A stretch of 64,000 nt of DNA, taken from positions 992,001 to 1,056,000 of the forward strand of contig NZ_FSRU01000002.1 of the NCBI RefSeq assembly GCF_900142845.1, written 5' to 3'. Each line of letters opens with the position of its first letter. Position 1 is the stretch's first letter. This document shows positions 1 to 64,000 of this stretch, piece after piece. Both the position numbers and the translations under genes were made by a program. The notes under the pieces are model-generated. The model made no database searches and had not been told where the DNA came from. It saw only the letters and a program-made list of their open reading frames with translations. The stretch is from Paraburkholderia phenazinium (GTDB lineage Bacteria > Pseudomonadota > Gammaproteobacteria > Burkholderiales > Burkholderiaceae).

Positions 1-1581
<1,581 letters not shown>

Positions 1582-2859
1582 CTAGTTCGGGAAGGTCACT
1601 TCCAGCAAGACGGGGTGATCGGGAACGTCAACCCGGAGCTGTTTCACGTTGCGCTCCGTTTGACAGGGCGCCGTGCCGCGCGTCGGGTCGTAGAGGTCCA
1701 CGCGCGCAGCCATGCCGCCCAGATCGACACGAACCGGTGCGGACATCGAGAGCGCCGGTTTCCCGCTGGCCCGATCCCAAAACGGCACTTCGTTCCACAA
1801 GGCGAGGATGGATGTTCCGTCGGCCTTGCGCAGGTACACACTTCTGCCGGAGGGCGGCAGATCCGAAACGGTATAACGCCTGCCCTCCTCGTCCATCTGG
1901 TTCGAGGCGGTATCGCCGTTTGCCTTCAATATCGCCATGAGATTGTGCAGCGCGATTGCAGCCGGTTTCGCCCGGTTGTCGAACGTGAACAGACCGTAGT
2001 GCATACCCGCGTCGACCTGGCGCGGGTCCGCCTTTTCATCCAGAAGTTCGTAGAGGTAGGTTCTGGACACACCCGAGATGGCCGCGTCGAACAGGCCGTT
2101 CAGGATGCCCTTTGCCTGGCTATCCTCATCAACGCCAATCTGGTACCAGCCACTTTGCGGCAAGGTGAAATAGCCGAACTCGGTGATGACCAACGGCAGA
2201 GCAAATCCCTGAATGGCCCGGGTGCCCTTTTTTATCCATGAGTCGGCGTTGGCGGTGTAGCCGGGCTGCGCTCCGTTCTGCGGATACACATGCACATTGG
2301 CGTAGTCGGCCGAGCCGGTTCGGGTCGTGACCGACGCGAGGTCGTATCCGGTCAGGTCGTAGACGGCAACGCCGCTCAAGGCGGCATCGCCATGCACAAA
2401 GGCATAGATTGCCTTCTGCGCCGCCAGACCTGCCGCGTCTCCTTTAAGACCGTCATAGGCGATCGGCCAGTTATCGATTTCGTTATATCCCTCCACTGCG
2501 TCGACGCTGCCGGGCGACGCCGTCGCGACGGCCTTGATCTGCGCGAGCGAGCGGGCCGTCTCCTCCCGGACGATAAAATCGAACCGGATACCGGCGCTAG
2601 CCAGGTCGGCATACGCAGACAGGGGCGCCGCGCCTCCAGGCGCCGCATCCCGAACATGGCGCACGCCGAGCCAGACCAGATCGTCCTTCACGTTCTTCAC
2701 ATTGGCGTAGGCACCGTCCGTGTAATGGATGTGGGTGTTGACCGCAATGCCCTCTACGAATCTGTCCACACTCATGGTCTGATCCGCGGCTGCGGCCGAT
2801 CCGCAAGCCATCGCGGCGACGCTCGACACGACACACGCAACCCGTGCAAGCTGATTCAA
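1582..2859 (-). CDS. Exported clan GH-A-like glycoside hydrolase, last gene of the EPS operon
   Basis: 425 residues with a Sec signal peptide (about residues 1-25, ending GSAAA-AD). The rest resembles a clan GH-A (beta/alpha)8 barrel. Asn126-Glu127 in EGYNEIDNW fits the acid/base Asn-Glu pair. Glu227 in VITEFGY fits the nucleophile. An A/Y-rich strand HVYP lies between them, and a beta-rich C-terminal part follows. The start is TTG, chosen because GGAGGTG lies 5 bases upstream and it gives a clean signal peptide. A periplasmic hydrolase at the end of a Wzy operon usually trims or releases the polymer, as PslG or PelA do; that role here is inferred from position. The exact GH family is not recognised (GH39-like is possible). 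Confidence 0.8.
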   Translation of the reverse strand: MNQLARVACVVSSVAAMACGSAAAADQTMSVDRFVEGIAVNTHIHYTDGAYANVKNVKDDLVWLGVRHVRDAAPGGAAPLSAYADLASAGIRFDFIVREETARSLAQIKAVATASPGSVDAVEGYNEIDNWPIAYDGLKGDAAGLAAQKAIYAFVHGDAALSGVAVYDLTGYDLASVTTRTGSADYANVHVYPQNGAQPGYTANADSWIKKGTRAIQGFALPLVITEFGYFTLPQSGWYQIGVDEDSQAKGILNGLFDAAISGVSRTYLYELLDEKADPRQVDAGMHYGLFTFDNRAKPAAIALHNLMAILKANGDTASNQMDEEGRRYTVSDLPPSGRSVYLRKADGTSILALWNEVPFWDRASGKPALSMSAPVRVDLGGMAARVDLYDPTRGTAPCQTERNVKQLRVDVPDHPVLLEVTFPN

Positions 2860-2905
2860 CTCGACACCTCCGCGCCGTCAGCATCCGCTCGCTGTCTCGT
2901 CCGCA

Positions 2906-4084
2906 TCACGCCGCTACGTTCAGTGCGAGCGGGTCGAGAGGAGGCGTCCTCAGGGCCTCGGCGAGGCGAGCCAATTGTCGCTCGGGACTGCTGGCCTCCC
3001 AGCCGGCCTTTGCGACCTCGGCGAGATGCGCCGGGTCCTCATAAAACCGGCGCATGGCAAGCGCTGCAGCACCCACATCGGGGTTCGCCCACGTCACCTC
3101 TCCGTAGACGCCACCTTCGTCGCGCATGGTGGCGAGCTCGTAGGGAATCAGGACGCTGTTCTCTTCGCTCATGAAATCGAGGTTGCCCGACCAGGCGGTA
3201 GCGAGCGTCGCCAGTCCGAACAGGCGGGCTTCCAGAAGCGGCAACCCAAACCCCTCGGCGCGGTGCAGCGAAACATACACGTGGGCGCCCGAAAACAACC
3301 GGTCGACGTCGGTTCGCGTCATCGTCTCCTGGATGACCCGGATCCGCGCGTCACCCTCCACTTCAGCGAGAAGCGCGTTCACTTCTTCGGACGACGGGTT
3401 GGCCTGAAGCTTGATCACAAGAGACACGTCGTCTTCAGTCGGGAAGGCATCAAGAAACGCAGCGACAACGGCTCGCGGATTTTTACGCGCAAGACTTGAG
3501 CGCGCATCGGCCATGGTCAGGAAGGTCAAAGGCTCTTCACCCTTGCGCCATCGCCGTGGGCTACGGTTCTTCAACAACACATGAGGCACGACACGAATCG
3601 GACAGGCATACAGCTTGGCCAGGCTCTGCGCCGAAAACCGGCTCGGCGTCCAGATCTCGTCCCAAAGGTCTTCGTATTTCGGCCAGTTCTCAGGCGGTTC
3701 AGCAAGTTCCCACGCGAAATAACCAATCAGCTTCCCGCTGCGCAGGAGGCGCCGCAGCGGCCACGCGAGCAGCAGGAACTGCGGTGCCGCACAATGGAAC
3801 ACGAACAGGCCGCCTTTCTTGCAGAAGATTCTTTTGAACGGATTTCGCATCGCCAACGTGACGTCGGGCTGCTCCACCTCGTATCCGAGTGTCTCCAGCG
3901 CCAGACCGTTGTAGAGGGCCCCGTTCGTCAGGCCATTCTTCAAGCCGTACCGGCAGACGATCTTGATGGATCCGGGCGACCGCTCATTCGACCGGTCGCC
4001 TTGTTCGCGGCGCATGGCTCGATAGGCGACTGTCGTGAACACCGCCAGGTACAAGCTTTTAGCCAGCCTGAAGATCCGCTCCAT
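2906..4084 (-). CDS. Glycosyltransferase, GT4/GT-B type
   Basis: 392 residues, cytoplasmic. The C-terminal half carries the GT4 signature: the E-x7-E motif in HRAEGFGLPLLEA (about residues 275-287), preceded by a donor-site strand with a Lys (SLVIKLQA). The N-terminal domain has several aromatic segments (GYFAWELAEPPENW) typical of acceptor-side domains of this subgroup. It should add one sugar to the lipid-linked EPS repeat. Donor and linkage cannot be read from sequence. It starts 12 bases after the previous GT stops, in the same operon. The N-terminus has a short hydrophobic stretch (LYLAVFTTVAY) that may contact the membrane. Confidence 0.85.
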   Translation of the reverse strand: MERIFRLAKSLYLAVFTTVAYRAMRREQGDRSNERSPGSIKIVCRYGLKNGLTNGALYNGLALETLGYEVEQPDVTLAMRNPFKRIFCKKGGLFVFHCAAPQFLLLAWPLRRLLRSGKLIGYFAWELAEPPENWPKYEDLWDEIWTPSRFSAQSLAKLYACPIRVVPHVLLKNRSPRRWRKGEEPLTFLTMADARSSLARKNPRAVVAAFLDAFPTEDDVSLVIKLQANPSSEEVNALLAEVEGDARIRVIQETMTRTDVDRLFSGAHVYVSLHRAEGFGLPLLEARLFGLATLATAWSGNLDFMSEENSVLIPYELATMRDEGGVYGEVTWANPDVGAAALAMRRFYEDPAHLAEVAKAGWEASSPERQLARLAEALRTPPLDPLALNVAA

Positions 4085-4096
4085 CGCGTGCTTCCC

Positions 4097-5386
4097 CTAA
4101 AGGGATTGAACGGGTTCACCGCTCACCCCAGCATCCATCGATTCACCCAGTTCCCTGCTGGGGTGACCACAGTCTGCAAAGACCGCGATCAGCCGCGTGG
4201 CCCACGCATCCGGCGAAAGCCCCACATGGCGCGTCGCGCTGTGCCCGGCCAGGCTCATCGCCCGCGTCGCATCGTCGTCCCGGGCGATACGGGCAATCGC
4301 GCCGGCAAACGCTATTTCGTCGGTCGGGTCGCATACCTCCCCCGCCCCGCTGCCGACGATATCCTCCGCCAGCAGCGCCGATCGGGAAGCGATCACCGGC
4401 AGGCCGCTCCACATCGCTTCCGCCGCCACCAGCCCGTATGGCTCGGGGTAGCGCGACGGCATCAACAGCGCCCGCGCGGACCGCACGCGCCGCGCGACCT
4501 CCTCCGGCGCGAGCCTGCCGCAGAACGTGACCTCCGGATAAGCGGCCCGCAGCGCCGGCATCATCGGGCCGTCGCCGATCACCACGAGCCGCGCGCGGGC
4601 CCGCCGCGCGGCGGCCGCGGCAAGGTCAGGACCCTTCTCGGGGGCGAGACGTCCGACGAAGACGAATTCGCCGTTGTGTTCCGCGGCGATACGCGTATCG
4701 CTCCAGGGTGTGACCGGATTCGGCACGGTCTGCAGGCAGGCTGCGGGAATGCCGCCGCGCTCGAGCGGTTCGCGCATCGCGGCATGCACCATCAGCACCC
4801 GCGGGCCGGCCGGATCGAAGCGCAGCGTCTGCGCTTGCACGGCCTGCCGCGCCATCCGCCACAGCTTGTGGACGTAATGCCGCTTGTCGCAATGCCGTGT
4901 CATGCACGAGACGCCAAGTGGCACACGCGTGCATACCGTGCCCGCCCGATAGTCGGCAAAGGCCCCGTTCGGGCAGACGAGGAAAAAATCGTGGGCGGTG
5001 ATCACCGTCCGCTCGCGCACGCGGCTTAGCGCCGCGAACAGCGAAGGCGACAGGATCTGGCTCCAGCCATGCACGTGGTAGACGGTGCCGGGTGTGTCGT
5101 GTCGATCCATCCAGCCGTTTAGCATCCTCACGGTGCCCGTGTTGTACACCCCCTCACGCAGTGCGGCCGCTCCAGCCTGCAACAACCGCGCTCGCCCGAG
5201 CCCGGCAGTCGCAATGCCATGCGCCTCGAACTCGGGATTGGCGGCATCGTCACCGGCGATATACGTGACTTCGATGCCACGTTCCCGCATCAGACGCGCC
5301 TCGAGTAAGGCAAGCGCCGTCGCGCCGCCGTGCGCGATCGACGCGTCGTTGACGATCACGAGCCGCTCCGGCGGCGTCGCAGTCAT
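4097..5386 (-). CDS. Glycosyltransferase family 4
   Basis: 429 residues. GT-B fold: the N-terminal domain has a Gly-Gly-Ala loop (IAHGGATAL) for the donor diphosphate, and the C-terminal domain has VFVGRLAPEKGPDL (about residue 240) followed by SRYPEPYGLVAAEAM (about residue 315), the usual GT4 donor-binding E-x7-E region. A Cys-rich loop (VCPNGAF...CTRVPLGVSCMTRHCDKRH, about residues 135-175) is typical of a GT4 subgroup and may bind a metal. The start is set at ATG 5386, not the longer frame, because this ATG overlaps the TGA of the pyruvyl transferase by four bases (ATGA), indicating translational coupling. Confidence 0.87.
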   Translation of the reverse strand: MTATPPERLVIVNDASIAHGGATALALLEARLMRERGIEVTYIAGDDAANPEFEAHGIATAGLGRARLLQAGAAALREGVYNTGTVRMLNGWMDRHDTPGTVYHVHGWSQILSPSLFAALSRVRERTVITAHDFFLVCPNGAFADYRAGTVCTRVPLGVSCMTRHCDKRHYVHKLWRMARQAVQAQTLRFDPAGPRVLMVHAAMREPLERGGIPAACLQTVPNPVTPWSDTRIAAEHNGEFVFVGRLAPEKGPDLAAAAARRARARLVVIGDGPMMPALRAAYPEVTFCGRLAPEEVARRVRSARALLMPSRYPEPYGLVAAEAMWSGLPVIASRSALLAEDIVGSGAGEVCDPTDEIAFAGAIARIARDDDATRAMSLAGHSATRHVGLSPDAWATRLIAVFADCGHPSRELGESMDAGVSGEPVQSL

Positions 5387-6723
5387 GCGCGCACCTCCAG
5401 CGCGACCTGCGCGATCCGGTCCGTGCATCGCGCCGGCGCTACGGCCGTGGTGAGCGCGCTAGCCAGATCGGCGACATGCGCGCGCGCTTCGGCGAGCACG
5501 GTGCGATGCATGCTCGCATCGACGCCCTCGCCGAGCTGCTGGACGGCCAGAGCGACGACGGAATCGATCGGGTCGGCGCCCACCCGGCACAGACAATGCC
5601 GTCGCCCAACCTGGGTCAGAAACGTCTCGAGCTTGACGTCCCACGCGAAGCCGATCTGCGGGATGCCATACGAAAACGCCGCGATGTTCGCGTGCAGCCG
5701 GTGAGCCATCAGCAGATCGAACGACGAGATCAGTCGCGCGAGATCCGCCGGCGTTGCGGCGCGCGGCGCGAACGTGACCTGCTCCCGCCCTGCCGCCGCG
5801 GCAAGCGCGGGACGCAGTTCGGCGAGAAACGCTTCGTCCTCCGGACTGCCGTTCGCGAATACGACGAAGCGCCAGCCGCGCGCGCTGCCCGCCCGCACGA
5901 GCGCGCTGTACCACGCCGCCTGCGCGGCGGCGGAGACATGCGTGTTGCCGCCGTGGTACTTGAGGGCGATCGGATGCGTGATGCCGAGGCCAATGTACGT
6001 GCCCGTCCTATCGGGCGCGCGACTGCGCGCGACATGCCGCGACACCAGTTGACCGGGATCGTGCACGATCTGCGCCGGCGGGATCCCGGCGGGACTCAGC
6101 CGCTGCCGCCAGATCTCGGCCGAGCGCGGTTCGCGCACCGACGCATGGAACAGCGCCGGTCCGCCGAATGCACGTCGAAACAAGGCTTCTCCACGCAGCG
6201 TCCAGTTGTCGGATGCACCGACGCCAAATACCGCCGCCGGCAGCCCCAGACTGCGTACCTCCGCCATCACCGCATCGAGCTTGAGCGGAAAGTTGAGATC
6301 CGCGTCGCTTAGCAGGTTGCCCCCGCCGACGATCACCGCATCGACGCCGCGCAGCGCAGCGCGCCAGTGCGGGCGCAGATGCATGTGCAGTTTGGAGCCG
6401 AGCACGGATTGCGCGATCGCGTGACGCACGACACGCGGGCTGTGGTGCATCAGCGTCAGCACCGACTTGCGCGAGCGCGTACCCGGGTCATATTCCGTGC
6501 GGCCGGCAAGATCGATCACGCGAATCGCCAGCGCCGGCAACACGCTGGCCAGCTCCGCTTCGAGACATTCCGACAGAAGACCGTCACCGAGATTCGGACT
6601 GTATTTGACGTTGATGAGTGCGACGCTCGGCGCGTGCCGCTCGCGCGCCCGTGACGGCCAGTTGGGCACGCGCATTGTGTCGGGGACGAGCGGCGGCATG
6701 GCGCGGTGGTCCGTCGAATTCAT
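5383..6723 (-). CDS. Polysaccharide pyruvyl transferase family protein
   Basis: 446 residues of the CsaB/WcaK-type polysaccharide pyruvyl transferase family, which moves pyruvate from phosphoenolpyruvate onto a sugar as a ketal. Visible signatures are the Gly-Asp start motif (KYSPNLGDGLLSE, about residues 40-52), VGGGNLLSD in the first Rossmann half, and the C-terminal MAHRLHANIAAFSYGIPQIG (about residue 335), which includes the conserved Arg/His pair. Pyruvate would give the polymer negative charge. Cepacian itself is not known for pyruvylation (xanthan and colanic acid are), so this gene argues for a different polymer. Translationally coupled to the next GT. Confidence 0.9.
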   Translation of the reverse strand: MNSTDHRAMPPLVPDTMRVPNWPSRARERHAPSVALINVKYSPNLGDGLLSECLEAELASVLPALAIRVIDLAGRTEYDPGTRSRKSVLTLMHHSPRVVRHAIAQSVLGSKLHMHLRPHWRAALRGVDAVIVGGGNLLSDADLNFPLKLDAVMAEVRSLGLPAAVFGVGASDNWTLRGEALFRRAFGGPALFHASVREPRSAEIWRQRLSPAGIPPAQIVHDPGQLVSRHVARSRAPDRTGTYIGLGITHPIALKYHGGNTHVSAAAQAAWYSALVRAGSARGWRFVVFANGSPEDEAFLAELRPALAAAAGREQVTFAPRAATPADLARLISSFDLLMAHRLHANIAAFSYGIPQIGFAWDVKLETFLTQVGRRHCLCRVGADPIDSVVALAVQQLGEGVDASMHRTVLAEARAHVADLASALTTAVAPARCTDRIAQVALEVRA

Positions 6724-6777
6724 CGTGTCCCCGTGGGATTCGCAGTCAGGTTAGCGGGTGTCATACGCGGGCGTGGC

Positions 6778-7713
6778 TCACAGCCGTGCCGCGCGTTCTG
6801 GTGTGCGGCGTCCACGCAGCACGTCGCCGAACGCGATCAGATTGCCGGCGAGCCGGCCGCGTCTGTCGATATACGTCTCCGGGGAGATCGACTTCGAGAC
6901 GTTGGCGGCCACATTGCGCAGGATCTGCACGCACGCTTCGCCGCGCGACATCGTGCCTTTGCGCATCATGTAGACGGGATTCATCACTTGCGAATAGCCG
7001 AGACGGCGGCCCGGCACACGCGCGCGCTTCACGCCGAGATGGACACCGAGCGCGCTGCCCAGCTTCACGAGCCGGCCTCTCGCCTGCGCGACGCGCGCAC
7101 CGAAGTCCCGATCCTCGAGCCAGCCGTACAGCACGAGCCGCTCGTCGAAGCGCAACCCCTCGACCGCCGACGCGCGAAACGCCATGTTGCAGCCGTAGGG
7201 ACTGTAGCCGTCGTGGATCCAGCCGTGACGTCCCGGCTGCGCCGTGGCGAGCTCACGCCGCGCGTCGTCGACCGTAAGGCCGGGGCCGAGAATGCCGTCA
7301 GCGACGACATGGCCTGTGACACACGCGATCGCAGCATCGGCCTGGAAGGCATTGGCCGCCTCGCGCAGCCAGTCCGGGTGCGCAACGAAATCGTCATCGA
7401 AGAATGCGACGTAGTCGGTCTCTGCCGGCATCCGATCAAGAATCGCGTTGCGCTGACGCGTCAGGCCCGGTTTGACGTACACGATGCGCAGGTCGTCGGC
7501 CTCTTGCAGCGTGCCGATATCGTCGGGACTCGTGCAGGCAACGATGATCGACGTGGGCTGCAGTGTCTGCGCGCGCAGACACGCGACGATCGTCGCCACT
7601 TCAGCGGGCCGGCCGCGGGTGGCGATGCCTGCGCAGATGTGCGGCGCTTCGTTCGAGCCCGGGCGCCCGAAAGCGCCGTGAGTCGTATTGAAGATGGAAT
7701 TGTCGTGATTCAT
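6778..7713 (-). CDS. Glycosyltransferase family 2
   Basis: 311 residues, GT-A fold. The N-terminal nucleotide-binding strand (ICAGIATRGRPAE) is followed by the Asp cluster Asp106-Asp108 in FFDDDFV that coordinates metal and the nucleotide-sugar. The likely catalytic base region is the Glu-Asp in GWLEDRDFGARV (about residue 205). No transmembrane segments, so it acts on the inner face of the membrane. It lies between the flippase gene and the pyruvyl transferase gene with short gaps (78 and 54 bases). Substrate unknown. Confidence 0.87.
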   Translation of the reverse strand: MNHDNSIFNTTHGAFGRPGSNEAPHICAGIATRGRPAEVATIVACLRAQTLQPTSIIVACTSPDDIGTLQEADDLRIVYVKPGLTRQRNAILDRMPAETDYVAFFDDDFVAHPDWLREAANAFQADAAIACVTGHVVADGILGPGLTVDDARRELATAQPGRHGWIHDGYSPYGCNMAFRASAVEGLRFDERLVLYGWLEDRDFGARVAQARGRLVKLGSALGVHLGVKRARVPGRRLGYSQVMNPVYMMRKGTMSRGEACVQILRNVAANVSKSISPETYIDRRGRLAGNLIAFGDVLRGRRTPERAARL

Positions 7714-7791
7714 GCTGGTTCCAGTCTAGGAAGAAAAACCGGCTTGGCCCTGCCCGACGCGCGATCCCCTACGGCATTCGCTCGCATGGGT

Positions 7792-9084
7792 TCAGCCCTC
7801 ACCGAATTCATGAACAGGCACGCCCACCGGCTCGACACTGAACAGCTCGCTCAGCAGGTTCGAACGATGCATGCCCGCCACCAATACCGTCAGCATCGTC
7901 AGTTCGCCGACCAGTCGGGCTGTCGCCATTCCCATTGCCCCCCAATGGGTCGCAAGCGGCACAGCGACGGCAATGTTCACGACTGCACTGACAACGCCGG
8001 CACGCGCAAGCAGCCGTTCGAGCTTGCGCGGAATGAGGAAGTACATGCCCAGCACTTGCGTGCAGACGCTGACCGGGAACACAAAGACCATGAGCTTGAG
8101 TACCCCTGCCGTCTGCTGGAAACCGTGCCCGAACACCAGCGGTATAAACCAGTCGGCAAACGTCAGCGTCAGCAGGGTTGCGCACACGGCCCCGGCAAAA
8201 AACCAGGCGAATATCTGACGCGTAAGTCTGTTCGCCCGCGAAGGATCGGTCACGACCAGATGCGTCACGCGCGGTACGAGGATTTGAGCGGCCGGCGCCA
8301 TCAGGCTTAGTCCGGCGGCGATCAGGCGCTCTGCCACGCCGAATGCACTTACCTCGGATTCGCGCGCCAGCATCGATAGAATATATGTGGACGCGCCAAT
8401 CAGAAGCACAGACGTTCCGCCATATATAAAGATTGTTGTGGATTTCCGGATTAAATTTATCGCATCTTTAAGTCTGGAAAACAGATGCGAAAATTCCTTT
8501 CGCACTAGCCAGTAAGCAATGATCAACTGAGTGGCACACGAGATCAGCAACAAGGGGAATACATATGCCAGATCCGATGGTCGGTGCACAAAACCGAAAA
8601 TTAACGCCAGCGAGGTTGAAAAGCCGGCCACCTCGATGAGTACACTTGTCCTTGCTCGACCAGTGCTCGTGAAGTACCAGCCCAGATTGAATGCTGCGAG
8701 CAGTCCCAGGAAAACCACCACACAGCCGACAGCCGGCCGATGCAGGAAAACAAGCGAGAAATGAATCGCGATTAGGCCCACAATCAAACCGGGCAAGCTG
8801 AGCACCAGCCTCGCGGTCAGATGATCGCTCAATATGGACGCACGCGTACGCGCATCTCGCGCCTGGACCGCATCGCGAGCGCCCACCGTCGAAAATCCGA
8901 AGTTGACAAACAGCCAAATCGAATTTGACAGGGACATCCCCGCGAGGACCACACCATAGCCTCCGGCCCCGAGTACTCTTCCATAGTACGGCAGCAGCAG
9001 TAACGGATATAAGTAGCGAAATGCGTACGCGACATATACCGCCATCAACTCTGCCCGCGGAAAGATTGACTTTACTTGATCCAT
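7792..9084 (-). CDS. wzx: Wzx-type polysaccharide flippase (MOP superfamily)
   Basis: 430 residues, strongly hydrophobic with about 12 predicted membrane helices. The opening AFRYLYPLLLLPYYGRVLG motif is characteristic of Wzx/RfbX proteins. It would flip the undecaprenyl-linked repeat unit to the periplasm for the Wzy polymerase. The start is placed at ATG 9084, which overlaps the stop of the preceding HAD gene by 13 bases, instead of a longer frame lacking membrane character. Base composition is visibly more AT-rich than the flanking genes (for example around 8400-8460), a common mark of exchanged serotype-determining genes. Confidence 0.88.
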   Translation of the reverse strand: MDQVKSIFPRAELMAVYVAYAFRYLYPLLLLPYYGRVLGAGGYGVVLAGMSLSNSIWLFVNFGFSTVGARDAVQARDARTRASILSDHLTARLVLSLPGLIVGLIAIHFSLVFLHRPAVGCVVVFLGLLAAFNLGWYFTSTGRARTSVLIEVAGFSTSLALIFGFVHRPSDLAYVFPLLLISCATQLIIAYWLVRKEFSHLFSRLKDAINLIRKSTTIFIYGGTSVLLIGASTYILSMLARESEVSAFGVAERLIAAGLSLMAPAAQILVPRVTHLVVTDPSRANRLTRQIFAWFFAGAVCATLLTLTFADWFIPLVFGHGFQQTAGVLKLMVFVFPVSVCTQVLGMYFLIPRKLERLLARAGVVSAVVNIAVAVPLATHWGAMGMATARLVGELTMLTVLVAGMHRSNLLSELFSVEPVGVPVHEFGEG

Positions 9085-11027
9085 GGTCGCACCGAGTAGC
9101 CGAGCTTGATTGCAAATTGCACAAATTGCCCACCCTGCGGAAACGCCTTTACAGCGGCGCCGCTCGGCCAAAGCGATCTGCGTACGGCTACAAGCCGCGC
9201 GCCCGGGCGGCCTTGTTCGCAGTCTGGATGGGTAATCGACAACGTTGCTTCACGGCCAAAGTCGATCGACCGGTTTCGCATTCCGAGCCTATTCACGGTG
9301 TCGATGTCCGGAAACATGACGACCTGCTCCAGCAAGCGGGCCGAGAGCTGGAATTGCGACACGCTTGAAGCTGAACTGTTCTCGGTCGAGATATTGCGGA
9401 TATACGCTTTAACCTCCGCAAATTGCTCATGCGGCATCGCTTCGACACGGTTTCGCCATCCCTCCGTCTCCAGATTCGACACAATGCTTCCGCCATCGCC
9501 TCGACTGAATCGGCGCACACTCTGCAGATCCGGTTCAACGATGCTTTCGACCAGATGCCAGAATGCGAGAATGGATGAGATTGAGTCACCCGGTCTGTAG
9601 CCGTTTCGCTCCGTCAAGAGTCCGGTCACACGGGAAAAATGCTGACGGCCAAGGCCTTTGTAGTCGCTACGCGCTAACAGCACGCAATGAGCGTCGCTCG
9701 CCAGACCGCTTTGCTCAAGCAGCTTGTAGGTGCTTCCGTATAGTCCGGTATCGCACAGCACGACGCTCTTTCCGTCGGCGAGCGTGCGCCACATTTCTCT
9801 AAACAGCGCAGCCTGTTCGGAAATCGAATCCCAGAGGTCCGGCTCGGCACCGTTGCGCAGCGCATGAATAAGCTCCCTCAGGCTGGTGTAGTGTCCGCTG
9901 GGTGCCTGATCCGTTGCGCTCAAGGCTTGGGCAACCGCTTTCACAGCACGGCTTCCGAATTCGTATTCCAGTTCTGCGACAACATCTTCACCGCCAAATA
10001 CCAACGCATCGCGCGCAGCGATCAGCCGCGAGACCATCAAGGGCGCAAGAGTAATGTTTTCGCTAACCGGAAACTGGCTTGCGAACTCCCGGTACAAGCG
10101 CTCCAGCCCAAGCCCTCCACGCGCGCAGAACAGTGCAACGATCGGCCCCTCAACCAACGCGGCATGTTTTAGATAAACATGTAGTCTTCGGCAATATTCC
10201 GCAAAAATCGGACCGAGCACCTGGCTTCCCAGCGCGGTACCGGCCTTAAGCTGGGCCGGTACATTGCGACGAACGCGTTGGCTACGAGACGCGTGCCAAC
10301 CCGAAAACGCGCGCGCAATCGCCGCGTCCGCTCGCCGGATGACCACGTGCGCAGTCTGGCGGGGACGGTGCACTGCTGTCAGCCCACAACGGCGAGGCAT
10401 GGTGCAATCGGCAAGCAGATCGTCGCCCAGATGAACAATCCTGGCCGCTGGAACGCCTGCTGCACTTGCTACCGAAGCGAAGATCGTTCCGTCACGCTTG
10501 GTTAGCTGCATGTCGGCACTGGTATGGATGTCGTCCAGATGAGGAATGTCAGGACACACATCCGATATGAGTCGGCTCAATTCATGTTGACCCAGTGTCG
10601 TATCGCTGACGACACGAACCGGTATGCCACGCTCGACGACCTGCCTGAGCGTGCGAATCAGCGAGCGGTTCGGAAAGAGCGACGCGCGTTCGACGGCCAT
10701 TTCACAGGCAATCCAATCCGGCACGAAGACCTCATCAATGCCGATGTGTTGCAACAGCGTCGCGGCGATGTCCGTGAGGCGCACCTCTCCCCGTGCAGCG
10801 ACATCACGAGCGCGAAACGCAAGCCGTTCCACCTCCCGCCGGCGCTTCGCCACGTCACGGGGATCAATATGGCTTGTCACGTCGCCGAGTCGGCTACAAA
10901 ACAAACGCGCAATCCTCAGCAGGCGCCGATCGAGTGACAGTGGCTTTCGAAGCAGCAACGTGTCGAATGCGTCAATCGACAGGAGCAGGCATTCTCTTTT
11001 CTCAAGAAGGGAGAGTAATCGGTTCAC
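9072..11027 (-). CDS. Large HAD-superfamily protein of EPS clusters (COG5610-like)
   Basis: 651 residues. The N-terminal third is a HAD phosphatase fold with all four motifs: I, SIDAFDTLL (nucleophile Asp19); II, VVSDTT (Ser141); III, LTKRDG (Lys177); IV, HLGDDLLADC (Asp202/Asp203/Asp207). The FDxFDTLL style of motif I is typical of predicted hydrolases in polysaccharide loci (COG5610). The remaining 400 residues are not recognised. The start is GTG 11027: GGAGGGG lies 7 bases upstream, and this GTG overlaps the wzy stop as GTGA. The ATG-like longer start at 11135 would overlap wzy by 112 bases. Its substrate could be a sugar phosphate or lipid phosphate; no function is assigned in any system I know. 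Confidence 0.75.
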   Translation of the reverse strand: MNRLLSLLEKRECLLLSIDAFDTLLLRKPLSLDRRLLRIARLFCSRLGDVTSHIDPRDVAKRRREVERLAFRARDVAARGEVRLTDIAATLLQHIGIDEVFVPDWIACEMAVERASLFPNRSLIRTLRQVVERGIPVRVVSDTTLGQHELSRLISDVCPDIPHLDDIHTSADMQLTKRDGTIFASVASAAGVPAARIVHLGDDLLADCTMPRRCGLTAVHRPRQTAHVVIRRADAAIARAFSGWHASRSQRVRRNVPAQLKAGTALGSQVLGPIFAEYCRRLHVYLKHAALVEGPIVALFCARGGLGLERLYREFASQFPVSENITLAPLMVSRLIAARDALVFGGEDVVAELEYEFGSRAVKAVAQALSATDQAPSGHYTSLRELIHALRNGAEPDLWDSISEQAALFREMWRTLADGKSVVLCDTGLYGSTYKLLEQSGLASDAHCVLLARSDYKGLGRQHFSRVTGLLTERNGYRPGDSISSILAFWHLVESIVEPDLQSVRRFSRGDGGSIVSNLETEGWRNRVEAMPHEQFAEVKAYIRNISTENSSASSVSQFQLSARLLEQVVMFPDIDTVNRLGMRNRSIDFGREATLSITHPDCEQGRPGARLVAVRRSLWPSGAAVKAFPQGGQFVQFAIKLGYSVRPWIK

Positions 11028-12442
11028 CGGAATACCCCTCCAGACGGTCGGACCGTGCTCCGCAATTGCCGATCGGGTCGTACTACGCTCGTGCTCAACA
11101 AACTGAAGGTCGCGGCGGAAAACATATAAAAACAAGGCCCCAAATCAAATACGGTCCCCGAAATTGCCGAGCCGATTAACGCAGCCATCATCGCCTGAGC
11201 GGTGGCATGTCCCACGATCCGGTTCTCCATCACTAACGCCCGCATGCGCGGCTGCCGGATCGATCGCCAGACGAATGCTCCGAACAACACGAAACCAGGC
11301 ATGCCCAGGTTGCCAATCGTCACGGCGATGAAGCTCGAGGCCCGCGCGCTGCCGAGTCCCGCGCCTAGTCCGAAGGTGTCGACAAAGTTCACCAGCGACT
11401 GCATGTTCCACGCGCTCCGCTCGACGCCCGAATCGCTGTCCATCTTGTTCGTCAGGGTATGGTCGACGACATCGGCTACCGTGGCGACGATGGGCGAATC
11501 GATCGCAACCAGCACGCCGGCGGCGAGCACCACCAGAACGCACCCTATCGCGATCACCTGGAGTTTTCTTGCCCGACTCGCGCGCGTGATGGCCCCGGTA
11601 CGGCTCGACATAAACGCGATCAGATACATGGCGAGGCCAACGTACCCGGTACTCGACGTCGACAGCAGGATGAAGCCGGCCGTCAGCAAGGAGAGCAATC
11701 CGCACAGCGTGCGGCGGTACCCGAGCAGCCAGAGATTGGCGGTGAACGCAAACAACGGCAACGAAAATCCGGCGAACGCGGACGACTCGGAGAAGGTGCC
11801 GCTGATCCGTCGCACACTGCCAATCGAGGCATCGTCGATGATCGAGTACTGCGCCGTCTTGATCGCATCCAGCAGATCCACGCCCGCCGCTCCGCCGAGC
11901 AGGTCGACGGCCCCTGCCGCGACGTTCAGCACCGACAGAAACAGAAACGCATCGGCGATCGTGTGGCTCGCGCCGCGGCGGCGCATCGTCATCGATACGG
12001 CGATGTACAGGAAACACTCTCCCACCAGATAAACGGCTTGGCTGAGATTGCCGGATACCGGACCGAGCGGCTGCAACGCGAGTTGCGCGGTACTGGTATC
12101 GGTACGATCGATGGCGTAAACGAAGGTCGAATCCGATAGAACACGCGGGAACACCACCGCAGATACGCACCCGTAGCCGACCAGCAGCAGCAGCCAGAAT
12201 CCAGGCGAGCCGATGCTGATGCTGGCCCAGATGGCGCGTGAATCCTCGCGCAGCAGGGTTCGCAGAATGAAAAACAGCATGAACAGGCTCGCCGGTAACA
12301 CGCCGATACCACCGAACGCCACCGCCTCCGTCGCGCCGAACAGCGTGCTTGCCACCATCACGTAGACAGCCCACTGATACGGCAGCAGGAGCGCCAGCAC
12401 CCCGAGCCCGATCACGATGCCGCCCGCCAGGCTCAGATCCAT
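11024..12442 (-). CDS. wzy: Wzy-like O-antigen/EPS polymerase, integral membrane protein
   Basis: 472 residues with about 11-12 hydrophobic segments and one large periplasmic loop (roughly residues 95-150, around STFVYAIDRTDTSTAQLAL), the topology of Wzy/WaaL proteins. Sequence is poorly conserved in this family, so the call rests on topology and on position between glycosyltransferases and the flippase of a Wzc/Wza-type operon. It would polymerise flipped repeat units in the periplasm. The ATG overlaps the end of the upstream GT gene by 10 bases and the stop forms GTGA with the next start. Confidence 0.8.
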   Translation of the reverse strand: MDLSLAGGIVIGLGVLALLLPYQWAVYVMVASTLFGATEAVAFGGIGVLPASLFMLFFILRTLLREDSRAIWASISIGSPGFWLLLLVGYGCVSAVVFPRVLSDSTFVYAIDRTDTSTAQLALQPLGPVSGNLSQAVYLVGECFLYIAVSMTMRRRGASHTIADAFLFLSVLNVAAGAVDLLGGAAGVDLLDAIKTAQYSIIDDASIGSVRRISGTFSESSAFAGFSLPLFAFTANLWLLGYRRTLCGLLSLLTAGFILLSTSSTGYVGLAMYLIAFMSSRTGAITRASRARKLQVIAIGCVLVVLAAGVLVAIDSPIVATVADVVDHTLTNKMDSDSGVERSAWNMQSLVNFVDTFGLGAGLGSARASSFIAVTIGNLGMPGFVLFGAFVWRSIRQPRMRALVMENRIVGHATAQAMMAALIGSAISGTVFDLGPCFYMFSAATFSLLSTSVVRPDRQLRSTVRPSGGVFR

Positions 12443-13716
12443 GACGTCTCGCTCCGCTCGGCGATGCCCGCAGCAGCAGTGCTACCCGCCGCCGCTCGCG
12501 ATACCGCTTTCGACATGCGCTGCCCAACTGCCTGCGCGACGATCTCCAGCAGTTCGTCGCGAAAGCGTTCGGCGGTGAAGCGCATGGCGTTCGCCCGGCA
12601 GGCGAGCGGATCGAATGCGCCCATCGCCTCGAAACGCTCTACCGCCTCGATGACGTCCGGGACCGACTGCCGCGCGAAGAACAGGCCGGTGCGGGTGAGC
12701 ACGTCGTCGGACGCGATCACCGTCTCGAGCGAGCCGCCACGACCGTACGCGATAACCGGCGTCCCGCATGCCTGCGCCTCGACCGGTGCAATGCCGAAGT
12801 CCTCTTCGGCGGCGAACACGAAGGCCTTGGCACGCCGCATGAAATCGATGAGTTCGCGATCCGACTGATAGCCGAGCAGCGTGACGTTAGGCGTCGCGGC
12901 GGCCTTCGCCCGCGCGAAGTCCGGTCCGTCGCCAATCACGACGAGCCTGCGCTCCGGCATGTTCGCGAACGCCTCGACAATCAACGGCACGCGCTTGTAC
13001 GGCACCATCCGCGACGCCGTCAGGTAGAAATCTTCCTTCTGCGTGCACAGCGCGAAACTCTCGATATCGACGGGCGGATAAACGACGCTGGCATCGCAGC
13101 CGTACGCTTTACGGATGCGTCGCGCGATGAAGCTGGAATTCGCAATGAACGCATCGACCCCGTGCGCGGTGCGCTGGTCCCAGATCCGGATGTAATGCAA
13201 GATCAGACGCGCTATCGCGCCTTTGACGCCCGACGTCAACCTGGATTCGCTCAGGTAGCGGTGCTGCAGATCCCACGCGTAACGGATCGGCGAATGCACG
13301 TAGCTAATATGCACCTGGTCGGGTCCGGTGAGGATGCCTTTGGCGACCGCGTGGCTCGACGAAATCACCAGATCGTAGCCGGACATGTCGAGTTGCTCGA
13401 TCGCGAGCGGCATCAAAGGCAGGTAGCTACGGTAGGCGGTTCGCGCGCGCGGCAGCCGCTGGATGAACGAGGTCGTCGCGCGCTTGCCGAGCAGCTTGAC
13501 GCGCTCTTCGTCCGGCAGGAAATCGACCACCGCGAAGAGGTCGGCGTCCGGCCATATCTGCAGGATCTGCGCGAGCACCTTCTCGGAGCCGGCGTAGGTG
13601 GTCAGCCATTCGTGCACCACGGCTACGCGGCCAAAGTCATGGCGACGATTGCCGGGTGACGGCGAGGCGGTGCGCGAACGCACCGGGTGTTCTAGATCGA
13701 CGGGCGTGCGGTCCAT
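12433..13716 (-). CDS. Glycosyltransferase family 4
   Basis: 427 residues, GT-B. The N-terminus (VAVVHEWLTTYAGSEKVL) is the typical GT4 acceptor-domain start with the AGSEK loop. YLTASRMVPYKRVPLIVEAF carries the Arg/Lys donor-phosphate residues (about 235-255), and EEDFGIAPVEAQACGTPVIA supplies the E-x7-E region. Very similar proteins follow wzc in cepacian-type clusters. The start is ATG 13716; the open frame runs on far upstream only because this strand lacks stops, and it would then overlap two genes. It overlaps the preceding GT by 25 bases. Confidence 0.87.
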   Translation of the reverse strand: MDRTPVDLEHPVRSRTASPSPGNRRHDFGRVAVVHEWLTTYAGSEKVLAQILQIWPDADLFAVVDFLPDEERVKLLGKRATTSFIQRLPRARTAYRSYLPLMPLAIEQLDMSGYDLVISSSHAVAKGILTGPDQVHISYVHSPIRYAWDLQHRYLSESRLTSGVKGAIARLILHYIRIWDQRTAHGVDAFIANSSFIARRIRKAYGCDASVVYPPVDIESFALCTQKEDFYLTASRMVPYKRVPLIVEAFANMPERRLVVIGDGPDFARAKAAATPNVTLLGYQSDRELIDFMRRAKAFVFAAEEDFGIAPVEAQACGTPVIAYGRGGSLETVIASDDVLTRTGLFFARQSVPDVIEAVERFEAMGAFDPLACRANAMRFTAERFRDELLEIVAQAVGQRMSKAVSRAAAGSTAAAGIAERSETSWI

Positions 13717-14972
13717 GGAGAGATCTCGTGCAGGAGTTGTTCGGCGGTCGCCAACCACGTCAATTGCCCGGCCCGCGCGAGGCCACGTTCCCGCAGACTC
13801 GCGCGCAGCGTGCCATTGCCGGTCACGCGGCCGATCGCGCTGGCCAGCCCCGCCGGGTCGTCGGGAGAAATGTAGATCGCGGCGTCGCCGCATGCCTCGC
13901 GCACGGACGGCAAGTCCGCTGCAATCACGGGACAGCCGAGCGTCATGGCCTCCACCGGCGGCAGGCCGAAGCCCTCGTAGCGTGACGGATGCACGAAGCA
14001 CACGGCATGGCGAAACAGCGCCTTGAGCTCGCCGTCCGAGACGAAGCCGATATGCCTGATGCTGGCCGGCAACGGTGTGGCGTTCGACGCGTACACGGCC
14101 GGGTCGGTGCCGCCCGCAACCACGACGTCGAACTTCGCGTCCGGCATCAGGCGCAGCGCCTCGACCACGAGGCCAAAGTTCTTGTGGCGCGTCAGGCTGC
14201 TCACAGCGAGTACGAACGGTCGCTGTCCAAGACCATGCTTGCGCAGGACACCGGCGTCCTCGTCGGGTCGCAGCATGTGTTCGCCGCTCTCCGACACGAC
14301 GCCGATCTTCTCGGCGGGTATGCGGTAAATGTCGCGCAATTCGCGGCTCGAAAACTGCGAGACCGTCACGATGCGCCGGCAGGACCAGCCGATCATGGGC
14401 GCCATCAGGCGGTACCACGTGCGAAACGTCCGGCTGTAGCTGTCCGGCACGCGCATCGGCGCCGCGTCGTGCAGCACGACCACCTGGTGGCGCAGAAACA
14501 GCGGCGCCGTGTTGCACAGGTTCAGCAGCAAGGCGCCCTGCGCCGCGCGCGGCAAGTGCAACTGCTCCCAGAGCTGACCCTGAGCGCCGGGCACCACCCG
14601 CATGCCGATGTGCGCGAACGGCTTCGACACCGGCCTCTCGCTTTCCGGCAACAGGATCTCGACAGCCAGTGCGGACGCGGCCGGATGTCGAACGCCCAGC
14701 AACACGTCGAGACTGCGTACCACTTCGAACGCGAAGCGGTCGACGCCCGTGGCCGGCCGCAACAGGAAGCGTCCGTTGATGGCAATTCGCGTCGCCGCCG
14801 GCGGCGTCCTCAACGCGTCTTTGCGGGCTGCCCACCACGCCGGTCCCTCCCACGCGCGGCGCGCGGAGACGCGGCGAGCCGCACCGTCCTCCGGCGCGAG
14901 CGCGGAAGCGATCGCCTCCGGCAGATTGCGTTCGTGATTGAGCGGGCCATTCACGGTCGTCGACGTTTTCAT
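13692..14972 (-). CDS. Glycosyltransferase family 4
   Basis: 426 residues. A basic, low-complexity N-terminal stretch of about 60 residues precedes the GT-B fold. INGRFLLRPATGVDRFAFEV holds the donor-loop Gly and VLAVSSLTRHKNFGLVVEAL the conserved Arg/Lys region. PSRYEGFGLPPVEAMTLGCP (about residue 350) is the classic GT4 E-x7-E motif, as in mannosyl- and rhamnosyltransferases. It begins 6 bases after the wzc stop. Co-occurrence with manC makes a GDP-mannose-derived donor plausible, but that is inference. Confidence 0.88.
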   Translation of the reverse strand: MKTSTTVNGPLNHERNLPEAIASALAPEDGAARRVSARRAWEGPAWWAARKDALRTPPAATRIAINGRFLLRPATGVDRFAFEVVRSLDVLLGVRHPAASALAVEILLPESERPVSKPFAHIGMRVVPGAQGQLWEQLHLPRAAQGALLLNLCNTAPLFLRHQVVVLHDAAPMRVPDSYSRTFRTWYRLMAPMIGWSCRRIVTVSQFSSRELRDIYRIPAEKIGVVSESGEHMLRPDEDAGVLRKHGLGQRPFVLAVSSLTRHKNFGLVVEALRLMPDAKFDVVVAGGTDPAVYASNATPLPASIRHIGFVSDGELKALFRHAVCFVHPSRYEGFGLPPVEAMTLGCPVIAADLPSVREACGDAAIYISPDDPAGLASAIGRVTGNGTLRASLRERGLARAGQLTWLATAEQLLHEISPWTARPSI

Positions 14973-14978
14973 GACGTC

Positions 14979-17195
14979 TCAGTCCTGCGCGTAGGGTTCG
15001 TAGTTGTAGCTCGAGTACCGATATCGCCCGTAGCCGTAACCATACCGTCCCGGTCGCAGCCGCAGACCGTTGAAGATGACGCCGCGAATCTCCACCCCGA
15101 TCTGCGAAAGCCGGCGCGCGGACTCGCGGATTTCGCCGATACCCGTCACGCCTTGTCGTGCCACGAGGAACATCGTGCCTGCCAGACGCGCCAGTTCGGT
15201 GGTCTCGGCAACCGGCAGGATCGGTGGGGCATCGCACAGCACAACTTCGTAGCCTGCCGCCAGACGCGTGAACAACACATGCAGATTGGCGTGCGACAGC
15301 ACCTCGCTCGGATTCGGCACATAGCTGCCCCGCGAGATGAAATCGACCCCTGGCAATACATTCGTCTGCACCACCTCGTCGGCGCGATGCGTGCCAAGGA
15401 CGAGCTCCGACAAACCCGGTCCGCGTTCGACGCCGATGTGGCGATGCAGGAACCCCTTGCGCAGGTCGGCATCCACCAGCAGCACCCGCTTGCCCGAAGC
15501 GCCGACCACGGCCGCCAGATTGAGCGAGATGAACGACTTGCCGATGCCGGGTGTCGGTCCGGTAATTAGCACGAGGCGGTTGCGCGCTTCGTGCATCGTG
15601 AATTCGAGCGCGGTGCGGAAGCTGCGCAGGCTTTCAATAGCCGGATCGGCATTCGCCGAGCCGGCGAGCACCAGACCTTTTGCGGGCGACGCCCGGCGCG
15701 TGCGCGTCAGCAGTTCCTCGTGGCGGCTGTGCGGCACGGTTGCGTAGACGGACAGGCCGGTCAGCCGCTCGATCTCGTGCGGATCGTCGATGGCGTCGAA
15801 AAGCTTGCGGCGCGTCAGCGCAACACTCACGCCAATGAAGAGCCCCATGAGCAGCGCGCCCGCAATGACGAGCGGCCGTTTCGGTCTGATCGGATCCTCC
15901 GGCACCGCGGCCGTGTCGACCAGCCGCACATTGCCGACCTTGCCCGCCTTGACGAGCCGCAACTGCTCCTGCGTATTGAGCAGGCTCGTGTACAGGTCCG
16001 TGTTGACCTGCACATCGCGCTGCAGGCGCAACACGTCCTGCTCCAGAGGCGGCAAGGCGCGCGTCTCGCCGGCAATCCGCTCGATTTCCGCTTGAGCCGT
16101 CTGCAGTTGGGAGTCGACCGCGAGTACCGCCGGATGCTCCGAGGTATAGCGCGCCAGCAGATCCTCGCGCTTCTGCTCGAGATCCGCGCGCCGGGATTGC
16201 GCCTCCACCGAACGCTGCAGCAAGGATGTCGCCTCCTCACTCAGGTCGACCGTGCCGTGGCTTGCGCGATACGTGTTGAAACGGCTCTCCGATGTCTCCA
16301 GTTGCGTCTTCAGTTCCGGCAGTTGCGCTTCGAGGAAGTGGATGGAATGCTCCGCCTCCGCCGACTTGCGCTGCACGTTCTGCCGCACATACTCCGCGCC
16401 GATCGCGTTGAGGATGTCGCTTGTCCGTCGGGGATCCGTACCGTCGAGCGTCGCACCGATCACATCGGATTGCTTGCCCTTTTCCGCAATCGTCAGGTCC
16501 TCTTGCAGTTTCTCGATCGTCGCGAGGCGCGACGACCTGCGCAGCTCGAAGGTGGCGCCTGGGTTGCCCTGGATGTCTTCCACCAGTAATTGAAGCGGGC
16601 CGGACGACGTCGTGGCACGCAAGGTTTGCCCGACTTCGCCGCGCAGCCTGATATCGTCGTAGACGAGCTCGTAGTCGCGCCCCGTACCCTTCTTCAGGAT
16701 GAATTTGCGGCCGTAGAGATTCGACGGCACATCGAACACCGGCACGTCGATATGCTCCCGGCCCCATACGAACCCACCGGGCAACGGCGTCGACAAACCG
16801 TCCGAATGATTCCCTACCCAGCGCCCGATCAGCGGAACGTAACGCGGCGACGCGTGAATGAACAGCGCGAGGTTATCCACGGCCCGGCTGACCACCGTGC
16901 GCGAGCGAAGCACTTCAATTTCAGCGGACGCAGCAGTCTTGACATCGAACATGGATCCCGCGTCGCCGAACAGGTTCTTCGTCGAACTCGGATTTTCCTC
17001 GACCTGGATCAGGATGTCGGCCCGGTACACCGGTTCCGCGAGCACGGCGTACGCAACGCCGATCAGCAGCACGCATCCCGTCACCACGGCAATCAGCTTG
17101 CGGCTGTCGTACAGCGCGTCCAGATATTTGCCGAGATGTTCCGGCGGCCGCTCGTCGGCGTCCACGTAATCGATCGGTCCATTGAACTGGTTCAT
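14979..17195 (-). CDS. wzc: Wzc-type bacterial tyrosine autokinase / polysaccharide co-polymerase
   Basis: 738 residues of the inner-membrane chain-length regulator. A Wzz domain opens the protein (first helix about residues 30-55). A coiled-coil periplasmic region follows (about 280-400), then a second helix (PLVIAGALLMGLFIGVSVAL, about 430-450). The cytosolic BY-kinase has Walker A TGPTPGIGKSF (about 545), Walker A' LLVDADLRKG (about 572) and Walker B VVLCDAPPIL (about 650). The C-terminal tail is a dense tyrosine cluster (GRYGYGYGRYRYSSYNYEPY), the autophosphorylation target of the partner phosphatase. The start is ATG 17195, which overlaps the wzb stop as ATGA. BceF of the cepacian system is the closest relative I recall. 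Confidence 0.95.
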   Translation of the reverse strand: MNQFNGPIDYVDADERPPEHLGKYLDALYDSRKLIAVVTGCVLLIGVAYAVLAEPVYRADILIQVEENPSSTKNLFGDAGSMFDVKTAASAEIEVLRSRTVVSRAVDNLALFIHASPRYVPLIGRWVGNHSDGLSTPLPGGFVWGREHIDVPVFDVPSNLYGRKFILKKGTGRDYELVYDDIRLRGEVGQTLRATTSSGPLQLLVEDIQGNPGATFELRRSSRLATIEKLQEDLTIAEKGKQSDVIGATLDGTDPRRTSDILNAIGAEYVRQNVQRKSAEAEHSIHFLEAQLPELKTQLETSESRFNTYRASHGTVDLSEEATSLLQRSVEAQSRRADLEQKREDLLARYTSEHPAVLAVDSQLQTAQAEIERIAGETRALPPLEQDVLRLQRDVQVNTDLYTSLLNTQEQLRLVKAGKVGNVRLVDTAAVPEDPIRPKRPLVIAGALLMGLFIGVSVALTRRKLFDAIDDPHEIERLTGLSVYATVPHSRHEELLTRTRRASPAKGLVLAGSANADPAIESLRSFRTALEFTMHEARNRLVLITGPTPGIGKSFISLNLAAVVGASGKRVLLVDADLRKGFLHRHIGVERGPGLSELVLGTHRADEVVQTNVLPGVDFISRGSYVPNPSEVLSHANLHVLFTRLAAGYEVVLCDAPPILPVAETTELARLAGTMFLVARQGVTGIGEIRESARRLSQIGVEIRGVIFNGLRLRPGRYGYGYGRYRYSSYNYEPYAQD

Positions 17196-17647
17196 GCGCA
17201 GACTCCTAACTTCGCTTCGGCATCGATACGGGACAGATGCCATGACCAGCGCTCGACCCCTTCGCTGATGCTGCGGTGCGTGACCCGATAGGCCTCGGCC
17301 CCCTTCCTGTACGGATCGCCGATGTCGGACTCCTTGAGCAGACGGAACACCCGCCCGCGCGCCGCGGGATGGCGGTGCTCGATCACCCGCTTTTGACGCT
17401 CGCTCATCACGAGCACCGGCCAGGACGCTTCGATCATCCACGAGAAAAGCGGCTGCGAGCGGTGCTCGCCGAGATGGAGTCCTTCGGACTCCAGTAACTC
17501 GACTACGCGAGGGTCCGCACGCATGCCGTGTACGGCGTCGATCCCCGCGGACAGCACCCGTGCCTCGGGAAGCGCCTGCTTGAACAGCGCCTCGGCCATC
17601 GGGCTGCGGCACACGTTCGCAGTACAAATCACCAGAATGGTATTCAT
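17192..17647 (-). CDS. wzb: Wzb-type low-molecular-weight protein tyrosine phosphatase
   Basis: 151 residues, normal length for the family. The P-loop is CTANVCRS near the N-terminus (Cys9 nucleophile, Arg15), with Asp in the acid loop SDIGDPYRKG near residue 115. It should dephosphorylate the tyrosine tail of the adjacent Wzc kinase so that its oligomers cycle during polymer export (established for Wzb/Wzc and BceD/BceF). The ATG overlaps the wza stop by one base (TGATG) and the stop overlaps the wzc start. Confidence 0.94.
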   Translation of the reverse strand: MNTILVICTANVCRSPMAEALFKQALPEARVLSAGIDAVHGMRADPRVVELLESEGLHLGEHRSQPLFSWMIEASWPVLVMSERQKRVIEHRHPAARGRVFRLLKESDIGDPYRKGAEAYRVTHRSISEGVERWSWHLSRIDAEAKLGVCA

Positions 17648-18852
17648 CAGTAAGCTATGCTCCGGCCGGTAGCCAGGGTCTGGGCGCTCGGCAAGAACAT
17701 GCCGACCACCCGGCTCCAGCGAACAAGGGATGAGGCGTCGACGAACACCACATCGTTCGCCTGTAATTCGAAGTTATTCGCCAGCGCCATGGCCGCCGGC
17801 GAGGTGGCATCCAGATGAAACACGGTTGGCTTGCCCGCTTTCGGGCTGCGCACGACGTACACCTGGCTCGCATCGCCCGAGTAGGGGCTGATGCCGCCGG
17901 CGTCGCCCAGCGCCTCGTTGAGCGTGAGGCGGCCGTTGTTCAACGTGAGCGTCGAGGTATGCCCCACTTCGCCGAGTACGAATACCTTGCTGTCGTTCTG
18001 GGAGAAGACCCGCACCAGATCGCCGTCGCGCAGGATGATGTTGTCGGGATTGATGCCCTGCTCGATCATGCTCGCGAGGTTGACCACGACCGTCTTGTCG
18101 CCGCGCGTCACGGCCACGACGGAGCGATCGCCTTGCGGCGTGAAGCCGCCCGCACGGTTGATCGCCTCGGGCAAGCTCATGGGGAGGTCGTTCATGACCT
18201 GCAATCCCGGGACCCGAATCTCGCCGTCCAGGTAGATGCGCTTGCTGCGGTAGGCCTGAATGCGCAGCGTCACTTGCGGATTGCGGATGTATCGTCCGAG
18301 CTGCTTCGCCAGCAGGTCGCGCGCCTCCATTTCCGTCAGGCCGCTGAGTTTGAGCGCGCCGACATACGCGAATTGCACAAAGCCGCTCGAATCGATCGTG
18401 TAGCCCGACACCACCGCGTTGGAGCCGGATGTGTCGATCCCCGTGGGCGTGCTGACCGTAGGCATATTGAGTTCCGGGTGGTCCCAGACGATGATGCTCA
18501 GCACGTCACCGGGGCCAAGGGCATACGGACCCGGCTTGGCAAACAGGTCCTGCACATCCTTCGGAATGCCTGGCACCGCCGCGGCCTGTTCGTCCGCAAT
18601 CAGGTTGCTGTTGATTTCCACCATCGCGCCGGCTGGCGGTGCGTCGCTCGCGGCCGTCGTATCGGCGCTCGCACCGGTGGTGGCGGAGGTTCTGCCGGAC
18701 GTGCCGTGAGCCAGCGCCGCCGCGGCCTGCCCATCGCCGCCCGCTGCCCTGAAGGTCATGCCGGGCGCGAACGTGCAGCCGGACAACAGCGCGGCGAGTA
18801 GCACGAAAGCTGAAAATCGCATCTTTCGCAATTCGGATTGTTTACGTAACAT
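17647..18852 (-). CDS. wza: Wza-type outer-membrane polysaccharide export lipoprotein
   Basis: 401 residues. The signal peptide ends in a lipobox (LLSGC, Cys26 if started at 18852). The poly-export domain (YALGPGDVLSIIVWDHPEL, about residue 110) is followed by SLBB-type beta-grasp repeats (RIYLDGEIRVPG; VFVLGEVGHTS). The C-terminal segment would form the amphipathic outer-membrane helix barrel. A Thr/Ala-rich linker follows the lipobox. It is the first gene of the main EPS operon. An internal ATG at 18822 also gives a clean lipoprotein signal, so the start is uncertain by ten codons; neither has a strong Shine-Dalgarno. The sequence TTACGTAAC covers the first codons (see findings). Confidence 0.93.
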   Translation of the reverse strand: MLRKQSELRKMRFSAFVLLAALLSGCTFAPGMTFRAAGGDGQAAAALAHGTSGRTSATTGASADTTAASDAPPAGAMVEINSNLIADEQAAAVPGIPKDVQDLFAKPGPYALGPGDVLSIIVWDHPELNMPTVSTPTGIDTSGSNAVVSGYTIDSSGFVQFAYVGALKLSGLTEMEARDLLAKQLGRYIRNPQVTLRIQAYRSKRIYLDGEIRVPGLQVMNDLPMSLPEAINRAGGFTPQGDRSVVAVTRGDKTVVVNLASMIEQGINPDNIILRDGDLVRVFSQNDSKVFVLGEVGHTSTLTLNNGRLTLNEALGDAGGISPYSGDASQVYVVRSPKAGKPTVFHLDATSPAAMALANNFELQANDVVFVDASSLVRWSRVVGMFLPSAQTLATGRSIAY

Positions 18853-18943
18853 CGCTTCTGGCCCATTAGTATCAGTGGCGGGACATCAACAGGCACTGCC
18901 GACCCCGCCTTTTTAAACGCTCTTCCGGTCACCACACTTCCGT

Positions 18944-18959
18944 TGGCTTGCCGGCCGCT
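18944..18959 (+). promoter_or_regulatory. Weak sigma-54-like promoter candidate
   Basis: TGGCTTGCCGGCCGCT keeps the GG-N10-GC geometry of an RpoN promoter but misses the CAC of the -24 box and the TT of the -12 box. It points at the small exported-protein gene that starts 27 bases downstream. TTACGTAAC, the core of the presumed activator site, lies 94 bases upstream. Much weaker than the three sites listed for manC, yjbH and the EAL gene. Confidence 0.3.
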
Positions 18960-18986
18960 CCGTACTCCAAACTTCTTCGCCTCGAC

Positions 18987-19373
18987 ATGAGAAGACTTGC
19001 TCGCCTCACCGCCGTCCTGGCTTCGTTCACGGCTTTCACTGCCACTGCACAATCCCCGCAATCCGGCGCCGCTCATCCGGACGCGGCCAGTCATACCGAG
19101 GCACGCTCCCAGATCGAAGCCATGACGCCACATCCCGCTTCAGGCGCGGATCACGCCGCTGCCGCTTCGGGCGTCGCCGCCAAACCACGCGATCCGTATG
19201 CGGTCAGTTCAGGTAAGCCACTCACCAACCGCCAGAAGCTCGCCCGCTTCCGCAACACACACACCGACAGCACCGCAGCAAAGAACAGCGACGATCCCTA
19301 CCAATACAACGGGTGGGACAGCAAGGCGATCTACACCAGCCCTGCCTCGCCCGATTCGACCACCGCTCACTAA
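18987..19373 (+). CDS. Small exported protein of unknown function inside the EPS locus
   Basis: 128 residues from ATG 18987, chosen because it gives a complete Sec signal (MRRLARLTAVLASFTAFTATA, cleavage before QSPQ). The mature protein is Ala/His/Ser-rich and looks disordered. Near the C-terminus is a short ordered motif (TNRQKLARFRNTHTDST, then DDPYQYNGWDSKAIYTSP). I do not recognise a family. It is the only plus-strand gene in the EPS block, placed between wza and the initiating transferase, both on the minus strand. It may be an accessory periplasmic factor or simply an insertion. Confidence 0.65.
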   Translation: MRRLARLTAVLASFTAFTATAQSPQSGAAHPDAASHTEARSQIEAMTPHPASGADHAAAASGVAAKPRDPYAVSSGKPLTNRQKLARFRNTHTDSTAAKNSDDPYQYNGWDSKAIYTSPASPDSTTAH

Positions 19374-19468
19374 CCGCTCACTAACCGGTCGATCGGCAGC
19401 GCCGCTTGCCGGTCGAACCGTTAGCGCCCGAATGGACGCGGGTATCGGCTCACACCGGCGTCAATGGT

Positions 19469-20548
19469 TCAGTAAGCCCCTTCACGCCGCATCACGACGC
19501 CAACCGTCTTCACCAGAATCGCCACATCCTGCGAGAGCGACCAGCGCTGCACATACGACACGTCGAGCGACACACGCTTTGCGTAGTCCACATCGTTGCG
19601 TCCGCTCACCTGCCATAAACCCGTGATGCCCGGCTTCGCCATCAGGTAATAGCGAACGTCGTGGCCGTAGCGCTCCAGTTCCTGCTCCACGACTGGACGC
19701 GGGCCGACGAGGCTCATTTCGCCGCGCAGGACGTTCCAGAGCTGCGGCAGTTCGTCGAGACTCGTGCGCCGCAAAAAGCGGCCGATCGCGGTCACGCGGA
19801 TGTCGTTTCTCAGCTTGAAGTCTTGCGCCCACTCGGCGCGGGCCTCCGGGTCGTTGGCGAGCAATTCCTTCAGGACGACGTCCGCATTCACCACCATCGT
19901 TCTGAATTTCAAACAGCGGAATTTGCGCCCGTGCCGACCGATGCGCTCATGCCCGAAGGTGATCGGACCGCCGTCGCGCCGCACCTGCAAGGCAACGACC
20001 GCAAACAGCGGCGACAACGCCAGCAGCAGCGACACGGCGCAGAGCACGTCGAAACCGCGCTTCACCGCGCGTCGAACCGAACCCGCGGCGGTCGAATCGT
20101 CGGCGAGCGATGCGGTGTGCGCGCCGATGCCCTGCAACGCGGCACGGTGCGCGCGCTTGCCGATACGCCAGAACAAGGTAAGTACCGCGAGGGCGAGCGT
20201 GCGGGCGATCAGCAGGCCGAGTCCGCTGGTAATGGTCCAGTAAAGGAACCACAGGCGCGAGACGAGATGCGCACGATGCAGGACATACAGCAGCACGAAA
20301 CCGCAGGCCTGAACCAGCAGCCACGCGAGAATCGTCCGGCTCATCATGTTCAGAAGCGACTGCGTGCGCGGCGGCCGATAGGTACCGCAGGCGGGAAATA
20401 CCGATAAGGCCAGCGCGACGGCGAACGCCACGAGCGAGCCGTCGAAGCCCAGCAGCCTCCCAGTGTTTGCATCGTTGAGATGAAGCGCCCCCAAGGCGCC
20501 CAACACAATAAGCACGCCGTCCAGTACGCGTGTGATGATCCCCGACAT
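19469..20548 (-). CDS. Initiating undecaprenyl-phosphate sugar-1-phosphate transferase (short form)
   Basis: 359 residues. Four to five N-terminal membrane helices come first, then a catalytic bacterial sugar transferase domain (PF02397). This starts KRGFDVLCAVSLLLALSPL and carries KFRTMVVNAD, LRRTSLDELPQLWNVLRGEM, LVGPRP and KPGITGLWQVSGR. It loads the first sugar phosphate (usually glucose or galactose) on undecaprenyl phosphate. WcaJ/WbaP/BceB relatives are about 460 residues. Here the central Rossmann-like domain (PF13727) is almost absent, replaced by about 40 residues (GKRAHRAALQGIGAHTASLA). The start is ATG 20548 with GGGGG upstream; a TTG at 20575 is less likely. Confidence 0.88.
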   Translation of the reverse strand: MSGIITRVLDGVLIVLGALGALHLNDANTGRLLGFDGSLVAFAVALALSVFPACGTYRPPRTQSLLNMMSRTILAWLLVQACGFVLLYVLHRAHLVSRLWFLYWTITSGLGLLIARTLALAVLTLFWRIGKRAHRAALQGIGAHTASLADDSTAAGSVRRAVKRGFDVLCAVSLLLALSPLFAVVALQVRRDGGPITFGHERIGRHGRKFRCLKFRTMVVNADVVLKELLANDPEARAEWAQDFKLRNDIRVTAIGRFLRRTSLDELPQLWNVLRGEMSLVGPRPVVEQELERYGHDVRYYLMAKPGITGLWQVSGRNDVDYAKRVSLDVSYVQRWSLSQDVAILVKTVGVVMRREGAY

Positions 20549-20582
20549 TTTTTCTACCCCCGGTCCGCAACTCAATCCGATT

Positions 20583-20601
20583 GACTACTCAATGAGTAGT
20601 C
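20583..20601. promoter_or_regulatory. 19-bp perfect inverted repeat upstream of the initiating transferase
   Basis: GACTACTCA-A-TGAGTAGTC, two 9-bp arms around one base, 35-53 bases before the ATG at 20548. This is long enough to be an operator for a dimeric regulator. It overlaps AGGACTACTCATTGAG (20588-20603, minus), which has sigma-54-like spacing but carries A in place of the invariant C of the -12 GC. A repressor or attenuation role is possible. Confidence 0.5.
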
Positions 20602-20741
20602 CTTATCTGGTCATGCATTGTTTTGATCAGTCGTTTTATTCTTCAGCTATGCGGCCGCTGCTTTAACGATCAAGCGTCGCCAGCGCGGCGTTTTCATTGT
20701 CTTCAAAGCCCATCTGAGCGTGCCGTTCCGCACGGTTGCGC

Positions 20742-20751
20742 GTTACGTAAC
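20742..20751. promoter_or_regulatory. GTTACGTAAC palindrome (candidate activator site)
   Basis: Perfect 10-bp palindrome identical to the one upstream of the yjbH promoter (26200-26209). It lies 139 bp before a degenerate sigma-54-like element (20588-20603) of the initiating transferase gene, a spacing close to the 126-130 bp seen at the three stronger promoters. Confidence 0.55.
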
Positions 20752-20909
20752 ACGCATGACGCGTCACGTTCCACCGCATCGTCCACTACGCCTGGAAGAA
20801 CCACTGGGAACACCCTCTGGCGTGGGCTTCAGCGCTATCTTGCGTGTTGCTGCAACGGTGTGCCGCCAGGTCCACCGCACTATTAAGCAAAGAACAAGCC
20901 AGCGGGATG

Positions 20910-22475
20910 CTATGAACGGCCGTAGTGATCTTCGAAACGTTGGATGTCGTCTTCGCCCAGATAGGAACCCGACTGAATTTCGATCAGCTCGAGCGACAGC
21001 TTCCCCGGGTTGACCAGTCGATGCCTGACGCCAAGCGGGATGTAGGTGGATTCGTTCTCGCTCAACAGGAACGTCTCTTCACCGCGCGTGACGAGCGCTG
21101 TCCCGCGCACGACGATCCAGTGTTCCGCGCGGTGATGATGCATTTGCAGGGACAGCGAGGCGCCTGGACGAACGACGATCCGTTTGACCTGATAGCGCTC
21201 GCCGTTATCCACCGACTCATACGTGCCCCACGGCCGATGGACCTTGCGATGCGTGTCGGCCTCCGGACATTGCTTCGCCTTCAGTTGCGCAACGAGACCC
21301 TTGACGTGCTGCACGGCGTCTCTCGCCACCACCAGCACAGCGTCCGCGGTTTCGACCACCACCAGATCGCGCGTCCCCACACAGGCCACGAGCCGCCCTT
21401 CGGCATGAACGAACGTCGATGCCGCGCGCTCCATCACCACCTGACCACGGGTCCCGTTGCCGGCTGCGTCTTTGGGCAGCGCATTCGCCACCGCATCCCA
21501 CGAGCCGACATCGGACCAGCCGGCATCGAGCGGAATCACAACGGTGGGCACATCGTTCTTCAGATTGCCGATCTTTTCCATGACGGCGTAGTCAATCGAA
21601 TCGGCCGGCGAGGCGGCGAAGGCAAGCGGGTCGAGCCGGCAAAACTCGCCATCCATGGTCAGGCCTTCGACTGCCTGCGTGCACGCAGCGAAGATGGCAG
21701 GCTGGAGTTCACCGATCGCAGCGAGCCAGGTGGTTGCCCGGACAACATAGATGCCGCTGTTCCACCAATGCGTGCCGCTCGCCACATAGCGTTGCGCCAG
21801 TTCGATGCCCGGCTTTTCGACAAAGCCGCCGAGCCTGAAACCACCGAACGCGCTCATGGGCTCGCCGATCTTCAGGTAGCCGTAAGCGGTCTCGGCATGC
21901 GTCGGCACTACGCCCAGCGTCGCGATGCTGCCTTGCGCCGCATAGTGGGTCGCCGCGCTTAGCGCACGACGAAACGCGGCTGCGTCGCCCACGGCGTGAT
22001 CGGCCGGCATCACCACCATGATCGAATCGCGCCCCTCGTGCCTGAGCATGAGCGCTGCTGCCGTCAGCGCCGCAGCGGTATCGCGGCGCGCCGGTTCAAG
22101 GACGATTTGCGCCGCCACGCCCACATCGCGCAACTGATGGGCGGTGATGAAACGCTGCGCTTCTCCGCATACCACCAGCATGCGCTTCGCAGCCGGAAAA
22201 CCGGTGTCGAGCCCCTCGATGTGGGAGACCGTTTGTTGCAGAAGGGACTCGGTCTTTAGCAGTCCGATTAACTGCTTCGGGTACTGTTCACGGGACAACG
22301 GCCACAGGCGGGTACCCGATCCGCCGGCAAGGATCACGGCACAGACGTCGGTGTCGAGTTCAGTGGATGCGGGCTGTCCATCGTCTACCGCCGGAGCGTA
22401 TGCCGTCGCTTCGGCGCTACTCCATGGCGCATCCATGACGTCGCCGTCAATCACGCTTTGGTCTTTGAGATCCAT
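20910..22475 (-). CDS. manC: Bifunctional mannose-1-phosphate guanylyltransferase / mannose-6-phosphate isomerase
   Basis: 521 residues of the XanB/AlgA/BceA type, which supplies GDP-mannose. The N-terminal nucleotidyltransferase has LAGGSGTRLWPLSREQYPKQ from about residue 49 and FVEKPG in the active site. The C-terminal cupin (type II phosphomannose isomerase) has QMHHHRAEHWIVVRG, with metal-binding histidines near residue 443. A roughly 40-residue acidic N-terminal extension precedes the catalytic fold and is unusual. The start is ATG 22475, because GGGGAAG sits 7 bases upstream; the GTG at 22481 would be one base from it. Its sigma-54 promoter is listed separately. Confidence 0.95.
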   Translation of the reverse strand: MDLKDQSVIDGDVMDAPWSSAEATAYAPAVDDGQPASTELDTDVCAVILAGGSGTRLWPLSREQYPKQLIGLLKTESLLQQTVSHIEGLDTGFPAAKRMLVVCGEAQRFITAHQLRDVGVAAQIVLEPARRDTAAALTAAALMLRHEGRDSIMVVMPADHAVGDAAAFRRALSAATHYAAQGSIATLGVVPTHAETAYGYLKIGEPMSAFGGFRLGGFVEKPGIELAQRYVASGTHWWNSGIYVVRATTWLAAIGELQPAIFAACTQAVEGLTMDGEFCRLDPLAFAASPADSIDYAVMEKIGNLKNDVPTVVIPLDAGWSDVGSWDAVANALPKDAAGNGTRGQVVMERAASTFVHAEGRLVACVGTRDLVVVETADAVLVVARDAVQHVKGLVAQLKAKQCPEADTHRKVHRPWGTYESVDNGERYQVKRIVVRPGASLSLQMHHHRAEHWIVVRGTALVTRGEETFLLSENESTYIPLGVRHRLVNPGKLSLELIEIQSGSYLGEDDIQRFEDHYGRS

Positions 22476-22523
22476 GATCACGCTTCCCCGTGTTTATAGT
22501 GCTTCCCGTCTGCGCAACGTCAT

Positions 22524-22539
22524 TGCACATCCCGTGCCA
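22524..22539 (-). promoter_or_regulatory. Sigma-54 promoter of manC
   Basis: TGGCACGGGATGTGCA on the minus strand matches the RpoN consensus TGGCACG-N4-TTGCW at every fixed position but one (G for T at position 12). GG and GC are 10 bases apart. Transcription would start near 22513 and give a leader of about 38 bases with the GGGGAAG ribosome site. GTTACG half-sites lie 128-156 bases upstream. Confidence 0.8.
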
Positions 22540-22666
22540 ATCGGGCCCTCGACGCGGAGCTTTTTCGCGGCGCAACAAAAAAGCCTTTCCAAACAAGTAT
22601 TTCCGCTTTTCCAGGGACCTCTCGGCACGCGCAAATGACTGCGGGTCAAGCCTCGGGAAGCCAGGA

Positions 22667-22695
22667 TGTTACGTAGCGTGGCCTATGGTGTTACG
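22667..22695. promoter_or_regulatory. Paired TGTTACG sites upstream of the manC sigma-54 promoter
   Basis: TGTTACGTAGC starts at 22667 and TGTTACGCAC at 22689. They are two direct copies 22 bases apart, so on the same face of the helix. The nearer one is 128 bases from the promoter. The first is a one-mismatch copy of GTTACGTAAC. Candidate enhancer-binding-protein site. Confidence 0.6.
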
Positions 22696-22821
22696 CACAA
22701 TAGGAACACCGAAAACACGCTCGCCGCAGGCGCCGCACATCGCGTACAGGCGAGTGAACGCCTGGCCGCGGCACGACGCCCGCCATTCCCCTAAAGACCG
22801 GCCCGCGTTGCCCGAATGAGG

Positions 22822-23547
22822 CTAGGTGCCGCTCGTCCCGCCGGTACCGCCAGTCGCGGCCCCTGTTCCGCTGGATCCGCTGCTCGATGGATTGCCCACT
22901 GCAGCCCCCGCGGCAATGGCAGCGTTAACCAGCGCCGTCGACGGCTGACCATTGCTGCCGATCGCCCCTGCTGCCAGCAGCGCGTCCAGATCCGCATCCG
23001 CGCCAGGCTGTCCTGGCGTAAACGAAGTCGTCAGAAACGCGTTCGTCGAAAGCGTCACGCCGTACATGCTCTGCAGCAGCTTCGCGACACCGTTCTCGGC
23101 GTTGGCGATCAGCGTGCTGTTGGTCACCGCGTTCTGGTACGTCGCGTTCGTGGCAATGCCGGCGATCAGGCCGTCCACCGTGGTGCCCAGTTCGCCGGCC
23201 AGATAGCTCAACAGCAACTGCGTCAGCGGCGTCACATTGAACGTTCCCGAACCGGAGGCAAACGAATTGATGGTGATCGAGCCGTTCGTGGCAGTGATCG
23301 AACACGGGCCGTCAAACTTGAACGAGGCCGTATACGCGCCGTTGGCATTGGCCGTGGTGCTGCCCGAGCCGTTCTTGCAAGTCAGCTGGATGGACGCATT
23401 GGCCAGTGCGGCGCCGACCGCCGCGGTGCCGCTAACGGTACCCGTCGCCAACCCGCCACCGCCGCCACACGCCATCAGCGCACTGGTTGCGAGCGCAACG
23501 GATCCCAGCTGCAAGCTGCGCAGCGAGGCTGTATTAAGAAGCTTCAT
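22822..23547 (-). CDS. Gly/Ala/Ser-rich lipoprotein downstream of yjbH
   Basis: 241 residues. The signal peptide ends in the lipobox LMAC (Cys27), followed by a Gly run (CGGGGG). The mature part starts like a carboxypeptidase-regulatory or Ig-like domain (GTVSGTAAVGAALANASIQL, then a paired-Cys segment LTCKNGSG...DGPCSI). A helical Ala/Asn-rich segment follows and the tail is Gly/Ser/Thr-rich. The start is ATG 23547 with GGAG upstream; the frame extends ten codons further without support. It lies 20 bases after the yjbH stop, so very likely co-transcribed. An outer-membrane partner of the YjbH barrel is plausible but unproven. Confidence 0.75.
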   Translation of the reverse strand: MKLLNTASLRSLQLGSVALATSALMACGGGGGLATGTVSGTAAVGAALANASIQLTCKNGSGSTTANANGAYTASFKFDGPCSITATNGSITINSFASGSGTFNVTPLTQLLLSYLAGELGTTVDGLIAGIATNATYQNAVTNSTLIANAENGVAKLLQSMYGVTLSTNAFLTTSFTPGQPGADADLDALLAAGAIGSNGQPSTALVNAAIAAGAAVGNPSSSGSSGTGAATGGTGGTSGT

Positions 23548-23567
23548 CGATTTTCTCCTGGAGGACG

Positions 23568-25964
23568 TCACTGACAATTGACAGGCGGATGTGCCTGTCC
23601 CTCGCTTACACCTTGTGAACGGGTATCGCAGGCAGCCGGCTCGCGCGCCGCGGATATCGTCGGATCGAGCGTCTGCGCATGGGGTTGTGGCTGTGGCAGC
23701 GGCGCTTCATCGTCAGGCCGCGCGTAACGCACATAGGCGTCGCGCATCCTGTAGAGCTGCGTGGCGAAGTACTCCGCGCTAAAGCGGCCCTCGTTCAGGA
23801 CATTTTCTTGCGTGCTATACGGGAAATCGACGTTCTCCGCCGCGACGGTATTCAGATAGTTCCGCGAATTGACACGCGTGCGGAAGTCGAGCGCAAACTG
23901 CCCCGTTCCATCCAGCTGGGTGATGCCCGGCTTCATGCCCTGGCGCGGCGTAAGCGGGAAGCTGATGGCCGCGCCGACGAAGCTGCCTTCGCCGCTATGC
24001 TCGGCCGACACGCTCACCGACACGTCGTCGAACCAGCGCGTCAGCGTGATCAACGGTCCCTTGTCGCCGTCGACATACCGCGCGACGCCCGCCTCGACCC
24101 ACATATTCCAGGCAGGCTGAACCCACCGGTACGTCAGCACCGCATTCTTCTCGTTCGGCAACGCCTCGTGGCCCGGCTCCTGATGCAGATAGGCGAGCTG
24201 CAAGCGCACCAGGTCAGGCCGTCCGGGGACGAAGACGGTGGTCTCGTTCTCGATGCCGAGGTAGTCGTAATCGAATTTCCCCACCGCCGCGACGTTGAAC
24301 ACTTGCGGCATGATCCAGAAGCTCTGGGCCAGCGCTGCGCTCGACAAGCCGCCGCGCAGGCGGTATTCGCTAAAGACGCGGCCGTCGTCCATGTTCTTCG
24401 TGTTGTAGACCGGTGCGATATAACTGCCGTACAGTTCCGCGCCGCGCCAAAGCGGTACGAAGCCTTCGATGGCTGCGCCGAGCGAAAAGTCGAAATTGCC
24501 GTACTCGGTGCCGTACAGGTAGCTTGTCACCGGCTTGATCTGGATGCGCGAGAGGCCATGGCTTCGCTCATCGCCGTACCAGGCGATCGAATCGGCGTCG
24601 TAGGTGGGACGTAAGTGCATCGTCAACGATCCGCCGGCAAGGCCGGAGGCACCACCCGCCATGAATTGCGCGTACGCTTCGCGATCGACGCTGACTTCCG
24701 CAATCGGCAGGTCCGCCTTCTTGATCACCGCGCGAATCCGCTCGATGCCGTGCGGCGCGTTGACGCTTGCGACGCCCAGCACAATGCCGAGCGCGTCCGC
24801 TTCGTTCTGGTTATAGCGGTGGTTTTCGTATTCGACGATCAGATCGCGCCCGCTGACGCCGACCCGAACACGCTCGAGTCCAGCACCCACCAGTTGGTGC
24901 GCAATGCTCTCCAGCGCGGACGTATCCAGCGCTTGCGGTACGGCCGGCGCAGCCGCGCCCGGCACCGCGGGCGGCGCCTCGCTGACCACCACCGAGGCGT
25001 AAGACTGCAGCGCGGGCACATAGGTAATCGCTGCGCCTGCGAGGCCCTTGCCGTCGGCAACGTCGACGGCGTCCGTGCTCGTCATGTAGACCGGCGGCAG
25101 GTTGCGCAGCGCGATGGCGTGCACGTCGCTCCCATCGCTTGCAGTCGCCGCCGCACCGCTTGAATTGTCCTTGCACAGCGGGTCCGCACAACGCTGCGGA
25201 CTGAACCGCTTGCCCAACGGAATCTGCACGCCAATCGAAACGGACGCACGCGGCGACACGCCGTCCGTCTTCCGCACCGATCCCATCAAGGTACCCACGA
25301 AGCTCGCGTCGGCGAGCCAACTGATTGCCGGGGACTGGTAGCGAACGCCCGCATAAGGCGTCTTCGCATCGTCTTCGGCCAGCAGCGACAGCCCCGTATT
25401 CCAGAGGGCCAACTGCGCGCCGCCAAACACCCCGTCCAGGCGATCGCCTTGCCCGTACCCCACCGTCAGTGTGGCCGGCCCGAATGCCTGCGATACCACG
25501 CCGTACTTCGAACGAAAGAAATGCGACTGCCCGCCCACGTCCGTCACGCCGAAGGCAATATCCGGCTGGTACTGGAAAAACTGCGGCACCTCGACTTTGA
25601 CGTCGGCCATCAGGTGACGAAAGATGAAGTGATCGGCGCCGGTAAACGGCGCCGGCACATTGCCCGGGTAATTCGCGAGGCCGCCCGACACCTCCACATA
25701 GGGAAACAGGCCAAACGCCCCCCAGTAGATCTGCGAGCCCGTTGCCTCTTTCCCATAGCGGGGATCGAGGTAGTCGTTGTACTGCACTTCCCCGACACCG
25801 GACGGCAACGTGAAGCCGTACGGAATGACCAGACCGCCAGCCTGACCGAGTGCGTTGAGGGCCGGGTCCACTGCGTGTGCCGAGGCGGAGAAGACTAAGG
25901 CCACGCCTAGCGCAATCGCCCCGGGTGATAACTGTGGTTGTTGTGCAGGCAGTTTTCTGAGCAT
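23568..25964 (-). CDS. yjbH: YjbH-like outer-membrane beta-barrel protein for EPS export
   Basis: 798 residues, matching the large YjbH family (PF06082). A signal peptide (about residues 1-31, ending SAHA-VDP) is followed by the typical N-terminal barrel (GQAGGLVIPYGFTLPSGVGE, then DYLDPRYGK). A central domain of about 150 residues resembles OmpA/POTRA-like alternation (LIVEYENHRYNQNEADALG). A second barrel ends with strands rich in aromatic and alternating residues. In other bacteria yjbEFGH makes or exports an EPS; here yjbH is alone with a lipoprotein. A sigma-54 promoter lies about 95 bases upstream of the ATG. Confidence 0.88.
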   Translation of the reverse strand: MLRKLPAQQPQLSPGAIALGVALVFSASAHAVDPALNALGQAGGLVIPYGFTLPSGVGEVQYNDYLDPRYGKEATGSQIYWGAFGLFPYVEVSGGLANYPGNVPAPFTGADHFIFRHLMADVKVEVPQFFQYQPDIAFGVTDVGGQSHFFRSKYGVVSQAFGPATLTVGYGQGDRLDGVFGGAQLALWNTGLSLLAEDDAKTPYAGVRYQSPAISWLADASFVGTLMGSVRKTDGVSPRASVSIGVQIPLGKRFSPQRCADPLCKDNSSGAAATASDGSDVHAIALRNLPPVYMTSTDAVDVADGKGLAGAAITYVPALQSYASVVVSEAPPAVPGAAAPAVPQALDTSALESIAHQLVGAGLERVRVGVSGRDLIVEYENHRYNQNEADALGIVLGVASVNAPHGIERIRAVIKKADLPIAEVSVDREAYAQFMAGGASGLAGGSLTMHLRPTYDADSIAWYGDERSHGLSRIQIKPVTSYLYGTEYGNFDFSLGAAIEGFVPLWRGAELYGSYIAPVYNTKNMDDGRVFSEYRLRGGLSSAALAQSFWIMPQVFNVAAVGKFDYDYLGIENETTVFVPGRPDLVRLQLAYLHQEPGHEALPNEKNAVLTYRWVQPAWNMWVEAGVARYVDGDKGPLITLTRWFDDVSVSVSAEHSGEGSFVGAAISFPLTPRQGMKPGITQLDGTGQFALDFRTRVNSRNYLNTVAAENVDFPYSTQENVLNEGRFSAEYFATQLYRMRDAYVRYARPDDEAPLPQPQPHAQTLDPTISAAREPAACDTRSQGVSEGQAHPPVNCQ

Positions 25965-26058
25965 TTTTCTAATGTCGAGTGCGTCGTGGCACGTTGCCGT
26001 AGGACAATCGTTCGTAGTCCTTCTTTTTATAACCCATGGTGCAGCGCGCCATTTTCAA

Positions 26059-26074
26059 AGCAGCAAGTGTGCCA
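26059..26074 (-). promoter_or_regulatory. Sigma-54 promoter of yjbH
   Basis: TGGCACACTTGCTGCT on the minus strand has a complete TGGCAC -24 box and TGCT -12 box with GG-N10-GC spacing. Position 12 is C instead of T. The start site would be near 26048, giving a leader of about 84 bases to the ATG at 25964. GTTACGTAAC lies 126 bases upstream. Confidence 0.75.
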
Positions 26075-26199
26075 GGCACCTCGCTTCTGCACAAAGCGAG
26101 TTCCGCGCTTCAAAAGGCCTTTTAAAACGACGCACGCCACCCACACACGTCTACCGTGTGGCCGAACCACGCCTGATCACGCGAAAATTGCACTGCCCC

Positions 26200-26221
26200 G
26201 TTACGTAACGCCGTCCGTAAC
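26200..26221. promoter_or_regulatory. GTTACGTAAC palindrome plus half-site upstream of yjbH
   Basis: GTTACGTAAC at 26200-26209 is followed by a third half-site CGTAAC at 26216-26221. The palindrome edge is 126 bases upstream of the yjbH sigma-54 promoter. Same word as at 20742-20751. Confidence 0.65.
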
Positions 26222-26256
26222 AGATAGAGACGGGAACGACTCTCGACGCGGTGGCG

Positions 26257-27114
26257 TCACCCCAGTAAGCCACCTAACGTCCGCACCGCCCGCGAATAGA
26301 AACTCCCCTGCGCCAGCACCCCGTGCCACTGCCGCAGCCACTGCGCCTGCTCCCCGGTCTCGACTCCGCTCACCACCACCCTCACATCCAATGCCTCAAA
26401 CAACGCCAGCAAGCCTTCGACAACCTTGCACGAACGCGGATCGCCGGGTACGGCCGCCAACAGTTCGCGCGCCAGCTTGACCGTGTCGATATGAAGCGTC
26501 CCCAGGCCGGCGAGCGAGGCCTGTCCCGCGCCGAACTCGCCATACGACATCCCCACGCCCAGATCCCTGAGACCCTCGGTGAGCGAGCGAACCGACAGCA
26601 CGCGCGCCGCATCCTCGCTTTCAGGTAGCTCCAGCTCGAGCAGATTCGGTGCAACGCCATAAGACTGCGCGATCTCCCGGACGTCCCGCGCGAAACCCTC
26701 GGACATCGCCACAGAGGGACACACGCCGATCGACACAGGGCACGGCTCCAGTCCTTGCCCAAGGCACACACTCAACTCGTGACACGCGCGCTCAACCACG
26801 AAGACACTCATGTGATACGCCACCTCGGACTGCTCGAGTTGCGGCATAAAAACGCCGGGCAGCAACAGCCCATACTGCGGATGCATCCAGCGCACCTGCG
26901 CTTCGGCCCGCGACAAGCGTCCCGTGCCGACCTGATAGACACCCTGGAACATCACATGAAACTCGCCTGCGTGCAGCCCTTGAGAGATGCGATCGCCCAG
27001 ACCGTCGCCTATGTGTCCATCGGTCATCTGACTCTTCTGCTCACCTAAGACTGCGATTGCAAAGACGCCATTGCGCTGACGCTCCGGCTGGTTCCAGATC
27101 TGATTAGCCTGCAT
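26257..27114 (-). CDS. Degenerate EAL-domain protein
   Basis: 285 residues, a single EAL (c-di-GMP phosphodiesterase) fold with no sensory or membrane domain. Several catalytic residues are gone. The EAL signature reads Glu71-Ala-Gln (SRAEAQVRW). The DDFGTG loop is Gly192-Glu193 in YGEFGAG. The Glu of the AEGVET motif is Ser249 (VVSGVET). Glu162/Glu165 (ELPES) and the Asp of LHID are kept. Such proteins usually act as c-di-GMP receptors or protein-binding modules, not enzymes (FimX, LapD and YdiV are precedents). Its own sigma-54 promoter and the EPS context suggest a regulatory role in polymer production. Loss of c-di-GMP binding is also possible. Confidence 0.85.
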   Translation of the reverse strand: MQANQIWNQPERQRNGVFAIAVLGEQKSQMTDGHIGDGLGDRISQGLHAGEFHVMFQGVYQVGTGRLSRAEAQVRWMHPQYGLLLPGVFMPQLEQSEVAYHMSVFVVERACHELSVCLGQGLEPCPVSIGVCPSVAMSEGFARDVREIAQSYGVAPNLLELELPESEDAARVLSVRSLTEGLRDLGVGMSYGEFGAGQASLAGLGTLHIDTVKLARELLAAVPGDPRSCKVVEGLLALFEALDVRVVVSGVETGEQAQWLRQWHGVLAQGSFYSRAVRTLGGLLG

Positions 27115-27151
27115 GGGTCTGCCTTCTCACAATGCCAAACAGACGTCTGAA

Positions 27152-27167
27152 AGCGAATTGCGTGCCA
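27152..27167 (-). promoter_or_regulatory. Sigma-54 promoter of the degenerate EAL gene
   Basis: TGGCACGCAATTCGCT on the minus strand matches TGGCACG-N4-TTGCW except C at position 13. Expected start near 27141, a leader of about 27 bases to the ATG at 27114. Three GTTACG copies lie 130 bases upstream. Confidence 0.75.
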
Positions 27168-27296
27168 GTGTGTCGGGCGGCCGGATCACAGGGTTCGTCG
27201 ATCGCCCAAAGCCTTTTCCGAACAGGGGCTTAGCGTTCTCGCAGGGGCATGACCGGGGACGGGTCGAGCGCGTCGAAGGACGCGCCAGAGGGCGCT

Positions 27297-27325
27297 GTTA
27301 CGTCGCGCACGTTACGTGCGTTACG
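27297..27325. promoter_or_regulatory. Triple GTTACG cluster upstream of the EAL gene
   Basis: GTTACG occurs at 27297-27302, 27311-27316 and 27320-27325, all in the same direction. The near edge is 130 bases from the sigma-54 promoter. The cluster overlaps the 3' end of the DUF4096 gene. Candidate enhancer-binding-protein site. Confidence 0.6.
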
Positions 27326-27635
27326 CTCGCCCGTCGCCGCACTGGCGGGTGCCGAGAAGCTCGATCGCCCGCTCTAGTGCGCCCGAACGGCGCCACGCGA
27401 TGTAGCGGGCGTAGCAGGTCTGCTGCGGCGGGAAACTGGCGGGAAGACGGTGCCATTTTTCGCCGCTCTGCTGGATCCAGAGAATGGCATCGAGAATCTC
27501 GCGCGGCGCGCGGCGAGGTCTCCCACGCGGTGACTGAGGCTCGCGAAACAGATGCTCGACGTGCATCCATGCGTCATCGGACAAGGGAATTTTGATCACG
27601 GGATTCGGCGAATGAAATAGATGGTGCAGACTCAA
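27321..27635 (-). CDS. Stand-alone DUF4096 (IS5-type transposase N-terminal domain) protein
   Basis: 104 residues covering only the N-terminal helix-turn-helix domain (PF13340) of IS5-family transposases: LSDDAWMHVEHLFREP, GRPRRAPREILDAILWIQQS, GEKWHRLPASFPP, YARYIAWRRSGALERAIELL. No DDE catalytic domain follows, and I see no inverted repeats or target duplication around it. This suggests a domesticated DNA-binding protein, not a recent remnant. The start is TTG at 27635 with GGGG closely upstream; no earlier ATG exists. It lies upstream of the EAL gene on the same strand and its 3' end overlaps the GTTACG cluster. Confidence 0.75.
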   Translation of the reverse strand: MSLHHLFHSPNPVIKIPLSDDAWMHVEHLFREPQSPRGRPRRAPREILDAILWIQQSGEKWHRLPASFPPQQTCYARYIAWRRSGALERAIELLGTRQCGDGRA

Positions 27636-27812
27636 TGCGCCCCTATAAATATCGCACCCGGATTTCTAAAGCCAGCGAAATAGAAAGTTGAAAAGACCCG
27701 CGGGACGCGAGCTGTCCCGATCGCGGCGCGGACGGCCGGCGCAAACCCGATAGTCACGGATTCCGCTCGCAATGGGAATACACTTGGGATACGACAAGCA
27801 AGGAGCAGCATC

Positions 27813-28130
27813 ATGGTCGACGCTACCCCCCAGAACACGTTTCGTGGACTCCCCTTGACGCCTGAGCAGGACGCCGAAGTCAGGCACTATATCAAGCAGA
27901 AAAAACAGCATGGCGCGCCGTGGGACACACCGGAGTTATCAGCCATGCTAAGAGACATGCTGGAGCCGCCGGGTAACGACGAAGAGGAATCGGGTTCCGT
28001 CGCCGACGAAACGGAAGCGGCCACCGAACGCGCGGCCGCTTCGATCGACGAAGCCATGGAACCCATTGAGGCGAGCGAAGAACGAACCGCCGCAATGGAA
28101 GCCGAAGCGATGAAAGGCCCCAGACGCTAA
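27813..28130 (+). CDS. Small acidic protein of unknown function
   Basis: 105 residues with a good Shine-Dalgarno (AAGGAG, 8 bases before the ATG). The N-terminal half has a compact motif (FRGLPLTPEQDAEVRHYIKQ, then GAPWDTPELSAMLRDMLEPP). The C-terminal half is a long acidic Glu/Ala-rich helix with no hydrophobic segment. I recall similar short proteins as hypothetical genes in Paraburkholderia; no function is known to me. Confidence 0.7.
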   Translation: MVDATPQNTFRGLPLTPEQDAEVRHYIKQKKQHGAPWDTPELSAMLRDMLEPPGNDEEESGSVADETEAATERAAASIDEAMEPIEASEERTAAMEAEAMKGPRR

Positions 28131-28228
28131 CTGTTACGCAGTACCCACGCCGGGCGGTGCGGGCCCATGACTGCACGGGCGGTGACGGCCGAACCGGTCG
28201 CCGCCCGCCTGCCGCAGCCCAAACCCGC

Positions 28229-29263
28229 CTAAACCAGCACGTCCGCAAACACCCGGTTCGCGAAGTGGGTCGAATCCGTGCTGTTGTTCAACACGCCCAC
28301 GGTTTTCAGATCATCCGCATAGAGCGCGATTTCCTTCTTGAACGCATCGCCCACCGGATGATGGTGATCCGTGTGGCTCTTCAGCATCGCCGTCAGTTGC
28401 GCGACATCCGCCTGCGGCGCGTGCTCGGCAAAAATCGCCGCCGCATCGGCCGGATGATTGGCGGTCCACTCGGTGGCGTCGAGCAAGGCCTGGGTCAGGG
28501 CCTGCGCCGTCGCGCGATCCTTGCGCACCAGCGTCCCTCGTACGCCGAGCACGCAGCACACGCGGTTCTGGTATTCGCCGCACAGGTTGTTCGATACCTC
28601 TACCAGGTGATCCGATTCGCGGATGCTCCAGATGATCGGGTCGCCATCCGCAATCGCCTGCACCTCGCCCTTCTTCAGCGCTTCGCCGAGCAGGTTCGCC
28701 GGATACTGACGCCATTGCACCTGGCTGTCCGGATCGATACCCAGCTTCTTGAGCGTGATCGCAAAGAAGTTCTTGGTGGGGCTGGCCATATCGCTGACGC
28801 CGATCGTGTGTCCCTTGAGACCCGGCAAGTCGACGATCCCCGACGTGCGCGTGGCGAGCAGGCGCATGCAGCCGCCGTGGATGCCCGCGGTCAGCTTCAC
28901 GTCGAAGCCCTGCTCCAGCGGCTTGATCCAGCGCAGCGCCATGCCGACGCCCGCGTCCGACTTGCCGGTCGCGATGGCTTCGAGCAACTGGTCGGTCGAG
29001 CCGGCGAAGTTGATCAACTCCACCTCCAGGCCGCGCTGCTTGAAAAAGCCCTGCTTGACCGCCACCGGTACCGGCGCGGTACAGATCGCGCCCGCATTCC
29101 ACGAAAGCTTGAGCGGCGTGAGCGGGCCGTCCGCGAAGGCGAGCGAGCTGGACAGGCCAAGCGATGCGCCGCCCAGCGCCGCCGCGCCCGCGCTCCAGGC
29201 GGTCTTGCGCAACCAGGCGCGGCGCGACAGGCTGGCGGGAGAAGTGTCGTCGAAGGATGTCAT
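28229..29263 (-). CDS. ABC transporter substrate-binding protein, SsuA/TauA-like, Tat-exported
   Basis: 344 residues. The N-terminus has a twin-arginine signal (SRRAWLRK, Arg14-Arg15) and a hydrophobic stretch ending SSLAFADG. The mature part is a nitrate/sulfonate/taurine-type periplasmic binding fold (LKLSWNAGAICTAPVPVAVK, QRGLEVELINFAGSTDQLLE, AIATGKSDAGVGMALRW). The ligand is unknown; an organosulfur anion is likely from the family and from the flavoprotein genes next door. Start ATG 29263 follows AGGAAACC; the TTG further upstream is unlikely. Last gene of the permease-ATPase-binding protein operon. Confidence 0.88.
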   Translation of the reverse strand: MTSFDDTSPASLSRRAWLRKTAWSAGAAALGGASLGLSSSLAFADGPLTPLKLSWNAGAICTAPVPVAVKQGFFKQRGLEVELINFAGSTDQLLEAIATGKSDAGVGMALRWIKPLEQGFDVKLTAGIHGGCMRLLATRTSGIVDLPGLKGHTIGVSDMASPTKNFFAITLKKLGIDPDSQVQWRQYPANLLGEALKKGEVQAIADGDPIIWSIRESDHLVEVSNNLCGEYQNRVCCVLGVRGTLVRKDRATAQALTQALLDATEWTANHPADAAAIFAEHAPQADVAQLTAMLKSHTDHHHPVGDAFKKEIALYADDLKTVGVLNNSTDSTHFANRVFADVLV

Positions 29264-29349
29264 GGTGTGCGGTTTCCTCAAGTCGTTATTGGTTTTGTAC
29301 TGCGTGGTCAGGCAGCCCGGATGGCGGCAGTCGAATCAAGCGTTAGGCG

Positions 29350-30174
29350 TCAAGCCTCGAGCCCGAGTTGCGCGAGCACCTCGCGGCGCAACGCGACCAG
29401 CTTCGGATCGTCCCGATGCCGTGGATACGGCGCGTCGTTATGCACCTCGGCGACGATCCGCGCAGGACGCTCGCTGAACACAATCACGCGATTCGCGAGA
29501 AACAGGGCCTCCTCCACGTCGTGCGTGACGAGCAGGACCGAAAACCGCGCGTCTTGCCACAGGCGCACGAGTTCGCCCTGCATGCGGATGCGCGTGAGCG
29601 AATCCAGCTTGCCGAACGGTTCGTCCAGCACCAGCAAGGCGGGATCGTTGACGAGCGCGCGCGCCAGCGCAACGCGCTGCGCCATGCCGCCGGACAACTG
29701 ATGCGGGAAGGCGTCGGCAAACTCGCTCAGGCCCACCAGTTGCAGGGCGGCGTCGATACGTCGAGTGGTGCTGTCGGGTTCCGCCCTCGTCCACCAGTGA
29801 CGCTTATGACGCTGCGCCTGCGGGCCGAGCCCAACGTTGGCGCGCACCGTGCGCCATGGAAACAGCGTCGGGTCCTGGAACACCACCACGCGCGACGGGT
29901 CAGGCCCAGCGATCGCGGCGCCGTCTGCTTGCACGCTGCCCTGTACGGGCGCATCGAGGCCCGCGACGAGTCGCAGCAAGGTCGACTTGCCGCAGCCGCT
30001 CGGTCCCAGCAGGGCGACGAACTCGCCCGGCTCGACCGTGAAATCGACGTCCTGCAGCACCGGCAACGCCGCGCCCTGAAAGCTGAATTGATGACTGACG
30101 TTACGCACGTCGATGCGCGCGCCGCCTCGTGGCGTAGACGCCGAGGCGGCGCTCACTGCAGGTACGACTACCAT
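29350..30174 (-). CDS. ABC transporter ATPase, SsuB/TauB-like
   Basis: 274 residues. Walker A GPSGCGKST (residues 57-65), Q-loop near VVFQDPTLFPWRT, signature LSGGMAQRV, Walker B LLVLDEPFGKLD, and the H-loop LLVTHDVEEAL. All catalytic residues are present. The N-terminal 18 residues are an Ala/Ser-rich extension. The start is ATG 30174 with AAAGGA upstream, overlapping the permease stop by 7 bases. It powers import with the permease and binding protein of this operon. Confidence 0.92.
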   Translation of the reverse strand: MVVVPAVSAASASTPRGGARIDVRNVSHQFSFQGAALPVLQDVDFTVEPGEFVALLGPSGCGKSTLLRLVAGLDAPVQGSVQADGAAIAGPDPSRVVVFQDPTLFPWRTVRANVGLGPQAQRHKRHWWTRAEPDSTTRRIDAALQLVGLSEFADAFPHQLSGGMAQRVALARALVNDPALLVLDEPFGKLDSLTRIRMQGELVRLWQDARFSVLLVTHDVEEALFLANRVIVFSERPARIVAEVHNDAPYPRHRDDPKLVALRREVLAQLGLEA

Positions 30175-31208
30175 TTGAGCAATCCTTTCTGCCACGCGAG
30201 CAAGCGGTCACGGAAGCGGAACAGCAGCGTAATCAGGCCCGAGCACATCAATGCCATGACCAGCAGCGCCGCATACATGTTCGAATACGCGGCCCAACCC
30301 TGGGCCCATTGCAGATACCAGCCGAGCCCCGCCTTCACGCCCATCATCTCCGCCACGATCAGGACCGAGAACGACACGCCGAGTCCCATGAACAGGCCCA
30401 CAAACACCGACGGCAGCGCAGCCGGTATCGCGACTCGCAGGATCAGGAAGCTCGGCCGTGCGCCGAGCGTGCGGGCGATGTCGTAGTAGGCGGCATTCAC
30501 GCCGGCAACGCCGGACCACGTCAGCACCGCCACCGGGAATGCCGTCGCCAGCGCGATCAGGAACACGCTCGCGCTGAAGCTGGAGGGAAAGAAAAAGAAT
30601 GCGAGCGGCAACCATGCGGTAGGCGGCAGCGGCCCAAGCAGCCGCAGCACCGGATGCAGCCAGTAACTGACCGCGCGCGACCAGCCGATGCTCACGCCGA
30701 TCACGAAGCCCGTCACGGCGCCCAGAATGTAGCCATACGCCAGCAGGCCCAGCGAATGCACGACGCTCGAGCCGAGACGCGGAAAGTCCTCGACGTATAC
30801 GGCGATCAGCGCCTGGGGTGGCGCGAAGAACGGCCGCGGCAACCATTCGAGCTTGGCAGTCAGCGCCTCCCACACCGTCACGCCGAGCGCCAGCGCGAGC
30901 AGCCACGGCATCGCGCCGAGCCAGCGGTCGATGCGCGACGGCGTGGCCGTGTCGCTCGTGCGCTGCTTGCGCCAGCCGGCAATGCCGAGCAACGCGGCAA
31001 GCGCCGCCAGCGCGAGCTTGAGTGCGACGAGCTCGTTCGTATACGGCCAGTCGTCGAGATTGGGCCACCACTGCGTGAGCGCCGCGCCGCCCAGCCATGC
31101 CGACGCGGCAAGGCCGGCGATCACAACCCGTCGCGACACGGGACGCCGCGGCGTGGATCGGCCCACTCGCGCACTGCTCGAGGGGATCGTTTCAGATTGG
31201 GTAGACAC
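30168..31208 (-). CDS. ABC transporter permease, SsuC/TauC-like
   Basis: 346 residues with about eight hydrophobic segments, the last six forming the BPD_transp_1 permease fold. The EAA-like coupling loop is YYDIARTLGARPSFLILRVA, about 90 residues before the C-terminus. It has two more N-terminal helices than the usual 250-260-residue SsuC. The start is taken as GTG 31208 after GGAGCGAGC. The frame continues to an ATG at 31364, but that segment crosses the divergent promoter region and is not protein-like. Confidence 0.85.
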   Translation of the reverse strand: MSTQSETIPSSSARVGRSTPRRPVSRRVVIAGLAASAWLGGAALTQWWPNLDDWPYTNELVALKLALAALAALLGIAGWRKQRTSDTATPSRIDRWLGAMPWLLALALGVTVWEALTAKLEWLPRPFFAPPQALIAVYVEDFPRLGSSVVHSLGLLAYGYILGAVTGFVIGVSIGWSRAVSYWLHPVLRLLGPLPPTAWLPLAFFFFPSSFSASVFLIALATAFPVAVLTWSGVAGVNAAYYDIARTLGARPSFLILRVAIPAALPSVFVGLFMGLGVSFSVLIVAEMMGVKAGLGWYLQWAQGWAAYSNMYAALLVMALMCSGLITLLFRFRDRLLAWQKGLLKW

Positions 31209-31427
31209 GGTGGTAGCTCGCTCCGTCAGGCCGGCACACGTCCTCGCGGACAGATTCAACGCAGAGCGTAACGGTCCGAAACAAGCTTGAGAATTATTCG
31301 ATTTGTATATGGTTATTCGAATCCGACATTTATGGTTTGCATGTTCGCTCGGGCGTCCATTCAAGCGCTATCGCAGACATTCCGCGCTTATCAGCAAAAC
31401 CATCAATAGATATCGCAAATGCTTCGT

Positions 31428-31455
31428 TTGACGCCACCGGGCCGCTGACTACACT
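31428..31455 (+). promoter_or_regulatory. Sigma-70 promoter of gntR
   Basis: TTGACG (31428-31433) and TACACT (31450-31455) separated by 16 bases. Transcription should begin near 31462, about 24 bases before the gntR start codon. Confidence 0.6.
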
Positions 31456-31465
31456 GCGTTTCCAT

Positions 31466-31479
31466 CTTGTCATAACAAG
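31466..31479. promoter_or_regulatory. Probable GntR autoregulatory operator
   Basis: CTTGTCATAACAAG is an inverted repeat (CTTGT-CATA-ACAAG) just after the predicted start site and 6 bases before the gntR ATG. GntR regulators of the HutC/FarR type usually bind such short GT/AC palindromes and repress their own genes. Confidence 0.55.
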
Positions 31480-31485
31480 TTGCTC

Positions 31486-32256
31486 ATGCCCCAAACCAAT
31501 CTCGTGCCGCTCTCAACGCAGCCGCTGTACGCGCAGATCAAGGACACGCTGCGCGGCCGGATTCTCGACGGCACCTACGCGCCGCACAGCCAGATGCCCT
31601 CGGAACACGAACTGTGCGCCCTGTTCGGCGTGAGCCGCATCACCGTGCGTCAGGCGCTCGGCGATCTCCAGAAAGAGGGGCTGCTGTTCAAGCTGCACGG
31701 CAAGGGCACCTTCGTCTCCAAACCGAAGGCCTTTCAGAACGTCACCTCGCTGCAGGGTTTCGGCGAAGCCATGTCGTCGATGGGCTACGAAATCGTCAAC
31801 CAGTTGCGCAGTTTCCGGATCGTCGAGGCGAGCCGCCATGTCGCCGCCAAACTCAACTTGCCTGAAGGCGCGCCGGTGGCCGAAATCCATCGGGTGCGGC
31901 TGCTCAATCGCGAGGCCGTTTCGCTCGAAATCACCTGGCTGCCCGAAGTGTTCGGCAAACGCCTCGGCAATGCGGACCTCGCCACGCGCGACATCTTTCT
32001 GATCCTGGAGAACGACTGCGGCGTGTCGCTCGGCCATGCCGACGTCGCCATCGACGCCATTCTCGCCGACGACGAGATCGCAGCGGCCCTGCCGGTGCAG
32101 GAAGGCAGCCCGGTGCTGCGCATCGAGCGTCTCACGCACGATACGGCGGGCGCCCCCATCGATTACGAATATCTCTACTTCCGCGGCGACGCGTTCCAAT
32201 ACCGGCTGCGCACCGATCGTCGCAAGCCGCGCCGCAACGCGAGGAAAGCATCATGA
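31486..32256 (+). CDS. GntR-family (HutC/FarR-type) transcriptional regulator
   Basis: 256 residues. The N-terminal winged helix (QPLYAQIKDTLRGRILDGTY, PSEHELCALFGVSRITVRQA) is followed by a C-terminal UTRA effector domain (about residues 90-240), as in HutC, FarR and PhnF. The start is set at ATG 31486, two codons after a TTG. The stop overlaps the flavoprotein ATG (ATGA), so regulator, flavoprotein and ferredoxin form one operon. The regulator probably senses the imported compound or a product of it and controls both divergent units. Confidence 0.92.
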   Translation: MPQTNLVPLSTQPLYAQIKDTLRGRILDGTYAPHSQMPSEHELCALFGVSRITVRQALGDLQKEGLLFKLHGKGTFVSKPKAFQNVTSLQGFGEAMSSMGYEIVNQLRSFRIVEASRHVAAKLNLPEGAPVAEIHRVRLLNREAVSLEITWLPEVFGKRLGNADLATRDIFLILENDCGVSLGHADVAIDAILADDEIAAALPVQEGSPVLRIERLTHDTAGAPIDYEYLYFRGDAFQYRLRTDRRKPRRNARKAS

Positions 32257-33992
32257 ATACGCATGTTCTGGAATACGACATTGTGGTGGTGGGCGGCGGC
32301 ACGGCCGGACCGATGGCGGCCATCAAGGCGAAGGAACGCAATCCCGAGCTGAAGGTACTGGTGCTGGAAAAGGCCAACGTCAAGCGCAGCGGCGCGATTT
32401 CGATGGGCATGGATGGACTGAACAACGCGGTGATTCCGGGCCATGCGACGCCCGAACAGTACACGCGCGAAATCACCATCGCCAACGACGGCATCGTCGA
32501 TCAGGAAGCCGTCTACGCCTACGCGAAGCACAGCTTCACGACGATCGAGCAGCTCGACCGCTGGGGCGTGAAGTTCGAGAAGGACGGCACCGGCGACTAT
32601 GCGGTCAAGAAAGTGCATCACATGGGCTCTTACGTGCTGCCGATGCCCGAGGGTCACGACATCAAGAAGGTGCTGTACCGCCAGTTGAAGCGCGCGCGCA
32701 TTGCGCTGACCAACCGCATTGTCGCCACGCGCCTGTTGACGGATGCGCAAGGGCGCGTCTGCGGCGTGCTCGGTTTCGACTGCCGCACGGCGGATTTCTA
32801 CGTGGTGCGCGCCAAAGCGGTGATTCTCTGCTGTGGCGCGGCGGGACGCCTCGGCCTGCCCTCGTCGGGCTATCTGATGGGCACCTACGAAAACCCCACC
32901 AATGCCGGCGACGGCTACGCCATGGCCTATCACGCGGGCGCCGCGCTCGCGAACCTCGAGTGCTTCCAGATCAACCCGCTGATCAAGGACTACAACGGAC
33001 CCGCCTGCGCCTACGTCACCGGACCGCTGGGCGGTTTTACGGCCAACGGCAAAGGCGAACGCTTCATCGAATGCGATTACTGGAGCGGTCAGATGATGTG
33101 GGAGTTCTATCAGGAACTGCAAAGCGGCAATGGCCCGGTGTTCCTGAAGCTCGACCATCTCGCCGAGGAAACGATCCAGACCATCGAGCAGATCCTGCAC
33201 ACCAACGAACGGCCGAGCCGCGGCCGCTTTCATGCGGGGCGCGGCACCGATTACCGTCAGCAGATGGTAGAAATGCATATCTCGGAGATCGGCTTTTGCA
33301 GCGGGCACAGCGCCTCCGGCGTCTATGTCAACGCGCGCGCCGAAACCACGGTGCCGGGACTGTACGCAGCGGGCGACATGGCGGCGGTACCGCATAACTA
33401 CATGCTGGGCGCCTTCACCTATGGCTGGTTCGCCGGCCAGAATGCCGCGGACTATGTGGCCGGTCGCGAGCATGCGCCGGTGGACGAACAGCAGGTGGCC
33501 GCCGAACGTGCGCGCGTCTATGCGCCGCTCGAACGCGAGCATGGACACGCGCCTTCGCAGGTCGAATACAAGCTGCGGCGCATGGTGAACGACTATCTGC
33601 AGCCGCCCAAGGTGACGCGCAAGATGGAGATCGGCCTGCAACGCTTTGCAGAGATCGCCGAGGACATCGACTCGATCCGCGCGCTCAATCCGCATGAGCT
33701 GATGCGCGCGGCCGAAGTGCGCGCGATCCGCGATTGCGCGGAAATGGCGGCACGCGCCTCGCTGTTTCGCACCGAAAGCCGCTGGGGGCTGTATCACCAT
33801 CGCGTCGACTATCCGCAGCGCGACGACGCGCAGTGGTTCTGCCACACGCATCTGCGCAAGGACGAGCATGGCCGCATGACGAGCGAGAAGCGCGCCGTCG
33901 AGCCTTATGTCGTGCCGCTTGCCGATGATGAACGCAGCGCTTACCAGAAACTCCGCATCCGCGAGTCCGCCGCGCTCGCCGCCACGACCTGA
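32253..33992 (+). CDS. FAD-dependent oxidoreductase, AprA/FrdA-like
   Basis: 579 residues of the fumarate reductase/adenylylsulfate reductase flavoprotein family. The FAD fold begins DIVVVGGGTAGPMAA (from residue 9). The segment KRSGAISMGMDGLN (about 47-60) corresponds to the RSGAVAQGLSAIN-type segment of AprA, and the FAD C-terminal motif is GLYAAGDMA (about 370). A helical C-terminal domain ends the protein. AprA proteins are about 640 residues; this one is shorter. The next gene is an AprB-like ferredoxin, so the pair probably forms one electron-transfer enzyme. The assimilatory setting (importer plus GntR) argues against dissimilatory sulfate reduction. The substrate is unknown; an organosulfur or related anion is my inference. 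Confidence 0.85.
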   Translation: MNTHVLEYDIVVVGGGTAGPMAAIKAKERNPELKVLVLEKANVKRSGAISMGMDGLNNAVIPGHATPEQYTREITIANDGIVDQEAVYAYAKHSFTTIEQLDRWGVKFEKDGTGDYAVKKVHHMGSYVLPMPEGHDIKKVLYRQLKRARIALTNRIVATRLLTDAQGRVCGVLGFDCRTADFYVVRAKAVILCCGAAGRLGLPSSGYLMGTYENPTNAGDGYAMAYHAGAALANLECFQINPLIKDYNGPACAYVTGPLGGFTANGKGERFIECDYWSGQMMWEFYQELQSGNGPVFLKLDHLAEETIQTIEQILHTNERPSRGRFHAGRGTDYRQQMVEMHISEIGFCSGHSASGVYVNARAETTVPGLYAAGDMAAVPHNYMLGAFTYGWFAGQNAADYVAGREHAPVDEQQVAAERARVYAPLEREHGHAPSQVEYKLRRMVNDYLQPPKVTRKMEIGLQRFAEIAEDIDSIRALNPHELMRAAEVRAIRDCAEMAARASLFRTESRWGLYHHRVDYPQRDDAQWFCHTHLRKDEHGRMTSEKRAVEPYVVPLADDERSAYQKLRIRESAALAATT

Positions 33993-34003
33993 CAGAGACC
34001 GCC

Positions 34004-34249
34004 ATGTCCTATACCCCGCACGACATTCTTCAGCGCAGCAGCGCCCCGGTGACGATCGACGAAGACCTTTGCATCGCCGACAAGGGCTGCACGGTTTGCG
34101 TCGACGTCTGCCCGCTCGACCTGCTCGCCATCGATCTGAGCAAGGGCAAAGCCTATATGCAGTTCGACGAATGCTGGTACTGCATGCCCTGCGAGCGCGA
34201 TTGCCCAACCGGCGCAGTCAAGGTGGAGATTCCTTACCTGCTGCGCTAG
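34004..34249 (+). CDS. AprB-like 2[4Fe-4S] ferredoxin
   Basis: 81 residues with two cubane motifs. One is Cys-x5-Cys-x2-Cys-x3-Cys-Pro (CIADKGCTVCVDVCP). The other is Cys-x2-Cys-x2-Cys-x3-Cys-Pro (CWYCMPCERDCP). The order CPLDLLAID, KAYMQFDECW and CPTGAVKVEIPY parallels AprB, including the Trp after the fifth Cys. It lacks AprB's long C-terminal tail and the loop insertion in its first cluster motif. It starts 11 bases after the flavoprotein stop and should pass electrons to or from its FAD. Confidence 0.88.
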   Translation: MSYTPHDILQRSSAPVTIDEDLCIADKGCTVCVDVCPLDLLAIDLSKGKAYMQFDECWYCMPCERDCPTGAVKVEIPYLLR

Positions 34250-34339
34250 GCCAGGCGCGTTGTCATGCGGCGGCTTGCGTGCTTGCGTGCTTGCCTCGGA
34301 ATCCTAATCGAACCCCGGCATGGCGAGCGCACCGCCGAC

Positions 34340-34356
34340 GGGCTTATATATAGCCC
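34340..34356. promoter_or_regulatory. Small A/T-cored inverted repeat before the HEAT gene
   Basis: GGGCT-TATATAT-AGCCC, 40 bases upstream of the HEAT-repeat gene. The TATATA core could be a -10 box or an operator centre. There is no convincing -35 and no T-run, so promoter versus weak terminator cannot be decided. Confidence 0.3.
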
Positions 34357-34395
34357 CGACGCCCAGATCAACTCCTCTGTCCGATTCCCTAACTC

Positions 34396-35391
34396 ATGAC
34401 CGTGCCGTCCATCACCGCTCTTCACCTCGACGCACTTGACCCGGAGAGTGCCGCGCTACTCGCGCGTCTTGCCGATGACGACGCCGCCGTGCGCCGCATC
34501 GCGCTACTCGACATCGCGGATCTCGAAGACATCGAACTGGTCCCCGCGCTGGTTAGCGCCTTGCGTAACGATCCCGCACCGGAAGTGCGGCTCGAAGCAG
34601 CGCGCGTGTTGGCGTCGTGGGAACAGGAAGAAACTGTCGAAGCCCTGTGCAGTGCGTTGCTCGATACGGACGAAGCAGTGCGTGCCGCCGCTGCGCAAAG
34701 TCTCACCGAATTGAAGGATCCTGCATCGGGCGTAGTACTAAGAGGCTGGGTCGAACACCCCGAGCCATTCGTGCGGGCCGCGGCCCTGCGAGGGCTGCGT
34801 GAACTGCGCTTTGGCGCGGCCTTCGACCCGGCTCTGCACGCGCTCGCGGATGTCACCTCCGCCGTCCGGCTGGAAGCAGTCGGCGTGCTCGGCTGGTTGA
34901 AGGACTCAAACGCCTTGACGCCGCTCGCCGCTCTCGCCACCCACGATGCCGACACGGACGTGCGCCGCGCCGCCGTCGGCGCACTGGGCTTTGCGCCCGC
35001 CACGGATGCCGTGGTCACCGCCGCGCTACTCGACGCATTGCGCGACACCGCCTGGCAGGTCCGCGAAGAAGCTGCCACGACACTTGGCAAGCTGCGCGCA
35101 TCCACCGCTCGCGATCCGCTGATCGCAGCGCTCGGCGACGACTACTGGCAGGTCCGCCTGCGTGCGGTGCGCGCGCTCGGCCAGACCGGCGACGTCAGCG
35201 CCGCGCCTGCGGTCGCCGCCCTGCTCACGCACACGGTCAGCAACCTGCGCAAGGAAGCCGCGCTGGCGCTCGGCGAACTGCGCGATCCGCAGACGCTGCC
35301 CGCGCTGCGCGAGGCCCTGCAGGATCGCGACCCCGATGTGCGCAAGGCCGTCCGGATCGCCTTGCAGCAGATCGAAGGCGCAGCCGCATGA
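34396..35391 (+). CDS. HEAT-repeat (PBS lyase-type) protein
   Basis: 331 residues made of nine or ten HEAT-like repeats of about 31 residues, each with the D-x-x-V-R-x-x-A-A pattern (PAPEVRLEAARVLA, TDEAVRAAAAQSL, TDVRRAAVGALG, WQVREEAATTLGKL, WQVRLRAVRALGQ, PDVRKAVRIALQ). No signal peptide, so a cytosolic scaffold. Related E/Z-type HEAT proteins attach cofactors to or assemble partner proteins. Given the flavoprotein, ferredoxin and DUF971 neighbours, an assembly role for the Fe-S/FAD enzyme is plausible. The stop overlaps the next start (ATGA). No clear Shine-Dalgarno at the chosen ATG. Confidence 0.88.
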   Translation: MTVPSITALHLDALDPESAALLARLADDDAAVRRIALLDIADLEDIELVPALVSALRNDPAPEVRLEAARVLASWEQEETVEALCSALLDTDEAVRAAAAQSLTELKDPASGVVLRGWVEHPEPFVRAAALRGLRELRFGAAFDPALHALADVTSAVRLEAVGVLGWLKDSNALTPLAALATHDADTDVRRAAVGALGFAPATDAVVTAALLDALRDTAWQVREEAATTLGKLRASTARDPLIAALGDDYWQVRLRAVRALGQTGDVSAAPAVAALLTHTVSNLRKEAALALGELRDPQTLPALREALQDRDPDVRKAVRIALQQIEGAAA

Positions 35392-35672
35392 ACGCGCCGC
35401 AGCAGATCGCCACGGACGCCGTCGCGCGTACGCTGACGCTGCAATGGTCCGATGGCCGACAGCAGCAGATCGCGCATGCTCAGTTGCGGCGCGCCTGTGC
35501 GTGTGCCGAATGCCGCCGCGTCCGGCTCGACGGCGGCACGGTGCAGGCGTCGCCCGACCTGACCCTGACGGACGTGCAGCCGATGGGTTATGGCGTGCAG
35601 CTCGTCTTCAGCGACGGCCACGCGCGCGGCATCTATCCGTGGCGCTATCTTGCGGAGCTTGCCGGGACGTAA
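35388..35672 (+). CDS. DUF971 (GBBH-like N-terminal domain) protein
   Basis: 94 residues of PF06155, the small domain at the N-terminus of gamma-butyrobetaine hydroxylase and fused to some Mrp/ApbC Fe-S carrier proteins. The zinc-type ligand set is present: Cys37-x-Cys39-x2-Cys42 (RRACACAECRR) and His78 (SDGHARGIYPWRYL). Stand-alone copies have no firm function; the fusion to Fe-S carriers and the location here suggest a part in Fe-S protein maturation or substrate handling. Translationally coupled to the HEAT gene. Confidence 0.88.
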   Translation: MNAPQQIATDAVARTLTLQWSDGRQQQIAHAQLRRACACAECRRVRLDGGTVQASPDLTLTDVQPMGYGVQLVFSDGHARGIYPWRYLAELAGT

Positions 35673-35813
35673 GCGGCATCGGGCAAGGGTTTTGCAGGCG
35701 TTCGAAGCGAACAGTCGCCAACGGCCCCGTTTAGTGTTACTTTCAAGCAAGCGTCACCGCCTTGCGTGGGCTTGATTGCTCCCCCGCGGCCCAACCCACC
35801 CTGGAGCACCCTG

Positions 35814-36155
35814 ATGAGCAAGAAACCGTACGCTGAAGATGCCGGCGACTCGAATGAAACAACCGAAGCCACCCTGCTGGCCTTGACCACGCAAATTGGC
35901 CTGTTCGTCGTCGCGAGAACGCTCGACAGCCGCTGTGCAGCGAAACTCATCAAACGCCTGAAAAAAGAAGCGGAAGCGGTTTCGGAAAGCGGCAATGCGA
36001 CGAAACCCGAGCGCAAAGCCCTGGAGAAAGCGTTCGAAACGGTCGACGCCGCCCTGCGCGACCACGATGCGGGATTGCTGGTCACCGCCAACGCCGCGCT
36101 GCGCGCGACCGACGACAGCGCCAAGGAATCGAAGGCTCAACGCAGCACCCAGTAG
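35814..36155 (+). CDS. Small hypothetical protein
   Basis: 113 residues from ATG 35814, chosen because GGAG lies upstream; sixteen further upstream codons lack support. Mostly helical and charged: an acidic start, a hydrophobic helix TLLALTTQIGLFVVARTL, then a Lys-rich segment. No signal peptide and no recognised domain. It may be a small regulator or stress protein; nothing in the sequence decides. Confidence 0.65.
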   Translation: MSKKPYAEDAGDSNETTEATLLALTTQIGLFVVARTLDSRCAAKLIKRLKKEAEAVSESGNATKPERKALEKAFETVDAALRDHDAGLLVTANAALRATDDSAKESKAQRSTQ

Positions 36156-36247
36156 AGCGCGCGATTGCGAATGCCTCCGGCCGCGAACGGTGCAGGTGCG
36201 CTCCGCTCACTCATCAGCAATGATCAGACAAGCGCACAGGAGCATCC

Positions 36248-36721
36248 ATGAACACCAAGCACAGCAAAAAGGAACATCTGGAAGCGGCCGCATCGCATCA
36301 CGAGCAGGCGGGACGATTGCACCGCGAAGCGTCGCGGCATTTCGAGGACGGTAAAGACTTCGCCCACGCCGCCCATCAGGCGATGCTGGCGCACGGTCAC
36401 ACCTTGCATGCCATCGACCGCGCCAACGAGGCGCTCAAACATCACGCGGGCGCACCGCTTGCCGTGCCGACAGCGGACGGCCCTGCCGACAGCCACGCCG
36501 GCGCCGCCCAGCATCACGCCATCGCAGCCGAGTTGCATGAGCAGGCCGCCCGGCATCTGCGTAACGCCGTCAAGCACTTCGATGAAGACCGCGGTGCGGT
36601 CGCTCACGACACCCAACTGGCGCTCTCGCTTGCGTTACGCGGCCTGTTTCACGGCAACGAGGCCGCGAAGCAGCATGTCGCGGCGTTACGCGATAAAGAT
36701 CCTGCGAAGAACACCACGTAA
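36248..36721 (+). CDS. His-rich protein with an internal duplication, unknown function
   Basis: 157 residues, no signal peptide. Two copies of a roughly 55-residue helical unit are visible. Residues 12-66 open AAASHHEQAGRLHREASRHF; residues 85-143 open GAAQHHAIAAELHEQAARHL. Both share A-x2-HH-x3-A-x-LH-x2-A-x-RH spacing and end in EA-x-K-x-H. About one residue in eight is His, in positions that would line one helix face, so metal binding is possible. A Pro-rich linker (about 67-82) separates the units. Start ATG 36248 follows CACAGGAGC. Confidence 0.7.
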   Translation: MNTKHSKKEHLEAAASHHEQAGRLHREASRHFEDGKDFAHAAHQAMLAHGHTLHAIDRANEALKHHAGAPLAVPTADGPADSHAGAAQHHAIAAELHEQAARHLRNAVKHFDEDRGAVAHDTQLALSLALRGLFHGNEAAKQHVAALRDKDPAKNTT

Positions 36722-36867
36722 CCTCAGGCTACGGCACCGGTAAACGGCCTGCTTGCCGGTACGCAACCGTACCGACTTCCCGCGGCGCTGCGAGCACCCT
36801 TTGGAAGAGCGGCTCTGGTCACTTCAAGCCCGAGCGCGTCTCTTCTGCAAAAGAAAGGGGAACTCAC

Positions 36868-37014
36868 ATGAAAGACCATCCACGGGTATGGATCCTGATC
36901 GCGCTGTCGCTGATCGTCAGCCTGAGCGCGTGCATTCTGGTCCCGGTCGGCGACGGCGATCATCATGGCGGCGATTATCACGGCGACTATCACGCCGATC
37001 ATGGCCAGTACTGA
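36868..37014 (+). CDS. Tiny His/Asp-rich lipoprotein (48 residues)
   Basis: Starts at ATG 36868 after AAAGGGG. A short charged N-terminus (MKDHPRVW) leads into a hydrophobic stretch and a lipobox LSAC, followed by ILVPVGDGD and a His/Asp/Gly/Tyr-rich tail (HHGGDYHGDYHADHGQY). The tail could bind divalent metal at the cell surface. Similar short lipoproteins occur as hypothetical genes in Burkholderiales. Easily missed by gene callers because of its length. Confidence 0.65.
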   Translation: MKDHPRVWILIALSLIVSLSACILVPVGDGDHHGGDYHGDYHADHGQY

Positions 37015-37110
37015 TCACGAGCATCCACCTCGCACCTCGCGCCAGGTTTTGGAGCGAGCGACGCCAGACGGAATGGGCGTCGCTCGCTCCCTCGCTCATG
37101 CCATGAAACG

Positions 37111-40100
37111 CTAGCCGCCCGGCTGCCCGAGCGTCACCGTGACGCTGTGATGCGCGCCGTCGTCCACCAGTTGCACCGAGTGCTCCCCAGCATCAAGCGC
37201 TCTACCGTCCACGATCATCTCGCTCACACCCCGACCTGCTCCATGCGGATTGTTCACGACGATGTCGTAGCGTGAAGCCCCATGGCGGAATACGGCGCTA
37301 AAGCCGGGCCAGGCACGCGGCACACAGGGGTCGATCGACAGTGCATTGCCGTGCTTGCGCATGCCGAGCACACCTTCGATTCCGGCGCGATACATCCATC
37401 CCGCCGAACCCGTATACCAGGTCCACCCGCCGCGTCCGACGTGCGGCGCGACCGAGTACACGTCGGCAGCGACCACATAAGGTTCGACCTTGTAGCGGTT
37501 CGCCCCGCTGCGCGTGCGGCTGCGATTGACCGGATTGAGCATCGCAAACAGTTCGGCGGCGCGATCGCCATCGCCCATTTGCGCCAGCGCCAGCACCGAC
37601 CACATGGCGGCATGCGTGTACTGGCCGCCATTCTCGCGAATGCCCGGCGGATAACCCTTGATGTACCCCGGATCGAGCGGCGAGCGATCGAACGGCGGCG
37701 TGAACAGCAACGCGAGGCCGTCGTCGCGGCGAATCAGCCGGGTATCGAGCGCAGCCATCGCCTGTGCGGCCCGTGCAGTATTCGCCACGCCCGACAACAC
37801 GCTCCACGACTGGGCAATCGCGTCGATTTTGCATTCCTCGCTCAAGGCGGATCCGAGCGGCGTGCCGTCGTCGAAATAGGCGCGCCGGTACCATTCGCCG
37901 TCCCATCCCGCCGTTTCGAGTGCTGTGCGCAGCGCCTCGGCACGCAGCAGCCAGCGTTCGGCCCTCGCGCCGTCGCCACGCGCTCGCGCGAGCGGCGCCC
38001 ATGCCGCCAGCGTGGCGCACAGCAACCAGCCGAGCCAGACGCTCTCGCCACGGCCCGCCTCGCCCACCCGGTTCATGCCGTCGTTCCAGTCGCCCGTGCC
38101 CATCAACGGCAGGCCGCGCTCGCCGAATAGCGCAAGGCTTTGCTCAAGCGCACGCACGCCATGCTCGAAGAGCGACGCGCTGCTCTCTGAAACGGCCGGC
38201 ACGAAGTAGGCATCATGCTCGCCGTCGCTCAGCGGACGGCCGTCGAGAAACGGCACGTCGACGTCCAGAATCGCCGCGTCGCCGCTCGCATCCACATAGT
38301 GCGCCACCGTATAGGCCAGCCACGCGCGGTCGTCGGAAATGTGGGTGCGCACGCCCGCGCCGCCTTGCGGCAGCCACCAGTGCTGCACGTCGCCCTCCGG
38401 AAACTGCCGGGCGGCCGCCCGCAACAGATGCTCGCGTGTCAGTTCGGGACGCGCCACGACGAGCGCCATGCCGTCCTGCAACTGATCGCGGAACCCGTAC
38501 GCGCCGCTGGCCTGATAAAAGCCCGCACGCGCCCAGATCCGGCACACGAGCGTCTGGTACAACAACCAGCGGTTGAGCATCAGGTCCATGGTCCGATCGG
38601 GCGTCACGACCTGGACCGCGCCGAGCGTGTCGTCCCAGAACGCCGTCACCGCCGCGAGTACCGCGTCGAGGTCGGCGTCGCGATAGCGCTCGACCAACTG
38701 CCGGGCGGCCTCGGTCGAGGCCGCTTCGCCCAGCACGAACACCACTTCGGCGATGCCGCCCGGTTCCAGTTCGAGCGTGGTCTGCAAGGCCGCGCACGGA
38801 TCGAGTCCCGCTCCGACCTTGCCTGACAATGGCGCGTCGTCATCGGCGGCGGCCAGTCCGGCGGGATAGTGCAAGCTGCCGTTACGGCCGATGAACTCGC
38901 ACCGGTCCGCGCTCCAGGTGGTCTGCTTGCCGCCCAGGTCCGCAAAGGCCACGCGCCCTCGATACGCTTCGGCCCAGCCGTTGCGGACGAACATGGCCCG
39001 CGTCTGCACGTCGATTTCGCTGATGGTGTAAGGCGCTGCCGTACTGCGCGACGCCCCCAGCGCCCATTCGACGTACGCCGTCACCGAAAGCCGGCGCGTG
39101 CGTCCGGACAGATTGCGCAGCGTCAGACGCGAAATCTTCAGCGGGTCGTCGAGCGGCACGAATTGCAGCAGGTCGAGCGCGATGTCTTCCGCGGTGTGCG
39201 TGAAGCGGCTGTACCCCTGGCCGTGACGCGCGATGTAGGGCGCGGCACCCGGAGCGTTGTCGCGCACAGGGTTGGCCTGCGGTCCCCACAGCGCGCCCGT
39301 ATCGTCGTCGCGCACGTAAAACGCCTCGGCTGGTGGATCGCCGACCGGATCGTTCGACCATGGTGTCAATTGATGCTCGCGGCTGTTCGACGCCCACGTG
39401 TAGCCGCTGCCCTCGGCCGACACCAGGAAGCCGCAAACCGGATTGGCGATCACGTTGACCCACGGCATCGGCGTGCATTGGCCGGCCGCGAGAATGGTGA
39501 CGTATTCGCGGCCGTCGTCCGCAAAGCCGCCCAGACCGTTGAAGCACTCCAGCCCAGCACCGGGCGCTGCGGTTTTCACGGCAGCGGGCAGCGGCAGCGC
39601 GCTCAGCAAACGCCGCGCGCGCGGCTGGCCAGGCGGCGGCGTGCTGACGAGGCGCCGCAACTGATCCAGCAGGCGCCCGTTGCGCGCGGCCAGCACGGCA
39701 CGCGCTGCAACCGGAAACAGCGCCCGCGCGTCGGCGGACATGAGGTCGGCGCGCAGCACAAAAATGCTGCCGCGCGCGGCGCCGCCCGCCTGCTGGGACG
39801 GTTGCGCCTCGCCGGAACGCACGAGCGTTTCGAGCGCAGCCTGCAAATCCTGCACATACGACGCGGCGCGTTCGTTGATGATGACGAGATCCACCGCCAG
39901 CCGCTTCATATGCCAGTACTCGTGCGCATGCACCAGTTGCCGCACCAGCGCCATGTGTTCGATATCGTCGATGCGCACCAGCAGGATCGGCAGATCGCCC
40001 GACACACCATGCGCCCAGAGCGGCGCGGCGCCCACGCCGCCCGCTGCCGCCACCGCGGCGACACCCCGCTGCAGCGCGAGCGAACCCGGCCGCAACGACG

Positions 40101-43100
40101 GGTCGCTGTACAGCATGTGACTGGCCATGCGCTGGAACAGTCCTGCCTCATCGGCACTCACACCGTTGTGGCGCAACTGCACCTGCGCCTGGGTCCATGC
40201 GAGCATCGCCGCGCGCGCAAACGAAGCGCCGTCGCGATGCTTGTCCACCAGATCCAGCAGTTGTGCGCGCGAATCGGCGACGATGGTCCAGAAGGCCACT
40301 CGTGCCGTCGCGCCCGGTTCGATACGCAACCGCTGGCGCATCGCGAAAGCCGCGTCGAGCACGACCCCTGCCGAGTTGCCGAGCGCGCGCTCATCCGCGA
40401 GACCTAGCGGCGAACGCACGCTACGGCCACGGCCGATAAACCGCGCGCGGTCCGTTTCCACTTCGAGCGCGCCGACGGTCTTGCCCTCGATCACCGCCAG
40501 ATGCGCAGCCCACACCTCGGGTTCGTCCGGCGCGCGGCGGCGCCGGGTCGCGAGGATCACCCCGCTCTGTGCCAGATACTCCGTCTCGACGAAGAGTTTG
40601 GAGAAAGCCGGATGCGCCTGATCGGCGGCGGGCGGCGCCAGCACGATCTCCGCATAGGAGGTGAACTCGATCACCCGAGCCCGTGGCCCCGAATTGGCCA
40701 CCGAGACCCGTCGCACTTCGGCATCGTCTTCGGCGGACACCACCACGTCGAGCAAGGTGGTCAGCGTGCCGTCGCGCCGCACGAACTCGGCGCGATCCTC
40801 GGTGAAGATCACCTCGTAGCTGTCGGGCACCACGCCCGTCGGTTGCCACGCGGCTGACCAGAACTCGCCGCTTTCGACGTCGCGCAGATACAGGTAGCTG
40901 CCCCAGTCGTCGCAGGTCGCATCCTCGCGCCAGCGGGTTACCGCCAGATCGCCACGGCGGCTGTAACCGGAGCCGGCCGAGGTGATCATCACCGCGTAAC
41001 GGCCGTTGCAGAGCAGATGGGTGGCAGGCGACGGCTCGCTGGCCGAGGTCAGGCGCCGCGCCGCCGCCGGCTCGACGCCGCGCAGCGGTCCGGTCGTGCG
41101 GTTCTCGTCGACCCGCAGATGGGCGACCGCCACCCTGCCCGGCATGCGCTCCTGCAACAACAGTTCGGTGGCCTGAATGGCCGGCTCGGCATGGAAGAAT
41201 TCGCGGATGCAACCGCCCAGCAGCGCGTTGGCGATCGAGACAATCGTCATGCCCTGATGATGCGCCATGAACGCTCGCACCACCGCCACCGTCTGCCCCT
41301 CGGGCACCCGGGAGGGCGTGTAATCGAGCGCCTCGTAAAAGCCGAAACGTCCGCAGGCGCCTGCCGCGCAGAGACGCTTCAGGTTATCGGTGGCTGCAGC
41401 GGGATCCACCATCGCGGCCAATGCGGTCGCATAGGGGGCAATCACCGCATCGTGACCAAGGCCGCGCTTCAGGCCGAGATCGGGAATGCCGAAGCTCGAG
41501 TATTGATAGGTAAACTCAAGATCGCGTGCGTTATAGGCCGACTCCGAGATGCCCCACGGCAAGCCGAGCGCGCGACCGTAACCCATCTGCCTGTGCACCA
41601 CGAGCCTGTTGGTTCGCGCAATCAGGCTGCTGGCCGGCGCACGCATCACCAGCGACGGCATCAGGTATTCGAACATCGAACCGGACCACGAAATCAGCGC
41701 GGCGCCGCCAGGCACCGGCGTCGCAATACGGCCGAGGCGGAACCAGTGACGCGCGGGGATATCGCCCTTGGCGATCGCTACGAAGCTGGCGAGCCTTGCC
41801 TCCGAGGCCAGCAGGTCGTAGCTGCTCGGATCGAGCCGGCCATCGGCGACCGCGTAGCCAATCGAAAGCAGATTGCGCACGGGGTCCAGCAGAAAGCCGA
41901 ATTCCATCGCATTGGCCATCGTCAACGCCGTATCGGCCAGGACCGTCAGCCGCTCGCGCAAGCTCGCAGGATGGTTCGCAGCGTTCGCGTCCTGTCCGCA
42001 TTGTTCCTTGCTGTGGCTGTGGATTGCCTGCTCCAGCGCGTCGACCCAGAACCGCACGTCGTCGGCGGAAGGGTTCTGATCCGGGCGGACTTCATCGACG
42101 AGTGCACGCGCAATATCAGCCACCGTGGCGGCAAGCAGCGTGATGGCCGGCCATGCCGGTGTAACGACGACGCCTTGCGCGCCGAAACCGCCTGCCGCCG
42201 GCGCGACTGCTGCTGCCGCAATCACATGCGGTTCGTCGGCAGGCACATCGACAAGCGCGGCCCGCAGTGCCGCCACAGCCTGATCGAACTCGTCGTGCAA
42301 CGCGAGGCGCGTGCGATCGACGTGACCCTGGCTCTCGCGCAGCGCGTCGCACAACAAACCCAGGTTGTCGCGGATGCCCGCCAACGCCACGTTGCAACGG
42401 CTTTGCGCGGACTGTGCCGCCCATGCGCGGCAGGCGTTACCCAGCGCAATCAGATGACCGGCGAGATTGCCGCTATCGACGGACGACACGTACTTCGGCT
42501 CCAGCGGCCGCAAATCCTGGGTGTCGTACCAGTTATAGAAATGGCCGCGAAAGCGTGCGAGGCGCTGCATCGCGGCGAGCGTCGTCTCCAGCCGCGCCAC
42601 GCTGTCCAGCGTGCTGGCCCAGCCGAATTCGCGCGCGCTGACGGTGGCGAGCAGATAGAGCCCGAGGTTGGTCGGCGAGGTCCGATGCGCGACGACCGGG
42701 CGCGGATCCTCCTGGAAATTGTCCGGCGGCAGCATCTGGTCGGCAGGCGTGACGAAGGTCTCGAAGAAGCGCCACGTGCGACGGGCATGGTGTCGCAGTT
42801 GCTGGGCGTTCTCAGGGCTGACGACCAGATCGCCGGCCGCCCGCGGTGCGCGACTCGACCAGTAAGCGAGCGCGGGCGAGGCGAGCCAGCCGGCCACGAA
42901 CGGCACCCCAAGCCACGCGCCGTGATGGCCGAAGCGCCACGCCACCACCGCGCTGGTTGCCGCGCCGAGCAGCGCAAGCGCCACGCCGGCGCGCATGCGC
43001 ACGAAAGTCGCAGCCAGCGTCAGCCGTTCGCGGGCACCGGCTTCGGCGGCCGTCGTCCATTCGAGCAGATGGCGGTGACTGACCACCACACGAAACAGCG

Positions 43101-45816
43101 TGCAGGCGATCGCATCGCTCATCGACCAGGTTTCTTCGGCGAGAAAGGCAATCGACATGCCGCATTTGCCGAGCGCGAGCCACAGGTCGTCCAGCCAGAC
43201 GCGCAAGCGGCTGCTCAAGGTCATCTTCACGTGAGGGCGCTGCCAGCGCGGGATCAGCGCGCTGAGGGTCGGCAGCAGCACCGGCAGCACGATCGTCGCC
43301 ATCACGAAGATCGTCCACAGCAGCGCGACCGAAAACGGCAAGGTCCAGCCCACCAGCAACGCGACGAATGCAGCGGGCGCAGTGAGCGTGCGACGCAGGT
43401 TGTCCAGCATTTTCCAGCGGGCGGTGGCATGCAGCGTCAGGTCGGCGCGCCGGTGCAGCGTCATGAGCCACGGCAGCAATTGCCAGTCGCCGCGCGCCCA
43501 GCGATGCTGGCGCGCCGTGGAAACGTCGTAACGGGCTGGAAACGCTTCGACCACTTCGATGTCCGAAGCAAGTCCGGCCCGCGCAAAAATCCCTTCGAAG
43601 AGATCGTGGCTCAACAGGGTGTTGTCGGGCACCCGGCCCGCCAACGCGGTCTCGAAGGCATCCACGTCGTAGATGCCCTTGCCGGCGTACGAGCCCTCGT
43701 CGAAGAGATCCTGATAGACGTCCGATACCGCGGCCACATACGGATCGATGCCGCTCGGGCTCGACGAGATACGCTGAAACAGCGAGCCCTCCGCGCCCAC
43801 CGGCAACGACGGCGTCACGCGCGGTTGCAACACCCCATAGCCCTCGACGATCCGCTGGCTCACCGGATCGAACACCGCGCGATTGAGCGGATGCGCCATC
43901 TTGCCGATCAGACGGCGCACGGTGTCGCGCGGCAGGCGGGTGTCGGCGTCGAGCGTGATGACGTAGCGCACCTGCGACGGCACCGCGAGCGGCACACCGT
44001 CGCTGGCCACGAACGAGGTATCCAGCGCACCGCGCAGCAAGCGGTTCAACTCGTGCAGTTTGCCGCGCTTGCGCTCCCAGCCCATCCACTGCGCCTCTTC
44101 GTCGTTCCACGTGCGGCGCCGGTGCAGCAGGAGGAAGCGCTCGCCGTCCGCTGCGCCCGGGTAGAGACGGTTCAGCCGGGCAATGCCCTGGGTCGCGGCC
44201 TCCAGCAGACCGCTGTCGCCCTCGGTTTGAGCCGTGGGGGAATCCGTCCAGTCGGATAGCAGCACGTAGTAAAGCTCGCCTCCGGGGCTCGCCAGATGAT
44301 GAATCTCCAGCCGCTCGATCTGCGCGGCCAGCGCGGCCGTCGTGGTCAGCATCGTGGGCACGGCGACCACCGTGCGCAAGGTGGAGGGAATCCCGTTGCG
44401 CAGTGCGAGACCCGGCAGCACGATGGCGCCGACATCCCGCATCACACCGCGATTGACCACCGCCACCGCCAGGTCCAGCGCGGGCAGCACGCCTGCGAGG
44501 CCCAGCCAGATCAACCACCGTGTGTGAGGCGCGAGACCGCTCGCGAGGACCAGCACGCCTGCCAGCAGCAGCGCCGCCAGCAACACGATGCGGCCGACGT
44601 ATCCGCCCAGGCCGGCGCGGCGCGTAATCCGATGCAGCCACTCGGCAGCCGGCGGACGATAGCCGAGCGCCGCCTCAAGTGCCGGGCGGCCGCCCGCCAG
44701 CAGGTGATAGCCGGGGTCGCCTGCGCGCCGCTGCCCGGCTCCGGCGGCGGAGACCGCGCGGCGCGCGATCTCCGTCTCGCTCACCGACGAACCGCGCGCC
44801 AGGGCTTCGATCGCCCCGCGATACAGATTGCGCGTGGAGAAGTCCATCTCGACGAAACCGCTGTGCGTGCGCAGGATCTCGTCGACGGGGCTGATCCGTT
44901 CGAACAGTTCGGTCCAGTCGACGTCGGAGATCAGCCGCATGCTGGTGATCACGTTGCGCACGGTCAAGCTCGCGGCGCCCTGCTGCTGATGCACCGCCGC
45001 GACGATGCGGTCCGCCGTGGTGTCCTGGGCGGCGAGCCGCTCGTGCAGCCAATTGACCGCCGGCGTGACATCCGGGTCCTGGTCGTGCAGCCGCTGCAGC
45101 AGTTGCACCGCGAACGTGTCGCGCAAGGCGGAACGCCCATAGCGCGCAACCAGCGCAGCCACCGCCTCGGGCGTATGCTCGCCGACGCCGAGCAGGCGGT
45201 CGGCCATTGCGTCGGCGTCCAGACGCGCGGTTCTGCCGGCGGTGATCTGATCCGCGAGACGGCGCAGATTTTCGATCAGCACAATGCGCAGCGTGATCGC
45301 CACCGCCCAGAGTTCGCCGATCGTCAGCGGCTGCACGGTCTGATAGTCGCGTACGAAGCGGCACAGCAGGTCGGGATCGAAGCGGCTATCCGTATGTGCG
45401 ACGAACGCCCAGGCCAAACCGAACACGCGCGGATAACCGGCGAACGGACCGCTGCTGAGTTTGGGTAGCTGACGGTAGTAGCTGCGCGGCAGGTCGTCGC
45501 GAATCTGCCGAACCTGCTCTTCGACCAGATAGTAGTTGTCGAGCAGCCATTCGGCCGCCGGCGTGATCGCTTCATCGTGAGCGGCCGCGGCGACGGTTGC
45601 CTGGTACGCCAGCAACAGGTGCTGTGCGTTGTCTTTCAGACGCGTCGCAAGCGCGGGGCGGGCCGAGGCGCGTTTCGAGACAAGCTGGGCTCGGGCAAGG
45701 CTGTGCGCATGCTGCGCCAGTCGTTCCTCGCCAAAAAGTTCCTCGCGGACCGGCTCGGTGCTGTTCCATGGCGAAGGCGAGTTGCCTCCGCGCAGAACAC
45801 GCGAGAATAAAATCAT
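37111..45816 (-). CDS. ndvB: Cyclic beta-1,2-glucan synthase (NdvB/ChvB type)
   Basis: 2,901 residues, full length for this giant inner-membrane enzyme. A glycoside-hydrolase-like N-terminal region is followed by the GT84 transferase with membrane helices (VVAVPTMLTTTAALAAQIER about 472; ITLDADTRLPRDTVRRL with its Asp-x-Asp about 620; RQHRWARGDWQLLPWL about 778). Next comes the DUF3131/glucoamylase-like cyclisation module (VVRAFMAHHQGMTI about 1500). Two glycosyltransferase-36 beta-sandwich domains follow, then a C-terminal GH94 phosphorylase domain (LMGTGDWNDGMNRVG about 2577), which controls ring length. It makes the periplasmic cyclic glucans used in osmoadaptation and host interaction. 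GGAAGG lies upstream of the ATG. The phosphoglucomutase gene upstream supports UDP-glucose supply. Confidence 0.95.
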   Translation of the reverse strand: MILFSRVLRGGNSPSPWNSTEPVREELFGEERLAQHAHSLARAQLVSKRASARPALATRLKDNAQHLLLAYQATVAAAAHDEAITPAAEWLLDNYYLVEEQVRQIRDDLPRSYYRQLPKLSSGPFAGYPRVFGLAWAFVAHTDSRFDPDLLCRFVRDYQTVQPLTIGELWAVAITLRIVLIENLRRLADQITAGRTARLDADAMADRLLGVGEHTPEAVAALVARYGRSALRDTFAVQLLQRLHDQDPDVTPAVNWLHERLAAQDTTADRIVAAVHQQQGAASLTVRNVITSMRLISDVDWTELFERISPVDEILRTHSGFVEMDFSTRNLYRGAIEALARGSSVSETEIARRAVSAAGAGQRRAGDPGYHLLAGGRPALEAALGYRPPAAEWLHRITRRAGLGGYVGRIVLLAALLLAGVLVLASGLAPHTRWLIWLGLAGVLPALDLAVAVVNRGVMRDVGAIVLPGLALRNGIPSTLRTVVAVPTMLTTTAALAAQIERLEIHHLASPGGELYYVLLSDWTDSPTAQTEGDSGLLEAATQGIARLNRLYPGAADGERFLLLHRRRTWNDEEAQWMGWERKRGKLHELNRLLRGALDTSFVASDGVPLAVPSQVRYVITLDADTRLPRDTVRRLIGKMAHPLNRAVFDPVSQRIVEGYGVLQPRVTPSLPVGAEGSLFQRISSSPSGIDPYVAAVSDVYQDLFDEGSYAGKGIYDVDAFETALAGRVPDNTLLSHDLFEGIFARAGLASDIEVVEAFPARYDVSTARQHRWARGDWQLLPWLMTLHRRADLTLHATARWKMLDNLRRTLTAPAAFVALLVGWTLPFSVALLWTIFVMATIVLPVLLPTLSALIPRWQRPHVKMTLSSRLRVWLDDLWLALGKCGMSIAFLAEETWSMSDAIACTLFRVVVSHRHLLEWTTAAEAGARERLTLAATFVRMRAGVALALLGAATSAVVAWRFGHHGAWLGVPFVAGWLASPALAYWSSRAPRAAGDLVVSPENAQQLRHHARRTWRFFETFVTPADQMLPPDNFQEDPRPVVAHRTSPTNLGLYLLATVSAREFGWASTLDSVARLETTLAAMQRLARFRGHFYNWYDTQDLRPLEPKYVSSVDSGNLAGHLIALGNACRAWAAQSAQSRCNVALAGIRDNLGLLCDALRESQGHVDRTRLALHDEFDQAVAALRAALVDVPADEPHVIAAAAVAPAAGGFGAQGVVVTPAWPAITLLAATVADIARALVDEVRPDQNPSADDVRFWVDALEQAIHSHSKEQCGQDANAANHPASLRERLTVLADTALTMANAMEFGFLLDPVRNLLSIGYAVADGRLDPSSYDLLASEARLASFVAIAKGDIPARHWFRLGRIATPVPGGAALISWSGSMFEYLMPSLVMRAPASSLIARTNRLVVHRQMGYGRALGLPWGISESAYNARDLEFTYQYSSFGIPDLGLKRGLGHDAVIAPYATALAAMVDPAAATDNLKRLCAAGACGRFGFYEALDYTPSRVPEGQTVAVVRAFMAHHQGMTIVSIANALLGGCIREFFHAEPAIQATELLLQERMPGRVAVAHLRVDENRTTGPLRGVEPAAARRLTSASEPSPATHLLCNGRYAVMITSAGSGYSRRGDLAVTRWREDATCDDWGSYLYLRDVESGEFWSAAWQPTGVVPDSYEVIFTEDRAEFVRRDGTLTTLLDVVVSAEDDAEVRRVSVANSGPRARVIEFTSYAEIVLAPPAADQAHPAFSKLFVETEYLAQSGVILATRRRRAPDEPEVWAAHLAVIEGKTVGALEVETDRARFIGRGRSVRSPLGLADERALGNSAGVVLDAAFAMRQRLRIEPGATARVAFWTIVADSRAQLLDLVDKHRDGASFARAAMLAWTQAQVQLRHNGVSADEAGLFQRMASHMLYSDPSLRPGSLALQRGVAAVAAAGGVGAAPLWAHGVSGDLPILLVRIDDIEHMALVRQLVHAHEYWHMKRLAVDLVIINERAASYVQDLQAALETLVRSGEAQPSQQAGGAARGSIFVLRADLMSADARALFPVAARAVLAARNGRLLDQLRRLVSTPPPGQPRARRLLSALPLPAAVKTAAPGAGLECFNGLGGFADDGREYVTILAAGQCTPMPWVNVIANPVCGFLVSAEGSGYTWASNSREHQLTPWSNDPVGDPPAEAFYVRDDDTGALWGPQANPVRDNAPGAAPYIARHGQGYSRFTHTAEDIALDLLQFVPLDDPLKISRLTLRNLSGRTRRLSVTAYVEWALGASRSTAAPYTISEIDVQTRAMFVRNGWAEAYRGRVAFADLGGKQTTWSADRCEFIGRNGSLHYPAGLAAADDDAPLSGKVGAGLDPCAALQTTLELEPGGIAEVVFVLGEAASTEAARQLVERYRDADLDAVLAAVTAFWDDTLGAVQVVTPDRTMDLMLNRWLLYQTLVCRIWARAGFYQASGAYGFRDQLQDGMALVVARPELTREHLLRAAARQFPEGDVQHWWLPQGGAGVRTHISDDRAWLAYTVAHYVDASGDAAILDVDVPFLDGRPLSDGEHDAYFVPAVSESSASLFEHGVRALEQSLALFGERGLPLMGTGDWNDGMNRVGEAGRGESVWLGWLLCATLAAWAPLARARGDGARAERWLLRAEALRTALETAGWDGEWYRRAYFDDGTPLGSALSEECKIDAIAQSWSVLSGVANTARAAQAMAALDTRLIRRDDGLALLFTPPFDRSPLDPGYIKGYPPGIRENGGQYTHAAMWSVLALAQMGDGDRAAELFAMLNPVNRSRTRSGANRYKVEPYVVAADVYSVAPHVGRGGWTWYTGSAGWMYRAGIEGVLGMRKHGNALSIDPCVPRAWPGFSAVFRHGASRYDIVVNNPHGAGRGVSEMIVDGRALDAGEHSVQLVDDGAHHSVTVTLGQPGG

Positions 45817-45907
45817 TGAAATACCTTCCTGCCAGGGACAGCGTGATCGTCGACGCTCGCCAGATGGCTGCGCCGAGGCCAGCGGAAAGCGTCCCTTTTA
45901 CAGCTCT

Positions 45908-46078
45908 TTACTTCGCGGCCTTCGCTACGCGCGGGGCCGGCTGATAGCGCCACTTGCTCGCCGCCGGATCGATACGTGCGGCGTCCTGCTGGCGTTGCTC
46001 GGCCCGTGCGGCATCGGCGAGGCCGAATTCGGCGCGCCTATCGCGGGTGGGGTTATTGGCATCGGGTAGGAATGGCAT
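45908..46078 (-). CDS. Possible 56-residue protein upstream of the glucan synthase
   Basis: The frame runs from ATG 46078 to TAA at 45908, with AGAAGG four bases before the ATG. The product is basic and Ala/Arg-rich (MPFLPDANNPTRDRRAE at the start, ASKWRYQPAPRVAKAAK at the end) with no hydrophobic segment. Position between pgm and ndvB on the same strand and the good ribosome site support it; length and composition do not rule out chance. Confidence 0.45.
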   Translation of the reverse strand: MPFLPDANNPTRDRRAEFGLADAARAEQRQQDAARIDPAASKWRYQPAPRVAKAAK

Positions 46079-46302
46079 AAAACCTTCTGTTTTCTGTGAT
46101 CATGTGGACCAGACGGTTCGCTCAGTCGGCATCGGAACGCTCAGGATTGCCAGGCGCCGACGCGCAGCCGCAGCGCAACGTCATCCGCATAGGATGACCT
46201 GCGCTCCGGCGCGAGTCTGTACGGTGCAGGACTTTTCGGGTTGAAAGCGCCGCCGGAAGAAGGCGTGGCGCTGTGCGACGTCCAGATGCGGCGGGCTTTG
46301 GG

Positions 46303-47970
46303 CTAAGCGCCGCCGGGCGTTGTCCCCTGTTGCGCCAGCGTGCTGTCCACCATCGCCTGGGCCTCCTCAACGATGCGGGTCAGGTGGTCCTCGCCGAGAA
46401 AACTCTCCGCATAGATCTTGTAGATGTCCTCGGTCCCCGACGGGCGCGCGGCGAACCAGCCGCTCTTCGTGATCACCTTGATGCCGCCGATGGCCGCCCC
46501 ATTGCCCGGCGCGCGGTCGAGCACCTGCTCGATCTTCTCGCCGGCCAGTTCGGTGTGCGGAAACTGCGCGGGCGACAGCTTGCCCAGTTGCGCCCGCTGC
46601 GCCGCCGTGGCGGCGGCCTGCACGCGGCGCTCGGCCGGCTCGCCGAGGCGCTGGGTCAGGTCGCGATAGATTTCGGCGGGGTCGCGGCCGATACGTGTGG
46701 TGATCTCCGCCGACAGCAAGGCCGGCACGATGCCATCCTTGTCGGTGGTCCACGCCGTGCCGTCGAGGCGCAGACAGCTCGCTCCCGCGCTCTCCTCGCC
46801 GCCGAAGCCCAATGACCCGTCGACGAGGCCGTCGACGAACCACTTGAAGCCGACCGGCACCTCGTAAAGCGTGCGGCCCAGCTTGCCGGCCACCCGATCG
46901 ATCATCTGGCTGCTGACAATGGTCTTGCCCACCGCCGCGTGAGCGGACCAGTTCGGCCGATGCGCGAACAGATAATCGACCAGCACGCTGAGGTAATGAT
47001 TGGGCGGCAACAGGCCCGCCGCGCGCGTGACGATGCCGTGGCGGTCGTGATCGGTATCGCAGGCGAAGGCCACGTCGAAGTGATCCCTCTGCGCGAGCAG
47101 CGGCTGCATCGCATAAGGCGAGGACGGGTCCATGCGGATCCGCCCGTCCCAATCGAGGCTCATGAAGCGGAAGGTGGGATCGACCTCATCGTTAATGACG
47201 CTCAGGTTCAGCCCGTAGCGCTCCGCAATAGGCCCCCAGTAGTGCACGCCCGCGCCGCCGAGCGGATCGACACCGAGGCGGATCGGCGCACCGCGTATCA
47301 CGTCCATGTCGATCACGTTGGCGAGGTCGTCGACATACGCGTTGAGGTAGTCGTGCCGATGCGTGCTCGACGAGGCCAGCGCGCGCGCCAGCGAAACGCG
47401 CAGCAGGCCGTCGAGCCCGCTCTCGAGCAAGGCATTGGCAGACTTCTCGATCCAGCCGGTGACGCTGCCGTCGGCGGGCCCGCCGTTGGGTGGGTTGTAC
47501 TTGAAGCCGCCGCTTTCGGGCGGGTTGTGCGACGGCGTCACCACGATGCCGTCGGCGAGGCCGGTGGTGCGGCCGCGGTTATACACGAGGATCGCGCGCG
47601 ACACCGCCGGCGTGGGCGTGTACTCGCCGTCCGCCGCGATCATCACATCGACGCCGTTGGCGGCCAGCACTTCGAGTGCGCTGGCGTTGGCGGGTTCCGA
47701 GAGCGCGTGCGTGTCGATGCCGAGAAAGAGCGGCCCATCGATACCCTGCTGCTTTCGATAGTGACAAATGGCCTGGGTGATGGCGAGCACATGCCATTCG
47801 TTGAAGCTGCGCTCGAACGGCGAGCCACGGTGCCCCGAGGTGCCGAAAGCGACCCGTTCCGCGGCAATCGCCGGGTCCGGCGTGTCCGAGTAGTACGCCG
47901 AAATGAGGCGGGGGACATTGACCAGCATGCGGTGCGACGGGAGCTTGCCGGCGAGAGGACTGATGTTCAT
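46303..47970 (-). CDS. pgm: Phosphoglucomutase
   Basis: 555 residues of the E. coli Pgm type; interconverts glucose-1- and glucose-6-phosphate, feeding UDP-glucose synthesis for cyclic glucan and EPS. The phosphoserine loop is [12 protein letters not shown], the metal loop DTDHDRHG, the sugar-binding loop GEESAGAS, and the phosphate-binding loop near the C-terminus [10 protein letters not shown]. The start is ATG 47970, with GGAGGG 7 bases upstream; twenty further codons upstream lack a ribosome site. Confidence 0.95.
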
Positions 47971-48277
47971 GGATGTCCCTCCAGTTGTGCTTCGCAAAAC
48001 GTTTAAACGCGTGGAGACCGCTGCGGACAAAGCGGGCGGCGATCGTTCGGCGATCGTTCATTTCACCGCTTGTCTGAGCGCCCGGAGCGTCTGGATTACG
48101 CCAGCATACTCCCGTCTTCAGGCAGCCAGCGTCTGCCGTGAATCGCTTCGCCCGCAATGTGCCTTCATGGGCGGGCGCCCTCGCCGCTCGCCCCGCTTCA
48201 TTTTTGCTCCCCGCCCGGAAACCTCTACCATAAGCGCCTTCTGCGCCGCTTAACGTTGCTCGAACGGGCCTCTCATC
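47971..48277. other. Divergent region between pgm and the LysR gene
   Basis: 307 bases without a gene. CGTTTAAACG (48000-48009) overlaps AAACGTTT (47997-48004) just upstream of pgm and could be a LacI- or Cra-type operator. No clear promoter boxes were picked out. Confidence 0.4.
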
Positions 48278-49258
48278 ATGAACATCCGCTTCCTCGAAAC
48301 CTTCGTCTGGCTCGCCAAGCTGCAAAATTTCCGCCTCACTGCCGAACAGTTGCATACCACGCAAGCCGCTGTCTCGAGCCGGATCGCGTCGCTCGAAGAG
48401 AGCTTCGGCATCCGGCTGTTCGAGCGCAACTCGCGTTCGGCAACGCTCACACCGGCCGGCCGCAAGATGCTCGCGTACGCGGAGCGTATCGTGCGCCTCG
48501 GTGAAGAGATGCGCCGCGAAGTCGACGATGCGGATGCGGACTCGGGCCTGATTCGCATTGGCGTGATCGAGTCGATCGTGCATAGCTGGTTTCCCGCGCT
48601 GATGGCGCTCGTGCGGGAACGCTATCCGCGGCTCGAAATCGAGGTGACGGGCGACACCACCATCCACCTCGCGCATCTGCTGCGCACCGACGCCGTCGAG
48701 CTGATCCTGCAGACCGACATACTGAGCGGCCCCGATTTCACCAACCTGCCGCTCGCCGAGTTTCCGGTGCGCTGGGTAGCGAGTCCCACGCTCGGTCTGG
48801 CCGGCAGGAAACTCGATCTGGCGCAGCTCGCGGAATTCCCGATCGTCAGTTTCTCGCGTCACTCCGGTCCGCACGCGACGCTCGAACAATTGTTAAGCAC
48901 GGCTGTCGAACGGCCCGCCCGAATCAACTGCATCACCTCGGTCGCGGCGATGATCCGGCTCGTCGCCGACGGCTTCGGCGTGGCCGCGCTGCCGCCGGCG
49001 GTCGTGCAGCGCGAACTGCGCGAAGGGGTGCTCGAGGTACTCGACGTCAGCTCGGAATTTCCCGCCATGCCGCTCGTTGCCGTACACCGCGCGCAAAGCC
49101 ATCCGCTCGCCGCGCGCATCGCGGAACTGGCCCGCCAGGCCGCCGGCGAATTCGATCGCACGCTGGCAAGCGAACCGCCGCGCCGCCCGGCGCGCGTCAC
49201 GCGGACCGCCACGCCTGCCCGCAGCGGCAAGCAACCGGCCGCGAAACGCGGCTCATAA
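48278..49258 (+). CDS. LysR-family transcriptional regulator
   Basis: 326 residues. N-terminal winged HTH (LETFVWLAKLQNFRLTAEQL, TTQAAVSSRIASLEESFGIR, LFERNSRSATLTPAGRKML) followed by a two-lobed effector domain (IRIGVIESIVHSWFPALMAL onward). A Lys/Arg/Pro-rich tail of about 35 residues extends past the usual end. It probably controls the three genes downstream on the same strand, or acts on its own promoter opposite pgm. Effector unknown. Confidence 0.93.
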   Translation: MNIRFLETFVWLAKLQNFRLTAEQLHTTQAAVSSRIASLEESFGIRLFERNSRSATLTPAGRKMLAYAERIVRLGEEMRREVDDADADSGLIRIGVIESIVHSWFPALMALVRERYPRLEIEVTGDTTIHLAHLLRTDAVELILQTDILSGPDFTNLPLAEFPVRWVASPTLGLAGRKLDLAQLAEFPIVSFSRHSGPHATLEQLLSTAVERPARINCITSVAAMIRLVADGFGVAALPPAVVQRELREGVLEVLDVSSEFPAMPLVAVHRAQSHPLAARIAELARQAAGEFDRTLASEPPRRPARVTRTATPARSGKQPAAKRGS

Positions 49259-49362
49259 GAAAACCTTTTCACTGGGAATTTATTTTCTTGTTGGACCGCA
49301 ATGGCTGACGGTCGCGACACTGTGCCCTGACGAATCTCTTTCACTTTCGCAGGGACCGACTG

Positions 49363-50016
49363 ATGAGCATGACCCCGCCGCGCGGCCAGCTTTGCATCTG
49401 GACTGACACCGACCCCACTCCGGCTCTGGAAGCCGATTTCAACGCCTGGTACGACCGCGAACACATGCAGGAGCGTGTCGCGATTCCCGGGTTTCGCTAC
49501 GCGCGCCGGTTCAAGTCCAATGACGGCGGCCCGCGCCGCTATCTCGCGCTGTACGTGACCGACACCCTCGAAGTGTTCCGCAGCGCCGCTTACCGGCAGG
49601 CGTTCACGGTGCAGACGCAGTGGTCGCTGGACAACTTCGCGCGCATGGTGGACACGCAGCGGCGCGTCGGCGAACTCACGCTCGAGACCGGCGACGGCGA
49701 AGGCGCTCACCTTGCGCTCGTCGTGCTGCCGCCTGAGCGCGTCGACGCCGCGTCGTTGCGGCCGCAGCTCGAAACGGGCGTGACCATTCCCGGCATTCAC
49801 GGGGCGCGGCTCTTCTGCACGACGCCCGCACTTTCGGTTCCGCTCAACACGTCACCGGATCCCGCCACCGCACTGCCCGCCGCCGACGCGCTGATCCTCG
49901 TCGAGGGCAGCAACGCGGCCGCCACGCGCGCGCTCGCCGAAGAGCTGGCCGCTGAGGCAGGCGTGTCGCGTAGCGACGTGCGCACCTTCGATCTGCTCTG
50001 GCGCATCGCTGCCTGA
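49363..50016 (+). CDS. Unknown protein with two ferredoxin-like (dimeric alpha-beta barrel) halves
   Basis: 217 residues, cytosolic. The opening (QLCIWTDTDPTPALEADFNA, WYDREHMQERVAIPGFRYAR) matches the start of dimeric alpha-beta barrel (EthD-like) proteins, with the WY-x3-H-x5 pattern and a possible active-site His. A second, weaker half begins near LALVVLPPERVD. These folds occur in small-molecule monooxygenases and muconolactone-type isomerases. Its place between LysR and an MHS transporter suggests catabolism of an organic acid, which is inference. Confidence 0.7.
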   Translation: MSMTPPRGQLCIWTDTDPTPALEADFNAWYDREHMQERVAIPGFRYARRFKSNDGGPRRYLALYVTDTLEVFRSAAYRQAFTVQTQWSLDNFARMVDTQRRVGELTLETGDGEGAHLALVVLPPERVDAASLRPQLETGVTIPGIHGARLFCTTPALSVPLNTSPDPATALPAADALILVEGSNAAATRALAEELAAEAGVSRSDVRTFDLLWRIAA

Positions 50017-50074
50017 CGCAGCCGGCGCACCCGCGCATCCGACCGGCTTCCTTCCGCCTACGCACGAGGTTTCC

Positions 50075-51382
50075 ATGAACACGCTTGCCCAGCACTCCCC
50101 GCTCGATCACCCGCAACCACGACGTGGCCGGCTCGCGGCCGCCAGCATGGTCGGCACCTCGCTCGAATGGTACGACTTCACCGTCTACAACACGCTCGCC
50201 GCGCTGGTGTTCAACCGCTTGTTCTTCCCCTCGGTCGATCCGCTCGCGGGGACCATTCTCGCGCTGTCCACTTACGCCGTCGGCTATGTGTCGCGGCCGC
50301 TCGGCGGCTTCGTGTTCGGCAACCTCGGCGACCGGATCGGCCGGCGCGCGGTGCTGATGCTCACCCTGCTCCTGATGGGCGTGACCACCGCGTTGATGGG
50401 CGTGCTGCCCACCTACGCGTCGGCGGGTATCGCAAGCCCACTGCTGCTGGTCGCGCTGCGTTTCGTGCAAGGCATTGCACTGGGCGGCGAATGGGCCGGC
50501 GCGGTGCTGCTCTCCGTCGAACACGGCGATCAGAAGCGGCGCGGCTTCAATGCCTCGTGGACCCAGGTGGGGCCCTCGCTCGGCACGTTGCTCGGCACCG
50601 GCTTTATCGCGTTGATCACGCTCGCGCTATCGTCCGACGACTTTCTCGCCTGGGGATGGCGCGTGCCGTTCATCGCCAGCGTGCTGCTGGTCGGCTTCGG
50701 CTTGTGGGTCCGGCGAGGCGTCGAAGAAACGCCGCAGTTCGAACAATTGAGCCAGGCCCACGCAACGGCCAAGGTGCCGGTTGCCGAAGTGCTGACGCAA
50801 CACTGGCGCCGCCTGCTGGTAGCCGGCGGCTCGCGGATCGGCTCGGACGTGCTGTATGCGCTGCTCGTGGTCTTCACGCTCACCTATGTGACGACCGTGC
50901 TGCACCTGTCCCGCACGACGGCGCTCACCGCGGTGCTCATCGGCACCGCCTGCAATGCGGCCACTGTGCCGTTGTTCGGCGCGCTATCGGATCGCTTCGG
51001 CCGGCGGCCCGTCTATCTGGCCGGCACACTCGCGGCGATCGTCTGGGCCTTTACCTTCTTTGTGCTGCTCGACAGCGCCCAGCCGTTGCTGATCGTGCTC
51101 GCGGTGGTGGTTGGCCTCGTGATTCATGCCGCCATGTATGGACCCCAGGCCGCTTTCGTCACCGAACAGTTTCCGACCCGCGTGCGCTATGCCGGCTCGT
51201 CGCTCGCCTATACGCTGGCGGGCATCCTCGGCGGCGGCTTCGCGCCGCTCATCATCGTGAGTCTCTACAAGTACTGGGGCAATACGGTCGCGGTGTCGCT
51301 GTATGTCTCGATCGCCCTGGTGGTCACCGGCATTTCGCTCATCGTCGCGCGTGAAACAGCGCGGCGGCCGCTCGAAGGCTGA
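50075..51382 (+). CDS. MFS transporter, metabolite:H+ symporter (MHS) family
   Basis: 435 residues, about 12 membrane helices. N-terminal MHS hallmark: ASMVGTSLEWYDFTVYNTLA. The loop 2-3 motif is GNLGDRIGRRAVL, with a matching GALSDRFGRRPVYL in the second half, and RFVQGIALGGEWAGAVLL is in helix 4. The family imports organic acids such as citrate, alpha-ketoglutarate, shikimate or aromatic acids with protons; the substrate here is not determined. It lies 58 bases after the preceding gene, same operon. Confidence 0.92.
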   Translation: MNTLAQHSPLDHPQPRRGRLAAASMVGTSLEWYDFTVYNTLAALVFNRLFFPSVDPLAGTILALSTYAVGYVSRPLGGFVFGNLGDRIGRRAVLMLTLLLMGVTTALMGVLPTYASAGIASPLLLVALRFVQGIALGGEWAGAVLLSVEHGDQKRRGFNASWTQVGPSLGTLLGTGFIALITLALSSDDFLAWGWRVPFIASVLLVGFGLWVRRGVEETPQFEQLSQAHATAKVPVAEVLTQHWRRLLVAGGSRIGSDVLYALLVVFTLTYVTTVLHLSRTTALTAVLIGTACNAATVPLFGALSDRFGRRPVYLAGTLAAIVWAFTFFVLLDSAQPLLIVLAVVVGLVIHAAMYGPQAAFVTEQFPTRVRYAGSSLAYTLAGILGGGFAPLIIVSLYKYWGNTVAVSLYVSIALVVTGISLIVARETARRPLEG

Positions 51383-51426
51383 GCGGCCTTTACACCCACT
51401 CGCTCAACTCTCCCTCTCTTATTACA

Positions 51427-52584
51427 ATGAAAAAACTCATCGCCTCGTTCGCGGTGGTGCCGGCCCTGTCCGCCGGCGTCGCCCATGCCCAAAGCAGCGT
51501 AACGTTGTACGGCGTGATCGACACCGCGCTGGTGTACGCCAACAACAGCGGCGGCAAAAGCCTCTATGAAATGAACAGCAGCAATGTACTGGGCAATCGC
51601 TGGGGGCTGCGCGGCAGCGAAGATCTTGGCTCGGGCCTCAAGGCGGTATTCCTGCTGGAAAATGGCTTCGCTTCGAACACGGGGCGCTTTCAGCAAGGCG
51701 GCGATGAATTCGGCCGCCAGGCCTATGTCGGGCTGTCGTCCGACCGCGCGGGTACCGTGACGCTGGGTCGCCAGTACGACGCCGTTGTCGATTATGTGTT
51801 GCCGTATATCGCCGGCGCGCAATGGGCCACTTACCTGGGCGGCCATCCGGGCGATCTGGACAACACCAACAACGACTACCGTTCGAACAACTCGATCAAG
51901 TACACCAGCCCGAACTACTCAGGTTTCCGGTTTGGCGGCCTGTACAGTTTCGGCGGCGTGGCGGGGCAATTCAGCGAAAACCAGATCTGGTCGCTGGGTG
52001 CGGGTTATGTGCGCGGCCCCTTGAGCCTGGGTGCGGCCTACGTGAACATCAAGAATCCTAACTTCTCGTACTTCGGCAATAACTCGACGTCCAGTTCGAC
52101 GGGCAACAACATGACCGGCAGCCTTGTTTACTCGGGCTACGCGTCGGCGGGATCGGAGCAGATCTTCTCCGCGGGCGGCAACTACACGCTGGGCGCGGCC
52201 ACGGTCGGCCTCGTCTATAGCAACACGCAGTTCAGGCAACTGGGCGCCGACGCCAGCCTGAACCCGGAAGGCTATAGCGGCTCGGAGAAATTCCATAACG
52301 CCGAGGTGAACTTCAAGTATCAGTTGAACCCGTTCGTCCTGCTTGGTGCGTCCTATGACTACACCAAGGGCTACGGCGTCAACAGCGTCACGTATCAGCA
52401 GGGCGATCTTGGCGCAACCTACATTCTTTCGAAGCGCACCCAGCTTTACGTCGTGGAGATCTATCAGCGCGCATCGGGAACCGACTCGTCCGGCAAGGCA
52501 GCCGTGGCCAATATCAACGGCTTGAGCGCGTCGTCGACGCCTAACCAGCTCGCGACCCTGGTGGGGATCACTCATCGCTTCTGA
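51427..52584 (+). CDS. Gram-negative porin (OmpC/Burkholderia type)
   Basis: 385 residues. The signal peptide is MKKLIASFAVVPALSAGVAHA. The mature start QSSVTLYGVIDTALVYANNS is the standard opening of Burkholderiales 16-strand trimeric porins. The constriction-loop region (YDAVVDYVLPY) follows GRQ, and the C-terminus ends with the terminal Phe after THR needed for outer-membrane assembly. It starts 44 bases after the MHS transporter and probably gives the same solute a way through the outer membrane. Confidence 0.93.
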   Translation: MKKLIASFAVVPALSAGVAHAQSSVTLYGVIDTALVYANNSGGKSLYEMNSSNVLGNRWGLRGSEDLGSGLKAVFLLENGFASNTGRFQQGGDEFGRQAYVGLSSDRAGTVTLGRQYDAVVDYVLPYIAGAQWATYLGGHPGDLDNTNNDYRSNNSIKYTSPNYSGFRFGGLYSFGGVAGQFSENQIWSLGAGYVRGPLSLGAAYVNIKNPNFSYFGNNSTSSSTGNNMTGSLVYSGYASAGSEQIFSAGGNYTLGAATVGLVYSNTQFRQLGADASLNPEGYSGSEKFHNAEVNFKYQLNPFVLLGASYDYTKGYGVNSVTYQQGDLGATYILSKRTQLYVVEIYQRASGTDSSGKAAVANINGLSASSTPNQLATLVGITHRF

Positions 52585-52617
52585 AGCGTTCTGAAGCGAC
52601 AAGGCGTGCAAGGCGTG

Positions 52618-52649
52618 CGATAGAGCGAAGGCCTCGCTTCGCTCTATCG
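52618..52649. terminator. Hairpin between convergent porin and MFS genes
   Basis: A 13-bp perfect stem (CGATAGAGCGAAG / CTTCGCTCTATCG) with a 6-base loop, 34 bases after the porin stop and 57 bases beyond the stop of the converging transporter gene. There is no T-run on either strand, but stem length and position fit a bidirectional terminator. Confidence 0.6.
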
Positions 52650-52705
52650 GGCCGCGAGTCGCGGCGTGATGCGCATGGGCGGAGCGGCGAACGTTTCTCC
52701 GCCTG

Positions 52706-54001
52706 CTACGCCCGCGCCGCGCGTACCAACTGCGCGTTCGCGCGACGCTCGGCCAACGCCGGGCGCACCAGACTCCAGATCAACGCGGCGCCAATCAGAT
52801 CGCCCAAACCGAGCGCAACAAAGAACGGCGCATAACCGATCGTCGCCACCAGCGCGCCCATCACGAGCGTGAAGCCCAGGTTGCCGATCCCCGCGGAGAG
52901 CGCCGCGAAGCCCGTGACCGTGGCCACTTCATGACGCGGGAACAGGTCGGCCGACATCGAAATCACCGTCACGGACAGCGTCTGGTGCGCAAAGCCGCCG
53001 AGGCACAGCAGGAAGATCGCCATACCCGGCGACTTCACATAGCCGACGCCGGCCATCGCCGTCATCAGCAACGCCGCGCCCGTGACGACGACCCGCTTGC
53101 CATTGACAATCGACAGGTTGAAGCGCCTGTTCAGCAGGAACGATACCGAACCGCCCATCAGGCAGCCGATATCCGCCGCGACGAACGGCAACCACGCCGT
53201 CATCGCAATCGCCTTCAGATCGAAACCGCGCGCCTGATGCAGATACAGCGGCATCCAGAACACCAGCGTGCCCCACACCGGATCGGCGAAGAAACGCGGC
53301 AGCGCGATGCCCCAGAAGTTGCGCGAGCCGAAGATCTCGCGCAGGTTCGGCTTCGAACCGTCCTCGGCGAGACCGAGCGCCTTGCCGTCGACGATATGCG
53401 CGGCTTCCCGTTCGCTCAGCGCAGGGTGTGCACTGGGGTGACGATAGAAGGCGATCCACAACACCGCCCATACGAAGCCGATACCACCGGCGATCACGAA
53501 CGCGGTCTGCCAGTTGTAGCGCAGGATCGACCATGCGATCAGCGGCGGCGCGGCGATGGCGCCGACCGACGTGCCGATATTGAACACGCCCGCCGCAATC
53601 GCGCGTTCGCGCAGCGGAAACCAGAACGCCGCGAGACGCATGCCGGCCGGAATGAACGAGGCCTCGACGAGTCCGAGCATGCCGCGCAGCACGAACAGGC
53701 CCACCCAGCCGGTGGCGAAGCCGTGCGCCATGCAGATCGCCGACCATGCGAGACCGCACAGCAGGAAGCCGAAGCGCAGGCCGATGCGGTCCATCAGGTA
53801 GCCCGTGAGCGGACCGCCCAACGGATACATGACCAGAAACGCGCCGGTGATCCAGCCGTATTGCGCGGTGGAGATGTGCAGGCTCTGCATGACCGTCGGC
53901 GCGGCGACGCTCAACGAACTGCGCGCCAGATAGTTCATGACCGTGCCGAGCGACAGCAACGCGATCATCCACCAGCGCAGCCCTCTTACCTTGATTCCCA
54001 T
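52706..54001 (-). CDS. MFS transporter, anion:cation symporter (ACS) family
   Basis: 431 residues, 12 helices. The N-terminus RWWMIALLSLGTVMNYLARS is typical of hexuronate/glucarate/phthalate ACS carriers, and GYLMDRIGLRFGF is the loop 2-3 motif. It likely imports a sugar acid or aromatic acid anion. The start is ATG 54001 (GGAGAGAGAC upstream). The same frame stays open for 226 more codons, but that part is low-complexity and not conserved-looking. Two GntR-type palindromes lie upstream. Confidence 0.9.
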   Translation of the reverse strand: MGIKVRGLRWWMIALLSLGTVMNYLARSSLSVAAPTVMQSLHISTAQYGWITGAFLVMYPLGGPLTGYLMDRIGLRFGFLLCGLAWSAICMAHGFATGWVGLFVLRGMLGLVEASFIPAGMRLAAFWFPLRERAIAAGVFNIGTSVGAIAAPPLIAWSILRYNWQTAFVIAGGIGFVWAVLWIAFYRHPSAHPALSEREAAHIVDGKALGLAEDGSKPNLREIFGSRNFWGIALPRFFADPVWGTLVFWMPLYLHQARGFDLKAIAMTAWLPFVAADIGCLMGGSVSFLLNRRFNLSIVNGKRVVVTGAALLMTAMAGVGYVKSPGMAIFLLCLGGFAHQTLSVTVISMSADLFPRHEVATVTGFAALSAGIGNLGFTLVMGALVATIGYAPFFVALGLGDLIGAALIWSLVRPALAERRANAQLVRAARA

Positions 54002-54072
54002 GATGATGTCTCTCTCCGATCCGGATGTTGTTCCAGCCGCTCCGTATAAGCCGATACCGCTGCCGCCTCGGC

Positions 54073-54087
54073 AGACATCGTATGTCT
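54073..54087. promoter_or_regulatory. Inverted repeat upstream of the ACS transporter gene
   Basis: AGACAT-CGT-ATGTCT, 6-bp arms, 72-86 bases before the transporter ATG. The ATCGTAT core resembles FadR-type GntR operators, which often control sugar-acid transporters. The regulator is not in the window. Confidence 0.45.
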
Positions 54088-54218
54088 TGAAGATCGCTGG
54101 ATCAAGAAAGAGATCACGGGTGTTTACCCGCGGAGAGGCCACAACCACTGTCATACCGAAGATTCCCAGGTTTGTCGCACCTGCGCGATTCCGAATCACC
54201 TTGCATAAGACCCGCCAT

Positions 54219-54231
54219 GTTGTACGACAAC
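54219..54231. promoter_or_regulatory. Second inverted repeat in the ACS transporter upstream region
   Basis: GTTGT-ACG-ACAAC, 5-bp arms. Also compatible with a FadR-type GntR site; about 146 bases from the first. Confidence 0.4.
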
Positions 54232-54427
54232 TAGTAACATCTACCGTGTCAATCCACGCCCGGCGGCTTCGGCCCTGCCCCCGTCGCACGCCTCGATCCG
54301 CTTTAAATATCTCTTCACTTTCATGAACCCGTTGCGATAGGCCTCGCGTCATATCCTGCATCTCAGCGGACAACTCACGGCACTGCGCCGGTTGTCTCTC
54401 AGGCCTCACTCGCACGGAGATGAATCG

Positions 54428-54682
54428 ATGAAACGCATGACCCTTGCCGCCCTTGCCGGAATCCTGGTAACCAGCGCGGCCTTTGCCCAGACCCAACCCG
54501 GCAGCAACGACGCCACGACCAACGCGCAGCAGCAGCCGCAGCAGCAACAAGGCCAATGGGTACCCCCGGATGGTCAACCCATTGCGGGCAAGACGCGCGC
54601 CGAGGTGTACCAGGACCTGGTGCACGCCGAACAGGACGGCCAGCTCGCGTACCTGAACAGCACCTTGTACGCGCATCACTGA
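54428..54682 (+). CDS. DUF4148 exported protein
   Basis: 84 residues. Sec signal MKRMTLAALAGILVTSAAFA, then a Gln-rich linker (QQQPQQQQGQW) and the DUF4148 motif GKTRAEVYQDLVHAEQDGQL near the C-terminus. This small periplasmic family is common in Burkholderia, with many paralogs and no known function. The start is ATG 54428 (GGAG 8 bases upstream); twelve earlier codons are unsupported. Confidence 0.85.
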   Translation: MKRMTLAALAGILVTSAAFAQTQPGSNDATTNAQQQPQQQQGQWVPPDGQPIAGKTRAEVYQDLVHAEQDGQLAYLNSTLYAHH

Positions 54683-54773
54683 GTTGATTTAACCCTTCGT
54701 GCGATCGCGCGCCGCCCTGCTTTCAAGCGGCGCGCCGCTTCGCTCTCCCGTCTCTGTCGAACTACCGAACATC

Positions 54774-54932
54774 ATGAAACTGCGGACTTTCTACTTGCGC
54801 ATCGTGAAACTCGCCGTATGCGTCGCCGCGGGTGCGACGCTGTGCGGGTGCGCCTCATTGCATGGCACCCCTAACGGTCCTGGCGACTGCGTCGGTCCGC
54901 CGGATTACTGCACGCCGTTCTTCGGCTCGTAG
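54774..54932 (+). CDS. Small lipoprotein (52 residues)
   Basis: Starts at ATG 54774. Signal KLAVCVAAGATL is followed by the lipobox LCGC (Cys26) and a short mature part of 27 residues with a PPDYC segment and a second Cys pair. The frame extends upstream but without protein character. Function unknown. Confidence 0.65.
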   Translation: MKLRTFYLRIVKLAVCVAAGATLCGCASLHGTPNGPGDCVGPPDYCTPFFGS

Positions 54933-55099
54933 GCGAGCGTCGATGCGCGACGCGTCGCGGGCCCGGATGCGTCGCGCATGACTGCCGCCTTTTTGCAGCC
55001 CATACTTCAAAAACGTTTGACGACGAAATAGATTCGGACGTAGCATTTCGTCATGGCCAAGGGACAGACCCAGCGCCGCCAATCTCTTGAGGGATTCTC

Positions 55100-56137
55100 A
55101 TGAGCACGTTGTCCAGGCGCTTCGATGCGCTCATTTTCATTGGTCGTTTTCAGCCCCTGCATCGCGGTCACCTGGAACTGCTGCGGCGCGCGTTGAGTCT
55201 CGCGACCGAAGTCTGCATTCTGATTGGCTCAACCGACCGGCCTCGCACCGTCAAAGACCCGTTCTCGTTCGACGAACGGCGTCAGATGATCAGCTCGGTG
55301 CTGGCGGACGACGAGCGCGAGCGCGTTGCCATCGCCCCCCTGCAGGACTCCACGTATAACGACAGCGACTGGGTTCGCTGGGTCCAGGGCGCGGTCGCAG
55401 CGGAACTCGGCGACACGGCCGGCAAAAAGATCGGCCTGATCGGCCATGCGAAAGACAGCTCGTCGTATTACCTGCGCATGTTCCCGCAGTGGGAGCTGGT
55501 CGAGGTGGACGCCAACGAAGACATTTCCGCCACCGAGATCCGCGACCAGTTCTTTGCCGAACGCAGCAACAGCTTCGTGTCGTGGGCCGTGCCCGCGCCG
55601 GTGTTCGACTGGCTCGAGCAGTTCCGCACACGGCCCGAATTCCTGCAACTGAAATCCGAAGCGGAGTTCATTGCGGGCTACAAGAAAGCCTGGGCGGCCG
55701 CCCCCTACCCGGTCACCTTCGTCACGGTCGACGCGCTCGTCGTGCATTCCGGCCACATTCTGCTGGTGCGCCGCCGCAGCGAACCGGGGCGTGGCCTGTG
55801 GGCCTTGCCCGGCGGCTTCGTCGAGCAGGACGAGCGGCTCGAAGCGGCCTGCCTGCGCGAGTTGCGCGAGGAAACCGGCCTCAAGCTGCCCGAGCCGGTC
55901 ATGCGCGGCTCGCTGAAAGACCGCCAGGTGTTCGACCACCCGCAGCGTTCGGCGCGCGGCCGCACCATCACGCATGCCTTCCTGTTTCATTTCCCGGTTG
56001 GCGACCTGCCCCGCGTGAAAGGCAGCGACGACGCCGACAAGGCGCGCTGGGTGCCCCTGAACGTATTCGCGCAGATGCGCACGGTGATGTTCGAAGACCA
56101 CTTCGATATCGCCTACCACTTCCTCGGCAAACTTTGA
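55100..56137 (+). CDS. nadM: Bifunctional NMN adenylyltransferase / Nudix hydrolase
   Basis: 345 residues in two domains. Residues 1-180: archaeal-type NadM nucleotidyltransferase with GRFQPLHRGHLELL (HxxH ATP site) and SATEIRDQF (SxTxxR motif). Residues 205-345: a Nudix domain with a full box (GGFVEQDERLEAACLRELRE, continuing EETG). The fusion (as slr0787 of Synechocystis) makes NAD from NMN and hydrolyses ADP-ribose. It is followed 71 bases later by nadV, forming a two-gene nicotinamide salvage route. Confidence 0.95.
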   Translation: MSTLSRRFDALIFIGRFQPLHRGHLELLRRALSLATEVCILIGSTDRPRTVKDPFSFDERRQMISSVLADDERERVAIAPLQDSTYNDSDWVRWVQGAVAAELGDTAGKKIGLIGHAKDSSSYYLRMFPQWELVEVDANEDISATEIRDQFFAERSNSFVSWAVPAPVFDWLEQFRTRPEFLQLKSEAEFIAGYKKAWAAAPYPVTFVTVDALVVHSGHILLVRRRSEPGRGLWALPGGFVEQDERLEAACLRELREETGLKLPEPVMRGSLKDRQVFDHPQRSARGRTITHAFLFHFPVGDLPRVKGSDDADKARWVPLNVFAQMRTVMFEDHFDIAYHFLGKL

Positions 56138-56208
56138 TTCAGCGTTGATTCGTCCCACCCGCCGGGATAGACCCGGCGGCATCTCCACGGCATAGAGGAG
56201 CTCTAGCC

Positions 56209-57642
56209 ATGCAAGCCACCCCGCGCAGTTTCGCCGCCATCCTGTCCAATCCGATCCTCAACACGGACTCGTACAAGGCCTCGCACTACCTGCAATATCC
56301 GCCGCAAGCGTCCGCGATGTTTTCGTACATCGAATCGCGCGGCGGCCGCTATGAACGCACGCTGTTCTTCGGCCTGCAGATGCTGCTCAAGGAATATCTG
56401 TGCCGCCCGATTACCGGCGCGATGATCGACGAGGCCAAGGCCTTCTTCGCCGCGCACGGCGAGCCGTTCAACGAGGCCGGCTGGCGCTACATCGTGAATC
56501 AGTACGACGGCTACCTGCCGGTGCGGATTCGCGCCGTGGCGGAAGGCTCGGTGGTGCCGGCGCATAACGTGCTCGTCACCGTGGAGTGTGAGGATCCCGA
56601 AGTATTCTGGCTCGCCTCGTATCTCGAGACCATGTTGCTGCGCATCTGGTACCCCGTCACCGTGGCGACCCAAAGCTGGCACCTGCGCCAGACCCTCCGT
56701 CACTATCTGCAGAAGACCAGCGACGACCTGACGCAACTGCCGTTCAAGCTGCACGACTTCGGCGCACGCGGCGTGTCGAGCGCGGAGTCGGCGGCAATCG
56801 GCGGGGCGGCGCACCTGGTCAGCTTCATGGGTTCGGATACGGTGCTCGGCGTGGTGGCGGCCAACCAGTTCTATAACGAGCCGATGGCGGCTTTCTCGGT
56901 GCCGGCCGCCGAGCACAGCACGATCACGGCCTGGGGCCGCGACGGCGAAGCGGATGCCTATCGCAACATGCTGCGGCAGTTCGGCAAGGAAGGCGCGATC
57001 GTCTCGGTGGTCTCCGATTCCTACGACCTGTTCGCGGCCCTCGACGTGTGGGGCACGCAACTGAAGCAGGCGGTGATCGACTCGGGCGCCATGCTCGTGA
57101 TCCGGCCGGATTCGGGCGACCCGCTCACCATCGTGCTGCAAACGCTGCGCGCGCTGGACGAATCGTTCGGCTCGACGGTCAACAGCAAGGGGCGTCGCGT
57201 GCTCAATTACGTGCGCGTGATTCAGGGCGACGGCGTCAACGCCGAATCGATCGAAGCGATTCTCGCCGCGCTCGACGACGCCGGCTATGCCGCCGACAAT
57301 CTCGTGTTCGGCATGGGCGGCGCCCTGCTGCAACAGGTCAATCGCGACACGCAGCGCTTCGCCATGAAGTGCTCGGCCATCCGGATTGGCGCGACGTGGC
57401 AAGGCGTGTGCAAGGACCCGGTGACGGACGCCGGCAAGCGCTCGAAGAAAGGACGCCTCACCTTGCTGCGCAACCGCCGCACCGGCGAATACCGCACCGT
57501 CGAGTTGCCGCTGGCGTGGGACGATCATCGCGTCGAAGGCGAATGGGACGAGGCGCTCACCACGGTTTTCGAATCGGGCAAGCTGCGGGTCGACGACAGC
57601 TTCGCGACGATCCGGCTGCGCGCCCATGCGGACGAAGTCTGA
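56209..57642 (+). CDS. nadV: Nicotinamide phosphoribosyltransferase
   Basis: 477 residues, similar in length to human NAMPT. LNTDSYKASHYLQYPP is the N-terminal signature. The active-site region includes FGARGVSSAESAAIGG, the catalytic His in PAAEHSTITAWG, VIRPDSGDP (phosphate/ribose binding) and FGMGGALLQ. It joins nicotinamide and PRPP to NMN, which the upstream NadM-Nudix protein turns into NAD. A near-consensus AGGAG precedes the ATG. Confidence 0.95.
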   Translation: MQATPRSFAAILSNPILNTDSYKASHYLQYPPQASAMFSYIESRGGRYERTLFFGLQMLLKEYLCRPITGAMIDEAKAFFAAHGEPFNEAGWRYIVNQYDGYLPVRIRAVAEGSVVPAHNVLVTVECEDPEVFWLASYLETMLLRIWYPVTVATQSWHLRQTLRHYLQKTSDDLTQLPFKLHDFGARGVSSAESAAIGGAAHLVSFMGSDTVLGVVAANQFYNEPMAAFSVPAAEHSTITAWGRDGEADAYRNMLRQFGKEGAIVSVVSDSYDLFAALDVWGTQLKQAVIDSGAMLVIRPDSGDPLTIVLQTLRALDESFGSTVNSKGRRVLNYVRVIQGDGVNAESIEAILAALDDAGYAADNLVFGMGGALLQQVNRDTQRFAMKCSAIRIGATWQGVCKDPVTDAGKRSKKGRLTLLRNRRTGEYRTVELPLAWDDHRVEGEWDEALTTVFESGKLRVDDSFATIRLRAHADEV

Positions 57643-57734
57643 CCAACCGGGAGCGGCAACGCAGCTTGCGGCGCTCACCACCTCGCTAAAGTGAGCGCCG
57701 CGCGACAAGCTGAGGGTAACGGCACGCAGACGCC

Positions 57735-59666
57735 CTAGTCTGCGCGCCGCGCCGGCAACTGCAATAGCTGCGCGCCCTCCAGGATCTCGGCGGTCGAGCC
57801 GTTCCATTCGGCTTCGCGCATCGGCTCGGCCCGGCCGCCCAGATGCCGTTCGAGAAACGCCTCGGTGATCGCATTGAACGAGATGTTGTTCTCCGGCCGC
57901 GCGAAACCATGCCCTTCGTCCGGGAACAGAACGTAGGTCACGGGGATGCCGTTGGCCTTCATCGCGTCCGCCATCTGATCGCTCTCCGCACGCTTCACGC
58001 GCGGATCGTTGGCGCCTTGACCGATCAGGAGCGGCCGACGGATACGGTCGGCGCGATGCACGGGCGAGCGCTCGCGCAGCAGCGCAAGACCCGCTTCGGT
58101 CGACGGATCGCCGATAGCGCGAATCAGCTGGGTACGGAACGACTCCCAGTAAGGTGGAATGCTCGCCAGCAGCGTCTCCAGATTCGACGGTCCGACGATC
58201 GCCACCCCGCAGGCATAGGCCTCGGGGTTGCGCGTCATGCCGGCGAGCACCGCGTAGCCACCGTAACTCCCGCCCATGATCGCCACCCGCGATGGGTCCG
58301 CGATGCCCTTGTCGACGGCCCAGGCCACGGCATCGAGCAGGTCGTCGTCCATGCGGCGGCCCCATTCGCCGTCGCCGGCATTGACGAAGGTTTTGCCGAA
58401 GCCCATCGAGCCGCGAAAATTGACGCTCAGCACGCTATAACCGCGGTTTGCCAGCCATTGATGCTCGGCATCGAAGCCAAAGCCGTCGCGTCCCCACGGG
58501 CCGCCATGCACCAGCAACACGAGTGGTCCCGGCTGGTTCGCGCCTGCCGGCCGCGTGAGATAGGAGATCAGCTCGAGGCCGTCCCGCGACGGAATCACGA
58601 CGGGCTGCATGGGCACGAGCGGCGCACCGGCCAGTTCGGGGCGATGCTCGAACAAGGTGCGCAGCGTCTGCTGCTCGCGGTCGTACAGATAGGTTGTCGC
58701 CGGCCGGAGATCCGAGGCGGCGTTGATGACCCACAGCCGCTGGTCCTCGGTCCTTCCGCCGATGGACCAGTCGCCCAGTTGCTTGCCGTTGAGGAAATCG
58801 AGGTCGCGCTGGATATCGGTTGTGAGCGCAACATACTCCGGACGCTCCACGTAGACCGAGTAAGCCACCGGTTCGAGCGTGTCGGGATCCAGAATGAAAC
58901 CGAACAGATCGACGCGCGGGTGAGCGGCCACCACCCCGGTCGCGCCGCTGGCAAGATCGATGCGGGTCAGCGCCGCGGTGTCGCGGCCGCGGCTATCGAA
59001 CATGAATAGCGCCGTGCCGTCCGCGTTCAGGTGGCGTGGCCCAGATGTCCACGCCTCTTCCGGCGCGAAATGTGTCCATGGCGTCCATGCGCCTTCCGCA
59101 TTGCGCCGGTGCACCTCCAGAGTGCCGTCGCTTGCCGTGCGTGTCGCGAAGTGCGTCCGGTAGTGGCGGTCGGTGATAAAGCCCGAGAAATCCGTATTCT
59201 GTTCGACGAGGATGAGTTCGCCGGTTGCGAGGTCCAGCGTGTGCAGATCGAAATACTTCGGGTCGCGCTGATTCATCGCCACCAGAATGCGGTCGCGCAC
59301 GATTTTGCTCACGCGCTCGACGTGCACCGTCACGCCTTTGAACGGCGTCAGATTGCGTGCGGTCCCGGCTTCCACATCGACCACGTAGAGGTGGAAGTCT
59401 TCATTGCCGTCCACGTCCTGCTGATAGAAGAGCTGGCCTTCATAGGTCCAGCCGTGCATGCGGATGCCGCGCTTCGTATCGTTCGTGACCACCCGGGCAC
59501 GCGTCGGGTCGTCGACCGGCGCGACCCAGATATTCAGGACGCCGTTAAGGGGCGCAAGCCATGAGAGAAAGCGGCCGTCCGGACTGATATGCACGGAAGT
59601 GCGCTCCGGATTGCCGAACAGATGCGCGCGGGGAATGAGCGGAATATTCGCAGCGGTCGATGTCAC
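57735..59666 (-). CDS. S9-family prolyl oligopeptidase-like serine peptidase
   Basis: 643 residues, cytosolic. An N-terminal beta-propeller (HISPDGRFLSWLAPLNGVLN and later blades) is followed by an alpha/beta-hydrolase domain (about 390-643). The nucleophile is in MGGSYGGYA (Ser near 465), with Asp in GANDPRVKR (about 552) and His in DEGHGF (about 585). Members cleave short peptides or acylated peptides. The start is GTG 59666: GGAGGG lies six bases upstream, and the frame runs on upstream without support. Confidence 0.9.
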   Translation of the reverse strand: MTSTAANIPLIPRAHLFGNPERTSVHISPDGRFLSWLAPLNGVLNIWVAPVDDPTRARVVTNDTKRGIRMHGWTYEGQLFYQQDVDGNEDFHLYVVDVEAGTARNLTPFKGVTVHVERVSKIVRDRILVAMNQRDPKYFDLHTLDLATGELILVEQNTDFSGFITDRHYRTHFATRTASDGTLEVHRRNAEGAWTPWTHFAPEEAWTSGPRHLNADGTALFMFDSRGRDTAALTRIDLASGATGVVAAHPRVDLFGFILDPDTLEPVAYSVYVERPEYVALTTDIQRDLDFLNGKQLGDWSIGGRTEDQRLWVINAASDLRPATTYLYDREQQTLRTLFEHRPELAGAPLVPMQPVVIPSRDGLELISYLTRPAGANQPGPLVLLVHGGPWGRDGFGFDAEHQWLANRGYSVLSVNFRGSMGFGKTFVNAGDGEWGRRMDDDLLDAVAWAVDKGIADPSRVAIMGGSYGGYAVLAGMTRNPEAYACGVAIVGPSNLETLLASIPPYWESFRTQLIRAIGDPSTEAGLALLRERSPVHRADRIRRPLLIGQGANDPRVKRAESDQMADAMKANGIPVTYVLFPDEGHGFARPENNISFNAITEAFLERHLGGRAEPMREAEWNGSTAEILEGAQLLQLPARRAD

Positions 59667-59891
59667 TGGGTACCCTCCATGCGAAATGCGAATCGTGTGG
59701 GACTGCCTGAAGCAGAATAGCCCGAATTGCCCGTTGAGCAAACTGCCGGAGGGGACGTGAGTGCAGCCAGGCGAATGCGCGCGATGCCGAATGCATGGGC
59801 CGGCGGCGGCGAATTCAGCAGCGGCGTTAACAAAAGCGAAAAAAACCGTTACGCTCTCGCGTCGCTCGATACTTACGTCATAGACAGACCC
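59667..59891. other. Divergent region between the S9 peptidase and an exported protein
   Basis: 225 bases holding two divergent promoters that I could not place with confidence. No gene or notable repeat seen. Confidence 0.35.
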
Positions 59892-61118
59892 ATGAACCCA
59901 CTGCGCGCGCTCCGTCGTGTCACGCTGCTCTCCCTGTGCCTGCCGTGCGTCTTCACCACGGGGACCGCGCTCGCGGCCGGTTGTCCTGCGGCGGATGCTG
60001 CGGCAGGCGCCGCACTGAGCGCCCAGCAAAAGGTGCAGCACGACTCGAAATTCACGCCGGTCGGCGAAGAAGGCGACACGGACGTGCCCGTCGCCGTGCA
60101 GCGCTCGCTGCACAGCTTCAAGCAGGCGCTCGCCGAGGCAGTGGATGCGCGCATGGCCTGCGCCGCGCAAAGCGTCGATATCGCGGCGCTCAATCGCGAT
60201 CTGTCGGCTTCTCTACAGGTCAAAGCCGTCACGCCCACTGAACTGACCAGGGGACCGGCCTACGGCAGCGGACTGAACCTCAACGCAAGGCTCACCAGTG
60301 CAAGCTCGGCGGCGCCGCTCGTACTGGTGCGCGCCGGCGTCAGCATCGAATGCGGGAACGACAACGTATTGCTCGGTTATCGCTGGGACGGGGTGCACTG
60401 GAAGCGCGTGCTGCGCTGGCAAGCCGACGACTATAAAAGCATCGCCGACGCCTATGGCGATCCCTTCGGCGTCGTGCCGCTGCACGATGGCCAGGTGGCC
60501 GTCGTGCACGGTACGCCGTGGTGCTCGTCGCGCTGGAGCCGCTTCGATCTCGACGTGATCGCGCCCGGCGAAGGCGCTTCCGCCCAGCGCGGCGTCTTTC
60601 ACATGGAGCACGGCTACTTCAGCGACGCGGAGATCAGCTTCAATCCGACTGCCGAGGGCTTCGAGATGCGCGCGCAGGTCGCTTCGCTCGATGGCGATCT
60701 GATGCAGCGCCTCGGCATTTTCCGTTTTCGTGTCGACGGCGACCAGGTGACGCGCGTGCAGCCCGCCGCCAACAACGGCAGGGACTTCGTCGACGAATGG
60801 CTGACGATCGACGAAGCGCAGGCCCGTCAATGGAGCGATCCGGCCACTGCGGCACAGGCGTTGGCTGAGCGCACGCGCTTTAATGCCACCGCAAAACAGG
60901 CGCAGCTCGGCATGAGCTACGGCGCCGTGCGCGCCTGCAGTGACCACGCCGCGCGCTACCAGGTGGACGTGCAGTTGAATACCGACACGCCCGCTAAAGC
61001 CGCGCCTCACTTCGCCTTGATCCAGCAGGCCCGCAACGGCTTCACACTGGTGGGCTTTAACACCGCCGCGGATCCGCAGTGTCGCGGCGCGGATCTGATG
61101 AGCAGCAAGGGTAAGTGA
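59892..61118 (+). CDS. Exported protein of unknown function
   Basis: 408 residues from ATG 59892, which gives a clean Sec signal (RALRRVTLLSLCLPCVFTTG, cleavage after ALAA before GCPAAD). The mature protein is a mixed, beta-rich globular fold with several Trp/Tyr-rich segments (VLLGYRWDGVHWKRVLRW, HGTPWCSSRWSRFDLDV) and four or five Cys that could form disulfides in the periplasm. I do not recognise a family. It may be an operon partner of the TPR gene 94 bases downstream. Confidence 0.75.
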   Translation: MNPLRALRRVTLLSLCLPCVFTTGTALAAGCPAADAAAGAALSAQQKVQHDSKFTPVGEEGDTDVPVAVQRSLHSFKQALAEAVDARMACAAQSVDIAALNRDLSASLQVKAVTPTELTRGPAYGSGLNLNARLTSASSAAPLVLVRAGVSIECGNDNVLLGYRWDGVHWKRVLRWQADDYKSIADAYGDPFGVVPLHDGQVAVVHGTPWCSSRWSRFDLDVIAPGEGASAQRGVFHMEHGYFSDAEISFNPTAEGFEMRAQVASLDGDLMQRLGIFRFRVDGDQVTRVQPAANNGRDFVDEWLTIDEAQARQWSDPATAAQALAERTRFNATAKQAQLGMSYGAVRACSDHAARYQVDVQLNTDTPAKAAPHFALIQQARNGFTLVGFNTAADPQCRGADLMSSKGK

Positions 61119-61212
61119 AGATAGCCAGGGGCGTTGCGGCTGCGCCCTGAAAAACCGGGAGCGTCGCCTCAAGCGCCGTATACTTGCGGGTGTGACTTCC
61201 AAACCGACAAGC

Positions 61213-63147
61213 ATGACACCCTCCCAGGCTGACATCACCGCGCAAGCGCAACACATGGCGCTGCAAGCGGCCACGCTGTTTCAAGGCGGACAGGTCGCGC
61301 AGGCACACGAGGTCTGTCTGGCGGCCGTGCAGCTCGCGCCGCACGCCTGCGAGGTGCTGCTATTGCTGGCGTTTATCGCGCTACACGCCAGGCAGCCACA
61401 GGAATCGATCGACTGGGCCAACCGTGCCATCGCAGAGAACAGCGAACTCGCGGATGCGTATTTTCTGCGTGGCGAGGCGCAGCAAACGGCCCAGCAACAC
61501 GCAGCGGCCACGGCGAGCTACGACGAGGTACTCAAGCGCAAGCCGAACCATGCGGACGCCTTGAACAACCGCGGCAATGCCTACCATGCGCTGCTCCAGC
61601 ATGCGCGCGCACTGCAGGACTACGACACAGCCATCGCACTGAACCCGGCCAAAGCCTCGTTTCATAACAACCGGGGCCTCGCGATCAAGGCGCTCGGCGA
61701 TCATTCGCTTGCGATGGGCTGCTTTCAGCGGGCGATTGCGCTCCAGCCGGACTACGCGCTTGCCCACTTCAACCTGGGACTGTCGCTGTTTGCACTGCGC
61801 CGCTATCGGGATGCTGCCGCGAGCCATGACGAAGCGATCCGCCTCATGCCGGGTCATGGCCCGTTTCACTGGGGCCGTGCGGACGCATTGCGCGCAGGCG
61901 GCACGTACGAAGCCTCACTGGTGTCGTACGACACGGCACTTTCCCTTGAACCCAACAACACGTACATCTACAACAATCGTGGCTTGTTGCTGCATTTCTG
62001 GGGCAGGCACCACGAAGCGCTAGCGGATTTCGCTACGGCGATACGCCTCGATCCCAGCCACGCGGACGCCCATTGCAATCGCGGCATGGCGCTGGAAGCG
62101 TTGGGGCAATATACGGATGCACTCGGCCACTACGACGCGGCCATCGCGCTCTCGCCGAACCACGCGGCCGCGCATTTCAATCATGCGCTCTGCGATCTCA
62201 CACTGGGGCGCTTCCGCGAAGGGTGGCCGGAACATGAATGGCGCTGGCAGACGGAACAACTCAAGTCGTCCGAACTGATTTCGGATAAACCGCTATGGCT
62301 GGGGCAACAATCGCTGCGCGGCAAACGGATGCTCGTGCATGCCGAACAGGGCCTCGGCGACAGCCTGCAGTTTTGCCGCTATCTGCCGATGGTCGCCGAA
62401 CTCGGCGCCACGCTGATCGTGCAGGTTCAGGCACCGCTCGTGCCGCTGATCAGGACAATGCCCGGCGTCGCCCAGGTGGTCGCGCAAGGCGAGGTGTTGC
62501 CCGAGTTCGATCTTCATTGCCCGTTTATCAGCCTGCCGCTCGCGTTCGGGACCACGCTGGATACAGTGCCGTTCGTGCCGCGCTACGTGGCGCCCTCTGC
62601 GCAGAAGACGCTAGCGTGGCAACGGCGTCTGGGCGTGAGGCAAGCGCTTCGCATCGGTCTGGTGTGGGCCGGCGGCCCGCACAGTTCGCGTGCGGTTCAG
62701 CGCCCCGTCGATGCACGCCGGTCGATTCATCTGTCGAAGTTCGCCGGTCTGAACCTGCCCGGTGCGGCGTTTTTCAGCTTGCAGAAAGGCGAGCCGGCCG
62801 TTTCGCAGTTACGGGAACTGGAGGCAGCAGGCTGGCGTGGGCCCGCCATCCTGGACCCTACCGCTGAACTAAACGACTTCGAGGACACGGCCGCGTTAGT
62901 CGATCAGTTGGACCTGGTGATCTCGGTCGATACCTCCGTCGCGCATCTGGCAGGCGCGCTCGGCAAGCCGGTATGGCTGCTGAACCGCTTCGACACCTGC
63001 TGGCGCTGGATGACGGAGCGGGACGACAGTCCCTGGTACCCCAGCATGAGGATCTTTCGCCAACCGGCGGCGGGCGATTGGGAGAGCGTGATTGCGCAGG
63101 TCCGTGTGGAGTTGCAGCGTCTGTTAGACGGAGAGCCCGGACGCTAG
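61213..63147 (+). CDS. TPR protein with a C-terminal GT9/GT41-like domain
   Basis: 644 residues. Residues about 15-330 form eight or nine TPRs (for example NHADALNNRGNAYHALLQHA, PAKASFHNNRGLAIKALGDH, PSHADAHCNRGMALEALGQY). Residues about 400-640 resemble the heptosyltransferase/O-GlcNAc transferase GT-B C-terminal region (LRIGLVWAGGPHSS, FFSLQKGEP, VISVDTSVAHLAGALGKPVW, SPWYPSMRIFRQP). Such proteins are common in Burkholderiales and are suspected protein or lipid glycosyltransferases. The start is ATG 61213; a GTG 21 bases upstream is equally possible. Confidence 0.82.
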   Translation: MTPSQADITAQAQHMALQAATLFQGGQVAQAHEVCLAAVQLAPHACEVLLLLAFIALHARQPQESIDWANRAIAENSELADAYFLRGEAQQTAQQHAAATASYDEVLKRKPNHADALNNRGNAYHALLQHARALQDYDTAIALNPAKASFHNNRGLAIKALGDHSLAMGCFQRAIALQPDYALAHFNLGLSLFALRRYRDAAASHDEAIRLMPGHGPFHWGRADALRAGGTYEASLVSYDTALSLEPNNTYIYNNRGLLLHFWGRHHEALADFATAIRLDPSHADAHCNRGMALEALGQYTDALGHYDAAIALSPNHAAAHFNHALCDLTLGRFREGWPEHEWRWQTEQLKSSELISDKPLWLGQQSLRGKRMLVHAEQGLGDSLQFCRYLPMVAELGATLIVQVQAPLVPLIRTMPGVAQVVAQGEVLPEFDLHCPFISLPLAFGTTLDTVPFVPRYVAPSAQKTLAWQRRLGVRQALRIGLVWAGGPHSSRAVQRPVDARRSIHLSKFAGLNLPGAAFFSLQKGEPAVSQLRELEAAGWRGPAILDPTAELNDFEDTAALVDQLDLVISVDTSVAHLAGALGKPVWLLNRFDTCWRWMTERDDSPWYPSMRIFRQPAAGDWESVIAQVRVELQRLLDGEPGR

Positions 63148-63238
63148 CCACGCAAGCACGCATGGCTAGCATGGCATGGCGTGGCTCTGCACGGCGTCAT
63201 GTCATGCCACGCAGCCGGCACAGCGCAAGCCGCACGCT

Positions 63239-64000
63239 TCAATAAACATCGCGCACATAGCGCTTCTCCCGCGCCAGCCCGTTGACATATTCGAGCGCTT
63301 TCTCGTCGCTCATGCCGCCGTGGCCGGCCACCACCGCCTTCAAGGCCGCATCTACGTCTTTCGCCATCCGGCTGGCGTCGCCGCACACATAGAGATGCGC
63401 GCCGGACTCGAGCCACGCCCACAACTCCGCACCGTGTTCGCGCATCCGGTCCTGCACGTAGATCTTCTCGCTCTGGTCGCGCGAGAAGGCCAGGTCGAGC
63501 CGGTTCAGCAGGCCCTTCGCTCGCATCGTGTCCAGCTCGTCGCCGTAATAGAAGTCCGTCGCGGCATGCTGCTCGCCGAAGAACAGCCAGTTGCGGCCCG
63601 TGTCGCCGCGTGCCAGCCGTTCATGCAGGAAGCCGCGGAACGGCGCCACACCGGTGCCCGGTCCCACCATGATCATCGGCGTATCGCCGTCGTGCGGTGG
63701 ACGAAAATGTGCGGACTTTTGCACGTACACCGGGACGCTGACATCGCCTGCGCGATCCGCAAGGAAGGTCGACGACACGCCTTTGCGCTGGCGCCGGCCA
63801 TTGCTGTAGCGAACCGCGGACACGGTCAGATGGACTTCGCCCGGATGAGCCTTCGGACTCGACGCAATCGAATAGAGGCGCGGCTGCAGGCGCTTAAGCA
63901 CGCCGAGCAACTCCGGCGCCGTCAGCGTCACGGGAAACTCGTGCAGCACGTCGGCCAACTGTTGGCCCCACAACCATTTCTTCAGATCCGCCTTGCGGTC
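63239..64000 (-). CDS. CysJ-type sulfite reductase flavoprotein, C-terminal part (runs off the right edge)
   Basis: The last 254 codons are present; the frame stays open to base 64000. The FAD-binding segment (RLYSIASSPKAHPGEVHLTV) and NADPH-binding segments (MVGPGTGVAPFRGFLHERL; LYVCGDASRMAKDVDAAL) end in RYVRDVY, the typical C-terminus of CysJ/P450-reductase family diflavin enzymes. It passes electrons from NADPH through FAD and FMN to sulfite reductase or a related partner. The FMN domain, if any, is outside the window, so a nitrate-reductase-linked variant cannot be excluded. Confidence 0.9.
   Translation of the reverse strand, partial: DRKADLKKWLWGQQLADVLHEFPVTLTAPELLGVLKRLQPRLYSIASSPKAHPGEVHLTVSAVRYSNGRRQRKGVSSTFLADRAGDVSVPVYVQKSAHFRPPHDGDTPMIMVGPGTGVAPFRGFLHERLARGDTGRNWLFFGEQHAATDFYYGDELDTMRAKGLLNRLDLAFSRDQSEKIYVQDRMREHGAELWAWLESGAHLYVCGDASRMAKDVDAALKAVVAGHGGMSDEKALEYVNGLAREKRYVRDVY

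Follow-up and report, generated by a model that had tools for sequence, protein, structure and literature searches.

Activators of polysaccharide and matrix genes

The closest described parallels to the locus considered here are systems in which an activator controls polysaccharide or other matrix genes. In Burkholderia cenocepacia, BerB is reported to activate a polysaccharide pathway in an RpoN- and c-di-GMP-dependent manner, and the BerB/RpoN system (berA, Bep) shares with the present locus a TGGCAC-type sigma-54 promoter, a matrix polysaccharide and a c-di-GMP theme (PMC5552954). The PrsK/PrsR system of PEP-CTERM genes likewise places a 17-nt activator motif before the sigma-54 site of polysaccharide-linked matrix genes. 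The PrsR motif is reported to end in TTTACA and to lie 32-92 nt from the promoter (PMC1569441), whereas in the window the far edges of the GTWAC units described here are at 130-157 bp. Unlike the orphan activator L009 of this genome, which has a VpsR domain, PrsR carries a receiver domain and has a partner kinase. TIGR02915 (PrsR) is the best NCBIfam model for L009, for L010 and for the BerB-type protein, but all score below its cut-off (L009, 400.2 bits against 502.6).

VpsR of Vibrio cholerae controls polysaccharide production with c-di-GMP and is RpoN independent, according to PMC5552954. VpsR shares its PF20161 N-terminal domain, AAA+ domain and Fis-type HTH with L008, L009 and L010, but the promoters here are -24/-12-like and L009 keeps the GAFTGA motif. 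FleQ enhancers lie downstream of the promoter, to judge from the title of Jyot 2002 as cited in PMC5552954; one box of the present locus (20742) also lies downstream of its likely promoter, although the FleQ protein and box differ. The proposed GTWAC regulon and its box are new but of a known kind, with BerB and PrsR/PEP-CTERM as the closest parallels. No description of the box was found in the open-licence literature, covered mostly by title and abstract, for GTTACGTAAC, GTTACG with Burkholderia and related topics, and PMC9684580, covered by passages, gave no site.

Boxes and promoter-like sites at the locus

The window is a stretch of 64,000 nucleotides from Paraburkholderia phenazinium. Its relevant features are listed below; L035, in P. 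phenazinium LMG 2247, and L036 are the loci of the two related genomes that have this region whole.

27297..27325, no strand: predicted EAL enhancer box of three GTTACG units (window scan); conserved in L035/L036, there 1 bp shorter between the minus-strand-first units
27152..27167, minus: EAL sigma-54-like promoter TGGCACGCAATTCGCT; position kept in L035/L036, with a different -12 part
26257..27114, minus: EAL-domain gene, c-di-GMP phosphodiesterase-type (Pfam PF00563)
26200..26221, no strand: predicted yjbH enhancer box, minus-strand reading GTTACG-N6-GTTACGTAACG (genus-wide pattern and consensus)
26059..26074, minus: yjbH sigma-54-like promoter TGGCACACTTGCTGCT (pattern scan)
23568..25964, minus: yjbH-type exopolysaccharide gene (Pfam PF06082)
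22822..23547, minus: gene after yjbH, no Pfam match
22668..22695, no strand: predicted manC enhancer box, GTTACGTAGC and GTTACG with starts 22 bp apart; conserved in L035/L036
22524..22539, minus: manC sigma-54-like promoter TGGCACGGGATGTGCA; identical in L035/L036
20910..22481, minus: manC, mannose-1-phosphate guanylyltransferase/isomerase type (Pfam PF01050, PF00483)
20886..20901, minus: sigma-54-like promoter TGGCTTGTTCTTTGCT immediately past manC, putatively that of the initiating transferase; TGGCYYGTTCNTTGCT common to window, L035 and L036 (3/3)
20742..20751, no strand: exact GTTACGTAAC in the transferase leader
19469..20575, minus: initiating sugar transferase gene (Pfam PF02397)
17647..18852, minus: wza-type export gene (Pfam PF02563); its first codons overlap the near-match TTTACGTAAC at 18841

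Clusters of GTTACG half-sites lie 126-130 bp upstream of the three minus-strand -24/-12-like promoters of manC (half-sites at 22668 and 22690), yjbH (26200/26204/26216) and EAL (27297/27311/27320). Counted to the T of TGG from the base at which each cluster starts, the distances come to 129 bp for manC (22668 to 22539), 126 bp for yjbH (26200 to 26074) and 130 bp for EAL (27297 to 27167), each within 1 bp of the values in the first-pass annotation, which had described these clusters. The three boxes fall in the range of roughly 80-150 bp upstream of a predicted -24(GG)/-12(GC) promoter expected of an enhancer. The box at 20742 is placed differently: the annotation had put it upstream of the transferase gene, and an exact copy does lie in the leader, but it is ~150 bp downstream of the conserved sigma-54-like promoter at 20901.

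The word GTTACGTAAC occurs exactly at 20742-20751 and 26200-26209 and with a single mismatch at 18841 and 22668, so that at one mismatch or fewer there are four copies in the window against 0.46 expected (at least four in 0/100 shuffles). The annotation had set two exact copies within 6 kb against a random expectation of about one per million positions; over the whole genome there are 6 exact copies against 9 of the reversed word, and 86 against 237 at one mismatch or fewer. The sigma-54-like pattern, at two mismatches or fewer, is found 82 times in the window against 81.9 expected. Neither the 10-mer nor the loose promoter pattern is over-abundant alone; the unusual part is their joint position together with conservation. 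In a post hoc test of placement, two or more half-sites occur in 0.35% of all 55-bp windows and in 3.2% of intergenic ones (the sites themselves included); the regions 110-165 bp upstream of the three promoters contain 2, 3 and 3. Chance or coding coincidence, which would fit these abundances and the coding overlap at 18841, is an extremely improbable explanation for the remainder, being contradicted by an enhancer-distance position conserved across many genomes and several gene classes. The 18841 near-match, for which no -24/-12-like site was found, is probably a coding or chance copy. No half-site lies within 1.5 kb of the paralogous yjbH of the same genome (C1:701531).

The EAL promoter has in addition two GCAC-N5-7-GTGC stretches, which we take to be of the NtrC type. 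NtrC is one of several activators lacking a VpsR domain (others are L007/L012/L018 or L015) that could read the boxes as sigma-54 enhancers, a reading that we regard as a minority possibility, though the strongest of the alternatives. In its favour, control of cepacian exopolysaccharide by NtrC has been reported in B. cenocepacia (PMC5491218), but GCAC-N5-7-GTGC is absent within 250 bp upstream of manC and yjbH, and none was seen at EAL in L035/L036.

Conservation and spread of the box in Paraburkholderia

The manC, yjbH, EAL and transferase boxes are kept in both related genomes with the whole locus. An alignment of 19 loci shows just two long islands of conservation, the box and the -24/-12 site, and the DNA between them diverges. 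This pattern bears on the possibility that the box is bound by a helper (a CRP/FNR-type protein like BerA, or a nucleoid protein) while the actual activator has its site at another position. Binding to bep promoters, enhanced by c-di-GMP, has been reported for BerA (Bcam1349; PMC3584217), but the alignment offers no other long island to such an activator and the box distance is largely within the ~80-150 bp that PMC5552954 gives for activators of this kind (sigma-54); a helper is an improbable occupant.

In a set of 144 Paraburkholderia genomes, GTWAC pentamers, mostly at a spacing of 17 bp, form boxes at a distance of about 105-160 bp from the sigma-54-like promoters of three kinds of target: polysaccharide operons, a second ycgR (PilZ) gene and collagen-like or repetitive secreted proteins. 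The near-constant distance noted in the annotation is thus confined to the window. The second ycgR gene (ycgR2) is present in 43 genomes, and all 30 of its upstream regions examined have the box at enhancer distance.

The 23-bp yjbH-type box has 28 matches in the genus, against 42 for the reversed-pattern control, and a looser search that admitted two mismatches gave 35 matches in 31/144 genomes, fewer than its reversed control. A -24/-12-like site nevertheless lies at 128-154 bp in 24 of the 28. The four boxes with no such site at threshold are L116, L135, L136 and L137; at L135 (genome G459) TTGGCATAGTTGCTGCT is present below the promoter threshold. Strong sites around the 28 boxes number 25 at 90-150 bp, 9 at 180-240 bp and 8 scattered to 1.1 kb. 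A gapped box-plus-promoter pattern had 30 matches in 27/144 genomes, against 10 for the reversed control. Within this genome, 51 of the 86 sites at one mismatch or fewer were examined (the overlapping C2:249429/249434 counted once); 9 strong promoter-like sites face away from them within 430 bp, 7 of these at 104-142 bp. The strong site at C2:249429 faces no assignable gene; the exact copy at C2:280299 is within a gene, and around that at C2:3606025 some 350 bp are free of promoter-like sites.

The annotation's proposal that the clusters lie where enhancer-binding proteins act is supported by this recurrence, in this genome and across the genus, and by conservation upstream of the orthologous manC, yjbH and EAL genes. 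Neither of the outcomes that the annotation named as refuting it, lack of such conservation or random occurrence over the genome, was observed, although the 10-mer by itself is not over-abundant genome-wide. The repeated word has the appearance of a genuine docking site, conserved in evolution and shared by a broader biofilm gene set. We read the GTWAC boxes, which recur near sigma-54-like promoters of matrix gene classes, as predicted enhancers of a biofilm-matrix regulon.

Candidate activators

The genome has 14 strong matches to sigma-54 activators, all Pfam-scanned, of which only L008, L009 and L010 contain the VpsR domain; in these three PF20161 is combined with AAA+ (PF00158) and Fis-type HTH (PF02954), and in L009 all three domains exceed the cut-off. 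The other 11 leave room for an activator without a VpsR domain, the counts of co-occurrence with the box covering the VpsR-domain proteins, but the content of the regulon (polysaccharide, PilZ, EAL and matrix proteins) would better fit a VpsR- or BerB-like activator. A single activator family probably recognises the box, and the individual proteins considered below are candidates.

An orthologue of BerB is a very unlikely reader. Promoters of the berA type were found through the published 20-base promoter at two mismatches or fewer in 47/398 family genomes. All 30 loci examined carry GTGTCCRRAAATGMGAC, a different conserved near-palindrome, and none has GTTACG/CGTAAC within 220 bp; BerB was therefore rejected as the binder. 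The BerB-type protein is also nearer to L010 (60%) than to L009 (49%), and in the present system several target classes, including EAL, ycgR2 and collagen-like genes, carry the box directly. At one berA-type locus that was checked, the ORF 190 bp on resembles, by eye, a CRP/FNR-type protein.

L010 is disfavoured: in 8/11 genomes its neighbour is another palindrome, CGTTTC-N6-GAAACG, which precedes a sigma-54-like promoter by 92 bp. The specificity of L010 may not be clean, since in G315 (L204) the promoter next to it has a GTTACG/CGTAAC half-site 97 bp upstream. L008 is disfavoured, being absent from the box-bearing genomes G451 and G411. This leaves L009 (C1:1893795-1895234), an orphan that retains GAFTGA, as the candidate.

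Orthologues of L009 occur in 94/144 genomes overall, in 42/43 genomes with ycgR2 (in G471 ycgR2 has the box, yet L009 was not found) and in 23/23 with a polysaccharide-operon box. Among genomes with any yjbH-type or gapped-pattern match, L009 is present in 27/35 (Fisher p = 0.11, kinship ignored); among those judged real, after dropping G406, G095, G150, G434 and G461, it is present in 25/30 (p = 0.03, kinship ignored). The gapped pattern added the L009-bearing genomes G411 and G201. Five genomes (G075, G171, G398, G427 and G183) have a convincing box and promoter but no L009 orthologue at E <= 1e-150, and in G398, G427 and G183 no nameable gene lies downstream of the box. The annotation's single activator for the locus stays hypothetical; the apparent regulon is wider than the locus, and L009, the best candidate, was not found in these five genomes.

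Autoregulation of L009 was rejected, since its upstream regions show no consistent box across 30 loci. Searches by tblastn with four activators placed no activator gene near the boxes. They covered 48 yjbH loci with flanks of 10 kb, or as far as the contig reached, the 28 loci L113-L140 with flanks of 1.5 kb, and, in three genomes, about 19 kb on each side.

A predicted matrix regulon

The reading that we favour, by a modest degree over doubt, is that the boxes are sigma-54 enhancers of a matrix regulon read by a VpsR-type activator, most likely L009, that probably responds to c-di-GMP. A hexamer-forming enhancer-binding protein of this type would bind GTWAC pentamers, typically two of them 17 bp apart with one often within a GTWACGTWAC pair. 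From about 105-160 bp away it would loop the DNA and hydrolyse ATP to open the -24/-12 promoter, presumably at polysaccharide operons (manC, yjbH, transferase), the EAL gene, the second YcgR/PilZ gene and collagen-like proteins. What is observed in the DNA is the boxes and promoter-like sites, with their spacing and conservation, and the genes downstream; we infer the identity of the activator, its c-di-GMP response, the looping and the working of the promoter-like sites.

A broader proposal, tentative and slightly less probable to us than otherwise, is that VpsR-type c-di-GMP activators of Paraburkholderia and Burkholderia have expanded into paralogues, each controlling its own part of the matrix through sigma-54 by its own enhancer word, and that the GTWAC box defines a sessility regulon found throughout the genus. 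The words would be CGTTTC-N6-GAAACG beside L010, GTGTC-N7-GAGAC at berA for BerB and GTWAC units for L009. In the sessility regulon, polysaccharide and collagen-like protein would be coupled with an EAL enzyme and with a YcgR brake dedicated to it.

One short box gives a proposed, previously undescribed regulon a readable signature, and a concrete, testable prediction on the orphan activator L009 follows from it. From the box one can predict which genes for the matrix, for c-di-GMP and for the motility brake may be switched as a set in this large genus, whose members are associated with soil and plants.

Promoter boxes and their conservation

The polysaccharide locus lies within the window (C2:992001-1056000 of the 8.53-Mb, three-contig source genome) and runs on the minus strand in the order EAL gene, yjbH, a small conserved gene, manC, initiating transferase, wza, an ORF presumed to encode a phosphatase-like protein, wzc and glycosyltransferases. 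Its yjbH is nearest, among named relatives, to those of Paraburkholderia phenazinium LMG 2247 (87% identity) and Burkholderia sp. 4M9327F10 (86%), and the genus assignment is based on this match. The same window also encodes the following protein, probably a cyclic beta-glucan synthase:

37111-45816, minus strand: 2901-residue protein with glycosyl hydrolase 94 domains

The first-pass annotation had proposed, from sequence alone, a shared regulatory element upstream of the manC, yjbH and EAL promoters, and this element looks genuine. The half-sites and promoter-like sites lie where it had placed them: each of the three promoters is preceded, at 110-165 bp, by two or three GTTACG half-sites, against a background for at least two half-sites of 0.35% of all windows and 3.2% of intergenic windows. 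Within the window, the loose promoter pattern alone is not commoner than in shuffles (82 versus 81.9). The near-match at 18841, which overlaps the start of the wza ORF (its first codons), is not counted as a regulatory box. Upstream of the EAL promoter there are also two GCAC-N5-7-GTGC stretches (window 27297-27355; far edges at 152 and 185 bp), one of which overlaps the GTTACG cluster; none was seen at the EAL gene of the related loci L035 and L036.

The whole gene order is present in only 2 of 48 loci compared, L035 (P. phenazinium LMG 2247) and L036; in these two, manC, yjbH and the EAL gene retain their boxes and their -24/-12-like sites. The box copy at 20742, near the initiating transferase, is kept in both as well, but a conserved sigma-54-like site, TGGCYYGTTCNTTGCT, lies directly after manC, about 150 bp upstream of the copy. 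From that position the box would act on the transferase promoter from downstream. Half-sites with a sigma-54-like site precede yjbH in 10 of 49 loci examined, window included; many of the remaining loci have a transferase gene directly upstream of yjbH.

The box across the genus

The pattern GTTACG-N6-GTTACGTAACG, allowing at most one mismatch, was searched in 144 genomes of the genus and gave 28 matches in 27 genomes (18 exact). Since reversing the word raised the number of matches to 42, the case for the box does not rest on abundance. A -24/-12-like site lies 136-154 bp downstream in 22 of the 28 and 128 bp away on the opposite side in two; none was found in four at the threshold used. In the surroundings of the 28 boxes, 25 strong promoter-like sites lie at 90-150 bp, nine at 180-240 bp and eight are scattered farther out. 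These loci are not independent events, because many are orthologous. When 19 were aligned, the main conserved islands were the box CGTTACGGGCGRYGTTACGTAACGRGCGCGTTACCG and ATTGGCATGCTTGCTGCTTTA. Behind the boxes stand an operon of the transferase and yjbH, yjbH by itself or, in genomes G075 and G171, a gene for a repetitive secreted protein; the one such protein scanned matched no Pfam family.

Ten of the 28 loci have a second sigma-54-like site (mostly GGGCACATGGNTTGCT) in the opposite orientation, 113-221 bp away on the far side of the polysaccharide-operon box, perhaps an arrangement of one enhancer between divergent promoters.

Loci with the second, opposite-facing site
L113, L115, L117, L118, L125, L128, L129, L130, L138, L140

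In the source genome, the 10-mer has six exact copies and 86 sites at one mismatch or fewer. Around the 51 of these 86 examined, nine strong promoter-like sites face away within 430 bp, seven of the nine at 104-142 bp from the box; the window itself supplies two of the seven.

The other five elements at 104-142 bp
1: YcgR-type PilZN+PilZ protein
2: bacterial-collagen protein, in a row with a second collagen gene and a ShlB/FhaC-type secretion gene
3: FkbH-domain protein
4: small protein, no Pfam match
5: no gene assignable

Collagen-gene row behind a GTWAC box:

L250:355-5421: two tandem bacterial-collagen genes, then a ShlB/FhaC-type secretion gene

Of the 144 genomes, 43 have the second ycgR gene, ycgR2 (59-84% identity class). 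Thirty of its upstream regions were examined, and every one has at least two GTWAC units 90-160 bp from a promoter-like site, and beyond these the box is also present at ycgR2 of genome G471. The 24 polysaccharide/collagen-type elements (which leave out four of the 28 loci) gave 24 counts of a 17-bp spacing between units, and the 30 ycgR2 regions gave 27.

Comparison with known systems

The mechanism of the box would be of a known kind; a description of the box was not found in the literature searched. BerB of B. cenocepacia is described as an activator dependent on RpoN and c-di-GMP (PMC5552954). All 30 berA-type promoters examined carry a conserved near-palindrome that is a likely BerB site, and none has a GTTACG half-site within 220 bp. 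The box is therefore not BerB's, as far as that promoter shows.

Near-palindrome at berA-type promoters
L083-L112: GTGTCCRRAAATGMGAC, near edge 75-77 bp upstream of the -24 box

The nearest architectural parallel is the PEP-CTERM system, in which a 17-nt activator motif lies 32-92 nt from the sigma-54 site of polysaccharide-linked genes (PMC1569441; PMC9850573), but its motif and spacing do not occur here and the cut-off of the model for its activator PrsR is not reached. NtrC control of cepacian has been reported in B. cenocepacia (PMC5491218). In the window, the 250 bp ahead of manC and of yjbH hold no NtrC-type dyad, and two such dyads lie near the EAL gene.

Candidate activators

The sigma-54 activator domain has 14 strong matches in the source genome (five weak ones were set aside), and a Pfam scan of all 14 found the VpsR domain only in L008, L009 and L010. 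The genes of L010 and L008 lie on either side of an operon that includes a C39 peptidase and is presumably Fap-like. In 8 of 11 genomes CGTTTC-N6-GAAACG lies exactly 92 bp upstream of the operon's sigma-54-like promoter; in the stretch read, GTTACG/CGTAAC is absent near this promoter in 9 of 11, and G315 has a half-site 97 bp upstream.

CGTTTC-N6-GAAACG palindrome, between L010 and the C39-peptidase operon
L141:14983-15700
L195-L204

L008 was not found in G451 and G411, which bear the GTWAC box and keep L010 with the CGTTTC box. The place of L010 beside another palindrome and the absence of L008 from these two genomes leave the orphan L009 among the VpsR-type proteins.

L009 orthologues (at least 61% identity) are present in 94 of 144 genomes. 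With shared ancestry ignored in every test, L009 is in 42 of 43 ycgR2 genomes (Fisher p = 7e-9), 23 of 23 with the polysaccharide-operon element (Fisher p = 2e-5), 25 of 30 box genomes judged real (p = 0.03) and 27 of 35 with any box or box-plus-promoter match (p = 0.11). L009 is thus the best candidate binder of the box, not a demonstrated one, and other paralogues may read it elsewhere. A single putative activator acting through the box is plausible, and the box is best read as a putative sigma-54 enhancer that serves, in Paraburkholderia, a regulon of matrix and c-di-GMP genes.
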